Source: a virus. Taken from it: a DNA stretch of 37,272 nucleotides. Position 1 is the stretch's first letter; each line of letters starts with the position of its first letter. The notes below the pieces were generated by a model, which searched no databases, was not told where the DNA came from, and saw nothing but the letters and a program-made list of their open reading frames with translations. The stretch spans positions 1 to 37,272 of the IMG/VR virus record IMGVR_UViG_3300043446_004447. One strand, written 5' to 3'. Made by a program: the position numbers and the translations under genes. This document shows positions 1-37,272 of this stretch, piece after piece.

Positions 1-261
1 AGCATACAGCGTCATGCGATCAGCGAAAATTGTTTGCTGGCTATAGAACTTATCACCAAGCAATGGACCATTGACGCCGATGATGCTTGAGATATCAATG
101 CGTGACTGCTCACCATGCTCATTATGTCCACCGAGCATGGTCTTGACTTTTTCACCCAATTCCCAGAGAACCTTGTTGCGCGCATAGTAACATGCGGCGA
201 TCTCAAAGTTACACCAGTCTTTGGGCATTCCACCTTTGTCTACAACTAATACTAAACTCAT
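1..261 (-). CDS. N-terminus of a probable phage HNH endonuclease (partial)
   Basis: This is an open frame that begins at the ATG at 259-261 and runs off the left edge, giving 87 visible residues. It starts MSLVLVVDKGGMPKDWCNFE and continues with CYYARNKVLWELGEKV, then SSIIGVNGP and FADRMTLYA. From family memory, small phage HNH endonucleases begin with such a 'VLVLD..G.P.DW..wE.A..Y.AR..V.WE.G' block and then a 'tLf.RDr..CaYCG' zinc/HNH part. Here the HNH part would lie outside the window, so the catalytic residues cannot be seen. It is seven bases downstream of the dehydrogenase stop. The start is clear; the family call is an inference. Confidence 0.5.
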   Translation of the reverse strand, partial: MSLVLVVDKGGMPKDWCNFEIAACYYARNKVLWELGEKVKTMLGGHNEHGEQSRIDISSIIGVNGPLLGDKFYSQQTIFADRMTLYA

Positions 262-267
262 AGTGTT

Positions 268-1155
268 TTATTTATCAGTCTCGCCGAACAATGAAGATAA
301 TACTTTTTTACCGTCGTTTTCTACAGGTCTAAACTTGGCATATAAATCTTTGTTTCGCAGATCATCGTTGATATAAGTCGCCTCTGTCAGCAACCACAGT
401 GCGGTTCCGATGTCATCTGCAAATGCAAGAAGCGCAGAAGTATCTTTCGGGAAACAACTTCCACCGAAACCCAATTGACCATCTGGTCCAGGTGCACGCC
501 AGTGGGTGTGTCCGAGTCGCTTATCCAGCATCGCAACTTCTGCGATTCGACCATAGTCAACATCGATCTTATCGCAAAGAATCTTGAACTCATTTGCGAA
601 GATAACTTTCGTTGCCAAGAAACAGTTTGCAAGATACTTGAACAACTCTGCTTCCTTTGTTGTACGAGCAATTACTTGTGCGGAGTTATCGACTTTGCTA
701 TTGAACTCATAATACAATAGAGTCAATACAGTCGAGATTCCTTGATCGTCTGCACCGATCACAATCAATGGCTGATTGCGGAAATCATTATGAGCATTGG
801 CTTCGGTCAAGAACTCGGGATTGAACGCAATCTGCATTCCGTGTTCTTTTGCCAATCGCTCGGTTGTTCCAGGAGGAACCGTTGACTTGATCACAACGAG
901 TTTATGGCGATCGAGTCTTGCAATATGCGCGACGACTGACTCAACAATTGAAGTATCACATGCTCCATTATCAAGCATCGGAGTCGGAACGCAAACGAAA
1001 ATAATATCCGACCAATCTACAAATCCTTCGAAAGAATTGATTGTGCGCTTTTCCTCGACAGTATCCCAAACAGCAACCTCAAAGCATTCCTTGAAGTTAT
1101 CATGCATTGCACCGCCGACAAAACCCTTTCCTACGATTCCTACTTTATATCCCAT
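268..1155 (-). CDS. UDP-glucose 6-dehydrogenase-like nucleotide-sugar dehydrogenase
   Basis: 295 aa. It likely oxidises UDP-glucose to UDP-glucuronate with two NAD+. The Rossmann start VGIVGKGFVGG is at residues 5-15. CVPTPM (55-60), KSTVPPGTTER (90-100) and FNPEFLTEANAHNDF (111-125) are the standard UDPGDH/GMD blocks. The catalytic cysteine is C234 in GFGGSCFPKD. Cellular enzymes are about 390-450 aa; this one stops soon after the central domain and lacks most of the C-terminal UDP-binding domain, as short phage versions do. Substrate (UDP-Glc versus GDP-Man or UDP-ManNAc) is not proven. A UDP-glucuronate decarboxylase-like gene at 23763-24704 would use its product, which favours UDP-glucose. 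It is two bases from the upstream gene, so probably co-transcribed. Confidence 0.85.
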   Translation of the reverse strand: MGYKVGIVGKGFVGGAMHDNFKECFEVAVWDTVEEKRTINSFEGFVDWSDIIFVCVPTPMLDNGACDTSIVESVVAHIARLDRHKLVVIKSTVPPGTTERLAKEHGMQIAFNPEFLTEANAHNDFRNQPLIVIGADDQGISTVLTLLYYEFNSKVDNSAQVIARTTKEAELFKYLANCFLATKVIFANEFKILCDKIDVDYGRIAEVAMLDKRLGHTHWRAPGPDGQLGFGGSCFPKDTSALLAFADDIGTALWLLTEATYINDDLRNKDLYAKFRPVENDGKKVLSSLFGETDK

Positions 1156-1157
1156 AA

Positions 1158-1892
1158 TTACACCTGAATGTCAAAATTTGGTTTTGGAGTTGCTTTCTCT
1201 ATAACCACACTTCTCTTTTTTCTGAGAACTTCTTGATTCTCATCCCATATGTTATATTCATTTTCCATTAATTCGATTGAGTGCTCAATTTTTTCATCTT
1301 TAACCAAGATCATTTGGTTAAGTGGAGTTCCTGCAGGAATATGTTCTTCGCTATTTAAACAATGCCAATACATCTGAATATTTAAAACTTGTTTTCCCTT
1401 CAACAACCCTGTTGCTGCAGTGAATCTTGTTTCGTCTGAATATGGAACTGGCATCATCAATAGTGAGTAGCCTTCAGGAATATCTACCATCCATGGACTA
1501 TGGATCTTTAATACAGACTTCAAAGTTGGAATACCTGTTGGCTTAAAATCAAACAATTGTTCTGGTGGGTGATTCTTCACATAAGTGCCAAAATTTCTGA
1601 CATTATTAAATTTACTTGTATCCTCTCTAAACCTTGCGATAAAGGATGATCCATCACCATTTGTTTTAATACTAAAATCAATATATGATTTCAATATCCA
1701 ACCAGTACCCATAATTGAAAATATCGCTGGACATTTAGTTGTTCTTGGCGGATATTTTGGGTATTCACTTATTGGAAAATTTCCATCTAGATATGCCCGT
1801 ATTTTGTCAACCCAATTAAATGATACTTCAGACGCGCGAACTAAAGAATTCCGCTCTATGGCTTCGCTGTTCATTGCATAAAATTTTAACAT
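1158..1892 (-). CDS. Conserved phage protein, paralogue of the 3960-4694 gene
   Basis: 244 aa, soluble, no signal peptide. I do not recognise a function. It shares an ordered set of blocks with the protein at 3960-4694: a CPxI/CPGF block, an SPW (HSPWMVDIPEGYSLLMMPV), FTAATGLL, and IPAGTPLNQMILVKDEK near the C-terminus. The SPW...AATG...IPAGTP pattern suggests a beta-rich, cupin-like fold and is seen in cyanophage proteins that sit among 2OG oxygenases and halogenases (recalled, possibly DUF6065-like; not verified). No clear Shine-Dalgarno precedes the ATG; M7 is an alternative start. It lies directly downstream of the radical SAM gene with only a 41-aa frame between. Confidence 0.8.
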   Translation of the reverse strand: MLKFYAMNSEAIERNSLVRASEVSFNWVDKIRAYLDGNFPISEYPKYPPRTTKCPAIFSIMGTGWILKSYIDFSIKTNGDGSSFIARFREDTSKFNNVRNFGTYVKNHPPEQLFDFKPTGIPTLKSVLKIHSPWMVDIPEGYSLLMMPVPYSDETRFTAATGLLKGKQVLNIQMYWHCLNSEEHIPAGTPLNQMILVKDEKIEHSIELMENEYNIWDENQEVLRKKRSVVIEKATPKPNFDIQV

Positions 1893-1895
1893 AAA

Positions 1896-2021
1896 TCACC
1901 AATGATGAATGATATTACTGATAATAGAAATACAAGTGATAATTTCAAGAGCACGAATTAACCACCAAATTGACGGAGAATGCTTTTCAATGACTCGACC
2001 ATAATTACTTAATTTTTTCAT
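1896..2021 (-). CDS. Small membrane protein, 41 aa
   Basis: Short open frame MKKLSNYGRVIEKHSP followed by a hydrophobic stretch (SIWWLIRALEIITCISIISNII) that could form one membrane helix, ending HHW. It fills the gap between the radical SAM gene (stop at 2023) and the 1158-1892 gene (ATG three bases after this stop), which fits the tight packing elsewhere. The Shine-Dalgarno is weak, so translation is uncertain. Confidence 0.4.
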   Translation of the reverse strand: MKKLSNYGRVIEKHSPSIWWLIRALEIITCISIISNIIHHW

Positions 2022-2022
2022 T

Positions 2023-3015
2023 TTAATTATAAGTTGCAAAAAGACATTTAGTACAAATCTCGCCATATGCTCGTTTTAACATATCAATATGATCGTCACT
2101 GCCCCAGACTTCGCTCAAGTTTTGTTTACTTAAATCCCCAAACACATAATCAAAATTGTAATCATTACAACATAAAAATGTTTGACCAGCAGAGTTTATA
2201 TGTAGCCATTCTGTTGATCTATTTCCTCTCCAAAAATCGCAACCAGTTACTGGATTATTATTCGCTTTTGCTTTAATAGATTCTTGATTGCTGAAAATAT
2301 CAATACTGCCTGCTCTATCAAATAGGGTTGCTCTATTAATATTCCATTTTGGGAAAAGTTCTTTTGCTTTTAAAAATTGAGTTTTATGTTCCCCATTATT
2401 TACATCAAGGTTCATCTGTAAATCATCAAATCCATCACCCTTAACTGCAAATCCGCGAAAAACCTCTTCATCAATACCATTGACATGAATCTGAATATTG
2501 AATTTTTTCGAAACTAACTTTTCTTCTGCATACTTTAAATTATCCATCAGTCGATCAAATTGTTCTGGTGAAAATCCACTTCGACTAGCCCATACATCTT
2601 TCTCAAAAGCAGGTATATTTAACCCTACAACTTCCACAACATCTCTATAAGTCCAAATTAAATCAACTTTTTCTTTAGTAAGAGAAACACCATTACTTAA
2701 AATATGAGTTTTGAAATGATTTTCTCTTAATAACTGCAAAAACTTTTTCAGATGTTTATAGAGCAATATTTCATTATAATGAGCAGATGTAATCAAATTC
2801 ATTGATGGCGAGATAACTCCATCTTTCTTTTTTCGCTCATTGCTGATATCGATAATAATTTTCTCAAGCAATTCAACTGACATTGCTTGTAAACCAATTT
2901 CTGGTTGTGGCTTATACTTGACAGGACAAAACCAACACTTGGCATTACAGAACCCAAATGGATCGAGTTGCACAGTATTAATTTTTGTAGAGAGAAGTTT
3001 TTCTCTTATATTCAT
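2023..3015 (-). CDS. Radical SAM enzyme with SPASM-like C-terminus
   Basis: 330 aa. CNAKCWFC at residues 23-30 gives the CxxxCxxC motif that binds the radical-SAM [4Fe-4S] cluster and S-adenosylmethionine. Near the C-terminus CDFW, FLCCNDYN and CTKC give a second cysteine set typical of SPASM/twitch domains, which carry auxiliary clusters in enzymes that modify peptides or other macromolecules. The frame is open further upstream, but that part runs into the tRNA-Leu gene, so the ATG at 3015 (MNIREKLL) is chosen. The substrate is unknown. It is flanked by two paralogous genes (1158-1892 and 3960-4694), which suggests a common modification job (inference). Confidence 0.85.
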   Translation of the reverse strand: MNIREKLLSTKINTVQLDPFGFCNAKCWFCPVKYKPQPEIGLQAMSVELLEKIIIDISNERKKKDGVISPSMNLITSAHYNEILLYKHLKKFLQLLRENHFKTHILSNGVSLTKEKVDLIWTYRDVVEVVGLNIPAFEKDVWASRSGFSPEQFDRLMDNLKYAEEKLVSKKFNIQIHVNGIDEEVFRGFAVKGDGFDDLQMNLDVNNGEHKTQFLKAKELFPKWNINRATLFDRAGSIDIFSNQESIKAKANNNPVTGCDFWRGNRSTEWLHINSAGQTFLCCNDYNFDYVFGDLSKQNLSEVWGSDDHIDMLKRAYGEICTKCLFATYN

Positions 3016-3019
3016 AATT

Positions 3020-3103
3020 TGGTGCCCGTAGAGAGACTCGAACTCCCACGCTTTTGGCAATGGCTTCTAAGACCATCGTGTCTACCAATTCCACCATACG
3101 GGC
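3020..3103 (-). tRNA. tRNA-Leu (UAG)
   Basis: Class II tRNA with a 7-bp acceptor GCCCGTA/TACGGGC, discriminator A, encoded CCA, a long variable arm and anticodon loop CTTAGAA (UAG, codon CUA). It ends five bases before the radical SAM start codon. Confidence 0.95.
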
Positions 3104-3110
3104 GTGAACT

Positions 3111-3212
3111 TTACTTTTTTAATTTATCCCAAAGCAACGGAACAATACAACTGCCAATCAAAATTAGCATTACAATAATACCAGCAACATTTGCTGCAAG
3201 AAACTCAATCAT
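3111..3212 (-). CDS. Small single-helix membrane protein, 33 aa
   Basis: ATG at 3212 is preceded by a good Shine-Dalgarno (AGGAG, six bases upstream). The product starts MIEFLAANVAGIIVMLILIG, has one transmembrane helix at about residues 7-28, and ends with a basic tail DKLKK. It sits alone between two tRNA genes. The function is unknown; it could be an accessory membrane or lysis-timing peptide, but nothing in the sequence decides this. Confidence 0.7.
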   Translation of the reverse strand: MIEFLAANVAGIIVMLILIGSCIVPLLWDKLKK

Positions 3213-3227
3213 AACAATCTCCTAATT

Positions 3228-3317
3228 TGGCGGAAGGGGTGAGATTCGAACTCACGGACCCCGTAAAGAGTCGTCAGTTTTCAAGACTGATGCATTCAAC
3301 CGCTCTGCCACCCTTCC
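3228..3317 (-). tRNA. tRNA-Ser (UGA)
   Basis: Class II tRNA: acceptor GGAAGGG/CCCTTCC, discriminator G (normal for Ser), encoded CCA, long variable arm, T-loop TTCGAAT and anticodon loop CTTGAAA (UGA). Confidence 0.95.
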
Positions 3318-3325
3318 TCAATTTG

Positions 3326-3628
3326 TCACTTATTATACTCTTTCTTGATGTAAATGTCAAGTGCATCAGCAAGACCATTCAGCCTATAGTGCTGACATCC
3401 AGCAATCTTGAGCATATATAGTTTCAACTCGAATAATGCAAAAGAAAGTTCTTTGTATGTGATACTCTTGTCTCTTGCTTTTGCTAAAAGGTCGCGGTAC
3501 ATCTGACCGCATTCGTATGCGCCATGAGGAACGCCACTAGAAGATGCGCCTTTGTTTTCGACGGCATCGCAGAGCATTTCGACATGCGGCTGAAGATCAT
3601 CAAATGTGAGTTTCTTTTGTGCTGTCAT
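3326..3628 (-). CDS. Conserved hypothetical protein, 100 aa
   Basis: Soluble protein MTAQKKLTFDDLQPHVEMLCDAVENKG..., helical by composition, with a mid-region HGAYECGQMYRDLLAKA. I do not recognise the family. Its start lies inside the end of the upstream membrane-protein gene (29-base overlap), so the two are probably translationally linked. The stop is eight bases before tRNA-Ser. Confidence 0.65.
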   Translation of the reverse strand: MTAQKKLTFDDLQPHVEMLCDAVENKGASSSGVPHGAYECGQMYRDLLAKARDKSITYKELSFALFELKLYMLKIAGCQHYRLNGLADALDIYIKKEYNK

Positions 3629-3890
3629 CTGATTGCCGAATATAGTTATAGTAAATCATCATGCAGTACCAAGTGAAACTTAATACAAAATATGATGCAG
3701 ACCCAAACATTGACCACCACTGTTCTAGAGTATACAAAAAGTAAATTCCAGACACCTGTCCGCTGTATGTGATCAGGCTGAACCAATGAACGCCTTTGAC
3801 TTCCTTATCCTGCAGTACCTTTCGAATATTCAGAATTGGAGCACTACAGGCAATGAATGGGAATATGCTATTAAATTGATCTAGTGTCAT
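3600..3890 (-). CDS. Three-helix membrane protein, possibly PQ-loop/SemiSWEET-like
   Basis: 96 aa with three hydrophobic segments at about residues 5-20, 38-56 and 62-84. The loop after the first helix, LNIRKVLQDKEVKGVHWFSL, and the following Y..L.QWWSM.G pattern loosely recall the 'I.....K.vkGvS' loop of single-repeat PQ-loop (SemiSWEET) sugar transporters, which have about this size and three helices. That is a weak resemblance from memory. There is no clear Shine-Dalgarno; the ATG is six bases after the tRNA-Gly gene. Confidence 0.6.
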   Translation of the reverse strand: MTLDQFNSIFPFIACSAPILNIRKVLQDKEVKGVHWFSLITYSGQVSGIYFLYTLEQWWSMFGSASYFVLSFTWYCMMIYYNYIRQSDDSTKETHI

Positions 3891-3895
3891 AAAAT

Positions 3896-3969
3896 TGGAG
3901 CGGGATGCGAGAATCGAACTCGCGCGCGATCCTTGGCAAGGACCCAGGCTACCATTACATCAATCCCGC
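3896..3969 (-). tRNA. tRNA-Gly (GCC)
   Basis: Acceptor GCGGGAT/ATCCCGC, discriminator T, encoded CCA, T-loop TTCGATT, anticodon loop TTGCCAA (GCC). The first ten bases also contain the last codons and the TGA stop of the upstream protein gene. Confidence 0.95.
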
Positions 3970-4694
3970 ATTTGTTTTTTAAGCCCAACAAATCTATTAT
4001 ATGAATTTATGAAACCAAATCGATATGATTGATTGGCTTTTATTTCATATTGATACTTATCAAGTAGATGGTGCCGTAATTCTATTTTGCGATCGGTTTG
4101 GGGAATTATATGTGCCATTGGAATTCCAGCCGTTAAATTTATAATATTCGTTTGAGGTTTTCTTGGAATGAAAATATTAATATTTGTAGAATGCTGATAA
4201 TGAAAGTTTAAGCACCCTGTTGCGGCAATAAATTCAGTTGGATTTTTATAATTCCAAAAGGGCTTCATCATAATCCAATTTATTTGCTCTTTTGTTTTGA
4301 ATAGCCATGGTGAATCAAACTTAATTTGACAATATTCTTTATCAGGTAAAAAATCCCCTCGTTGTTCTTCTGGATGTTGTTTAGCATCTGTGGTTTGATC
4401 TGCAAACGCAACTCTCAAAAATGTTGATCCTATTGGTCCAACTTCAATTAATGCATCTGTCCAAAGAGGAATGATAATCCCTGTTCTATAATAGTCTATA
4501 AACCCAGGACAACCCTTCATAGTTGTTTGGGTCATGTCAGTCGGATGGTTTTCTCTTGGTAATGCAACTGGCAATTTTTTCCACCAGTCTGGTATAAATT
4601 TTTTTGCGTAATCAATTTTAAATACTTCATACGCTGCTTTATTATAAGTGAAGCAGTCAACTACTAATCGTTTCTTTCGAGTAAAGAAAAACAT
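3960..4694 (-). CDS. Conserved phage protein, paralogue of the 1158-1892 gene
   Basis: 244 aa, the same length as its paralogue. Blocks in order: FIPDWWKKLP (about 33-42), KGCPGFIDYYRTGIIIPLW (about 60-78), SPWLF, WIMMKPFW, AATGCLNFHYQ and AGIPMAHIIPQTDRK. No catalytic motif is recognised. The FIPDWWK and CPG blocks are more complete here than in the paralogue. Its last codons (ATG CGG GAT TGA) form the 5' end of tRNA-Gly(GCC), so mRNA and tRNA overlap by ten bases and processing of one would cut the other. It follows the cysteine-rich gene by one base (TAA T ATG). Confidence 0.8.
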   Translation of the reverse strand: MFFFTRKKRLVVDCFTYNKAAYEVFKIDYAKKFIPDWWKKLPVALPRENHPTDMTQTTMKGCPGFIDYYRTGIIIPLWTDALIEVGPIGSTFLRVAFADQTTDAKQHPEEQRGDFLPDKEYCQIKFDSPWLFKTKEQINWIMMKPFWNYKNPTEFIAATGCLNFHYQHSTNINIFIPRKPQTNIINLTAGIPMAHIIPQTDRKIELRHHLLDKYQYEIKANQSYRFGFINSYNRFVGLKKQMRD

Positions 4695-4695
4695 A

Positions 4696-4893
4696 TTATT
4701 CTGGTGCTTTTGGTTGATCGTCAGTCACAGCAGACCATTTACCTAGTGGACATGCAGCCCATCTTAAAGTGGTTTTCGCAATCATAACGCAACCACATTT
4801 TTTGCAAATTCCCAATGCATACTCGTCACATGCCTTACACATGTTTAATCTTTCTTCTGCTATTTCTTTTTTTACTAGATCAAGCAATGACAT
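4696..4893 (-). CDS. Cysteine-rich zinc-ribbon-like protein, 65 aa
   Basis: MSLLDLVKKEIAEERLNMCK begins the protein; cysteines follow as CKACDEY, CKKCGC and CP, a pattern suited to binding one or two zinc ions. Such 'CKaC..y..giCkkCGC.m..Kt.....CPlgkW' proteins recur in T4-like cyanophages (recalled). The function is unknown. A GGAGAG ribosome site precedes the ATG. The stop is one base from the next start, so it forms an operon with 3960-4694. Confidence 0.75.
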   Translation of the reverse strand: MSLLDLVKKEIAEERLNMCKACDEYALGICKKCGCVMIAKTTLRWAACPLGKWSAVTDDQPKAPE

Positions 4894-4909
4894 TTTACTC
4901 TCCGAATAA

Positions 4910-4983
4910 TGGAGCGGGATAACGGAATCGAACCGATGACAAGAGTTTGGAAAACTCTAGTTTTACCATTAAACTAATCCCGC
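4910..4983 (-). tRNA. tRNA-Gly (UCC)
   Basis: Acceptor GCGGGAT/ATCCCGC, identical to that of tRNA-Gly(GCC); anticodon loop TTTCCAA (UCC), T-loop TTCGATT, encoded CCA. The two Gly tRNAs probably arose by duplication. Confidence 0.95.
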
Positions 4984-4987
4984 ATTT

Positions 4988-5072
4988 TGGTGCGACTGGT
5001 CGGACTCGAACCGACAAGGCTAAAGCCGACAGATTTTAAGTCTGTTGTGTATACCGATTCCACCACAATCGC
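4988..5072 (-). tRNA. tRNA-Leu (UAA)
   Basis: Class II tRNA: acceptor GCGATTG/CAGTCGC with one G-U pair, discriminator A, encoded CCA, anticodon loop CTTAAAA (UAA), T-loop TTCGAGT. Only four bases separate it from tRNA-Gly(UCC). Confidence 0.95.
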
Positions 5073-5076
5073 ATTA

Positions 5077-5652
5077 TTAATTTTGGTTTTTCAGATACTC
5101 CATAATATCATTATAGACTTGGCTTTGTTTATCATGCACAACATCCCAAATGTTGTCACTCCAGATGCCGTAATAAACTTCGCTCTGTTCGTCCTTATCT
5201 AGTTCTCGCAGCGATGGGTTTGCTTCTTCCATCATCTCTGTAATTTCATCTTCGTCCCATTCGCAGCCATCGATCATTCCGTCTTTATTAAAGAGATAAA
5301 CACCAAAAAAGTTTGGCATTTCATCTTCGTAAAAGACAGTAGCAAGGAATTCTGGGTCGGCTTCGGCAATCTGATCAAAGAGCCAACTCAAGCCATATTC
5401 AGGATATGACCATGCGGAAATTGTGTTGAAATAATCTTCACCGCGATCTTCGAAGTAACACCATTTCGGTCCAACATTTTCAGTATTCCACTGATATGTG
5501 TCTGACACTTCTTTATCAAGACCAAAGATGTCACTGAACCACTGATATGTTTGACCGCCAGTGCGAATGCGCGAATAAAGTTCTTGCAACTTTGCGCGAC
5601 CAGCATCGTTAAGTTTCTCAAATCGAACACTGGTGTTTACATGATTCGCCAT
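5077..5652 (-). CDS. Api92-like (DUF1281/YubB-type) protein
   Basis: 191 aa. The start MANHVNTSVRFEKLND with a GGAG ribosome site is chosen because the longer frame enters tRNA-Pro. It resembles the 'MPNWCxNxLxI...W..eNWGTKWD' phage/plasmid family with a ferredoxin-like fold: here YQWNTENVGPKWCYFEDRGED at about residues 56-76, followed by very acidic sequence (CEWDEDEITEMMEE). A clearer member is at 11804-12304. The family has no established function. The gene ends four bases before tRNA-Leu(UAA). Confidence 0.75.
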   Translation of the reverse strand: MANHVNTSVRFEKLNDAGRAKLQELYSRIRTGGQTYQWFSDIFGLDKEVSDTYQWNTENVGPKWCYFEDRGEDYFNTISAWSYPEYGLSWLFDQIAEADPEFLATVFYEDEMPNFFGVYLFNKDGMIDGCEWDEDEITEMMEEANPSLRELDKDEQSEVYYGIWSDNIWDVVHDKQSQVYNDIMEYLKNQN

Positions 5653-5669
5653 AACAATCTCCAAGAAAA

Positions 5670-5746
5670 TGGTCGGACAGAGAGGATTCGAACCTCCGAC
5701 CCTCTGCTCCCAAAGCAGATGCACTACCAGGCTGTGCTACTGTCCG
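5670..5746 (-). tRNA. tRNA-Pro (UGG)
   Basis: Acceptor CGGACAG/CTGTCCG, discriminator A, encoded CCA, anticodon loop TTTGGGA (UGG), T-loop TTCGAAT. Confidence 0.95.
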
Positions 5747-5788
5747 ATGTATTCTATTCTACACTATCTATGTTTGCAAGGCAAGCAT

Positions 5789-6571
5789 TTATAGTTTATT
5801 TTCTATCTCTCCGCTGCGAATCTTGGTCGCACTAATTGCTTCGATCTCAGGCGGCAGATCAATCTTGCTAACTGTCCAACCAACCTCGCGACCATAAACA
5901 ACATCAACAATATTTGGCACAATTGCAACCAAGAATTTACCCGCATGCTCAATTAATTGTCGACGGATATTTGTGGCAACAGTTTGAGCGTCATACGGAT
6001 TCTTCTCGTCTCTTGGCATATCACGAACTGCAATACAGACCTGTCCATGTTTCTCAAGAGCCTTTTCAAAGAGTGCCTTATGACCGCCATGAAATGGTTG
6101 GTATCGACCAATCATCAATCCCGTTGGTGCAGAATGATTGAACTCGCCATCTTTAACATCAAGATAAATGTCTTGCGCTAGTTCTTCTACATTTGTAGAA
6201 TCATCTGTTTGATAGTTGCACCAGTTCGGTGTCTCGAATAATGCAGTTGTATCTTCGAAATTTCTCACAGGAGTTCGATTGCAATAAATGAGAATATCTG
6301 GCTTAATTAGATCGCGAAATTCATTCAGTGGGCAAACAAAATCCAGAATCACATGATAACCGTTTTCTGTGGCTTCCCTCGCACCTTCGATCATTCTCTG
6401 TAATTGTCGCTTTCTTCCATCAATGGAGAAATCCCAGTCATTAAATCTTCGGCGAAGAATGTCGCCATTCAATTCAATCGCTTCTGCTGCAAATTTTTGT
6501 TTAAGCAAAATGGAAAGATGAGTCTTACCAGTTCCAGGTAATCCACAAACAAGAATAATTTTAGGCGTCAT
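5789..6571 (-). CDS. Bifunctional APS-kinase-like P-loop kinase / NMNAT-like nucleotidyltransferase
   Basis: 260 aa with two fused domains. The N-terminal P-loop GLPGTGKT (10-17), LNGDILRR (34-41), a [10 protein letters not shown] region and VILDFVCP resemble adenylylsulfate kinases and related small-molecule kinases. From about 150, [14 protein letters not shown] (GRxQPFHxGH, nucleotide binding) and ISATKIRSG near the end (the ISxTxIR motif) mark a nucleotidyltransferase of the NMN/cytidylyl class. This order is the reverse of bacterial NadR (NMNAT then kinase). The substrate is not visible; NAD salvage or phosphometabolite activation are both possible. The start is set by the ATGA overlap with the upstream oxygenase stop, giving translational coupling. 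Confidence 0.8.
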
Positions 6572-7245
6572 ATAGGTATCCAATGGTTTACAAAATATTG
6601 ATTGTCTCGCATCGCATTTAAGTATCTAGGCTCATTAAATTGCGCATAATGCTTTTCAAATGAAATTGCAGGAACGATGTCAAATGCAATCGTTATTCTT
6701 GGACGATCTTCAAATTGCCACTCTGAACTTTTATGTATATCACCGTTACTTATTCCCATAACGATCAATCCATTTTTACTTGGAATGTCTATTGTTAGAT
6801 TTTTTCTTGTTGGATCTTTTGGCCAATGATAACTGGTGTATGAGTCGGGTTCAGTATCTACGCAAAGAAATCCATGCCAAGCCAAATAATTTTCTGGCTG
6901 ATGCCCATGCCAATCTATAAATTCACCTTTTTTATAGTAATTCAACCAACATTGCATAAAAAAACGATCTTTTATGTTTCTACCATAATAATCATCTATT
7001 GCAAGATGAAATGCATTGGAAATTTGAAAATACAGATCGTGAAGAATTGGAAATGGATATAACAATAAATTGTATTGTGAATATAATTTAGTAGTGATTA
7101 TACCTTGATCATTAAAATTAGATTTGAAATTCTGAAAAAACTCCTTTATGTTATTAAACATAAAATGAGAATTGTGTTTGAGTTCTACCAAATCAATATC
7201 AGAATCAATACCATATAATCCATCAATATATTTTCCGATTTTCAT
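6568..7245 (-). CDS. 2OG-Fe(II) oxygenase-like protein 1
   Basis: 225 aa. The pattern WLNYYKKGEFIDWHGHQPEN (H113/H115 region) followed later by GISNGDIHKS and RPRITIAFDIV fits a phage double-stranded beta-helix oxygenase: two histidines and an acid for iron, and an Arg before the last strand for 2-oxoglutarate. The first motif is HxH rather than the usual HxD/E, so iron binding is not certain. The ATG at 7245 is preferred over an upstream TTG because GGAG lies six bases before it. It is coupled to the downstream kinase gene by ATGA. Confidence 0.7.
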   Translation of the reverse strand: MKIGKYIDGLYGIDSDIDLVELKHNSHFMFNNIKEFFQNFKSNFNDQGIITTKLYSQYNLLLYPFPILHDLYFQISNAFHLAIDDYYGRNIKDRFFMQCWLNYYKKGEFIDWHGHQPENYLAWHGFLCVDTEPDSYTSYHWPKDPTRKNLTIDIPSKNGLIVMGISNGDIHKSSEWQFEDRPRITIAFDIVPAISFEKHYAQFNEPRYLNAMRDNQYFVNHWIPI

Positions 7246-7258
7246 TATTATCTCCAAC

Positions 7259-7353
7259 TGGTTCCCCTGCCAGGATTCGAACCTGGACTACCCACTAATC
7301 TGGTGGAATTCGAGAGTATAAGCCTCGCGTGCTGACCGTTACACTACAGGGGC
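7259..7353 (-). tRNA. Atypical tRNA with UAU anticodon and long variable arm (Ile-UAU?)
   Basis: Positions 2-7 pair CCCCTG/CAGGGG, but 1:72 is a G-A mismatch. D-stem GTGT/GCAC. Anticodon stem CGAGG/TCTCG with loop CTTATAC reads UAU (AUA, Ile). T-arm CCAGG-TTCGAAT-CCTGG is normal, and discriminator A plus CCA are encoded. The surprise is a 24-base variable region with its own CCAC/GTGG stem, a feature of Leu, Ser and bacterial Tyr tRNAs and not of Ile. The amino acid it accepts cannot be read from the sequence. Confidence 0.75.
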
Positions 7354-7357
7354 GAAA

Positions 7358-7990
7358 TTAATTTCGCATTAATCTATCAACAAATCCTCGAAGTAAATCA
7401 TGATGCACACCTTCATGCCAATACTCTCGCATGTATGGTTTCTTGTACCAGTGCTTCATGCTTTCTGGATGGCAACCAATCAATCCAATCTTACCTTGTA
7501 GAATTGCCATCGGGTCGCCGTTTGCATATCGAGCAACTGTACGAAACTTATCACCGACAAATGCAGTACCATCGTAGAAGTACATGCTTTGATATTCACG
7601 ACCCCAACGGACATTGGCGATCGTGGAATATGACCGACGAATCTCTGCCTTTGGTCGAGTGATGTATTGAACGGCTCTTGCTTCTTTTAGGAAATTGAAA
7701 TACTTTTTATCTGCCCAATATGCACCCATACAGATTCCAAGAAACCGACCACCATTGTTCATGTAGTTGGTGATGATCTGTGCATTTGGTTTAACAAGAC
7801 GATTGAATAGATCTGCTTCGCCATATCCTCCAGGAAAGGCGACAAGATCAATCGTACTGAAGTCTACATTACAAAAAGTCTTTCGAGAGAAAAGTTGGAA
7901 CCGATATCCTCGGAGTGCTTGCATAATCCCATTGACACAGGACTCAGATGCTGCTGGCTCGTTTAAGAATATTGCAACTTTAGGCTTCAT
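7358..7990 (-). CDS. Class I glutamine amidotransferase-like protein (BPL_N type)
   Basis: 210 aa. VAFPGGYGEADLF (50-62), the nucleophile elbow GGRFLGICMGAYWA with Cys at residue 87, and GCHPES (His about 173) form a class I amidotransferase-like triad. The layout matches the domain found at the N-terminus of some eukaryotic biotin-protein ligases and in bacterial stand-alone proteins of unknown role. No synthase partner domain is attached, so it may act as an amidase or a structural remnant. Its ATG overlaps the stop of the upstream 75-aa gene (ATGA), so the two are co-translated. The stop is five bases before the atypical tRNA. Confidence 0.8.
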   Translation of the reverse strand: MKPKVAIFLNEPAASESCVNGIMQALRGYRFQLFSRKTFCNVDFSTIDLVAFPGGYGEADLFNRLVKPNAQIITNYMNNGGRFLGICMGAYWADKKYFNFLKEARAVQYITRPKAEIRRSYSTIANVRWGREYQSMYFYDGTAFVGDKFRTVARYANGDPMAILQGKIGLIGCHPESMKHWYKKPYMREYWHEGVHHDLLRGFVDRLMRN

Positions 7991-8214
7991 TCTAAAATTT
8001 CAATCTCGCTCTCAGTGACTACGGCAACTCTGGCTCCACAAGGCAATAAAGTTTTCTCATTGCCCGAATACATGACCTCACTTGGTCCGAGAATTCGAAC
8101 CTTGTGACAATATGTATTCTTTCGACCTTCTTTGATTGTTAGAACTGGATTGTTCTCGCCGTTTTTCTTATTGGCGCGAATCACATGCTGATTTACATGA
8201 ATATATTTTTTCAT
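7987..8214 (-). CDS. Conserved hypothetical protein, 75 aa
   Basis: Starts MKKYIHVNQHVIRANKKNGE with GGAG five bases upstream; the longer frame would enter tRNA-Ser. Beta-rich, basic, with two cysteines (YCHK and LPCG). The family is not recognised. It is translationally coupled to the amidotransferase-like gene, so it may be its partner. Confidence 0.7.
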   Translation of the reverse strand: MKKYIHVNQHVIRANKKNGENNPVLTIKEGRKNTYCHKVRILGPSEVMYSGNEKTLLPCGARVAVVTESEIEILE

Positions 8215-8223
8215 AAATCTCCA

Positions 8224-8309
8224 TGGCGGAAGGCAGTGGACTCGAACCACATTCCAAACGAAACATTCTGTTTAGCAAACAGATGTGAACCCTGTTCACT
8301 TTACCTTCC
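8224..8309 (-). tRNA. tRNA-Ser (GCU)
   Basis: Class II tRNA: acceptor GGAAGGT/GCCTTCC, discriminator G, encoded CCA, anticodon loop TTGCTAA (GCU), T-loop TTCGAGT. It opens the dense tRNA cluster on its transcription-distal side. Confidence 0.95.
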
Positions 8310-8316
8310 TTATTTA

Positions 8317-8393
8317 TGGCGCGATCGGAGGGATTCGAACCCCCAACCGAGAGATTAGAAATCTCTTGCACTATCCAATTGTGCTACGACCGC
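8317..8393 (-). tRNA. tRNA-Arg (UCU)
   Basis: Acceptor GCGGTCG/CGATCGC with one G-U, discriminator G, encoded CCA, anticodon stem AGAGA/TCTCT with loop TTTCTAA (UCU). Confidence 0.95.
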
Positions 8394-8397
8394 AGAA

Positions 8398-8472
8398 TGG
8401 AGTGACGGACTGGAATCGCACCAGCATAAAAGAGTTTTGCAGACTCTTGCATAACTTTTCTGCCACCGTCAC
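8398..8472 (-). tRNA. tRNA-Cys (GCA) with unusual T-loop
   Basis: Acceptor GTGACGG/CCGTCAC, discriminator T (normal for Cys), encoded CCA, anticodon loop CTGCAAA (GCA). The T-loop reads TGCGATT instead of TTCRANN, so position 55 (normally pseudouridine) is G. Confidence 0.88.
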
Positions 8473-8476
8473 AAAA

Positions 8477-8552
8477 TGGTAGCAATGGTCAGACTCGAAC
8501 TGACGATAGACTCCGTATGAAGGAGGCGCATTAGCCGCTATGCTACATTGCT
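8477..8552 (-). tRNA. tRNA with CAU anticodon (elongator Met or lysidine-Ile2)
   Basis: Acceptor AGCAATG/CATTGCT, discriminator A, encoded CCA, anticodon loop TTCATAC. The A1-T72 pair rules out a standard initiator tRNA. The outer anticodon-stem pair 27-43 is a C-T mismatch. Met and TilS-modified Ile2 cannot be separated by eye. Confidence 0.88.
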
Positions 8553-8554
8553 AT

Positions 8555-8631
8555 TGGTGGGACAAGATGGACTCGAACCATCGACCTCAGTCTTATCAGG
8601 ACTGTGCGCTAACCAACTGTGCCATTGTCCC
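8555..8631 (-). tRNA. tRNA-Ile (GAU)
   Basis: Acceptor GGGACAA/TTGTCCC, discriminator A, encoded CCA, anticodon stem CAGTC/GACTG with loop CTGATAA (GAU). It is a normal class I Ile tRNA, in contrast to the UAU tRNA at 7259-7353. Confidence 0.95.
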
Positions 8632-8638
8632 GAAGAAA

Positions 8639-8725
8639 TGGTGGACAGGGCTAGATTCGAACTAGCGTAACCCATGGGGTGATTGATTTACAGTCAATTG
8701 GATTTAACCACTCTCCCACCTGTCC
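8639..8725 (-). tRNA. tRNA-Tyr (GUA)
   Basis: Class II tRNA: acceptor GGACAGG/CCTGTCC, discriminator A, encoded CCA, long variable arm (CACCCCATGGGTTA region), anticodon loop CTGTAAA (GUA). Confidence 0.95.
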
Positions 8726-8733
8726 ATTATTCA

Positions 8734-8883
8734 TCAATGATGCGCACCCCAATGCATCATTTCAATTTGCCAAGAATCGTACTTCACTGGCTTCGGTGCA
8801 TTTTGTGCGTCTTTTTGTTCCTGTTTGATTTCCTCAACGGACTCCTCAAACGCCTTTTCAAATTCAGACTTTTCAGTTTGCAT
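8734..8883 (-). CDS. Small acidic protein, 49 aa, inside the tRNA cluster
   Basis: Begins MQTEKSEFEKAFEESVEEIK with a strong GGAGG ribosome site, then a Lys/Gln-rich helix and a tail WQIEMMHWGAHH with several His and Trp. The longer frame upstream would pass through two tRNAs and is not used. The family is not recognised. Confidence 0.7.
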   Translation of the reverse strand: MQTEKSEFEKAFEESVEEIKQEQKDAQNAPKPVKYDSWQIEMMHWGAHH

Positions 8884-8897
8884 ATTTCCTCCGATGA

Positions 8898-8971
8898 TGG
8901 TTGAGGTGCATGGATTCGAACCACGGTAAGCAGGATCAAAACCTGCTGTCCTACCACTAGACGACACCTCA
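8898..8971 (-). tRNA. tRNA-Gln (UUG)
   Basis: Acceptor TGAGGTG/CACCTCA, discriminator A, encoded CCA, anticodon stem CAGGT/TCCTG region with loop TTTTGAT (UUG). Confidence 0.95.
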
Positions 8972-8977
8972 ATAAAA

Positions 8978-9053
8978 TGGTACGCGATGACGGGTTCGAA
9001 CCGCCGACATTCGCCGTGTAAAGGCGACACTCTACCAACTGAGTTAATCGCGC
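8978..9053 (-). tRNA. tRNA-Val (UAC)
   Basis: Acceptor GCGCGAT/ATCGCGT with a G1-U72 wobble, discriminator A, encoded CCA, anticodon stem TCGCC/GGCGA with loop TTTACAC (UAC). Confidence 0.93.
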
Positions 9054-9428
9054 GAAATAAGTTGCTTCTCCCTGCTGGTGGTCACTTTTCATCCACTTCA
9101 CAACACAGGGAGATTATCGTATTGCCAACGACCGTTCGGTTAGACGGCAGATTTCTCTGGGCATCATTGACTCATCTGCGTTGCCACAGTGAGGTGTTGC
9201 CAAACCACCCATGCTTGTCACAGCATTTCTTTATCGTCTGGGTCAGACTAGCCACTAACAATGGCACGACAAGACAGCCGAAGCGTACATTGCTGCAGAG
9301 GCTTCGGGCATATTAGATTGTTATTCGCACTATTTGCTGCGTCTCACCTTCAGGTGTCTAGAACTGAAGTTTTCTTTCGGCGCAGTTACTCAGGCGTGAT
9401 CGTGCCCATGGCTTACGAATAACAAATT
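9054..9428 (-). other. 375-base structured non-coding stretch between tRNA-Ala and tRNA-Val
   Basis: No credible ORF and no tRNA T-arm signature is present here. Several inverted repeats are visible: TCTCCCTG at 9067-9074 with CAGGGAGA at 9106-9113 (8 bp), GCAGAT/ATCTGC around 9152-9178, and CCGAAGC at 9278-9284 with GCTTCGG at 9301-9307 (7 bp). It may hold one or more stable RNAs processed from the tRNA transcript, like the RNAs C and D of the T4 tRNA cluster. It does not contain recognisable RNase P RNA or tmRNA core sequences. Confidence 0.45.
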
Positions 9429-9503
9429 TGGTGGAGGATGAGAGAATCGAACTCTCAACTCTGCGATGCAAACGCAGCGTGTTCCCATTAGCACTAATCC
9501 CCC
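9429..9503 (-). tRNA. tRNA-Ala (UGC)
   Basis: Acceptor GGGGGAT/ATCCTCC contains the G3-U70 wobble that identifies tRNA-Ala. Anticodon loop TTTGCAT (UGC), discriminator A, encoded CCA. Confidence 0.96.
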
Positions 9504-9665
9504 AAAAATGGCGTGGGCTATCGTTCGCGGCTTGTGCCACTACTAGATTATTCTCAGTCACACCCCCACGCAGCATGACTTATTCCGTTAGACCTCATGT
9601 GTCGAATAATGTTACCCATACGGACAAACTCTCACATTATCAGGATGATGCGCGCATCATCAATT
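9504..9665 (-). other. Structured non-tRNA stretch between tRNA-Asn and tRNA-Ala
   Basis: A perfect 7-bp stem GCGTGGG/CCCACGC (9565-9571 with 9511-9517) encloses 47 bases and is followed on the minus strand by CA, so it ends like a tRNA acceptor, but D-, anticodon and T-arms are missing. A perfect 18-base palindrome (GATGATGCG plus its complement, 9644-9661) begins four bases after the tRNA-Asn CCA. It could be a decayed tRNA or a small stable RNA. Confidence 0.4.
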
Positions 9666-9740
9666 TGGCTGGCGAGGATGGGATCGAACCATCGACAACA
9701 GGATTAACAGTCCTGCGTTCTGCCGCTGAACTACTCGCCA
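9666..9740 (-). tRNA. tRNA-Asn (GUU)
   Basis: Acceptor TGGCGAG/CTCGCCA, discriminator G, encoded CCA, anticodon stem CAGGA/TCCTG with loop CTGTTAA (GUU), T-loop TTCGATC. Confidence 0.95.
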
Positions 9741-9743
9741 ATA

Positions 9744-10145
9744 TTAACCATATGGCTTCAGTCCTCTGGACTTTCTGCCTTTGCCATAATTCTTTCCACC
9801 AAATGTTGGCTGTTGACTGTCGCAATTCGGACAAATCAACTGGAAATTTTCTGGTCGATTATTTGTTGCATCACCATCAATATGATCGACCCAAAGAGTC
9901 AATGGCTTTCCGCGCCACTCTGATATTTTGCAAACACTGCATGAATATCCTTTCTCTTCGGTCAGCCATTTTCTAACGATGTGTCTTGGTAACTTTTCAA
10001 TTTTACCAGACTTCCACAATTTAATTCTTTCATTTCTGGTATACGCATGTTGACATTTTGCACTACAATATAATCCTTTTGTATTAGGAACATCTTCTTG
10101 TAGTTTACCGCAATGCGTACAATTAAATGTCTTAAATATTGGCAT
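9744..10145 (-). CDS. HNH homing-type endonuclease
   Basis: 133 aa. N-terminal zinc-finger-like pairs FNCTHCGK and YCSAKCQ (about 8-30), then the HNH core: CSVCKI, LWVDHIDGDATNNRPENFQLICPNCDSQQ (His of the DH motif, Asn, and CxxC zinc ligands). This is a small Zn-HNH enzyme of the kind that moves as a free-standing homing gene. It lies inside the tRNA cluster between tRNA-Trp and tRNA-Asn, three bases from the latter, a common insertion place for such genes. AGGA precedes the ATG. Confidence 0.9.
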   Translation of the reverse strand: MPIFKTFNCTHCGKLQEDVPNTKGLYCSAKCQHAYTRNERIKLWKSGKIEKLPRHIVRKWLTEEKGYSCSVCKISEWRGKPLTLWVDHIDGDATNNRPENFQLICPNCDSQQPTFGGKNYGKGRKSRGLKPYG

Positions 10146-10200
10146 TTTGTTTCCTAGTAGAACACTCTATAGGTATATATAGGAAACTACCCCAAAAAAC

Positions 10201-10276
10201 TGGCACCGCAGGAGAGACTCGAACTCCCAACAACTGGTTTTGGAGACCAGGATTCTACCAATTGAACTACTGCGGC
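10201..10276 (-). tRNA. tRNA-Trp (CCA)
   Basis: Acceptor GCCGCAG/CTGCGGT with a G1-U72 wobble, discriminator G (normal for Trp), encoded CCA, anticodon stem CTGGT/ACCAG with loop CTCCAAA (CCA). Confidence 0.95.
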
Positions 10277-10282
10277 AAAAAT

Positions 10283-10357
10283 TGGCGGTCTGTACGGGAA
10301 TTGAACCCGTCCTACGAAAGTGACAGTCTCGTGTACTCACCGATATACGAACAGACC
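10283..10357 (-). tRNA. tRNA-Asp (GUC)
   Basis: Acceptor GGTCTGT/ACAGACC, discriminator G (normal for Asp), encoded CCA, anticodon loop CTGTCAC (GUC), T-loop TTCAATT. Confidence 0.94.
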
Positions 10358-10363
10358 AAAAAT

Positions 10364-10443
10364 TGGTGGGTCCACTGAGATTCGAACTCAGAACAACTGG
10401 GTAAGATCTTACCCAGTTATGATAGCCATTTCACCATAAACCC
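10364..10443 (-). tRNA. tRNA-like gene with a palindromic, enlarged anticodon arm
   Basis: Acceptor GGGTTTA/TGGACCC, D-arm GTGA/TCAT, T-arm CTGAG-TTCGAAT-CTCAG, discriminator A and encoded CCA are all normal. The anticodon region is a perfect 24-base palindrome (AACTGGGTAAGA plus its complement, 10395-10418). It can fold into a 9-bp or longer stem with only GATC in the loop; with a normal 5-bp stem the loop would be 12 bases. The only anticodon preceded by U33 in that loop is CUU (Lys). Decoding identity is therefore unclear; it may be a pseudo-tRNA, a decoy, or a tRNA with an insertion. Confidence 0.7.
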
Positions 10444-10607
10444 ATAACAAATAAAATTGCAGCGGCGAAAGTCCCACCGTCTTTCACTTCACAAGCGTGG
10501 AATCTCCTCATAAAACTATTGCGAATGACCGCCACCTGCTACCGCAAGCACTTCGCTCTTTTTGGCGGATTGTCGTATGAAGACTACTGCAAAAACCTTT
10601 TCAATAT
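10444..10607 (-). other. Structured non-tRNA stretch between tRNA-Lys and the palindromic tRNA
   Basis: The 164 bases are closed by TTGCAG (10457-10462) with CTGCAA (10587-10592). Inside are CCGCCA (10529-10534) with TGGCGG (10563-10568) and a GAAAG/CTTTC hairpin around 10467-10485. No tRNA arms are seen. A 26-codon frame with ATG near 10515 exists but has no convincing ribosome site. A stable RNA or processing element is possible. Confidence 0.35.
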
Positions 10608-10682
10608 TGGTGAGACCACTGGGACTCGAACCCAGAACTTACTGGTTAAAAGCCAGTTACTCTACCATTGAGTTATGGTCTC
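10608..10682 (-). tRNA. tRNA-Lys (UUU)
   Basis: Acceptor GAGACCA/TGGTCTC, discriminator A, encoded CCA, anticodon stem ACTGG/CCAGT with loop CTTTTAA (UUU). Its anticodon stem is the same as the outer part of the palindromic arm in the tRNA at 10364-10443. Confidence 0.95.
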
Positions 10683-10702
10683 AAAAATAACATAACAAAA
10701 AT

Positions 10703-10777
10703 TGGTGAACCCAAGGGAATTCGAATCCCTATTCTTACCGTGAAAGGGTAATGTCCTAACCGTTAGACGATGGGTCC
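10703..10777 (-). tRNA. tRNA-Glu (UUC)
   Basis: Acceptor GGACCCA/TGGGTTC with one G-U, discriminator A, encoded CCA, anticodon stem TTACC/GGTAA with loop CTTTCAC (UUC). Confidence 0.94.
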
Positions 10778-10785
10778 AAAAATCA

Positions 10786-10899
10786 CCATATGGAAGCACA
10801 CTATGGAAACTGTGCCTTGTCATTGACATGCCTAACATTTCCGACTACCGTTGAGCCGACGCATCGAGTCTCGCTGGACGATAGTGTGCTTCAATATGG
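10786..10899 (-). repeat. Long inverted repeat (19-base arms) between tRNA-Thr and tRNA-Glu
   Basis: CCATATGGAAGCACACTAT at 10786-10804 pairs with ATAGTGTGCTTCAATATGG at 10881-10899; 18 of 19 positions pair, around a 76-base loop. The upstream arm (in transcription) includes the CCA end of tRNA-Thr. It is far longer than a tRNA acceptor stem. Likely roles are an RNase III-type processing stem or a stable RNA released from the tRNA precursor. Confidence 0.65.
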
Positions 10900-10972
10900 T
10901 GCCTTCAGAGAGACTCGAACTCCCAACCTACTGATTACAAATCAGTTGCACTACCAGTTGTGCTATGAAGGC
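10897..10972 (-). tRNA. tRNA-Thr (UGU)
   Basis: Acceptor GCCTTCA/TGAAGGC, discriminator A, encoded CCA, anticodon stem ACTGA/TCAGT with loop TTTGTAA (UGU). It is the first tRNA of the cluster in the direction of transcription. Confidence 0.95.
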
Positions 10973-11319
10973 GAATTGATACCTGCCCCAACTCCCGCAG
11001 AATATCGTGACTCACCGCGCAAGAATATGCGCAATAGAGTCTTACCCAAAAAATCATATTTTTTAAAGAGCAAGAGCAATCGCAGAGGACGCTCTATCAA
11101 TCAACCTTATAGACATATTCTAGCCCACAAGGGTGCAAATTACAACACTAAAAACTTTAGTAAAATCAACAACTTGCAATTTACACAAAAAGGTTCGCAG
11201 TTTTCGGTGCGGAGGGAGAATTCAAATGGCACCTTGGAACACTTCGTTCTACCTCATAAATGCGAGGGAGTCGCGAAACACTCTAGGAAATTAAATCTCA
11301 GCAGATTATATAGTACAAA
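10973..11319 (-). other. Leader and promoter region of the tRNA cluster
   Basis: About 350 bases without a credible gene. It holds the promoter-like element at 11117-11178 and then a leader of about 135 bases before tRNA-Thr. A second A/T-rich run (TTTAAAAAATATGATTTTTTG, minus strand, near 11060) may be another promoter part. Upstream of the promoter, 11197-11319 shows a weak GGTGC/GCACC hairpin and nothing else that I can assign. Confidence 0.5.
11117..11178 (-). promoter_or_regulatory. Bipartite promoter-like element, tRNA-cluster copy
   Basis: Minus-strand order: GCAAGTTG, TTGATT (11164-11169), 18 bases, TTGTAA (11140-11145), 17 bases, TAGAAT (11117-11122). The last two fit -35 and -10 boxes. 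The TTGATT block and the 18-base spacing recur in four other copies (15571-15630, 18938-18999, 19265-19325, 19327-19386). It would drive the tRNA cluster. Confidence 0.65.
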
Positions 11320-11484
11320 TCACTCATCATATGCACTTTTAATTGCCATAACAATACTTGCAACTTGCCAAAGCACAAGAGCAGTGAACAACCACCCAAT
11401 CCATTCACCACGGTTCATGATTGCCAAAACGACATTCATAATCAGAAAGCCAATGTCAATCAAGAACGCAAGAGTATAACTCAT
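11320..11484 (-). CDS. Small two-helix membrane protein, 54 aa
   Basis: Starts MSYTLAFLIDIGFLIMNVVL, has a turn NRGEWIG and then a second helix WLFTALVLWQVASIVMAI before the tail KSAYDE. Its ATG overlaps the stop of the upstream small membrane gene (ATGA), which supports real translation. The two products share a layout (helix, Asn/Arg-Gly turn, helix). The function is unknown. Confidence 0.65.
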   Translation of the reverse strand: MSYTLAFLIDIGFLIMNVVLAIMNRGEWIGWLFTALVLWQVASIVMAIKSAYDE

Positions 11485-11630
11485 GACAAATTTTCTCTAA
11501 TCAACCACAATAAGAATAATGCAGATAAGACAAGAACAACACCCAACAATGTTCCACGATAATAGTACCCCAAGCCAATGTTCATAACGACCAAAAGCCA
11601 GTCAGTCCATTTCACCGCAGTGTTAGGCAT
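11481..11630 (-). CDS. Small two-helix membrane protein, 49 aa
   Basis: Starts MPNTAVKWTDWLLVVMNIGL, turn YYYRGTLLG, second helix VVLVLSALFLLWLI, tail RENLS. The ATG lies inside the last codons of the 66-aa gene upstream (8-base overlap), and the stop overlaps the next ATG. These two tandem small membrane genes and the 66-aa gene form a compact translational unit. Confidence 0.65.
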   Translation of the reverse strand: MPNTAVKWTDWLLVVMNIGLGYYYRGTLLGVVLVLSALFLLWLIRENLS

Positions 11631-11823
11631 ACTCAACCACCTTGTCTAGACGCTTCATGGGCTGAGAACATTTCCCCGCCTTTCGCATCTGAGTCTGATA
11701 TTCTATCGTACAATCGAAGCAGATGTCAAGCACTTTGCTATTCTTGATCGCAACGATCTCAGTCTGATACAATTTCCACTGCTTGTCGGAAAAGCAAGAA
11801 GGTTTATTCAATACCGTCTTCAT
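11623..11823 (-). CDS. Hypothetical protein, 66 aa
   Basis: MKTVLNKPSCFSDKQWKLYQ start, then LDICFDCTIEYQTQMRKAGKCSQ with CxxC and a further Cys, which could bind one zinc. Basic and soluble. It overlaps the Api92-like gene upstream by 20 bases, without a clear ribosome site, so translational coupling is likely. Phage proteins with 'C.dC...yq..M...GkC' are known as hypothetical; the role is unknown. Confidence 0.65.
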   Translation of the reverse strand: MKTVLNKPSCFSDKQWKLYQTEIVAIKNSKVLDICFDCTIEYQTQMRKAGKCSQPMKRLDKVVEYA

Positions 11824-12304
11824 CTTCGCTTTCTTCCTTATGCATGCTATAACTTTCGCTGATACCAGCCCACTCGTTCAGATCTTCGGGGATTGCGTCG
11901 ATGCTTTCTTCATCTTCGAAATCATATTCCCAACAGTAGTCAATACCTTCGGAGAACATTCCCACGAATGCCATTCCACATTCATGATACTTTGCCTGCA
12001 CTGACCAACCTTCTTCTTCCAGGTATTCATAGAGCGCAATCGGTGGACCCCATGCAGTATCAAACGACAACTGCAATGTCTCATCGTCAATGCGTTCGAA
12101 ACTATACGGCTCTGCGTCCCACTTTGTCCCCCAGTTTTCTGTATTCCACTCATACCAATGGTCTTTGTGGCTTTCTGGACGAGGACGAAGAACATTAAAG
12201 AACTTCTCGCTCTTATCTTCTGTTTGCAATGCAGCAACAAGAAGATCAATATGTTCTTTTGTCGGCGCAATTAACAGCACATCATTGTTACACCAATTCG
12301 GCAT
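11804..12304 (-). CDS. Api92-like (DUF1281/YubB-type) protein
   Basis: 166 aa. It opens MPNWCNNDVLLIAPTKEHID and has WYEWNTENWGTKWDAEPYSF at about residues 50-70, the two signature blocks of the Api92-like/ferredoxin-fold family found on phages and plasmids. The C-terminus is strongly acidic (EDEESIDAIPEDLNEW, KEESEDEDGIE). The family has no established activity. It is a diverged paralogue of the protein at 5077-5652. Confidence 0.85.
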   Translation of the reverse strand: MPNWCNNDVLLIAPTKEHIDLLVAALQTEDKSEKFFNVLRPRPESHKDHWYEWNTENWGTKWDAEPYSFERIDDETLQLSFDTAWGPPIALYEYLEEEGWSVQAKYHECGMAFVGMFSEGIDYCWEYDFEDEESIDAIPEDLNEWAGISESYSMHKEESEDEDGIE

Positions 12305-12305
12305 T

Positions 12306-12848
12306 TTATTCTCCCTCTACAAAGTTAAAATTAATCACACAACGAAATCTCTGATCTGTACAAGAACTGCCCGTATGTTGGATGTTGCCATCAAAAATAC
12401 AAATTCTGTTTGCTACAGATTCTACCTTTTGCCCATTTTCAAATGATGTAAATCCATTATTGGTATTGACATAATACACTGCTGTCTTAAATTTAAAAGC
12501 AGCCTCAACATCTGTATGCATTCCATATAGAATAATAGATGGAGTGATGGGTGTCAGGTTTGCTTTAATGCGCAGCGGTGCCTTAATCTTTAGTCGATCA
12601 TGAAATGGATATATCGCGCTTACATGATCACTAACATAAGGTTGTGTTTGATCAAACTGACCATAGAACATATGAGTGAATTGATAGTTGTAGACATTAT
12701 TATCATTATCTTGTCCAACCTTCGAATTATGAATATACCATGGAAGCGCATCTAGATGATTTTCCACATTAATGGAATCTAGCATCTTGTGCCTCAATGT
12801 CTCATATTCTTCTTGCGGAAGAAAATTATCAATGACTTGTATTGACAT
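12306..12848 (-). CDS. 2OG-Fe(II) oxygenase 2
   Basis: 180 aa. MHTDVEA gives the HxD iron pair (H111, D113), IQHTGSS the distal histidine (H158), and QRFRCVINFNF the 2-oxoglutarate-binding Arg (R167 or R169). VYYVNTNNGFTSFENG is the usual middle strand pair. Relatives are common in T4-like marine phages. The substrate is unknown. The ATG at 12848 is chosen over a GTG four codons upstream because GGAAG lies before it. It follows the Api92-like gene's ATG region with one base between genes. Confidence 0.85.
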   Translation of the reverse strand: MSIQVIDNFLPQEEYETLRHKMLDSINVENHLDALPWYIHNSKVGQDNDNNVYNYQFTHMFYGQFDQTQPYVSDHVSAIYPFHDRLKIKAPLRIKANLTPITPSIILYGMHTDVEAAFKFKTAVYYVNTNNGFTSFENGQKVESVANRICIFDGNIQHTGSSCTDQRFRCVINFNFVEGE

Positions 12849-12865
12849 TATCGCTTCCACTCATA

Positions 12866-13063
12866 TCACTTCACTCCAAAATGATTCTTGATCTGTTCTT
12901 TGATGTGTATGCCTCTTACTGATTCTGGATTGTCCCAGAATGCTTTGTAGGCAACATCACCACATTCGCCGACAATCAATTCACTAAATCGTTGCATGGT
13001 TGCATAGTAATCAGTTGTTTCAGCGAATGCTTGATCGTGCAATTTCTTGATTCGTTCGTTCAT
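12866..13063 (-). CDS. Conserved small phage protein, 65 aa
   Basis: MNERIKKLHDQAFAETTDYY, then FSELIVGECGDVA and IKEQIKNHFGVK. This 'MNeRIkeLaeqA...FAeLIv.EC..i......IkehFGv' pattern is widespread in small phage proteins without a known role. Its ATG overlaps the upstream stop (ATGA). Confidence 0.85.
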   Translation of the reverse strand: MNERIKKLHDQAFAETTDYYATMQRFSELIVGECGDVAYKAFWDNPESVRGIHIKEQIKNHFGVK

Positions 13064-13308
13064 CGCACACCTATCTTTTCGACATAATAGCCAACTCGAT
13101 CAGTTTCATATTTCTTATTTTGTTTTTTGCAATACTTGTTGGCGTCGTCTTTGACTTTGAAAATTCCGTCGATTCTTTCGTAAGATGCACGATCGTAATC
13201 CGTGTCTGACTGGATCACGACATAAACATAAGAATCAAATTTGTTTTTCCGTTCCGTTTTCTCTTTCGATTTCTTTTTCCGAACCAGCGGTTGCATCTTA
13301 TTGGTCAT
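13060..13308 (-). CDS. Hypothetical basic protein, 82 aa
   Basis: Lys/Arg-rich N-terminus (LVRKKKSKEKTERKNKFD) then YVYVVIQSDTDYDRASYERI and a Lys-rich tail. It may be a small nucleic-acid-associated protein, on charge only. Coupled by ATGA at both ends to its neighbours (13305-13673 upstream, 12866-13063 downstream). Confidence 0.65.
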   Translation of the reverse strand: MTNKMQPLVRKKKSKEKTERKNKFDSYVYVVIQSDTDYDRASYERIDGIFKVKDDANKYCKKQNKKYETDRVGYYVEKIGVR

Positions 13309-13673
13309 GACGCCACCTTGTATTTCTCAGCAGTGTGTCGCACCCACGCAGCAGCAGATGCGGAATCATCATCCCAATCTGCATGCGGATCATAATGACC
13401 CAAGATTTCTTCAGTCGTCATCAAATCATCCAGATATGTGCGACCGAATTGCGCAAGACGATCTTGCACATCTTCGCACACAAAGTCAGAGTCCCATCCG
13501 AACTCTGATTGAAATGCATCGCAGTGGTCGCAAGAACCAAATGAACCTTGCACCCAGCCGAGCGCACCTTCATAGACCACCAAAGCAATCCATGAACCTT
13601 GCCAGTCACCAAAAGAATCGAATACTAGCACATTCGCGCCAGCAGCCTCTAATGCTTGTCGATAATCACTCAT
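13305..13673 (-). CDS. Conserved phage protein, 122 aa
   Basis: MSDYRQALEAAGANVLVFDS start and GWVQGSFGSCDHCDAF at about residues 39-54. I recall this acidic, Trp-rich family with 'GSYGSCs.CDaf' from many tailed phages, always without a function. The CDHC pair may bind a metal. It is linked by ATGA overlaps to the genes on both sides. Confidence 0.8.
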   Translation of the reverse strand: MSDYRQALEAAGANVLVFDSFGDWQGSWIALVVYEGALGWVQGSFGSCDHCDAFQSEFGWDSDFVCEDVQDRLAQFGRTYLDDLMTTEEILGHYDPHADWDDDSASAAAWVRHTAEKYKVAS

Positions 13674-14074
13674 TTTTTACTCACGGCACCGACATGCTTG
13701 CAATCTTTTCTAAACTCGAAACCCTTACACGAGCAACTGAACTTGCCATTCACTCGCTGAACAAGATAGACTCGCTTGCCATCTTCGCTCTTAACTTTCC
13801 ACGCCTTTGTGTCGGTCGCGACTTTACTCGCACCACCGATGATGTATTCAATCCGAACAACATGTTGCGACTTGGCGTTGAACTCCGATACAGGATGATC
13901 AGGTGCACCAGTCTCAACTGCGAACATGAATGGATCGTTGAAGATGGACTTCACAACCAAACCTTCGCGTGTGTTGGTGACATAATTGTCATCCTTGCCA
14001 CGATAGGCATAGGTGTTCGGATACATCGTCGTGACGCGCACTCGCGAACCAATCTTCGGAACTGCAATAGCCAT
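13670..14074 (-). CDS. SWIM-type zinc-finger protein
   Basis: 134 aa. The N-terminal half (MAIAVPKIGSRVRVTTMYPN) looks like a small beta-barrel. The C-terminus, VNGKFSCSCKGFEFRKDCKH, gives CxC...CxH, the SWIM zinc-finger signature used for DNA or protein contacts. A regulator or DNA-binding adaptor is a reasonable guess. It abuts the upstream oxygenase stop (1-base overlap) and overlaps the next gene by ATGA. Confidence 0.8.
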   Translation of the reverse strand: MAIAVPKIGSRVRVTTMYPNTYAYRGKDDNYVTNTREGLVVKSIFNDPFMFAVETGAPDHPVSEFNAKSQHVVRIEYIIGGASKVATDTKAWKVKSEDGKRVYLVQRVNGKFSCSCKGFEFRKDCKHVGAVSKK

Positions 14075-14688
14075 TATGTGATCTCCAAATAAGCAGCAGG
14101 AGCAACAAACTTACCCTTTAAGAAAAAATTGAAAGACAACGATACTCTATCTTCATTTGATCTATTTCTTAGAACTTGATGCGGCACTGAAGAAGGGAAT
14201 ATTAATATCATTCCTTCTCTGGCATCAATAGAGAAAAATTTAGAATTAAACTCATTTTGCCTTTCGATCTTTGGAACCATAATATCAGTTAGATTACTAT
14301 TGCCGCGAGAAAATCTTATCCCGCCAGAATTTTTTGGTACTCTTAAATAGACAACACCACTGAATATTGAGTTGCCGTGTGTATGCATTCCAGACATATC
14401 ATTTGGAGTAGAAAGAAGAAGCCACGATGAACTCAATGCAGGATATGTTTCTTTGCTATATCCATAGACATCATAGTACAAATGATTCATGTGCTCAACA
14501 ATCTGCGTCCGCAGAAATTCGAATTTCGGTACATTCAATATCTGCTCATTGTCACTAACTGATGTGGTATCATGAGTCATTTTCTGAAAATTTTCATCTA
14601 AATGTCCATCAGTTATTCCACTGATGTCTACTTCCGACATATAAATCGGAGTTGCAAAAACCCTTTGAATTTCAAAGGGCAAATGCAT
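14074..14688 (-). CDS. 2OG-Fe(II) oxygenase 3 (2OG-FeII_Oxy_5-like)
   Basis: 204 aa. RVFATPIYMSEVD near the N-terminus, MHTHGNSIFSGVVYLRVPKN (H102/H104), then FPSSVPHQVLRN and DRVSLSFNFF are typical of the TIGR02466/2OG-FeII_Oxy_5 group, which is frequent in cyanophages. The iron ligands would be a His in HTH and the His of VPHQ; the Arg of DRVSLSFN binds 2-oxoglutarate. Start set by the TAATG junction with the upstream gene; a longer TTG start is not needed. The substrate is unknown. Confidence 0.85.
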   Translation of the reverse strand: MHLPFEIQRVFATPIYMSEVDISGITDGHLDENFQKMTHDTTSVSDNEQILNVPKFEFLRTQIVEHMNHLYYDVYGYSKETYPALSSSWLLLSTPNDMSGMHTHGNSIFSGVVYLRVPKNSGGIRFSRGNSNLTDIMVPKIERQNEFNSKFFSIDAREGMILIFPSSVPHQVLRNRSNEDRVSLSFNFFLKGKFVAPAAYLEIT

Positions 14689-15002
14689 TAGAGTCCCACC
14701 CAACGATGATTCTTGTACGACTCGGTGTTCAGCACATTACCGCGAGCAAAATTCTTCGCAGGTTGAGCCCACGATGCTGCCTTCAGAATGTCGCCATACT
14801 TCCAGCCATCGTGCTCTTTGATGCAAATAAAAGAATGCACCGACCGCGAACCCCAAGAGTTGGAGACAACCTTCAGAAACTTGCGACCACGATCAAACGA
14901 AACTTGATACTGACCTTCTGAACCTGTCTTGTTATAGGTTGCAACAAGATGATCGGCATACTGATAGAGAGCCATGTCAAAGTCATAATTTTCGAACAAC
15001 AT
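14688..15002 (-). CDS. Conserved phage protein, 104 aa
   Basis: Contains GRKFLKVVS, SRSVHSFICIKEHDG and GDILKAASWAQPAKNFARGN, blocks I recall from many T4-like and other phage proteins of this length with no assigned activity. TAATG junctions on both sides show it is part of the same translational chain. Confidence 0.85.
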   Translation of the reverse strand: MLFENYDFDMALYQYADHLVATYNKTGSEGQYQVSFDRGRKFLKVVSNSWGSRSVHSFICIKEHDGWKYGDILKAASWAQPAKNFARGNVLNTESYKNHRWVGL

Positions 15003-15193
15003 TAGAGAACCTCCAAGTCATCAGCAATCACTGCACCGTAGAGAAAGAACAAAGTCGCCCATGTGCTTTCGCGGACACCATACTTCTCGCGTTTCTGCTC
15101 ATAGACTTTCTTGAACAGATAATCATCACCGACAGCGTCGGCATAATCTTGCGCAGCGAGAAGAAAAGATTTTGAAGATTTCAACTTGATCAT
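15002..15193 (-). CDS. Hypothetical protein, 63 aa
   Basis: MIKLKSSKSFLLAAQDYADA...STWATLFFLYGAVIADDLEVL. The ATG at 15193 is one base after the upstream stop and the stop overlaps the next ATG (TAATG). The frame is open further upstream, but that part is antisense to well-formed sequence of the 15195-15563 gene. The family is not recognised. Confidence 0.65.
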   Translation of the reverse strand: MIKLKSSKSFLLAAQDYADAVGDDYLFKKVYEQKREKYGVRESTWATLFFLYGAVIADDLEVL

Positions 15194-15194
15194 A

Positions 15195-15563
15195 TCAACC
15201 CCAATTCTTCCCACTGATATAACCAAACGGAACATCCAACGCAAACTCAAGTGCCTCGACATCACCATGCGTCTTGTGGAAGTCATGAAGATATTCGATG
15301 AATTGCTTGCGACCGAAACCTTCCTTCGCGTTTTCGATGAAACTCGCGCGAGTCTCGAAGTCTTCAATTGCTTTCTTCTGACGCGCCTCTTCGTCGCGTA
15401 CAGATTCGCGCACGGCATCCACGAGCGCATCCCACAGACGCTGCTTGGCATCGTCGTTGCAGGCATTCCAATCAGCCCAGAAGAATTCGCTCGGACGATG
15501 TCCGTAGGCGTCCTTGTAAAGATCAGAGACGATATTTTCGTCGAATGTATATTTCGTTTCCAT
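15195..15563 (-). CDS. Conserved phage protein, 122 aa
   Basis: METKYTFDENIVSDLYKDAYGHRPS, FFWADWNACNDDAKQRLWDAL and a helical middle. It belongs to a common phage family of unknown role with 'LYKDayGfRPs..f...w'. It is the first gene after a promoter-like element whose -10 box ends eight bases before this ATG; no ribosome site is visible, so the mRNA may be nearly leaderless. Confidence 0.8.
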   Translation of the reverse strand: METKYTFDENIVSDLYKDAYGHRPSEFFWADWNACNDDAKQRLWDALVDAVRESVRDEEARQKKAIEDFETRASFIENAKEGFGRKQFIEYLHDFHKTHGDVEALEFALDVPFGYISGKNWG

Positions 15564-15570
15564 AGTCGAG

Positions 15571-15630
15571 ATTCTACAGCAAACTCCGAAAAATACAACA
15601 GGGAAAACTCTAATAGAATCAACAACTTAC
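15571..15630 (-). promoter_or_regulatory. Bipartite promoter-like element, copy at 15.6 kb
   Basis: Minus-strand order: GTAAGTTG, TTGATT (15617-15622), 18 bases, TTGTAT (15593-15598), 16 bases, TAGAAT (15571-15576). It faces the 15195-15563 gene and its downstream chain. Confidence 0.65.
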
Positions 15631-15733
15631 GAGACCGAGGGAGAAGCCCCGAGAGCGGCGTGTTTTTACCCTTCCCCCAACCCTTCCTCGGGTCGGAAAA
15701 CGGCTCGAAACGGCTCTCGCTCGGTGGGTGGTT
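15631..15733 (-). other. GC-rich structured intergenic segment
   Basis: About 100 bases, much richer in G and C than the surroundings. Contains CGAGAGC near 15648 with GCTCTCG near 15713, CCCGAG/CTCGGG, and a direct repeat ACGGCTC at about 15697 and 15707. It lies just downstream of the 15734-15919 stop and upstream of a promoter copy, so a transcription terminator or boundary is possible. No U-run follows, so it is not a classic terminator. Confidence 0.35.
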
Positions 15734-15919
15734 TTATCGGTAGTCTTCGATCGAATAATCGTCTTCGAAGTCATCAAGATCATCTTCTTGACTTTCTTCC
15801 ATGTAGTCACGATTCGGACGGAACCGCCATCGTGCTTCATCTTTGAGTCGTCGTTGCTTCAGTCCTTCAGTCTTGCGATTTTCGCGATCACGAGACTGAT
15901 CTGTGTAACGCTTTGACAT
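15734..15919 (-). CDS. Small highly charged protein, 61 aa
   Basis: MSKRYTDQSRDRENRKTEGL, then KQRRLKDEARWRFRPNRDYM and an acidic tail (EESQEDDLDDFEDD). A basic half followed by an acidic half is a profile seen in small T4-like cyanophage proteins with 'MSKRYTDQSRDRe.RK'. No function is known. Its ATG follows the metalloprotease stop by one base. Confidence 0.75.
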   Translation of the reverse strand: MSKRYTDQSRDRENRKTEGLKQRRLKDEARWRFRPNRDYMEESQEDDLDDFEDDYSIEDYR

Positions 15920-15920
15920 T

Positions 15921-16451
15921 TTACTTCTTCACATCCTCTTTCAATTTATGACAAAAGATCTTATACAGACCCAACTCTCGTCCATAGGCTTCAATTTCCC
16001 ACGGACTATCGTAATACAATTCTTCGTTTTCTTGATACTCAGAACTGAATACAATTCCTTTGTGACGAACATCACCGTTCGTATAATCGAACATTTCATT
16101 TAAAAGATATTGCTTCACATGAACCAATTCATGACCCAAATCAATAAGAAGATTCTTGAGACGAATCTGTGACTTCTTGGCTTTTCGGTTTACAGTATGT
16201 GCGTTCAGAACGATTGTGAATTTCTTATTGCCAAAATCATCTGAACCGTCGTAAGTGCACCATGCCTTGTATGTCTTCAGATCAAGAAGATCAGCAGCAG
16301 TTTTCATTTCTTCTTTGTTGAGCACTTTGATGGTGACACGAGACTTATTCTGGATGCCTTTGCGAACGAGGCGATCCAGAACAAATCGAGCATACTTGCG
16401 GATCATATCTTTATCTTCTGATCGCAAATGAGCACTAGTGATGTTTAGCAT
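15921..16451 (-). CDS. SprT-like zinc metalloprotease
   Basis: 176 aa. LGHELVHVKQYLLNE holds the HExxH zinc motif (H107, E108, H111), and SPWEIEAYGRELGLYK supplies a downstream Glu that could be the third ligand. The fold resembles SprT/WSS1-type proteases; several phages encode such a protein with this exact 'HELVHVKQ...PWEIEAYG' pairing. The target is unknown. It is adjacent, without a gap, to the 367-aa gene upstream. Confidence 0.8.
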   Translation of the reverse strand: MLNITSAHLRSEDKDMIRKYARFVLDRLVRKGIQNKSRVTIKVLNKEEMKTAADLLDLKTYKAWCTYDGSDDFGNKKFTIVLNAHTVNRKAKKSQIRLKNLLIDLGHELVHVKQYLLNEMFDYTNGDVRHKGIVFSSEYQENEELYYDSPWEIEAYGRELGLYKIFCHKLKEDVKK

Positions 16452-17555
16452 TTATTCCACTCGGAGTAGAATTGTATCCTTGTTGATTCGACCATTCAAT
16501 TCTTGCGGCTTTGCATTAATTTCGTTCATGACCTTTCGCAAAACAATCTTGCCGCCATCCAGGACTCGCGACAGGACATCCTTTGGCTTTCGGAGAGTCT
16601 TTGCGATCGACTCCGAATATTTATAATTTTCGATTGTCGAACCCTTAACCGAAAGACCAGCACTGTCGGAAGCCACATAGACTCCGAGTTTGCGCGTCTT
16701 CACATTATACACCCAGAGTTTCTCAGCACCCATGATCTTCACAGGATTAATCGAAACGAGTTTGTTCTCGGTGTCCTCGGTCTTATACTTCAGACTCTTG
16801 ACCTTCTTCTCAAACGAGACTGCCTTCTTCTTTCGCGGCTTGCGAGCAGCATTCTTGTTCGAAGCCAGTTTCTCAGCATCGGTTGCAACCGCACCAAAGA
16901 ACTTCGCACCTTCAATCATTTCTTTCTTCGGGCGCGGATATGATTCCTTCACATAATCATCTTTCGACTCAATGATCGCAATCCAATCTGCTGTGCGCTT
17001 CTTGAAATATTCTGCAATCTTCGAAGCATGCATCGGCTTCACTTCGTTTTCGATCATCCAAGTGTAGGCGACGAATTCTTCTTTCGAACTACGATGCCAA
17101 ATCTCATCGAACTTGGCTTCCAGTTCCATTATGTAATAATCAACCTTGTTCTGCACTCGCTCTTGAATTGAGATCACATTGCTAGTCTCGACGACTGCAG
17201 GTGTGTTCAACCCACGCTCGGCAACGATCGCATCTAGACGAGACTTGAATGTTGCGATTCGTTCTTGAAATGAAACAAGGTTGTTCTGCGGGACTTTTGC
17301 ACCGCGCATGAGCAGTCGTGCAAACCAACCGTCGACAATATTCCAAGAATCGTTCAGATATTGCGCGGCTTGTTTTTGGACTGCGCTAATCTTGTTGTTC
17401 TTGGAAAGATACTCAAGCAAATACTTGCGCGCATCTTTCTCAGTCTTATTGTCGTTATACCATTGAAATGCGCGCACAAGATCGAACTGTGTGCACACGG
17501 TCGTTTGAGCCTCCCAAGTCGGCTCGGGGATTACCTTGGGAATATACTTTGCCAT
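16452..17555 (-). CDS. Conserved phage protein, 367 aa
   Basis: Starts MAKYIPKVIPEPTWEAQTTV. The first 220 residues are helical. A Lys/Arg-rich stretch (KNAARKPRKKKAVSFEKKVK, about 235-255) separates them from a C-terminal part with LWVYNVKTRKLGVYVA and DGGKIVLRKVMNEINAK. The basic linker suggests nucleic-acid contact. Similar proteins occur next to the metalloprotease and AAA+ genes in T4-like phages (recalled); no activity is assigned. GGAG lies upstream of the ATG. Confidence 0.75.
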   Translation of the reverse strand: MAKYIPKVIPEPTWEAQTTVCTQFDLVRAFQWYNDNKTEKDARKYLLEYLSKNNKISAVQKQAAQYLNDSWNIVDGWFARLLMRGAKVPQNNLVSFQERIATFKSRLDAIVAERGLNTPAVVETSNVISIQERVQNKVDYYIMELEAKFDEIWHRSSKEEFVAYTWMIENEVKPMHASKIAEYFKKRTADWIAIIESKDDYVKESYPRPKKEMIEGAKFFGAVATDAEKLASNKNAARKPRKKKAVSFEKKVKSLKYKTEDTENKLVSINPVKIMGAEKLWVYNVKTRKLGVYVASDSAGLSVKGSTIENYKYSESIAKTLRKPKDVLSRVLDGGKIVLRKVMNEINAKPQELNGRINKDTILLRVE

Positions 17556-17586
17556 GATTCTATCTTACTCCAGCAAGAGTTAAATT

Positions 17587-17820
17587 TCAAACCTGTACAA
17601 ATTTAACTTTAACAATCTTGAATCCTTTTTTGTTTAGGATTCGCCATGCGCGTTTCGGACCACCAATACCACGAACCCACATTTCACCCCAACAACCTAT
17701 CAATTCAGCAACATAACTCGCGCTAGAATCACGCAACCACTCTTTGTTAGTAGAAGGGTGAATGCTACTAATCAAACCACGAGGACCACGAACAGCCCAA
17801 AATGTAGTACGCTTGCTCAT
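17587..17820 (-). CDS. Hypothetical protein, 77 aa
   Basis: Starts MSKRTTFWAVRGPRGLISSI with GGAG ten bases upstream. The middle TNKEWLRDSSASYVAELIGCW and the end KKGFKIVKVKFVQV are those of a small alpha/beta protein that I have seen as unassigned in phages. The longer frame upstream overlaps the AAA+ gene and is not used. Thirty bases separate it from the 367-aa gene. Confidence 0.7.
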   Translation of the reverse strand: MSKRTTFWAVRGPRGLISSIHPSTNKEWLRDSSASYVAELIGCWGEMWVRGIGGPKRAWRILNKKGFKIVKVKFVQV

Positions 17821-17822
17821 AA

Positions 17823-18695
17823 TTATACTCCACGAAAACAAGTTTGACGCGCAAGTTTCTGCCAATTCACTTTGTCCATTTTATACAGACCAGCAATCTT
17901 GCAGACCATGCGCAACGACAACTCACGCAGACGATCGATATTGTTTTCAATAAACTGAAGAATTAACACAGTCTCAACTTCGTTGAATCCGCGAGACTTC
18001 AGCATACCACCACGCACAACCTGCTTGATGCGAACAAGATAATCCATCTTCGTCTTCATCGCAAGATCAAGATAGTGCGAACGGGAAACCAACGCAGCAA
18101 AGTGCGGCGCAAGTTTGCTACCTGACTCGATCATGTTATCGAAATCGTAGTTGGTGATGAAGATGATCGAACCTTCAAACTCAAACTTCTCAGGCACGCT
18201 CTCGCCATCTTCGTCGGTCTCATTATCTAGAGACTTTGACAACCAATGCAGAACACGACGATCAGTCGAGTCGCACGCACCCTTCAGCAAATTCATGCTC
18301 ACATCGTCGTGAAAGATCGAGTCAGAGTCGTCGAACACAAGAATAGAATTGTGAAAACGAGAATTGTACAACAGTTTGTACAGCGAGAGCGGACGCACAT
18401 AACCTTTAATGTAGGTGGTGTGGAATCCCTTCTTTTCCAATTCCGCCATCTTCTGCTCAACCGTGTAGGACTTACCGAGTCCTGCAGGACCAGAAACGAT
18501 CAACGAACGATTGATGCCGCGACCAGTGGCGTCTGCCATGACCTCAAGAGCACCAAACCGATCAGCAAGTTTGGTTTCAATTTCTTCCAGCGACTCAACG
18601 CGCACAGGAATGCTCGGTGCGCTTTTCGGCGCAAATTGAGCAGCCATGCGCTTGCGCGTCATGCGGAAACCAGATTTCGGTACACCTCGCGGCAT
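17823..18695 (-). CDS. AAA+ ATPase
   Basis: 290 aa. Walker A GPAGLGKS at about residues 69-76, Walker B ILVFDDSDSIF at about 117-127, sensor-1 like IIFITNYDFDN, and a basic N-terminus (MPRGVPKSGFRMTRKRMAAQ). This is a conserved phage P-loop ATPase, loosely related to clamp-loader/DnaC-type proteins. It may act on DNA or remodel proteins; the target is unknown. Its ATG overlaps the upstream stop (TAATG). Confidence 0.85.
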   Translation of the reverse strand: MPRGVPKSGFRMTRKRMAAQFAPKSAPSIPVRVESLEEIETKLADRFGALEVMADATGRGINRSLIVSGPAGLGKSYTVEQKMAELEKKGFHTTYIKGYVRPLSLYKLLYNSRFHNSILVFDDSDSIFHDDVSMNLLKGACDSTDRRVLHWLSKSLDNETDEDGESVPEKFEFEGSIIFITNYDFDNMIESGSKLAPHFAALVSRSHYLDLAMKTKMDYLVRIKQVVRGGMLKSRGFNEVETVLILQFIENNIDRLRELSLRMVCKIAGLYKMDKVNWQKLARQTCFRGV

Positions 18696-18931
18696 TAGAT
18701 TTTCACCTCAGAATAATCGCCAGAATAATTGTCCCAATTGTCCATGATATAGGTTAAGACCTCACGCTGAAATGCGGACAATTCTTGGGTTGTTGCTGTA
18801 TCGTAGTCGGGGTCGGTTGGCCAATCGAATCCCAACCGAACTGCGTCGTATTTTAAACTGTTAATTGAAGTGATAGTGGCGGCGCGGTACGCTGCCTCGG
18901 TTTTAAAGTGGGCGTGTAACATGTTTTTCAT
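18695..18931 (-). CDS. Hypothetical protein, 78 aa
   Basis: MKNMLHAHFKTEAAYRAATI and a Tyr/Asp-rich end (IMDNWDNYSGDYSEVKI). The ATG at 18931 lies about seven bases downstream of a -10-like GAGAAT, so this may be a nearly leaderless message; M4 could also serve. The family is not recognised. TAATG couples it to the AAA+ gene. Confidence 0.65.
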   Translation of the reverse strand: MKNMLHAHFKTEAAYRAATITSINSLKYDAVRLGFDWPTDPDYDTATTQELSAFQREVLTYIMDNWDNYSGDYSEVKI

Positions 18932-18937
18932 ATTGTT

Positions 18938-18999
18938 ATTCTCTCTTATTTTAGATAAGAACGCAACAGGAATAATTCTTGTAAAATCAACAAGTTACC
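18938..18999 (-). promoter_or_regulatory. Bipartite promoter-like element, copy at 18.95 kb
   Basis: Minus-strand order: GTAACTTG, TTGATT (18985-18990), 18 bases, TTGCGT (18961-18966), 17 bases, GAGAAT (18938-18943; a TAAAAT also lies at 18948-18953). It overlaps the stop of the 18995-19213 gene and faces the 78-aa and AAA+ genes. Confidence 0.65.
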
Positions 19000-19213
19000 A
19001 AAACAGCCCAAACAGACTTTCAAATTCTTCGGTGCCACCAACATCGTAGCACTTCACCACTTTGCCCCTGCGCTTCACAACTAGGTCGTAACTGTCTTCC
19101 CTGATACTGACTTCGTCGCCTTTATAGGTTGCCGTGATATAGGTGTATTCACCTATCGTTTTCGGTTTCCAGTTCGCGTTTTTTAAAATTTCTAACGCTA
19201 TTTTACTAGCCAT
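18995..19213 (-). CDS. Hypothetical protein, 72 aa
   Basis: MASKIALEILKNANWKPKTI, beta-rich middle (YTYITATYKGDEVSIREDSY) and CYDVGGTEEFESLFGLFW end. Good ribosome site (AAGGAAGG). The family is not recognised. It is the first minus-strand gene below the divergent promoter region. Confidence 0.7.
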   Translation of the reverse strand: MASKIALEILKNANWKPKTIGEYTYITATYKGDEVSIREDSYDLVVKRRGKVVKCYDVGGTEEFESLFGLFW

Positions 19214-19264
19214 TTTTTTCTTCCTTCCTTTGCCGTGGTTTGCGGCTTTCCTTTCAACTCTACG

Positions 19265-19325
19265 AGTTTACAGCATCCCACTAGCAATAGCAACAGGAAA
19301 AAACTGAATAAAATCAATAACTTAC
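19265..19325 (-). promoter_or_regulatory. Bipartite promoter-like element, minus-strand copy of the divergent pair
   Basis: Minus-strand order: GTAAGTTA, TTGATT (19312-19317), 18 bases, TTGCTA (19288-19293), 17 bases, TAAACT (19265-19270). It gives a leader of about 45 bases before the 18995-19213 gene. Confidence 0.65.
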
Positions 19326-19326
19326 G

Positions 19327-19386
19327 CAACTTGTTGATTTATAAGGCTTTTTTTCTGTTGCGTACCCCAGCGAAATGCTCTAAAAT
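19327..19386 (+). promoter_or_regulatory. Bipartite promoter-like element, plus-strand copy of the divergent pair
   Basis: Plus-strand order: CAACTTG, TTGATT (19334-19339), 18 bases, TTGCGT (19358-19363), 17 bases, TAAAAT (19381-19386). It is the only copy on the plus strand and precedes the only plus-strand gene. The two divergent copies meet head to head, forming an inverted repeat around 19310-19342. Confidence 0.7.
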
Positions 19387-19392
19387 CGCGGT

Positions 19393-19410
19393 TGCGGTAA
19401 TGTTACCGCA
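19393..19410 (+). promoter_or_regulatory. Palindrome at the plus-strand transcription start
   Basis: TGCGGTAA, TG, TTACCGCA: an 18-base sequence with perfect 8-base arms, placed seven bases after the -10 box and 16 bases before the ATG at 19427. It could be an operator for autoregulation or a short leader hairpin. Confidence 0.5.
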
Positions 19411-19426
19411 TTAGGGTAATTTTTTT

Positions 19427-19663
19427 ATGGATAATGTCATTGAACTACCTTACGCCAACCCTGTGAACGGTGAAATCTTTCGCCTGATCGGTCGCGATAA
19501 TTATGAGATGCTGATGGAAATGTATATCGCTATCGTTGACGACGAGTTTGATGATTGGTTTGATTTCTACTGCGAGTTTGATGGCTATATTGAGCACTGT
19601 GAAAACTTATCTAAACTCGCTGATGAAATTGCGCGTATGTTTAATGAAATGACTCTGAACTAA
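19427..19663 (+). CDS. Highly acidic small protein, 78 aa; the only plus-strand gene
   Basis: MDNVIELPYANPVNGEIFRL, then DDEFDDWFDFYCEFDGYIEH and an amphipathic helix. I count nineteen Asp/Glu against four Lys/Arg, so the net charge is about -15. This resembles DNA-mimic or anti-restriction-type proteins in composition only; no motif supports a specific function. It has its own copy of the bipartite promoter, a palindrome near the start site, an AGGG ribosome site, and a strong terminator six bases after its stop, so it is a free-standing transcription unit. Confidence 0.8.
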   Translation: MDNVIELPYANPVNGEIFRLIGRDNYEMLMEMYIAIVDDEFDDWFDFYCEFDGYIEHCENLSKLADEIARMFNEMTLN

Positions 19664-19668
19664 TAAAA

Positions 19669-19690
19669 ATGGGGGGCGAAAGCCCCCCAT
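19669..19690. terminator. Bidirectional terminator between the plus-strand gene and the porin
   Basis: ATGGGGGGC, GAAA, GCCCCCCAT: a perfect 9-bp stem with a tetraloop. On the minus strand it is followed by TTTTTATT, on the plus strand by CTTCTTTTC, so it is best for the porin transcript and usable for both. Confidence 0.9.
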
Positions 19691-19714
19691 CTTCTTTTCG
19701 GTATCGATTACCGA

Positions 19715-20920
19715 TTAGAACGCATAATTTAGATCAAGTTGTAGGCGATTATAGCCACGATTTGAAATCATCTTCATCGTTGCTAATGTTGCTGGTGGAG
19801 TCACAATTGCAACTGCCGACGGAACATTGATATTTGTTTCGTTGACAAAATATGTTGCATTGGCTTTCCAACCTTTCGATACTTGGTAAGCAGCACGGAA
19901 CGCATGTCCCTGTGATTCTGTGTTACCACCACCGAAATCAGAATCAACCCACTGTCCAAACAATGCATCTTTCTCAACCTTCTGGTGAAGGTATCCAACT
20001 TCCCAAGAACCAGGAAGGGATGCTTTGCCGAGTGTAACACCATATGCAAGAGCATTCTTGAATTTTGGTGCCTTATCGTTTTTTGCCCAATCAACAACAA
20101 GTGTGGCTGGTAGACCAGCAACCTTTGTGTTTACTTCAGCAAGTGCATTTACAACATCATAATCGTATGCAAGACATGATGCACCAGCAGCACAACCAGA
20201 TGACTTTGTTGTGTTACCGAATACACCATTGATTGTTGCTTGAGTGACGGTCTGATTCTTAACTGCTTTGTGGTTGAAATAACCAACAGCAACAGTCATA
20301 TTAGAGTCATCATTCAAACGATTCTTCATACCGATTTGATAACCAACTAGGCGAGTATCAACTGCAGATGCGCGCTCGATTAGATCTGTAGCGAACACAT
20401 TTGCAAAGATGCCTGTTGGTGCGTGGTTTAGCGCAACTGCTGCACCTTCTGGGTTGACATCCTTATCAAAGAAATAAGAACTTGTTGTCACCCATGGGTA
20501 CTTCATCTTACCTAGTGTTACCTTGGCAAGTGCGTTTGGTTGCCACTCAACATATGCTAGATCGAGATCTAGTGCTTTCTTCGAGTTAGCGTCACCGAGT
20601 GTCTGATTGCCTGAACGAGCATCACCATTTTCTGTAGTTGTGAAACCAACTTCAACTTTGGTGTTGTCATTTACGGCAGCAGTTGCACTCAAACGAACAC
20701 GAATACGATCACGATTGCGATCTACTGGATTGTATTGTTGAGTGATGTTTTCGTTGCGAAAACGAAAGTCACCCTTCCACTTCCAGCGAGTCGCAATATC
20801 TTTGGCAAGAACATCAGACAAGTTGTCAACAGATGCTTGAACATCTGCTGCACTTTGTGCAAATGAAGTGCCGCCGATCATAGATCCCAAAATAACAAAT
20901 GCTAGAATTGCTTTACGCAT
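19715..20920 (-). CDS. Outer-membrane porin (putative Porin_5-type)
   Basis: 401 aa. A Sec signal peptide MRKAILAFVILGSMIGGTSF ends near residue 22. A short helical stretch (VQASVDNLSDVLAKDIATRW) is followed by FRFRNENITQQYNPVDRNRD and repeated amphipathic beta strands with alternating aromatic ends. The chain ends LQLDLNYAF, with the C-terminal Phe needed for BAM-dependent insertion. It resembles bacterial 'putative porin' proteins of about this length. In the cassette with PstS, an anion or phosphate channel is the simplest role, but selectivity cannot be read. AGGAG precedes the ATG; 26 bases separate it from pstS; a strong terminator follows. Confidence 0.88.
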   Translation of the reverse strand: MRKAILAFVILGSMIGGTSFAQSAADVQASVDNLSDVLAKDIATRWKWKGDFRFRNENITQQYNPVDRNRDRIRVRLSATAAVNDNTKVEVGFTTTENGDARSGNQTLGDANSKKALDLDLAYVEWQPNALAKVTLGKMKYPWVTTSSYFFDKDVNPEGAAVALNHAPTGIFANVFATDLIERASAVDTRLVGYQIGMKNRLNDDSNMTVAVGYFNHKAVKNQTVTQATINGVFGNTTKSSGCAAGASCLAYDYDVVNALAEVNTKVAGLPATLVVDWAKNDKAPKFKNALAYGVTLGKASLPGSWEVGYLHQKVEKDALFGQWVDSDFGGGNTESQGHAFRAAYQVSKGWKANATYFVNETNINVPSAVAIVTPPATLATMKMISNRGYNRLQLDLNYAF

Positions 20921-20946
20921 ATCCTTCTCCTATCAATACCGCGAAA

Positions 20947-22002
20947 TTACGGCGAAAAGTTTTTGAGTGACTTCACATCTGCCTTTGTTTTTGCAAGTTC
21001 AGATTTACTCAATGGCACCAAGCCACGGTCAGAAAGATATCCTTCCGTACCTGCTGCCTTGTCACTCACATACTCATCCATAAATTCTTTCATGCCAGGA
21101 ATCGTACCAATGTGCGCTTTCTTGACATAAACGAACAATGGACGAGATGTCACATATTTAGTTGAAGCAATTGTTTCGAAGGTAGGGGCAACTCCATCGA
21201 TTGCCAAACCTTTGATTTTATCAGCATTTTCTTCAAGAAAACTGAAACCAAAAATACCGAGAGCCTCTGGTTTTGCTTCAATCTTCTGAACGATTAGATT
21301 ATCGTTCTCACCTGCTTCAACATATACACCGTCTTCACGGATTGTATCACAAATTCTTTTGAATCTCTTTTCATCCAAATCTTTGACACCTTTGATCCAA
21401 GGATAAGTTGAACAACCTGCTTCCATGAACAACTCAACAAAAGAGTCGCGTGTTCCAGAAGTTGGTGGTGGACCAAGAACTTCAATCTTGACTGCTGGCA
21501 AAGATGGGTTTACATCTTTCCATGTCTTGTATGGATTTGGAATCAACTCACTCGTGTTTGCTGGATTTGGTACTTGCTTTGCGAGTGCAAGATAAACATC
21601 TTTGCGAGTGAGCGCATTGAGTTTTCCTTTCTTTGACTCAGCAATCGTCAAGCCATCGTAACCAATTTTAACTTCAACAATTTCTTTTACACCCTTTTGT
21701 TGGCACTCAGCAAACTCTGCTGGCTTCATGCGGCGTGATGCGTTGACCATATCTGGGAATTGTGGACCAACACCATTACAAAATAATTTCACACCACCAC
21801 CTGTGCCAGTGCTTTCCACTTTTGGTGTCTTGAACTTGCCTTGACGACCAAATTGTTCAGCAACAGTTGTAGTGAATGGATAGACTGTTGATGAACCAAC
21901 AATCATAATTCCATCACGACCTGCTTGCGCATGTGCGAATGGTGCGAGTAGAATGCTTGTGAAAGCAATACTGGCTAAAGATGCTAATATTCGATTTTTC
22001 AT
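20947..22002 (-). CDS. pstS: Phosphate-binding protein PstS
   Basis: 351 aa, full length. Signal peptide MKNRILASLASIAFTSILLA...AHA (cut near 26). Phosphate-site blocks: IVGSSTVYPF (about 34-43), STGTGGGVKLFC, NASRRMKPAE, GYDGLTIAES, PPTSGTRDSFVELFM and a C-terminal SRPLFVYVKKAHIG. It would sit in the periplasm and deliver phosphate to the host PstCAB transporter, since no pstC, pstA or pstB gene is in the window. GAGGAAG lies upstream of the ATG. It follows the PlcP-like gene by 15 bases and precedes the porin, so one message is likely. Confidence 0.95.
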   Translation of the reverse strand: MKNRILASLASIAFTSILLAPFAHAQAGRDGIMIVGSSTVYPFTTTVAEQFGRQGKFKTPKVESTGTGGGVKLFCNGVGPQFPDMVNASRRMKPAEFAECQQKGVKEIVEVKIGYDGLTIAESKKGKLNALTRKDVYLALAKQVPNPANTSELIPNPYKTWKDVNPSLPAVKIEVLGPPPTSGTRDSFVELFMEAGCSTYPWIKGVKDLDEKRFKRICDTIREDGVYVEAGENDNLIVQKIEAKPEALGIFGFSFLEENADKIKGLAIDGVAPTFETIASTKYVTSRPLFVYVKKAHIGTIPGMKEFMDEYVSDKAAGTEGYLSDRGLVPLSKSELAKTKADVKSLKNFSP

Positions 22003-22017
22003 ATTTCTTCCTCTTTG

Positions 22018-22788
22018 TTAAAACTTTTCTATTACATTATCCTGATAATTATGAAGATAATCCACAATTTCCCAAGTACCATCATGATGCTCAACTAATG
22101 CTGTACAAGATTCAACCCAGTCACCATCATTCATATATTCAATACCGTTGATTTCTTTTATGGTTGCTCTGTGAATATGCCCACAGATCACACCATGTGA
22201 ATTATATTTTTTTGCATAGTCTGTTATGAGATTTTCGAAGTCTGACATATATGCAACTGCTTCTTTCGTTTTATTTTTTAAGAATGCACTCAAACTCCAA
22301 TAAGGCATATTGAATTTATTTCGGAGTTTATTGAGAAGGTGATTCATTGAGAGTAACACATCATAAAACCAGTCACCGACATGGTAGAGCCAAGAGAGTT
22401 TTGTAGCAAGTGCAGCGTCAAATAGATCACCATGAATAACCATATATCTTTTGCCGTTAATTGCGTTATAGCGACATTGATTTACCAATTCAATGTTACC
22501 AAAGCGAATATCGTAAGGAAGTAAATCCCTAAAAGCATCGTCATGGTTTCCCACAACATAAACCACTCGAGTGCCTTCTTTAGCAATCTTAAGAATTTTA
22601 CGGACGACATCTGTATGTGTTTGTAACCAAAAGAATTTTCGTTTTAGTCGCCAACCATCAATAATATCGCCGACCAAAAAGAGATTTTCGCAAGAATTAT
22701 CTTTTAAAAAATCTTTTAGCAATAAAGCCTTACATCCTCTAGAACCCAAATGTACATCAGATATAAAAATAGATTTATACTTGGTCAT
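22018..22788 (-). CDS. PlcP-like metallophosphoesterase (phospholipid-degrading family)
   Basis: 256 aa. Calcineurin-type metal motifs: SDVHLG (D11, H13), GDIIDGW (D41), GNHDD (N81, H82), IHGD (H119), CGHIH (about 215). Beyond these, it keeps the long blocks that I recall from PlcP, the phospholipase C of phosphate-starved rhizobia and marine bacteria: HLGSRGCKA, LVGDIIDGWRLKR, PYWSLSAFLKNKTKEAV and GDWVESCTALVEHHDG. PlcP splits phosphatidylcholine/PE/PG to diacylglycerol plus phosphoalcohol. Databases often label relatives UDP-2,3-diacylglucosamine hydrolase (LpxH-like), which remains the alternative. Start MTKYKSIFISD has AGGAG seven bases upstream. Confidence 0.85.
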   Translation of the reverse strand: MTKYKSIFISDVHLGSRGCKALLLKDFLKDNSCENLFLVGDIIDGWRLKRKFFWLQTHTDVVRKILKIAKEGTRVVYVVGNHDDAFRDLLPYDIRFGNIELVNQCRYNAINGKRYMVIHGDLFDAALATKLSWLYHVGDWFYDVLLSMNHLLNKLRNKFNMPYWSLSAFLKNKTKEAVAYMSDFENLITDYAKKYNSHGVICGHIHRATIKEINGIEYMNDGDWVESCTALVEHHDGTWEIVDYLHNYQDNVIEKF

Positions 22789-22790
22789 GA

Positions 22791-22809
22791 GTGCTCCTGA
22801 GGCGAGCAC
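22791..22809 (-). promoter_or_regulatory. Hairpin over the plcP-like ribosome binding site
   Basis: In the message: GUGCUC, GCCUCAG, GAGCAC, then UC and the AUG at 22788. The 6-bp stem takes up the last three bases of the AGGAG Shine-Dalgarno. Folding would block ribosome entry, so translation of the whole phosphate cassette could be regulated here. Confidence 0.55.
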
Positions 22810-22824
22810 TTATATAGATCGGAA

Positions 22825-23025
22825 TTATTTCCGTTGTATTAAAAAATGGGGGTCATCGGCTAAATGGATGAAAATATTTTTGAGTCCGTCCACCTGCTGA
22901 ATATGCCCCCATGGACCTGGACGCTTGGCTGAGTAATAGGAATCGGACTTACGAATGAGAACCCATTCGTTGCCGTATAATTCTAGAAATCTGTGACCGT
23001 AAAGGGATTTTGGCTGGAGAAACAT
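22825..23025 (-). CDS. Conserved hypothetical protein, 66 aa
   Basis: MFLQPKSLYGHRFLELYGNE, then WVLIRKSDSYYSAKRPGPWG, and IFIHLADDPHFLIQRK. The 'SAKRPGPWG...LADDPHF' pattern looks like a real conserved small phage protein. The function is unknown. The ribosome site is weak. It is the first gene after the TATAAATA box and lies 36 bases ahead of the plcP-like gene, so it may open that operon. An inverted repeat CGGAA-N4-TTCCG (22820-22833) covers its stop codon. Confidence 0.7.
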   Translation of the reverse strand: MFLQPKSLYGHRFLELYGNEWVLIRKSDSYYSAKRPGPWGHIQQVDGLKNIFIHLADDPHFLIQRK

Positions 23026-23149
23026 AAAGAAAGACTCGGTTCATCTATCGTGATACAGTGCGCCCTGCATCCTAGATTCCTCTTTTACAAAAGCAGCCAT
23101 CGCCATGCGACAAACCTTACACCGAGTTGAGGTGGGGCGGCTGGTGTAT

Positions 23150-23157
23150 TATTTATA
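23150..23157 (-). promoter_or_regulatory. T4-type late promoter candidate TATAAATA
   Basis: Exact match, on the minus strand, to the T4 late promoter -10 element TATAAATA, 125 bases ahead of the 66-aa gene and the phosphate cassette. T4 late promoters have no -35 box, so one 8-base match in AT-rich DNA is weak support. The 124-base stretch 23026-23149 has no credible gene (a 21-codon frame at about 23038-23103 lacks support). Confidence 0.35.
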
Positions 23158-23162
23158 TAATT

Positions 23163-23408
23163 TTATGATGCAACAGTGAAAGATTTTACAAAAGGTAAAC
23201 GAAATGATCGCCACCCTGCTGCATCAATGTCCCACACTGAGATGTTTTGAGCAGTTGATTCTTTCATTGCATGTCCCTGTGGAACTGGAACATACTCTGG
23301 CAATAGAGTGCACTTCATTGTACGCTCTGTTCCATCAACCTTTGTAAATGTCACACTCATGATATTCTTACGCAACATTTCCAAAACTGTATCTCTTTCT
23401 AATTCCAT
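23163..23408 (-). CDS. WYL_2/DUF2693-like small SH3-fold phage protein
   Basis: 81 aa. VLEMLRKNIMSVTFTKVDGTE, RTMKCTLLPEYVPVP and VWDIDAAGWRSFRL are the blocks of a very common tailed-phage family with a small SH3-like barrel. Its role is not established; nucleic-acid binding has been suggested from the fold. One base from the upstream gene. Confidence 0.85.
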   Translation of the reverse strand: MELERDTVLEMLRKNIMSVTFTKVDGTERTMKCTLLPEYVPVPQGHAMKESTAQNISVWDIDAAGWRSFRLPFVKSFTVAS

Positions 23409-23409
23409 C

Positions 23410-23763
23410 TTACACCTGTGCTAGTATCGGCTTCAAACAATTTTGCGGTAACTTACAATCGCGGAAAGTCACTTTGATAATTTCCTTGATTGTTTTCTTG
23501 GGCATGCACCCTTCTTTTACCATCACTCCATTGTATCCTGCTTTGGCGTGATTGTCAATAAATCTCTTCACATCACCAATATGAGCCTTCATGAACTCGA
23601 TTGTTTCTGGTTCACCAGTTGGCTTGAATGTAAGAACATGATACTTGTAACATTGCAATTCTTCGTTGATTGGTGTTTTCTTGTCAGTGAAACGATAGAT
23701 TGTGGTTTCCAAATCTTCACCAGCGATCCCCCATAATGCTCCGTCGATGTCGTCTAGGTTCAT
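23410..23763 (-). CDS. Hypothetical protein, 117 aa
   Basis: MNLDDIDGALWGIAGEDLET start, FKPTGEPETIEFMKAHIGDV middle, then GCMPKKTIKEIIKVTFRDCK. Mixed alpha/beta. The family is not recognised. It is coupled to the UDP-xylose synthase-like gene by a TAATG junction. Confidence 0.65.
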   Translation of the reverse strand: MNLDDIDGALWGIAGEDLETTIYRFTDKKTPINEELQCYKYHVLTFKPTGEPETIEFMKAHIGDVKRFIDNHAKAGYNGVMVKEGCMPKKTIKEIIKVTFRDCKLPQNCLKPILAQV

Positions 23764-24704
23764 TATCTGCTCCTGAAGTATTCGATTGTTTTATCCAATC
23801 CCTCCGACAACGCAATTTTAGGTTCCCAGTCCAATTTGTCTTTTGCTAAATCAATAATCGGCTTGCGTTGCTTCGGGTCGTCAATTGTCTGTGGTTTGTT
23901 AACAATATAACCTTTTCCAACTTTCTTTCTTATTATACTCGCCAATTCAGCAATAGTAAACTCTCCTGGATTACCAAGATTTATCGGACCAGTTTCTTCC
24001 GAAAATGCAAATCTTGTAATCCCTTCAATCAGATCATCAATGTATTGAAAACTTCTTGTTTGTGTTCCGTCACCATAAATTTCGATTGGTCCGTCAGCCA
24101 ATGCATTTACAATAAAGTTGCTGACGACACGACCATCGTTCTTTGCCATTCGCGGACCGTATGTGTTGAAAATACGGAACACACCAATATTTAGATCGTA
24201 CTTTCTTTTGTAATCAAAGAATAAGGTTTCTGCTGCTCTCTTGCCCTCATCATAGCATGCACGAGGACCAGTTGTGCTCACATTACCATAATAACTTTCT
24301 GGTTGTGGATGAACTTCTGGGTCGCCATAAACTTCAGAAGTCGATGCTTGCACTACTCTGGCTTTGACTGCTTTCGCCACATCCAAGCAATTCTTCGCAC
24401 CAAGAATGCTGGTCATCATTGTATAGATTGGTTCTCGTTGATAATGAATTGGAGAAGCAGGACAGGCAAGATTAAAAATATAATCAATGTTCATTGTATC
24501 AAAACTGTTTGTAAACAACTTCGATGTAATGTCCATATTAAAGAAAGAAAAATTTGGATTATCAAACAGATGCTCAATGTTTCGCTTTGAGCCTGTATAA
24601 TAATTATCAACAGCGATTACTTTATATCCATCCTTGAGTAATCTGTCACAGAGATGCGATCCAACGAATCCAGCACCACCAGTCACCAAACATGTTTTAG
24701 TCAT
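23763..24704 (-). CDS. UDP-glucuronate decarboxylase (UDP-xylose synthase)-like SDR enzyme
   Basis: 313 aa, normal length. GGAGFVGSHL (9-18) binds NAD. NLACPASPIHYQREP, ASTSEVYGDPEVHPQ (T122 area), then GPRACYDEGKRAAET with the catalytic Y151 and K155 (YxxxK), NTYGPRMAKNDGRVVSNFI and TRSFQYIDDLIEG are characteristic of UXS, more than of other nucleotide-sugar epimerases. It would convert UDP-glucuronate to UDP-xylose. Partner: the UDP-glucose dehydrogenase-like gene at 268-1155. AAGGAT precedes the ATG; three bases separate it from the oxygenase. Confidence 0.88.
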   Translation of the reverse strand: MTKTCLVTGGAGFVGSHLCDRLLKDGYKVIAVDNYYTGSKRNIEHLFDNPNFSFFNMDITSKLFTNSFDTMNIDYIFNLACPASPIHYQREPIYTMMTSILGAKNCLDVAKAVKARVVQASTSEVYGDPEVHPQPESYYGNVSTTGPRACYDEGKRAAETLFFDYKRKYDLNIGVFRIFNTYGPRMAKNDGRVVSNFIVNALADGPIEIYGDGTQTRSFQYIDDLIEGITRFAFSEETGPINLGNPGEFTIAELASIIRKKVGKGYIVNKPQTIDDPKQRKPIIDLAKDKLDWEPKIALSEGLDKTIEYFRSR

Positions 24705-24707
24705 AAA

Positions 24708-25319
24708 TTATCCTTCATTATCTCGAAGTTTTCTTAAAAACCATCCAGTCATTATATATTTTGGTTGCGTATATACCGTCAACCCTCTATGCACATGCGT
24801 CATTCCAGCAGGAAATATACAAACCATGCCTTTTTGTGGTTGCAATTTAACTGCTTGATATAAAAATTCAGTTTCAGCCTCATTCTGAGGCATTGTGTTT
24901 AAGTAGATAGTCCAGACCAATTCTCTTCTAATAGCATCCATGGTATCATGTTTTTCATAATGCCAAGTATGGAATCCGCCATATGGCATTGTTCTTTGCA
25001 CCTTTAGTGTGCTATATTCATGAGAACCATATGCAAGTTGCCCATAGTGAATTTTATATTCACTATAACACTCATAAATTTTTTCGTAGACAACTTCACA
25101 TAATTGATTTATAATTGGGTAATTTGAAGAAATATTAGGTGGTAAATCGTTTAAATCAATACTAACATCTTTGCGTTGCATATTAGTATTTGGATATTCC
25201 AATTTTCCGCGCGAAATTACATCGGGATATTTCGTGATAATATTTTCAAATATACCTATAATATCTTCACAGATATTATCTGGAACTGCTTTTCTCCAAG
25301 TATGAATAAAATTTGTCAT
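24708..25319 (-). CDS. 2OG-Fe(II) oxygenase 4 (prolyl-hydroxylase-like)
   Basis: 203 aa. YGGFHTWHYEKHD gives HxE-type iron ligands (H120, E122). RRELVWTIYLNTM is the usual strand after the first ligands, and FPAGMTHVHRGLTVYTQPKYIMTGWF supplies the distal His (H175 or H177) and Arg/Lys for 2-oxoglutarate. The use of Glu instead of Asp is tolerated in the superfamily. The substrate is unknown; neighbours in nucleotide-sugar metabolism do not settle it. ATGA overlap with the RuvC-like gene. Confidence 0.8.
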   Translation of the reverse strand: MTNFIHTWRKAVPDNICEDIIGIFENIITKYPDVISRGKLEYPNTNMQRKDVSIDLNDLPPNISSNYPIINQLCEVVYEKIYECYSEYKIHYGQLAYGSHEYSTLKVQRTMPYGGFHTWHYEKHDTMDAIRRELVWTIYLNTMPQNEAETEFLYQAVKLQPQKGMVCIFPAGMTHVHRGLTVYTQPKYIMTGWFLRKLRDNEG

Positions 25320-25873
25320 ACATTCTCTTTTTCAGTCTTGTCAATCATATATCTTGCAATATACCAAGCGTCGACGATATCAGTTGTTGGTGAACCGAGT
25401 TTAGTCGTAGGAGATATTATACTATGTAAATCAACAAAAGTATCGTTTACAAACGCTTCGTACATTTTCTCTTTTGTTGCATTTCCTTTCCCAGTTGCAT
25501 ATTTCTTAACAACGGTTGGAGGAACTGTAAAGAACTTGTATCCATTCTTGTATAGCATGTACTTTAACAAACCACAGTTTTCGGCAAGATTAAATACTTT
25601 TCCCTTTGAGCCGAACGAATAGTCTTCAATTAAAATGGTGATCTTTTCTTTGTCAAAGTCAGCAAGGATTTCAAGAACCCAAGTGGCGATATTTTCATAT
25701 CGCTCTTGATCGGTCATATAATCATCATGTTCTTCGCCAAGGATATTATGAACCTTACCTTGTACTGTCTTGCGATCGTTGAGGAAATAGAAGAATGAAT
25801 TTGAGAATGTTTTGTCTCGACATATGCAGACACAAGGAGAGGTCAGCGAATAGTCGATACCAACATAAATCAT
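25316..25873 (-). CDS. RuvC-like Holliday-junction endonuclease (RNase H fold)
   Basis: 185 aa. YVGIDYSLTSPCV (D7), ILIEDYSFGSKGKVFNLAEN (E83) and DIVDAWYIARY (D165/D168) are the acidic residues of a RuvC-type active site, with the conserved PPTVVKKYATGKGNATKEKM loop that contacts junction DNA. It likely resolves branched replication and packaging intermediates, the job of endonuclease VII (gp49) in T4, using a different fold. Coupled by ATGA on both sides. Confidence 0.85.
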   Translation of the reverse strand: MIYVGIDYSLTSPCVCICRDKTFSNSFFYFLNDRKTVQGKVHNILGEEHDDYMTDQERYENIATWVLEILADFDKEKITILIEDYSFGSKGKVFNLAENCGLLKYMLYKNGYKFFTVPPTVVKKYATGKGNATKEKMYEAFVNDTFVDLHSIISPTTKLGSPTTDIVDAWYIARYMIDKTEKENV

Positions 25874-26082
25874 TCTTCGTAATCGTCGTCAGTGCCTAAA
25901 TCGGCATCTTCATTGAGAAACGAATCTTCTTCGTCATCATTGAAGTTTAGTTCTTCGTTTTCATTATCGTAGAAATCACCGCAAAATGGGCAATGACTTG
26001 GTGAGTAACTGACTTCATCGTCTTCGAATGACAATGCAAATGTTGATCCACAGTTATCACATGTTAGTTTTAGATCTGGCAT
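25870..26082 (-). CDS. Zinc-ribbon protein with acidic tail, 70 aa
   Basis: MPDLKLTCDNCGSTFALSFE with CxxCG, then HCPFCG (second CxxC), the four ligands of a zinc ribbon, and an Asp/Glu-rich tail. The ATG at 26082 has AGGGG upstream and follows the previous stop by one base, so the longer frame that overlaps the upstream gene is not used. It may be an adaptor for the replication/repair proteins around it (inference). Confidence 0.75.
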   Translation of the reverse strand: MPDLKLTCDNCGSTFALSFEDDEVSYSPSHCPFCGDFYDNENEELNFNDDEEDSFLNEDADLGTDDDYEE

Positions 26083-26083
26083 T

Positions 26084-26428
26084 TCAACCCCTCGTAATCG
26101 CTGTAATTCTTTCAATTTGCTTATCAATTACTGGCGCACGATTTGGCCAATTAATGTAAGCCTTTTCTGGATTTTTCTTTAGATTAATTAGGAGTGGTAG
26201 AATCATGCCTTCCACTTCCTTGAGTTTTGCTTTATATTTTTCTTCGATTGATTTGATTAATGCGGTCTCAAGAGTTTTTTCTTGAGCATCGAGCAATGAA
26301 TCAATCTTTGCTTGTAGTGCTGCAATTTCTTCACTATTTTGTTGTGTTGCTGCAGTGGATGTCGGTAGAACATCGCTATCTGCAAAACTAAAACCAAAAT
26401 CGTAATCGTCGGTTGGTGATGTTGCCAT
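26084..26428 (-). CDS. Conserved phage protein, 114 aa
   Basis: N-terminal DDYDFGFSFADSDVLP, a coiled-coil centre (EEIAALQAKIDSLLDAQEKT), and MILPLLINLKKNPEKAYINWPNR near the end. T4-like cyanophages have proteins with 'DyDFGFt' and 'ilPLLnNLkkNPek.YI.WPnR', found among virion or late genes (recalled). It is the first gene after the 26429-26595 intergenic region, so probably heads its own operon. Confidence 0.75.
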   Translation of the reverse strand: MATSPTDDYDFGFSFADSDVLPTSTAATQQNSEEIAALQAKIDSLLDAQEKTLETALIKSIEEKYKAKLKEVEGMILPLLINLKKNPEKAYINWPNRAPVIDKQIERITAITRG

Positions 26429-26595
26429 TTAATTTCTCCAAAGTTATTTTTTATATAGTCGCTTTATTTGATGTGGCAGCATCCACAGAGCATGACGAAT
26501 GCCCTTGTATTTCCATGTGAATCGAAAGATGATCCACAGACTGTTGAGACTCCCAAGAGTCCGATTGAGCGACATTTTTTCTTATACTACACATG
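26429..26595 (-). promoter_or_regulatory. Intergenic region with likely promoter for the 26084-26428 operon
   Basis: 167 bases between a terminator and the 114-aa gene. On the minus strand GTATAAG lies near 26580 and TATATAAAAAATA near 26455, the latter close to a T4-like late -10. No exact copy of the five-fold bipartite element is present. No small gene is convincing. Confidence 0.35.
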
Positions 26596-26628
26596 CAAAA
26601 AAACTGGGGGACTTTTCAGTCCCCCAGT
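26596..26628 (-). terminator. Strong intrinsic terminator after the lipoprotein gene
   Basis: ACTGGGGGACT, GAAA, AGTCCCCCAGT on the minus strand: 11-bp perfect stem with a tetraloop, followed by seven Ts. It closes the nrdJ-lipoprotein transcription unit. Confidence 0.95.
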
Positions 26629-26641
26629 CGTAGCCTAACAA

Positions 26642-26815
26642 TTACTGTGCAGCTGGTGCTTCAGCAGCAGGTGCAGCAGCGTCAGCGGCTGGTGCTGCAG
26701 GTGCTTCAGCAGGAGCAGCAACTTCAGCAGCAGGAGCGGCTGGAGCAACTTCTTCTTTTGTACCACAAGCAACAAGTGAAAGAGCAACGAGACCGAGAAC
26801 GATAGACTTCTTCAT
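26642..26815 (-). CDS. Ala/Pro-rich outer-membrane lipoprotein, 57 aa
   Basis: MKKSIVLGLVALSLVACGTK holds a signal peptide and lipobox LVAC (Cys17). The mature part is built from short repeats of Ala, Pro and Glu (APAAPAAEVAAPAEAP), about 40 residues with no Lys/Arg after the first few. Asn/Gly follow the Cys poorly for retention signals; with Gly at +2 it probably reaches the outer membrane. AAGGAG is seven bases before the ATG. It overlaps the upstream 78-aa gene by ATGA. It could block receptor sites (superinfection exclusion) or act in lysis; neither is shown. Confidence 0.85.
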   Translation of the reverse strand: MKKSIVLGLVALSLVACGTKEEVAPAAPAAEVAAPAEAPAAPAADAAAPAAEAPAAQ

Positions 26816-27048
26816 ATATTTTCTCCTTGGTTATTTACGATCAACTTCATCCGCTCATCGTCAATTCCTCGACGATGAGTGTACGAACTACAAATTCGTA
26901 TTCTATCTTGAGTAAAGGTTACAAGAGCCTTATTATGTAGGGCAACTGTCCAATAGATGTCATGCCCCCCAGACTCAATCAGAATTGCATACCCATCGCC
27001 GAGCGGCGTTTCTACAGGTATCAATTCTGTGAGTTGGAGTAATGACAT
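26812..27048 (-). CDS. Hypothetical protein, 78 aa, between nrdJ and the lipoprotein
   Basis: MSLLQLTELIPVETPLGDGY, IESGGHDIYWTVALHNKALV, then RIRICSSYTHRRGIDDERMK. Beta-rich; this 'ETPLGdG.ai....' beginning occurs in small phage proteins of unknown role. TAATG joins it to nrdJ and ATGA to the lipoprotein. Confidence 0.75.
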   Translation of the reverse strand: MSLLQLTELIPVETPLGDGYAILIESGGHDIYWTVALHNKALVTFTQDRIRICSSYTHRRGIDDERMKLIVNNQGENI

Positions 27049-28934
27049 TAGATCTCACAAACACCAGCGACGCATGCCAAATCCTTTGTTGAAGTGGTCG
27101 TATCAGTTTCTTCTTGGAAATCAATCCAGTTGATGTCAACATTCTGAGTTCCAAGTAGTTCCTTATACTTCGCTTCATCAATTTCTTCGTAAGGTGCTTG
27201 GCGATAAGAACCATTGTCGCGCGGCAAGAATGAAACGCCAGACAACGATGCGATGTTCTTATAAACCCATGCACCAACTTCCATCCATTCATCGTCACCA
27301 ACATATACAGTGATCGATGGTTTATGTTCACACCAGTGATCTTGATAGATCTGCCACAATTCCAACTGCTCAATCGCAGTCATGTCGTGACGAGTCACAG
27401 AGTTCTTTGGTGCTTTCATTGGGAATGAGAACACCCAGTTGCTCTTGCTGTAGAAATCTTCTTCAGCCTTGTATCCCTTGTCAATCATAAACTGAGCAAG
27501 TGGATCCTTCATGTCAGCGCGAACACGACGGATGTAGTATTGCGCATAACGAGGATGAATACCAGAAGCAGAATCAACCAACTGGCTGACCGTTCCTGAT
27601 GGCTTCACACAAGTGATTGAGGCAGACTGAGGAATGCCAAGTGCATCAGCGAATTCCTTGTTCACAGCAACGCATTCTTCACGAATGGCATCAAGTGCGT
27701 CAGCAAGTTTGGCAGATGGCTTGTTCAACAATTTGTTATCGCAAATGCCAGTCAACGAAACGCCAAGCAAACGCTCTTCATCACAGTTATTCTTCCAACG
27801 CTTGTTGATATAGCGGAAGTCTGTGAGTGTTGACTGAAGTGTGCCAATGATTGTAGCCAAACGAGCCTTGCGCTTCAATGAGTCAACATCATCTTCTGCG
27901 CGAACAACGATTTCTGAAAGATTGCAGAACTCAAATGGACGCAAAATGATTTCAGAGCAAGGATTGGTGCCGAACTCATGCTTTGGATCGCGACGACCGT
28001 ACTTGGCAGCAACGGCTTGTGACGCAGCACGCGAGAAGATTCCTCTTTCACCAGACTTTGACATGTATAGAGCATGCCATTCGTTCATGAATGTATCCAT
28101 GTCTACTTGTTTGTCATACACTGCCGATATATTAGCCAACGCTCTCTGACCGTTATGTGTCCACCAATCGCCCGACTTTGCATGACGCAATTGGTCGTCG
28201 TTGAGGTCGGTGAGAGAAATGAGAGCACTACGGCGAACACCACCGCAAACAACAATATCCGCGATTTTACATACGATGTCATGACACTCCAAGGTAGACA
28301 GTTTCCTGCCTCTTGCCTTCTTGAAAATATTGAGAGTGAAATTGATTAGATCAACCAATGGCTCTGGTCCACTCGCACGACCACCAAAGGTTTTAAGTCT
28401 TTCGCCAGCAGGGCGCACTTTGCTCACATCCCACTTTGGAATCTTTCCAGAATACAAAAGAGAAATGATTTCACGAAATGCTGATGCCCAACCAATCTTG
28501 CTGTCGGCAATCACAACAGTTGTATCTGTTTCATGCAATTCTTCTGGAACTTCTGGGAGTTTGTTTGTATAGCGCGACTCAACAGAAAAACCAACGCCAG
28601 TGCCGCACATGAGAATGTACATGATCTCGTCGAATGCTTTTGTATTATCAATGGCAACATATGAGCAATTGTAACCAGCGACTTGATCCTTTTCAAGAGC
28701 AGGACCAGCAGTCATCAAGCAACGCATTGATGGCATAACTTCAAGATTCAAAATGGCAGCGCGCAATTCTTCCCACGGAACTTGCTTATTGTCATTTGTC
28801 TTGTTCTTAAAATAACTGATATAACGATCTACTGTTTCGTCCCAAGTTTCACGACGACCTAGTTCGTCACTGAAACGGGCATAGCGGGAAATGTGAATGA
28901 AATCTTGATAGATTGTGGGAAGTCGAGTTGCCAT
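27048..28934 (-). CDS. nrdJ: Adenosylcobalamin-dependent (class II) ribonucleotide reductase
   Basis: 628 aa. Monomeric RTPR-type enzyme that reduces ribonucleotides for DNA synthesis. C90 (YNCSY) and C337 (FEFCNLSE) are the redox pair, C326 in NPCSEI is the thiyl-radical cysteine, and C621/C626 (ACVAGVCEI) form the C-terminal shuttle. CGGVRRSALI and KPSGTVSQLVDSASGIHPRYAQYYIRR are further signatures. It is somewhat shorter than the roughly 740-aa bacterial enzyme. Activity needs coenzyme B12 from the host, so the host must make or import cobalamin. A thioredoxin lies directly upstream. AAGGAG precedes the ATG. Confidence 0.95.
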   Translation of the reverse strand: MATRLPTIYQDFIHISRYARFSDELGRRETWDETVDRYISYFKNKTNDNKQVPWEELRAAILNLEVMPSMRCLMTAGPALEKDQVAGYNCSYVAIDNTKAFDEIMYILMCGTGVGFSVESRYTNKLPEVPEELHETDTTVVIADSKIGWASAFREIISLLYSGKIPKWDVSKVRPAGERLKTFGGRASGPEPLVDLINFTLNIFKKARGRKLSTLECHDIVCKIADIVVCGGVRRSALISLTDLNDDQLRHAKSGDWWTHNGQRALANISAVYDKQVDMDTFMNEWHALYMSKSGERGIFSRAASQAVAAKYGRRDPKHEFGTNPCSEIILRPFEFCNLSEIVVRAEDDVDSLKRKARLATIIGTLQSTLTDFRYINKRWKNNCDEERLLGVSLTGICDNKLLNKPSAKLADALDAIREECVAVNKEFADALGIPQSASITCVKPSGTVSQLVDSASGIHPRYAQYYIRRVRADMKDPLAQFMIDKGYKAEEDFYSKSNWVFSFPMKAPKNSVTRHDMTAIEQLELWQIYQDHWCEHKPSITVYVGDDEWMEVGAWVYKNIASLSGVSFLPRDNGSYRQAPYEEIDEAKYKELLGTQNVDINWIDFQEETDTTTSTKDLACVAGVCEI

Positions 28935-28957
28935 CTAATTGCTCCTTATTCTTTTAA

Positions 28958-29221
28958 TTAACCGTTTAAAAACTTTTCTACAATTTCTTTCGAATCTTTT
29001 CCTGGTGTTCCAGGAACGCCTGGAAGTCGACGAATTTCGACACCATCTTCCAACATCACCATCAATGGCACACCACGAACTTTATATTCTATCGCAAGTT
29101 CCCTATTGGTGTCAACATCAACCTCTTCAATTTCAACATCAGTTTCAATTGTAGAAAGAATTTTTGACATCATTTTACATGGACCGCACCAAGATGCAGA
29201 AAATTTAAGAACTTTTTTCAT
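28958..29221 (-). CDS. Thioredoxin
   Basis: 87 aa, compact. SASWCGPCKMM holds the redox pair C12/C15. VDVDTNRELAIEYKVRGVPL contains the cis-Pro (GVP). It is likely the electron donor for the class II reductase just downstream. AGGAG lies six bases before the ATG. Confidence 0.93.
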   Translation of the reverse strand: MKKVLKFSASWCGPCKMMSKILSTIETDVEIEEVDVDTNRELAIEYKVRGVPLMVMLEDGVEIRRLPGVPGTPGKDSKEIVEKFLNG

Positions 29222-29224
29222 GTA

Positions 29225-29884
29225 CTACTCCTGTGCGATGAATTGTGTAGAAAGGGGGAATACCTCAGCGATAACTTTAGCACACTCTTTAGCAATTTGC
29301 ATATGCTCAAGTTGAGTGCCGTTTCCGCTTCGGAGTTGTATATAGTGAATCCATGATCTTAATGTACCACTCATATACATGCGTGACATCGTCAACCCTT
29401 CAGGCAAAATCGCTCTGGCTTGTTCCTTCGCGATCCCGTTTTTTAACGCCCAAGTGTAGTCTTTTTTGACCTGTTCGATGAGTGCTCGCTGACGATTTTC
29501 CCATTCAAACTGCAACATAACATCGTTTGTTGGAATAGAATTTTGTCTATTTTTTTCATCTTGTAGACGAGCCTGGCGTGTTTGAAACGCTAGATCTTGA
29601 GTTGGATCAGCATATCGTTGTGAAAACTCTTGAAAACTAAACGAACGGTGCCTCAGAATCTGACGAGCAATGTCTCTTGTTGTTTCAATTTCAAGACACA
29701 TTGACGCCATTTCCAATGGTGACCAGTGCTGATGCTTGATCAAATACTTGATCAGTTTCTCAGATGTTTCATTATTCATTTGGTTCGAAGGGTTGGACAC
29801 TCTTGCGCAAAAAGCAACAAGGTCCGTTGGTGTGTCCAACCCCTCAAGAACTGGTTTCGAATAAGATATCAATCGTATGTGCAT
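29225..29884 (-). CDS. thyX: Flavin-dependent thymidylate synthase ThyX
   Basis: 219 aa. RHRSFSFQEFSQRY at residues 78-91 is the ThyX signature RHRxxSxxxxSxRY. HWSPLEMASMCLEI, LPEGLTMSRMYMSGTLRSWIHY and HMQIAKECAKVI complete the fold. It makes dTMP from dUMP with FAD, NADPH and methylene-tetrahydrofolate. Its start lies within the last 16 bases of the halogenase gene, and it is three bases from thioredoxin. Together with nrdJ it forms a nucleotide-supply block. Confidence 0.96.
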   Translation of the reverse strand: MHIRLISYSKPVLEGLDTPTDLVAFCARVSNPSNQMNNETSEKLIKYLIKHQHWSPLEMASMCLEIETTRDIARQILRHRSFSFQEFSQRYADPTQDLAFQTRQARLQDEKNRQNSIPTNDVMLQFEWENRQRALIEQVKKDYTWALKNGIAKEQARAILPEGLTMSRMYMSGTLRSWIHYIQLRSGNGTQLEHMQIAKECAKVIAEVFPLSTQFIAQE

Positions 29885-31419
29885 ACTCGCTCCAAATAAT
29901 CTCTATGGTCTAGAACATATGGTTCAATAAAATCTGTATATTCCTTCAAATCATTATAAACTTTAGCATATTTCTCATTGAGGTTGTTCTGCTGACAATA
30001 TTTTATAGCGCGATCTTTAAACCAGTTATTACCAATAATTTTAGAAACAAGGGCTGGTTCTTCAAATTGCGAGATATTATAAAATGCTTTATAATTGAAC
30101 TCTTCTTGTACAAATCCAGCCTCATATGCTTCTCGAAACACAGGTGGGCGATTTTCCACATTCTTATAATATTTCCAAAACTCAGTATCATTTCTATTAT
30201 TAACATAATGTGAAAAAATCTCACACACAGAAGATCCTTCTATTCGTTTTCTGTTTTTATGATTAACACTGCTCTTAAATTCTTCTGAGGCAGAGCCACT
30301 AAAGTCAAAGGCTTCCTTAACGAAGCCTTCGCTCAAATCCCGCATAGTTGTAGAAACTAAAGTTAAATTTGTAGCAGCCATTGGCTCTAAAAAATTTGAT
30401 GATAATCCAAGAGCAATACAATTACTGATAAATATATTTTCAAAAAAGCCAGTTTTAAATCTAAAGAAATTAACTAATTCAATTTTATGTCCAAGTTTTT
30501 CCTCAACTTCTTGGATTGCCTGTTCCTTGGTGATATAATTACTATCATACACATATCCACATCCATATCGCTTTTGAGTTGGAACTTTGAACATCCAACC
30601 ATATTTCATAGCAGTTGCTTGAGTATATGTTGGTATTTGTTTATCTGTTGGTAAAAAAAACGGAATTGCAGAATCAACAGTCAAATACTTACTATAGTCT
30701 ATCCAATTAGCGTTTAAATGTTTACCAATAATTAATCTAGCAAAACCTGTACAATCAAAAACAAAATCCACTTTATGGATTCTACCTTTATCATCTTCAA
30801 CGCTTTCAATTGGATAATGACCATTAATTTTTATGATCTTACCTTCATGTCGAATAACACCGCGATTCTCAGCCTTTTTTCGAAAAAATTTCGCTGTTAA
30901 TTTAGCATTAATATTGTAGGTTGATCCTTGGATTCGCATAAATGTGCTACTGAACTCATCGTCAATTTGTATTACTGGAACTTTGTTTTCTAGAGCAAAT
31001 TTATGCACTCCCACTTTATTGGGATCAATGTTATTAGCATAACAATATAAAAGATAATCAGGTACATTTTCCCGAGAAAGTATTTCAGAATTACGACCCC
31101 ATGGAATCCTGTTTGTATCTCTACTGCAAAGCCAAGGAGTAAAGGTGCTTAAATATGAACTATTTGGAAAATCCCAGTCATCAAATTTTATTGATGTTTT
31201 AATTGTTGCATCTGTCTCTCTTATGAATTCTCGTACATCAATATTAATAAAATTTAACATTTCTGAAAATGTCGAGGTTGTTGATTCTCCAGCACCAATA
31301 ATTCCAATTTCCTCGCTTTCAATAAGTTCCACGCTTAAATTTGGATTTATTCTTTTGCAATAAAGAGCAGCCATCCACCCTGCGGCACCACCACCTACAA
31401 TGAGAACTCGTTTGGACAT
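29869..31419 (-). CDS. FAD-dependent tryptophan-halogenase-like enzyme
   Basis: 516 aa. IVGGGAAGWMAALY (7-20) binds FAD, GIIGAGESTTSTF (39-51) is the GxGExT region, and K74 (ATIKTSIKFDDW) sits where the catalytic Lys of PrnA/RebH is expected. DCTGFARL is present. The flavin-halogenase WxWxIP motif is changed to WMFKVP (W274-P279). T4-like cyanophages carry similar proteins without known chemistry. Halogenation of an indole, another aromatic ring, or plain oxygenation are possible. It sits between peroxiredoxin and thyX; no dedicated flavin reductase is in the window. Confidence 0.88.
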   Translation of the reverse strand: MSKRVLIVGGGAAGWMAALYCKRINPNLSVELIESEEIGIIGAGESTTSTFSEMLNFINIDVREFIRETDATIKTSIKFDDWDFPNSSYLSTFTPWLCSRDTNRIPWGRNSEILSRENVPDYLLYCYANNIDPNKVGVHKFALENKVPVIQIDDEFSSTFMRIQGSTYNINAKLTAKFFRKKAENRGVIRHEGKIIKINGHYPIESVEDDKGRIHKVDFVFDCTGFARLIIGKHLNANWIDYSKYLTVDSAIPFFLPTDKQIPTYTQATAMKYGWMFKVPTQKRYGCGYVYDSNYITKEQAIQEVEEKLGHKIELVNFFRFKTGFFENIFISNCIALGLSSNFLEPMAATNLTLVSTTMRDLSEGFVKEAFDFSGSASEEFKSSVNHKNRKRIEGSSVCEIFSHYVNNRNDTEFWKYYKNVENRPPVFREAYEAGFVQEEFNYKAFYNISQFEEPALVSKIIGNNWFKDRAIKYCQQNNLNEKYAKVYNDLKEYTDFIEPYVLDHRDYLERVCTYD

Positions 31420-31422
31420 TGA

Positions 31423-31968
31423 TTACGGATTTTGCTGAAGCCAAGCCAATACCGTTTCTGGCGAAGATTCACCATAAGGATCAGTTGCGCAGTTGTCTTC
31501 GTATCCTGGTTCAACGAACATCTTTTCGATGACGCCATTCTTTACAACTGCAGCATAACGCCAAGAGCGAACACCAAAGCCAAGATTATCTTTCTTGACA
31601 AGCATCTTCATCTTCTTGGTGAACAAGCCACTGCCGTCAGGAATCACTTTGACATTTTGCAGATTCTGCGCCTTTGCCCATGCATTCATTACAAATGAAT
31701 CATTGACAGACAAGCAATAGATTTCTTTAATTCCGCACTTTTGAAATTCTGCGAAATTCTTTTCGTAACCTGGCAACTGAAAAGTCGAACAGGTTGGTGT
31801 AAATGCACCTGGCAATGAGAAAAGAACAACGCGCTTGCGCTTGAACAAGTCCTTGCTCTTTACATCTTCCCAACGATATGGATTATCACCACCGACAGAT
31901 TCATCACGAACACGAGTCTTGAAAACTACATTTTGTGGGACTTTCTTTCCTTCCAATTCATGCGACAT
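31423..31968 (-). CDS. Peroxiredoxin (Prx5-like)
   Basis: 181 aa. LFSLPGAFTPTCSTFQLPGY holds the peroxidatic C60. C78 (KCGIKE) and C155 (DNCATD) are possible resolving cysteines. It reduces peroxides using thioredoxin or glutathione; the window has a thioredoxin gene. Its neighbour, the FAD-dependent halogenase, and the 2OG oxygenases can produce peroxide, so protection is a plausible role. GGAG is upstream of the ATG. Confidence 0.93.
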   Translation of the reverse strand: MSHELEGKKVPQNVVFKTRVRDESVGGDNPYRWEDVKSKDLFKRKRVVLFSLPGAFTPTCSTFQLPGYEKNFAEFQKCGIKEIYCLSVNDSFVMNAWAKAQNLQNVKVIPDGSGLFTKKMKMLVKKDNLGFGVRSWRYAAVVKNGVIEKMFVEPGYEDNCATDPYGESSPETVLAWLQQNP

Positions 31969-31980
31969 AATAATACTCCT

Positions 31981-32235
31981 TTATACTTCAACATCAAGAA
32001 TTAATTGTTTTCTTCTAACTTCTTTCGTACCCTTTTGCGCAGCAAGTGCCATGGCGCGATTGTACGCATCATTGTACTCTGGGTATTTGCTGTCATCGAA
32101 CCACCACCAACCATCAATGAAATATTGCGCAGGTCTCTGATATTCAACATACCAAAGACCGTTGTGAAATTGCAATCTTACTTTTTTAATTGGATGGATG
32201 ATTACTTCCAAACCAAGATCTGAGATGTCAGTCAT
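31981..32235 (-). CDS. Hypothetical protein, 84 aa
   Basis: MTDISDLGLEVIIHPIKKVR, WYVEYQRPAQYFIDGWWWFD and DAYNRAMALAAQKGTKEVRR. Small alpha/beta protein with many aromatics; the role is not known. It follows the primase stop by one base and precedes the peroxiredoxin. Confidence 0.7.
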   Translation of the reverse strand: MTDISDLGLEVIIHPIKKVRLQFHNGLWYVEYQRPAQYFIDGWWWFDDSKYPEYNDAYNRAMALAAQKGTKEVRRKQLILDVEV

Positions 32236-32236
32236 A

Positions 32237-33313
32237 TCAGCACCTTTTCCAATGCGTAAACTTCAACTTGGCAGTTAAGCCACTGAAGGTATTGTTATCT
32301 ATAATAGTCTTTATCTCTTCAGATGTCAAACCATTTTGTATCATTTCATTCACATCTTTCCCCTTCACTGATTCGGGAAAGAGACAAACTTTGTATCCCT
32401 TGTCAATAGACTTTTCAATCTGCTTTACAATGTCTTTGTTTCTTGGCTCATTATCATAAACCAGAACAACATCTAGGTCTGGAAGAATTGCTGCCACACC
32501 GCCCAAATTGCTATCACCACTGGCAATGCTATTCTTGACAAAATAAGAATCAAACTGTCCTTCAAGGACATAGACGGTCTTTTGTTTATCGAGGCGATGC
32601 AATCCGAACAATTTCTTCTCATCTGACAACTTTACCGTAACATATCGTATCTTGGTATCGGACAATGCTCTTCCTGCGACATTCGTAATCTCACCTTTCT
32701 CGTTTGTATAGAAAAGCACAATACGATCGTCGTTAGGAATATCTTCCTTACCGTGATCTGGGAATTCTGCGTCGAGGAAATCCTTGAAGTACGGAATGTA
32801 TAGAATCTCATTCCAATACTTTTCTGGGATACCTCTCTTTTTTATATAGTCTTTGGCGTAGTGCCCATCGGGTAAAAGTTCTATACCACAATGTGTAAAG
32901 GCGTCCCATCTTTTCGCCACTGGTCCAGATTCCTCTTGATCTCCTCTGGTGTCGTTACCAGCAGACTGGAATCTTGCAAAAGCGTTTCCTTTAAGTTCGT
33001 CGAATTTGGGTTTTTTGTAGTTATGGTTTCCCGTCTCGCCGCCTGCATATCTTTCAAGCGCGTACTGTCGATAGACTGTTCCATCAACATCCTGTAGAAA
33101 TCTTGCGAAGGTTGTTGATTTGCCGCAGTTGTGGCAGATATAGAAGTAGTCATTACTCTTCCTGTAGATGTATCCGCGAGCCTTGATCTTGTTTTTCTTA
33201 GAGTCTCCACAGTACACGCACCTGAAGTTATAGAGATCGGTGTTCTTTTGCTTGAAGAGTTCTAGTTTGCTAGAAACAAATCCCAAAAATTTGCGATCAA
33301 TATACACACTCAT
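32237..33313 (-). CDS. DNA primase, T4 gp61-like
   Basis: 358 aa. Zinc-binding cysteines C32, C35, C60 and C63 (RCVYCGDS, YICHNCGK) start the protein. A Toprim core follows: VYVLEGQFDSYFVKN (about 243-257), LVYDNEPRNKDIVKQ and KGKDVNEMI. This is the bacteriophage primase layout (zinc finger plus Toprim). In T4, gp61 works with the gp41 helicase, which is not in this window. ATGA overlap with the upstream oxygenase. Confidence 0.9.
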   Translation of the reverse strand: MSVYIDRKFLGFVSSKLELFKQKNTDLYNFRCVYCGDSKKNKIKARGYIYRKSNDYFYICHNCGKSTTFARFLQDVDGTVYRQYALERYAGGETGNHNYKKPKFDELKGNAFARFQSAGNDTRGDQEESGPVAKRWDAFTHCGIELLPDGHYAKDYIKKRGIPEKYWNEILYIPYFKDFLDAEFPDHGKEDIPNDDRIVLFYTNEKGEITNVAGRALSDTKIRYVTVKLSDEKKLFGLHRLDKQKTVYVLEGQFDSYFVKNSIASGDSNLGGVAAILPDLDVVLVYDNEPRNKDIVKQIEKSIDKGYKVCLFPESVKGKDVNEMIQNGLTSEEIKTIIDNNTFSGLTAKLKFTHWKRC

Positions 33314-33894
33314 ACATATTTATAGATCATATTAATAACAATTCTAGGTTTGTCTTCAATTTTAGGATAAGATCCAGCATGTAGAATATCAGAATTAAAC
33401 AAAACTCCAGTTCCCTTTTTAGGGGAACATTTTTCAACTAGTTTATTGTTTTTATTAAAAAAGAAAGTGTCACCAGAACTATCATTTACATAATATAAAA
33501 AACTTACATATGCTGGTGCATCAGTATCGTTATGCGGAAAGGCAATACTATCTGTGTTAGAATGAATAAACATATTCATTAACATCTTTTTTAATTCAAC
33601 AGGTTTCCCTATACAATTTGATACAACAAAATCTTTTAGCGGATAGAAAAATTGTTTTATTATTTGAGGGTTTATTTGTTCAGTAGATGGAAATAGACTT
33701 GTCGCATACCAATACTTATCAAAAATATTCAATCCATCAATTTCATCACCAAAAGCATATTTTTTGCGTATGAGTTCTTGCTGTCTAGGAGAATGTGTGC
33801 CTGCTTTGTACTCCCATCGTATGTACTGGGAATATGCAATCTTTTCTATGCTTTCTACAAGATCTCTGGGAATATTGTCATATCGTTCAATCAT
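33310..33894 (-). CDS. 2OG-Fe(II) oxygenase 5
   Basis: 194 aa. FPHNDTDAPAYVSFLYYVND gives HxD iron ligands (H121, D123). GTGVLFNSDILHAGSYP supplies the distal H172, and DKPRIVINMIYK the 2-oxoglutarate Arg (R184). This complete set is the best preserved of the five oxygenases, together with the one at 12306-12848. The substrate is unknown. It precedes primase with an ATGA junction, so the two are translated together. Confidence 0.87.
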   Translation of the reverse strand: MIERYDNIPRDLVESIEKIAYSQYIRWEYKAGTHSPRQQELIRKKYAFGDEIDGLNIFDKYWYATSLFPSTEQINPQIIKQFFYPLKDFVVSNCIGKPVELKKMLMNMFIHSNTDSIAFPHNDTDAPAYVSFLYYVNDSSGDTFFFNKNNKLVEKCSPKKGTGVLFNSDILHAGSYPKIEDKPRIVINMIYKYV

Positions 33895-33930
33895 TCACAT
33901 ACTCTATAACAAAATGTCTAAAAAGTAAAG

Positions 33931-34284
33931 TTATTTGAACATCCGTGAGATCATCCAACTCACAACCGCAGCACCACCCATTACAATCCAACGCCAGCGA
34001 TTGAGTTCGTCGATCTTCTTGTTTTCGACTTCGTGTTGACGGCGCATGTCCTCGCGCAATGCTTTGATCTCTTGCATCAAAGAATTTTCAACATCTTCTA
34101 TTTTCTTGTAGACATCGCGCAAGTCTTCATTTGTATCTTGGCGACGATCTTCGATCTGCTTTTCCATCTTATCCAGTGTGGAATCGAATTTGCCATAGAT
34201 GACGGTGAAGAAACTTACTTTCTCCCTCATCGCAGCAACTTCTGTTTCTAGTTTATTGATTTTATCTTCGAAGTCAACCATCAT
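33931..34284 (-). CDS. Coiled-coil protein with C-terminal membrane anchor
   Basis: 117 aa. Two heptad-rich stretches (DKINKLETEVAAMREKVSFF and KKIEDVENSLMQEIKALREDM) are followed by a tail anchor WRWIVMGGAAVVSWMISRMF at about residues 97-116. I recall this type from T4-like cyanophages, in the neighbourhood of lysis and tail genes. The function is unknown. The ATG overlaps the upstream stop (ATGA). Confidence 0.75.
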   Translation of the reverse strand: MMVDFEDKINKLETEVAAMREKVSFFTVIYGKFDSTLDKMEKQIEDRRQDTNEDLRDVYKKIEDVENSLMQEIKALREDMRRQHEVENKKIDELNRWRWIVMGGAAVVSWMISRMFK

Positions 34285-34466
34285 CGTTCCATCGTAGTGC
34301 TTTCAAATTTCCAATATTTCTTGTGTCGATCGCGAACTATTTCATCACTCACGACATCCGTCCAAATATTTGGAAAGATTCCATGCACAAACAAGATAAA
34401 AGCCCATCGCCAAGCGCGAATTAAATGGCGAAAATATCCAATATTATTATCCTTGAGGTGGGACAC
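34281..34466 (-). CDS. DUF6356-like small membrane protein
   Basis: About 61 aa from the GTG at 34466 (VSHLKDNNIGYFRHLIRAWR...), with HGIFPNIWTDVVSDEI following a membrane helix WAFILFVHGIF. Similar cyanophage proteins open 'M..HL.eN..gYw.H', which favours this start. An ATG at 34511 would add 15 residues but overlap the lipoprotein gene by 65 bases. The family has no known role, though its place next to spanins suggests the lysis region. Confidence 0.65.
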   Translation of the reverse strand: MSHLKDNNIGYFRHLIRAWRWAFILFVHGIFPNIWTDVVSDEIVRDRHKKYWKFESTTMER

Positions 34467-34644
34467 TTTGCTCTGCCTTTGGTGGCGCAGCAGGATTTGC
34501 TGGCGGAACAATTGTCTTTAAAGGTTTTGGTGCATGCATCAAATCAGGTGGTGGAGATGGCATCTCAATTTTAGGAACCAATCTCGTCAGCGGATTTGCG
34601 CATCCAGCAAGCAATAGTAAACAAACAGTGATTAAGTATTTCAT
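34447..34644 (-). CDS. o-spanin-like proline-rich outer-membrane lipoprotein
   Basis: 65 aa. MKYLITVCLLLLAGCANPLT has a signal peptide with lipobox LAGC (Cys15). The mature part is Pro-rich (MPSPPPDLMHAPKPLKTIVP, PPANPAAPPKAEQS), as in Rz1-type o-spanins. It follows the i-spanin candidate with a TAATG junction, the standard separate-gene arrangement. The pair would fuse the inner and outer membranes in the last step of lysis. Confidence 0.8.
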   Translation of the reverse strand: MKYLITVCLLLLAGCANPLTRLVPKIEMPSPPPDLMHAPKPLKTIVPPANPAAPPKAEQSVPPQG

Positions 34645-35195
34645 TAGCCACCTTCCTTCTTTTTCCACGGCATAGCAGGAAGTTTAATATCTAATCCACG
34701 ATCAGCATTCTGCTTGTCAACAGATGCTTTCGTTTCAATAATCCAAGACTGCAACGAGACTAACTGTTGAGCATTTTGCAGACATACAGAATAGTTTGAA
34801 AGAACTGTCCCGAGAGCCTGGTTATCACGAACAATTGAATCTTCGCTATTACCGACTTTATCTGGATCAAGTTGCTCACCTTGTACGCTCGCATCGTGCA
34901 AATAAACCCAACCGTTGGTTAGATTATACTTGCCTTGCACTTTGGTTTCTGCAGCATCGCGATAAATTGTTTCTTTTTCTTTGACAACTTTAATCTTGTC
35001 AACATACTCAGTTACAACTTTCTCTTTGATGTTATTTTGTTCCTTTTCGAGTTCAATCTTCAACTGCTCTGCTTCGTTCGCAGCCTGTTGAATCATGACC
35101 TCACCTTGCGCTGTCCCTTTTTTATAGCCAGCACCAAAAGCACCGCCAACTACAAAAACCACTGCAAGGATTTTATATGGTAATGGTATAAGCAT
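34644..35195 (-). CDS. i-spanin-like inner-membrane protein (Rz type)
   Basis: 183 aa. One N-terminal transmembrane helix (about 5-24, PYKILAVVFVVGGAFGAGY), then a periplasmic coiled coil (EAEQLKIELEKEQNNIKEKV, DKIKVVKEKETIYRDAAE). The C-terminal part has a few Cys/Gly and ends KKEGG. The topology and the adjacent Pro-rich lipoprotein make this the i-spanin. No endolysin gene is in the window. Confidence 0.78.
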   Translation of the reverse strand: MLIPLPYKILAVVFVVGGAFGAGYKKGTAQGEVMIQQAANEAEQLKIELEKEQNNIKEKVVTEYVDKIKVVKEKETIYRDAAETKVQGKYNLTNGWVYLHDASVQGEQLDPDKVGNSEDSIVRDNQALGTVLSNYSVCLQNAQQLVSLQSWIIETKASVDKQNADRGLDIKLPAMPWKKKEGG

Positions 35196-35198
35196 GAT

Positions 35199-35366
35199 TT
35201 ATTCCTTTGGCCAAACTCCTGCTTCTACAATATCATTGAGCCAAATACTCGCGCCAATGAAGGCAGAGTATAGTGATCCAAAAATACGAGAGAGGAATAA
35301 GAAGAACTCCGCAATCCACATTAACAAATAGATAAACGGAGTTGCAAGTGATGCAAAAATATACAT
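35199..35366 (-). CDS. Small membrane protein, 55 aa
   Basis: MYIFASLATPFIYLLMWIAE continues with FFLFLSRIFGSLYSAFIGAS. One long or two short membrane segments, then a short tail DIVEAGVWPKE. Position and size make it a holin or antiholin candidate. It starts at a TAATG junction with the upstream EF-hand-like gene and ends three bases before the i-spanin. Confidence 0.65.
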   Translation of the reverse strand: MYIFASLATPFIYLLMWIAEFFLFLSRIFGSLYSAFIGASIWLNDIVEAGVWPKE

Positions 35367-35572
35367 TACTCTGCCTTCTTCTTACGAGCCTTCTTCACTT
35401 TTTCAACTGCCTTTTCGCCGCCAGCCTTTACATCAGCAGCGACTTCTTTAGCAGCAATCACAACATCTTGAGCATCGACTTTGCCATCGCCGTTTTTGTC
35501 TGGGGCTTGAACCATTTTCCAAACAAGAACAACTGCTGCAACCAATAGTAGAACTACAATTACTGTACCCAT
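35366..35572 (-). CDS. Membrane-anchored protein with an EF-hand-like loop, 68 aa
   Basis: N-terminal transmembrane helix (MGTVIVVLLLVAAVVLVWKM), then DKNGDGKVDAQD, a 12-residue loop that fits the EF-hand/dockerin calcium consensus (D-x-N-x-D-G-x-x-D-x-x-D), then a Lys/Ala-rich helix ending KKARKKKAE. The ATG at 35572 has GAGG at good spacing; an ATG two codons upstream is too close to it. Calcium binding is likely; its use is unknown. Confidence 0.7.
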   Translation of the reverse strand: MGTVIVVLLLVAAVVLVWKMVQAPDKNGDGKVDAQDVVIAAKEVAADVKAGGEKAVEKVKKARKKKAE

Positions 35573-35574
35573 TG

Positions 35575-35661
35575 TCATTTCCTCTTAATATAAGTTATCA
35601 AACGATTAATAAACGCAACACCGACCATCGCATAAATCATAAAAAAGAAATGTGCACCCAT
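35575..35661 (-). CDS. Very small membrane peptide, 28 aa
   Basis: MGAHFFFMIYAMVGVAFINR followed by LITYIKRK: one membrane helix and a basic end. It fills the gap between the stop at 35663 and the EF-hand-like gene, with close overlaps on both sides. Only packing and composition support it. Confidence 0.4.
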   Translation of the reverse strand: MGAHFFFMIYAMVGVAFINRLITYIKRK

Positions 35662-35662
35662 T

Positions 35663-35890
35663 TTATTTCTTAGGTGCAAATTTTTCAAGACCAGTGAATC
35701 CCAAACCACCAACGACAATGTACATCATTGAGTTATAGATAAATTCATCAATCTTGAATCCCCAAAACATATTCGCCACAAATCCTACAGAACATAAAAG
35801 AAATGCAAGAAATGTGACGACTCGTTTCGAAGAAACCGAGCCATCGACACTATCAGCCAACATTGATTTAATACTGCCTAAAATGTCCAT
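35663..35890 (-). CDS. Two-helix membrane protein, holin candidate
   Basis: 75 aa. SSKRVVTFLAFLLCSVGFVA (first helix about 22-42), short loop FWGFKIDEF, second helix NSMMYIVVGGLGFTGLEKF. The 'SSKRv.tfla...' start and 'GlG.t.lEKF' end recur in phage proteins sometimes called holins. Soluble N-terminus. It lies three bases from the upstream gene. No lysis evidence beyond topology and neighbours. Confidence 0.7.
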   Translation of the reverse strand: MDILGSIKSMLADSVDGSVSSKRVVTFLAFLLCSVGFVANMFWGFKIDEFIYNSMMYIVVGGLGFTGLEKFAPKK

Positions 35891-35893
35891 GTT

Positions 35894-36433
35894 TTATTTA
35901 GCCAATGGGTTTTCCCATGCTTTTTGGATCTTTTCGTCGACTTTCTTCTCAAGAGCCTTGAGATTGCTGTCGTTATCTTTTTCGACGCTTCTTAGGCGTG
36001 TGTTCACATCTCGTTCGAGTCCGTTTGCTAACCCACGGACATCGCGGTCTAGTTCACGGCTTCTACGCTCATTGGCGTCGACTGTCTTGGCAAGTTCGCG
36101 GATATCGCCCTGTAGACCGTTACGAATGTCACGAACATAGGTCATCGTATCATTGTTGATCTTTTCGGTAGATGCCATCTGTTCGTCGAGTTTCGTTAGA
36201 CGCTCGTTGATTGCAGATAGATCTGGAGCAACATATTCTTGGATCTGTTGCTTCATGTCCATGTAATCTTTATAGAATGTGAACGCACCATAAAGACCAC
36301 CTAATACTGAAGAAACAATACCGCCAGCGATCATTAGTTTTGCTGGAGTAAAACTATATCCACCAATGCTAATAACAACATTTGGATCAACCGCTGCTTC
36401 CAGTTTATCCACCTTTTCGTCTAAATTACCCAT
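35894..36433 (-). CDS. Membrane-anchored coiled-coil protein, 179 aa
   Basis: Short N-terminal region (MGNLDEKVDKLEAAVDPNVV), one helix LMIAGGIVSSVLGGLYGAFTFY (about 33-54), then a long coiled coil rich in Asp, Arg and Glu to the end (RRSRELDRDVRGLANGLERD). Similar layout to the products at 33931-34284 and 36458-36901; the three may be related by function. The role is unknown. Confidence 0.72.
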   Translation of the reverse strand: MGNLDEKVDKLEAAVDPNVVISIGGYSFTPAKLMIAGGIVSSVLGGLYGAFTFYKDYMDMKQQIQEYVAPDLSAINERLTKLDEQMASTEKINNDTMTYVRDIRNGLQGDIRELAKTVDANERRSRELDRDVRGLANGLERDVNTRLRSVEKDNDSNLKALEKKVDEKIQKAWENPLAK

Positions 36434-36457
36434 CTGTACTGTTCCTCGTTTTTGTAC

Positions 36458-36901
36458 TTATCGTGTTATGATATAAACAAATCCAAATATAACAATGACG
36501 CACATTAGAAATAAAATAAAGACACAACTTGCAAGAACCATTTCTTCGCGCAATCGTTCTGCTTCAAGTTCAGCAAGTTTTTGAGCGCGTGCAATCGCAA
36601 GTTCTCTTTCTTTGTGAACCTTCTGAAACTTTACCCAATCATCCCATAATCCAGGTCGCCCTGCAATTAGCATATAATCTTTGAGTTCTTTTTCTTTTCG
36701 TCGAACTTCTTCTAACGCAAAAAACTCTTCAAGTTTACTTCGCTCATTTACAGGTGCGGCGACAACTTTCTTTTCTAACTTACTTTTCGTTTCAAAGAAT
36801 TGACCCAAATGCCCAACGCACTCACCCAATTCTCTGCCATTACTTATTACTTCTTTGATAACGGCATATGCAGAATTGATTGCTGCCAATTCCGCTAACA
36901 T
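36458..36901 (-). CDS. Coiled-coil protein with C-terminal membrane anchor, 147 aa
   Basis: MLAELAAINSAYAVIKEVIS, Lys/Glu-rich coils, LIAGRPGLWDDWVKFQKVHK, then a C-terminal helix CVFILFLMCVIVIFGFVYII (about 125-145). Present in several T4-like marine phages near structural or lysis genes (recalled). TAATG junction with the upstream gene. Confidence 0.72.
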   Translation of the reverse strand: MLAELAAINSAYAVIKEVISNGRELGECVGHLGQFFETKSKLEKKVVAAPVNERSKLEEFFALEEVRRKEKELKDYMLIAGRPGLWDDWVKFQKVHKERELAIARAQKLAELEAERLREEMVLASCVFILFLMCVIVIFGFVYIITR

Positions 36902-37266
36902 TACTTGTATTGCTGTTCAATAAGTTGCTTATATAAATCCGTGTTGCCTTTCTCTAGGAAATACGAACCGCGAACATTATCCTTGATGATCACGCCTTTG
37001 TATATATCCTTGTCTCGATACCACTGTGCAGCATCTGAGATCATTGTGGTACGATATGAATTCACATCAGTGTCGGCACCCATTGCGGCGACGATTCCAG
37101 ACTGATCTGCTTCCATATAGTTCTTGTTGATTTCTTCCATCTGTTGCTGATTCGCTGCAACAACTTCGGCAGCACGCTTTTCGGCATCAGACTTTTCTTC
37201 TGGCTTATTACCATTACCAATGACGCCAAGAATTTCGAGATTGGCTACATTTGGAACATTGTTCAT
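36901..37266 (-). CDS. Hypothetical soluble protein, 121 aa
   Basis: MNNVPNVANLEILGVIGNGN, KSDAEKRAAEVVAANQQQME, and MISDAAQWYRDKDIYKGVII. Possibly a virion-associated or tail-region protein by position; not recognised. The ATG is six bases from the right edge, so its upstream signals are outside the window. Confidence 0.65.
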   Translation of the reverse strand: MNNVPNVANLEILGVIGNGNKPEEKSDAEKRAAEVVAANQQQMEEINKNYMEADQSGIVAAMGADTDVNSYRTTMISDAAQWYRDKDIYKGVIIKDNVRGSYFLEKGNTDLYKQLIEQQYK

Positions 37267-37272
37267 TGCCGT

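Follow-up and report, generated by a model that had tools for sequence, protein, structure and literature searches.

The action of IHF at single phage promoters is already known. The early promoter Pe of phage Mu is affected by IHF, as cited in PMC3820752, and the gene transfer agent (GTA) of Caulobacter has an IHF-dependent sigma70 promoter, with IHF needed for expression (PMC11150451). The early promoters of phage T4, by comparison, have been reviewed without any mention of IHF (PMC2988021). Here we analyzed a stretch of viral DNA (the window) that forms the whole of a 37,272-base IMG/VR record, and we propose, with a probability of roughly 70%, that five repeats within it are promoters of an uncultured phage that host sigma70 would read, serving early genes and a tRNA cluster, with IHF placed directly against the -35 box. 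As at Mu Pe, host IHF would act positively on phage early promoters; Pe, however, is a single promoter with one site, whereas the arrangement proposed here is regulon-wide and keeps a fixed distance.

At 37,272 bases, the record is a fragment of a larger genome, and because the window takes up all of it, the search of the full genome for the motif was carried out on relatives. The window encodes 22 tRNA-like genes, a B12-type ribonucleotide reductase, a primase, a PstS-like protein, a Porin_5 protein, a tryptophan halogenase, and an AAA ATPase (17823-18695) belonging to phrog_1250, which has relatives in 1,236 phage records, mostly of large phages of enterobacteria, vibrio, and Acinetobacter. 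A 197-kb relative (G002) encodes DNA polymerase, tail sheath, baseplate, and SbcC-like genes. Based on the AAA ATPase relatives and the genes of G002, the clade is probably T4-like, a description by gene content and not a formal classification. The nearest chromosomal relatives of the porin are mostly found in proteobacterial MAGs, which suggests, from this one gene only, a proteobacterial host lineage.

Promoter copies in the window and its relatives

The sequence-only reading had described five copies of TTGATT followed at a fixed distance by a -35/-10 pair, each directed at a gene or at the tRNA cluster, and all of this was borne out. TTG lies at exactly +24 from TTGATT in 5/5 copies, and a -10-like box follows 16-17 bases past TTG in 5/5. 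Copy 1 (boxes at 11117-11145, minus strand: -35 TTGTAA at 11140-11145 and -10 TAGAAT at 11117-11122, 17 apart; predicted +1 near 11110) points toward the tRNA cluster (3020-10972, minus strand), which comprises 22 ARAGORN matches, tRNA-Thr first, with ORFs interspersed. The leader in between contains an rrn-boxA-like TGCTCTTTAA (11063-11072, minus strand), and the RNA fold of this boxA leader is no better than that of shuffled sequences. Copy 2 (15571-15598, minus strand; TTGTAT and TAGAAT, 16 apart) faces a 122-aa ORF of phrog_21968 (15195-15563, minus strand), and copy 3 (18938-18966, minus strand; TTGCGT and a weak GAGAAT, 17 apart) faces a 78-aa ORF (18695-18931, minus strand), after which comes the AAA ATPase gene. 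Copy 4 (19265-19293, minus strand; TTGCTA and TAAACT, 17 apart) is directed at an ORF with an SD leader (18995-19213, minus strand), and copy 5 (19358-19386, plus strand; TTGCGT and TAAAAT, 17 apart) at the ORF at 19427-19663 (plus strand). Copies 4 and 5 stand back to back, 17 bp apart, a layout that recurs in L183 and L024. Six matches to TTGATT-N18-TTG are present in the window where 1.6 would be expected, a count that 0 of 100 shuffles reach. The sixth match (3135-3161, minus strand) lacks the flanks of the five copies and was set aside as chance. Conserved flanking sequence had also been noted before and does exist, but the block (GTAAGTYRTTGATTYTATTAGRGTTTTT) is longer than first described, running from offset -9 to about +19 relative to TTGATT with the consensus C-GYAAST-YR-TTGATT-YTATTAGRG-TTTTT, followed by the -35 at +24 and the -10 at +46/47.

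Relatives retrieved through the AAA protein, and thus independently of the motif, carry the unit at the same AAA gene and elsewhere. In G002, 14 sites occur at about ten promoters, none of them within the structural block (108-187 kb). An exact 28-base version of the block is present in 101 viral contigs; most of those fetched share many proteins with the clade, and some share few or none. Relatives and motif-bearing contigs together yielded 176 nonredundant copies, partly related by descent. A -10-like box lies behind the unit in 145 of these, mostly at offset 46-48. This figure somewhat overstates the number of promoters, as it takes in a few upstream members of arrays that happen to be followed by such a box. 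In 126/145 promoters the offset of the -35 is 24 or 25 and the spacer is 16-17 bases long, and the boxes are sigma70-like (mostly TTTACT/TTGNNT and NATAAT, 17 bp apart, within the 16-18 bp typical of this class). Across the 176 copies conservation is, as had been claimed, much stronger in the upstream block, where several columns reach 2.0 bits, than in the -10, at 0.5-0.9 bits (a figure partly blurred by 1-base slips). Another pattern, TTGWTGATTT-N14-YYCTGTTG, gave mostly chance matches in viral contigs, with true units by score at 2 of 47 loci. A BLASTN search of cultured phages with the consensus promoter reached E = 0.2-0.6 at best and was not counted as evidence; the three of these matches that were inspected fit the IHF consensus by eye.

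An IHF-type site beside the -35 box

The complementary strand of the block reads CTAATARAATCAAYRACTTAC and contains AATCAA-N4-TTR. The published IHF consensus, WATCARNNNNTTR (PMC8421141), is found at one register in 98.3% of the 176 copies and in all five window copies, and 0 of 3,000 column permutations reached a 90% match. In the window, the upstream units and their IHF-consensus cores lie at 11150-11178 (minus strand; core 11164-11176, AATCAACAACTTG on the plus strand; T-tract 11150-11154) for copy 1, 15603-15631 (minus; core 15617-15629) for copy 2, 18971-18999 (minus; core 18985-18997) for copy 3, 19298-19326 (minus; core 19312-19324) for copy 4, and 19325-19353 (plus; core 19327-19339) for copy 5. 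Among the motif-independent relatives, each base fixed in the consensus shows 0-3 deviants versus 54 intact copies. Variation is seen instead at the N positions and at the R of TTR, where nearly all changes are between the two bases that R permits. Counting against an IHF site, the W position, read on the IHF strand, is practically always A and never T, and the spacer (CTATTAG) and some N positions are more conserved than the consensus requires. The T-tract at offsets 15-19 (82-96% T per column) is an A-tract on the IHF strand, an element whose role at IHF sites has been described (PMC8421141) and which most strong IHF sites carry in their left arm. The same order of A-tract and WATCAA-N4-TTR, 8-9 bp apart, is found in the H' site of lambda attP (8 bp from A-tract to AATCAA in H', 9 bp in the unit), but H' is a recombination site, whereas the unit is a promoter element. 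The motif is asymmetric, with no palindrome, dyad, or repeated half-site, as expected because IHF is a heterodimer. Taken together, the block looks like one complete, non-palindromic IHF-type site of about 28 bases on the opposite strand.

The sequence-only reading had taken the block for a half-site about two helical turns from the -35 of a promoter. Its sigma70-like promoters with a fixed upstream protein site hold up (126/145 share the spacing), but its half-site does not: the site is complete, it can repeat head to tail in relatives, and 24 bp amounts to 2.3 turns. A search of 14 phage records for IHF/HU genes (PF00216) found none, and genomes of the candidate host lineage have 2-3 PF00216 members each, so that the binding factor is most likely host IHF.

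In relatives, extra units stand head to tail upstream of the promoter unit. Among 46 nonredundant distances between tandem units, all are 25-29, 36-39, 45-50, 55-58, or 62, leaving 30-35, 40-44, and 51-54 empty. A period of about 9.8-10 bp fits best (permutation p = 0.0008 when only distinct spacings are counted). Such helical phasing suggests a protein-DNA structure that has a defined face. As an IHF site covers 35 bp in crystals (PMC8421141), more than the 25-28 bp spacing, neighbouring units may not all be filled together.

A plain UP element, in which the T-tract and AT-rich block bind alpha-CTD without any further factor, would be in keeping with the position at -59 to -38, with the T-tract, and with T4 early promoters, which are built as UP/-35/TGn/-10 (PMC2988021). 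We consider this improbable: the best conserved bases (GTAAGT..TTGATT) include G/C positions and extend to about -68, past the UP region, upstream units repeat with helical phase, and an UP element does not need an exact 14-base string.

Mobile promoter cassettes have reportedly been proposed for the PeSL early promoters of T4-type phages. A dispersed cassette, homogenised by recombination with no binding protein involved, would account for many near-identical copies per genome and across phages. We regard it as very improbable here, as single positions of the unit stay constant among copies that diverge in their flanks and even in their spacers and -10 boxes, position-specific tolerance and helical phasing signal selection on binding, and separate sites with unrelated flanks that keep the invariant bases have already largely been seen.

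The unit is also found in bacterial chromosomes. Searching 398 Pseudomonadota genomes for the 21-base unit with at most one mismatch gave 24 matches versus 3 for a reversed control. Seven of the 24 adjoin the 3' end of a tRNA or tmRNA gene, with WATCAA-TTR directed away from the gene, which is the order of lambda H' relative to the core. IHF acts at attachment sites, and such an assignment suits these units; alternatively, they may be integrase sites. Near one of the matches (L283) lies an ORF that, read by eye, resembles the N-terminal part of tRNA-site integrases.

The main rival to host IHF is a sequence-specific activator or repressor encoded by the phage, MotA-like or new, in which case the likeness to IHF sites would be coincidental. 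In favour of this, conservation of the unit goes further than the IHF consensus, the unit is found mainly in one phage clade, and repeated operators of this sort are commonly bound by phage regulators. However, the motif has neither dyad nor repeated half-site, permutations do not reach its fit to the IHF consensus, the unit also occurs in phages with few or no clade genes and beside chromosomal tRNA genes, and no MotA homologue (PF09114) was detected in 6 relatives, by a search insensitive to distant relatives. We therefore judge a phage factor unlikely, though less so than either a plain UP element or a cassette.

We propose that the promoter class is read by host sigma70 RNA polymerase in uncultured, probably T4-like phages, and that the host IHF heterodimer would occupy the upstream unit at about -75 to -40, with the A-tract beside the -35 and the WATCAA/TTR half outward. 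By bending the DNA sharply, IHF would fold upstream DNA back along the polymerase, which may thereby be recruited to, or stabilised at, mediocre -35/-10 boxes, and helically phased tandem units would lengthen the wrapped stretch. Promoters of this kind would drive prereplicative genes and the tRNA cluster. We infer that IHF occupies the site, that it activates and does not repress, that the promoters act early, and where they start.

Predicted start sites and leaderless mRNAs

A coincidence overlooked in the earlier reading concerns the predicted start site. At the usual +1, 6 nt after the -10, ATG is found in 68/145 promoters and ATA in 29/145. Allowing 5-7 nt, 77/145 promoters have an ATG, window copies 2 and 3 among them, and 60 of these 77 ATGs open at least 40 codons, versus 25% of all ATGs in G002 and the window. 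When leaderless and leadered homologues are compared, start codons agree within 0-2 residues in most pairs. In a peptidase-like family, for example, leaderless copies begin MKTNLQASKSILAKLL, and L163, behind an SD leader, begins MTNLQASKSILAKLM. The family of the copy 2 ORF has ten members, mostly predicted leaderless, and its SD-led homologue in G008 starts at the same residue; all 8 members of the copy 3 ORF family are predicted leaderless. Because the ATG at the predicted +1 mostly opens a real gene and homologues support the start codon, about half of the promoters are predicted to start the mRNA at the start codon. Many transcripts would thus begin at the A+1 of ATG and be leaderless, and others at the A+1 of ATA, giving short SD leaders.

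Comparison with known promoter systems

At the level of sequence we observe the unit itself, its IHF consensus, the fixed spacing, the phasing, the ATG at the predicted +1, and the absence of the unit from the structural block of G002. Our tentative wider picture, which we hold with much less confidence than the promoter assignment, is of a lytic phage lineage that would place its early regulon under phased arrays of host IHF sites abutting the -35, couple this to starts at the AUG, translate much of its early mRNA leaderless, and furnish its tRNA cluster with an rrn-like boxA. The literature we searched, mostly outside subscription journals, gave no description of this promoter class, no core strings in the context of phage promoters, and no phage regulon with an IHF-type site at a fixed place by the -35, many promoters per genome, and phased arrays. 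If the proposal is true, it would link phage takeover to a nucleoid protein of the host that varies in level with growth phase. The collection would also offer well over a hundred natural promoters on which to study DNA bending beside RNA polymerase, together with a large number of phage mRNAs predicted to be leaderless.

T4 early promoters are alike in their sigma70 boxes and in the conserved sequence upstream of the -35, and T4 is probably a phage of the same superfamily, but its early promoters use UP elements and an extended -10, whereas the block here is a specific string (PMC2988021). No conservation of the TGn column was seen among the collected copies. Nor does the arrangement match T4 middle promoters, in which a MotA box at -30 replaces the -35, as the block ends upstream of a -35. 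The Caulobacter GTA shares phage-type genes, a sigma70 promoter, and an IHF(-type) site upstream of the -35 with the class in the window. A further conserved element upstream of the unit, in the manner of that promoter, was looked for at the collected promoters and not found. In Caulobacter, IHF sits between the core promoter and a far-upstream site for the activator GafY, which it assists from a distance, whereas here the IHF-type unit abuts the -35 and, unlike the GTA site, recurs at many promoters and in tandem.

Short reading frame and metabolic genes

At the AAA ATPase gene promoters of two relatives of the window's phage (G002:65163 and G013:16530) and two other unit-bearing sequences (L007:4334 and L008:7916), the ATG at the predicted +1 starts a conserved 8-codon ORF, which in all four ends at the AAA start codon or just upstream of it. 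The window itself carries a Porin_5 protein gene adjoining a gene for a PstS-like phosphate-binding protein (19715-22002) and a tryptophan halogenase gene (29869-31419), all likely metabolic genes of host origin.

Units in distant relatives, other phages and bacterial chromosomes

More distant relatives (G009, G011 and L027-L031) have a variant of the unit, the conserved block upstream of the -35 box, with the sequence GTAACYYRTTGATTCTAAAGGA, arrayed at 25-bp spacing. Four phages with little or no protein overlap with the window's clade (L152, L186, L213 and L227) carry two units in facing orientation, 46 bp apart. On contig L202, which is without proteins of the clade, a unit at 5394 (-) is located upstream of TGGCATGGCTTGTGCA, close to a sigma54-type -24/-12 box. 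In seven bacterial chromosomes (L266, L273, L275, L276, L279, L280 and L283), the 21-base unit of the phage promoters adjoins tRNA or tmRNA 3' ends, a placement expected for the IHF sites of integrated elements.

A boxA-like string in the tRNA cluster leader

The leader of the window's tRNA cluster contains the boxA-like string TGCTCTTTAA (11063-11072, (-)), approximately 40 nt downstream of the predicted +1 of the promoter pointing at the cluster and ahead of tRNA-Thr. Similar strings are also found in the tRNA leaders of one relative (G014) and of L015 and L160. The window's string matches the boxA core of rrn antitermination letter for letter, and its presence in the leader would suit antitermination by host NusB/S10 across the long tRNA cluster.

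Follow-up and report, generated by a model that had tools for sequence, protein, structure and literature searches.

What would a phage gain by carrying a phosphoesterase, a phosphate-binding protein and an outer-membrane porin side by side? In bacteria, genes of these three kinds normally serve under phosphate starvation. The question is raised by a 37,272-bp virus record, IMGVR_UViG_3300043446_004447, the whole of which we call the window. A first-pass annotation of this DNA had described three adjacent minus-strand genes with gaps of 15 and 26 nt, closed by one strong terminator, and its coordinates proved exact. The locus and its edges are laid out as follows.

17823..18695, minus strand: AAA/phrog_1250 phage gene, downstream edge of the swap slot (phrog_1250 2.7e-81; synteny in agt-bearing and pstS-porin-bearing relatives)
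about 19669-19690, minus strand: intrinsic terminator ending the cassette (fold, z -5.4)
19715..20920, minus strand: Porin_5 outer-membrane porin, 401 aa (PF16930 1e-26; beta-barrel model; bacterial context; signal peptide by inspection)
20947..22002, minus strand: pstS, periplasmic phosphate-binding protein, 351 aa (PF12849 5.5e-48; 9jwy 2.5e-84; signal peptide by inspection)
22018..22788, minus strand: plcP, PlcP-type metallophosphoesterase (phospholipase C), 256 aa (Metallophos PF00149, tree, metal ligands, GNHD and CGHIH motifs)
22825..23025, minus strand: 66-aa ORF directly upstream of plcP, shared by some close relatives, where it likewise precedes plcP
23163..23408, minus strand: WYL_2 (Sm-like) phage gene, upstream edge of the swap slot (PF10902; synteny)

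A ribosome site precedes each of the three genes: AGGAG (22794-22798) before plcP, which starts at 22788, AGAGGA (22009-22014) in the 15-nt gap before pstS, and AGGAG (20927-20931) in the 26-nt gap before the porin gene. The terminator RNA (minus strand, 19655-19725) folds at -30 kcal/mol with z = -5.4, and none of 200 shuffles folded as well. The interval first annotated (19715-23025) also takes in the 66-aa ORF, for which the family search returned no known family. Known RNA elements were sought in the cassette and none was found. A search for a Pho box there was negative too, so that induction by the host PhoB is unsupported at this locus and control by phage promoters is likelier. A phage gene need not have such a box. 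Upstream of the cassette lies a nucleotide-sugar epimerase gene (23763-24704), whose position is kept in many related phages.

The phage itself is probably lytic and T4-like. We read it as T4-like because it has a set of tRNA-like genes (22 were called) and T4-like replication and nucleotide genes, namely primase, ribonucleotide reductase and thymidylate synthase; the nearest relatives of the primase are those of S-CAM1 and Melnitz methylophages. One of the tRNA calls (10364-10443) is odd in having a two-base anticodon. A tryptophan-halogenase family gene (29869-31419; PF04820, 5e-86) adjoins thymidylate synthase, with ribonucleotide reductase near. As to the host, relatives of the porin were present in 27 of 274 genomes in the class of Aquitalea versus 2 of 289 in the class of Pelagibacteraceae, and the window PstS was about equally close to both classes (up to 63% identity in that of Aquitalea and 61% in that of Pelagibacteraceae). 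Together, the porin and PstS homologues only lean towards a host in the Gammaproteobacteria in the GTDB sense.

The assignment of the second gene to PstS was borne out by its match to the Pfam family PBP_like_2 and by the blocks GSSTV, STGTGGG and SGTRD, which are conserved in alignment with the solved periplasmic phosphate-binding protein 9jwy. Some bacterial PstS homologues are 61-63% identical to it. Its score fell below the cut-off of the NCBIfam model ptsS_2 (157.2 vs 206.6 bits), and a phage relative scores alike. In some viral PstS matches TAA stops appeared inside the matched region; because the length of the open frames is normal, we read these as matches that extend beyond the natural stop. 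Signal peptides had been claimed for PstS and the porin, and inspection, used here in place of a predictor, does find signal-peptide-like starts on both proteins and none on the phosphoesterase.

In Pfam, the 256-aa phosphoesterase matches only the general metallophosphoesterase fold (Metallophos, 3e-10). The blocks that had led to its description as PlcP-like (WRLKR, PYWSLSA and GDWVESCTALVEHHDG) are all there. A tree was built from viral (39), bacterial (63) and LpxH (6) proteins, with five Pelagibacteraceae proteins and further homologues taken from plcP-type loci as proxies for biochemically verified PlcP. The LpxH proteins fell apart from all others with a branch support of 100, and the window enzyme was placed inside the PlcP family, in a group of 24 proteins that are all viral (support 99). 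Its predicted metal ligands (D11, H13, D41, N81, H119, H204 and H206) are invariant among 30 aligned homologues, and its motifs GNHD and CGHIH recur in 62 of the 63 bacterial relatives. Judged from these features, the enzyme is of PlcP type and not LpxH, in agreement with the earlier description. In the same tree, the plcP genes on two MAG contigs assigned to Hyphomonas and Hellea (L121 and L122) sit among the viral sequences; these may be viral contigs that were binned into MAGs, or else kin of a donor.

The bacterial relatives of the phosphoesterase are plcP-type by their context. A full-length Agt-type GT4 gene was found in 65 of 80 bacterial plcP loci, nearly always within 300 bp of plcP, and genes for diacylglycerol kinase and histidine kinase recurred nearby. 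Sites resembling Pho boxes lay upstream in 35% of these loci, compared to 3% of shuffles. The pair plcP-agt has been proven experimentally to renovate lipids (PMC4796936, PMC9239053), and rescue of a Phaeobacter plcP deletion has been tested with SAR11 PlcP (PMC4796936). A gene for synthesis of a lipid free of phosphorus is not obligatory beside bacterial plcP and occurs there in about two-thirds of strains (PMC4796936).

Two findings had been named at first reading as grounds for rejecting it, a place of the phosphoesterase within LpxH and an absence of the three-gene set from all related phages, and neither was obtained. Searching IMG/VR with the window phosphoesterase yielded 111 relatives; 80 loci were retained from these, and 82 plcP-bearing viral contigs were compared, a set in which near-copies are counted and which is biased towards the query. 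The order plcP-pstS-porin was found in seven further contigs and pstS-porin-plcP in another, and we therefore do not regard the cassette order as a matter of chance. Counted over the 82 contigs, the gene next downstream of plcP was agt in 47 and a GT2/GT21-like glycosyltransferase in 8, while pstS and the porin gene followed in 7 and pstS in 5 more, where the contig ended early. Of the 82 contigs, 15 pair plcP with pstS as the window does. One 188-kb phage contig (L043) holds pstS, porin, plcP and agt together; the row at L043:3513-9751 reads AMP-dependent acyl ligase, HSP20-like protein, pstS, porin, plcP and agt. The acyl ligase recurs near plcP in several contigs. In eight others (L044, L048, L049, L066-L069 and L084) agt is absent and the gene after plcP encodes a GT2 glycosyltransferase that matches GT21 weakly; it is possibly another glycolipid synthase.

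The positions of these genes point to an exchangeable slot. Between the WYL_2 and AAA (phrog_1250) genes, agt-bearing relatives hold plcP-agt and those nearer to the window hold plcP-pstS-porin, and the flanks of both versions are the same. In a relative whose plcP is 83% identical (L014), a TonB-dependent receptor comes next instead of pstS and porin; this is an 834-aa protein (TIGR01782) encoded at 8803-11307, directly after plcP. We found no agt in the 37-kb window, and no gene for synthesis of a non-phosphorus lipid beside its plcP, nor was one found over the whole of a 197-kb relative (L012). The first reading of the cassette, made from a single sequence, stood as far as its three genes are concerned. 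What that one sequence could not reveal is that in most relatives plcP has an Agt-like glycolipid synthase as its main partner.

The viral Agt proteins, of the GT4 family, were judged by the His104-Asp256 pair and the UDP-sugar motifs given for SAR11 Agt/GTcp, an enzyme that makes glycolipids and in which, as studied in GTcp, the catalytic His and Asp are essential (PMC8231724). The His is kept in 45 of 45 full-length viral proteins and the Asp in 42 of 45, and the UDP-sugar motifs are recognisable but looser than in bacteria. In the tree the viral proteins grouped together (support 93). In most viral cases the reading frames of plcP and agt touch or have a small overlap, as judged with unrefined start codons. 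A close relative of viral Agt was sought in 50,697 deposited phage records and none was found, the best match being 29%.

Outside the metagenomic contigs, the isolate Pelagibacter phage Mosig EXVC030M (MT647606) has a plcP homologue (51%) directly adjoining pstS (44%). In contrast to the window, the two genes are divergent there and have neither a porin gene nor agt adjoining them. The Mosig plcP homologue is annotated as UDP-2,3-diacylglucosamine hydrolase. At 6266-6868 of this genome (L002), a gene with an Asp_Arg_Hydrox domain adjoins pstS and plcP. Ornithine-lipid hydroxylases (OlsC) are among the other proteins with that domain. The paper announcing Mosig is silent on both the plcP homologue and pstS (PMC7892664).

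For the third gene, comparison with OprO/OprP or with Porin_5 had been proposed. Only the Porin_5 part stood: the protein scored 94 bits against a gathering score of 22 for that family and did not match the Pfam family of OprP/OprO (Porin_O_P). The modelled structure (pLDDT 78, pTM 0.75) is a beta-barrel of general porin-like fold, nearest in the PDB to general porins such as OmpM1. OprP gave a TM-score of 0.52, and an OprP/OprO identity, ruled out by Pfam, is weak by fold as well. OprP and OprO are outer-membrane beta-barrels of phosphate starvation, and the window porin, though of another Pfam family and with a TM-score of about 0.5, is alike by association. The surroundings of the gene are the better evidence. 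Of the bacterial loci sampled, the seven whose porins are closest were inspected, and six had pho or pst genes: two have porin, pstS-like, pstC, pstA and pstB genes beside phoBR, two more have phoBR, one of these having a plcP in the vicinity (43.5% identity), one has a phoR-like gene and one pst genes. Among 12 upstream regions of bacterial porin relatives, 5 have Pho boxes that no more than 3 of 200 dinucleotide shuffles matched. In phages, pstS adjoins this porin gene on 19 of the 26 viral contigs where the porin occurs, with a spacing of about 30 nt (14-109), and 4 more have plcP nearby. The context of the bacterial relatives supports a tie of the porin to phosphate starvation, and selectivity for phosphate may go with it.

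Several other explanations have to be weighed against phosphate scavenging. The genes could be bacterial and mis-assembled into a viral contig, as the families are ultimately bacterial. This is scarcely credible, because gene order and phage flanks are the same in independent contigs, including those of 188 kb and 197 kb, the PlcP and Agt trees have virus groups, and plcP adjoins pstS in the isolate Mosig as well; an artefact of assembly is refuted by that isolate and by the independent contigs. We also consider it very improbable that the phosphoesterase is an LpxH-type UDP-2,3-diacylglucosamine hydrolase of lipid A synthesis. Its homologues in Mosig and S-SRM01 are so annotated, its nearest solved fold is that of LpxH, a calcineurin-like enzyme that likewise acts on lipid, and it gives weak matches to two NCBIfam LpxH models. 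These matches, of 43.6 and 41.3 bits, failed the curated cut-offs of 134 and 190, and the clade and the signature residues differ: GNRD is present in 6 of 6 LpxH proteins, and the window enzyme has neither this nor the LpxH-type HGHxH (HGHTH). Several bacterial genomes, moreover, carry both a PlcP-type protein and LpxH. Cut-offs, tree and motifs thus contradict an LpxH identity.

The remaining two alternatives concern purpose rather than identity. The porin might be a general diffusion pore for nutrients, or might change the receptor surface, with no tie to phosphate. That OmpM1 is its best model match and OprP a moderate one, and that Porin_5 is not the OprP family, would fit such a role; the pst/pho loci of its bacterial relatives, with their Pho boxes, and the fixed pairing with pstS in phages speak against it and leave it rather doubtful. 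The enzyme might also remodel the host membrane for another end, such as assembly, lysis or a surface change that keeps out superinfecting phage, with release of phosphate as a side effect. In most relatives plcP is paired with a glycolipid synthase, which alters membrane composition, and both phage attachment (PMC9938194) and predation (PMC9457565) are influenced by lipid composition. We think this unlikely, since 15 of the 82 viral contigs pair plcP with pstS and the porin is of pst/pho type.

We return to phosphate scavenging. Its starting point is what was observed above: the identities of the genes, their places in their families, the layout of the operon, the conserved co-occurrence and the slot exchange, and the PlcP activity, porin selectivity, timing and benefit that follow are drawn from family and context. 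During infection, cytoplasmic PlcP would cut host phospholipids such as PE and PG into diacylglycerol and a phosphorylated head group, and host phosphatases would free phosphate from the head group. External phosphate would pass the outer membrane through the porin, be bound by phage PstS in the periplasm and be handed to the host PstCAB. The gain would be phosphate for phage DNA. In agt-bearing relatives, Agt would turn the diacylglycerol into a phosphorus-free glycolipid and so spare the membrane; the window lineage has uptake genes in the slot of Agt and would rely on host lipid enzymes. Counted against this account are the lack of a Pho box and of agt in the window and the PstS score below the ptsS_2 cut-off. 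The joint role proposed at first reading, lipid phosphate together with uptake through porin and PstS, is nevertheless supported by the PlcP placement, the co-occurrence in phages and the pst/pho context of the porin. It is quite probable, in our judgement, that the three genes form an operon with which a T4-like phage of Gram-negative bacteria scavenges phosphorus from both lipid and external phosphate.

Phage phosphate genes and bacterial plcP-agt are each already known. The cyanophage pstS (PMC3429862) is likewise a phage-borne gene for a periplasmic phosphate-binding protein; the window adds a lipid phospholipase and a porin, and nothing here marks its phage as a cyanophage. The bacterial plcP-agt operon of SAR11, Phaeobacter and Methylosinus (PMC4796936, PMC9239053) has a PlcP of the same family, and relatives of the window share its gene pair, order and catalytic residues. 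The phage genes differ in forming a virus-dominated clade, and the window has pstS and porin in place of agt, with no Pho box found. The open-access literature searched, which leaves most subscription papers and all preprints outside, contains no report of phage plcP, agt or plcP-agt, and phage genes that would draw phosphate from the host membrane and replace its lipid are undescribed there.

The viral copies may matter for field studies. In the ocean, plcP abundance serves as a marker of phosphate shortage (PMC9457565), and viral copies could bias that reading. We also lean, by a modest measure, towards a wider view in which phosphorus mining by tailed phages is modular: PlcP strips phospholipid, Agt puts glycolipid in its place, and the exchangeable slot contributes a pho-type porin, pstS or a TonB receptor. 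If this is true, infection itself would renovate the host membrane, independently of the host Pho response. Some phages thus appear to be equipped for mining the phosphorus of the host membrane.
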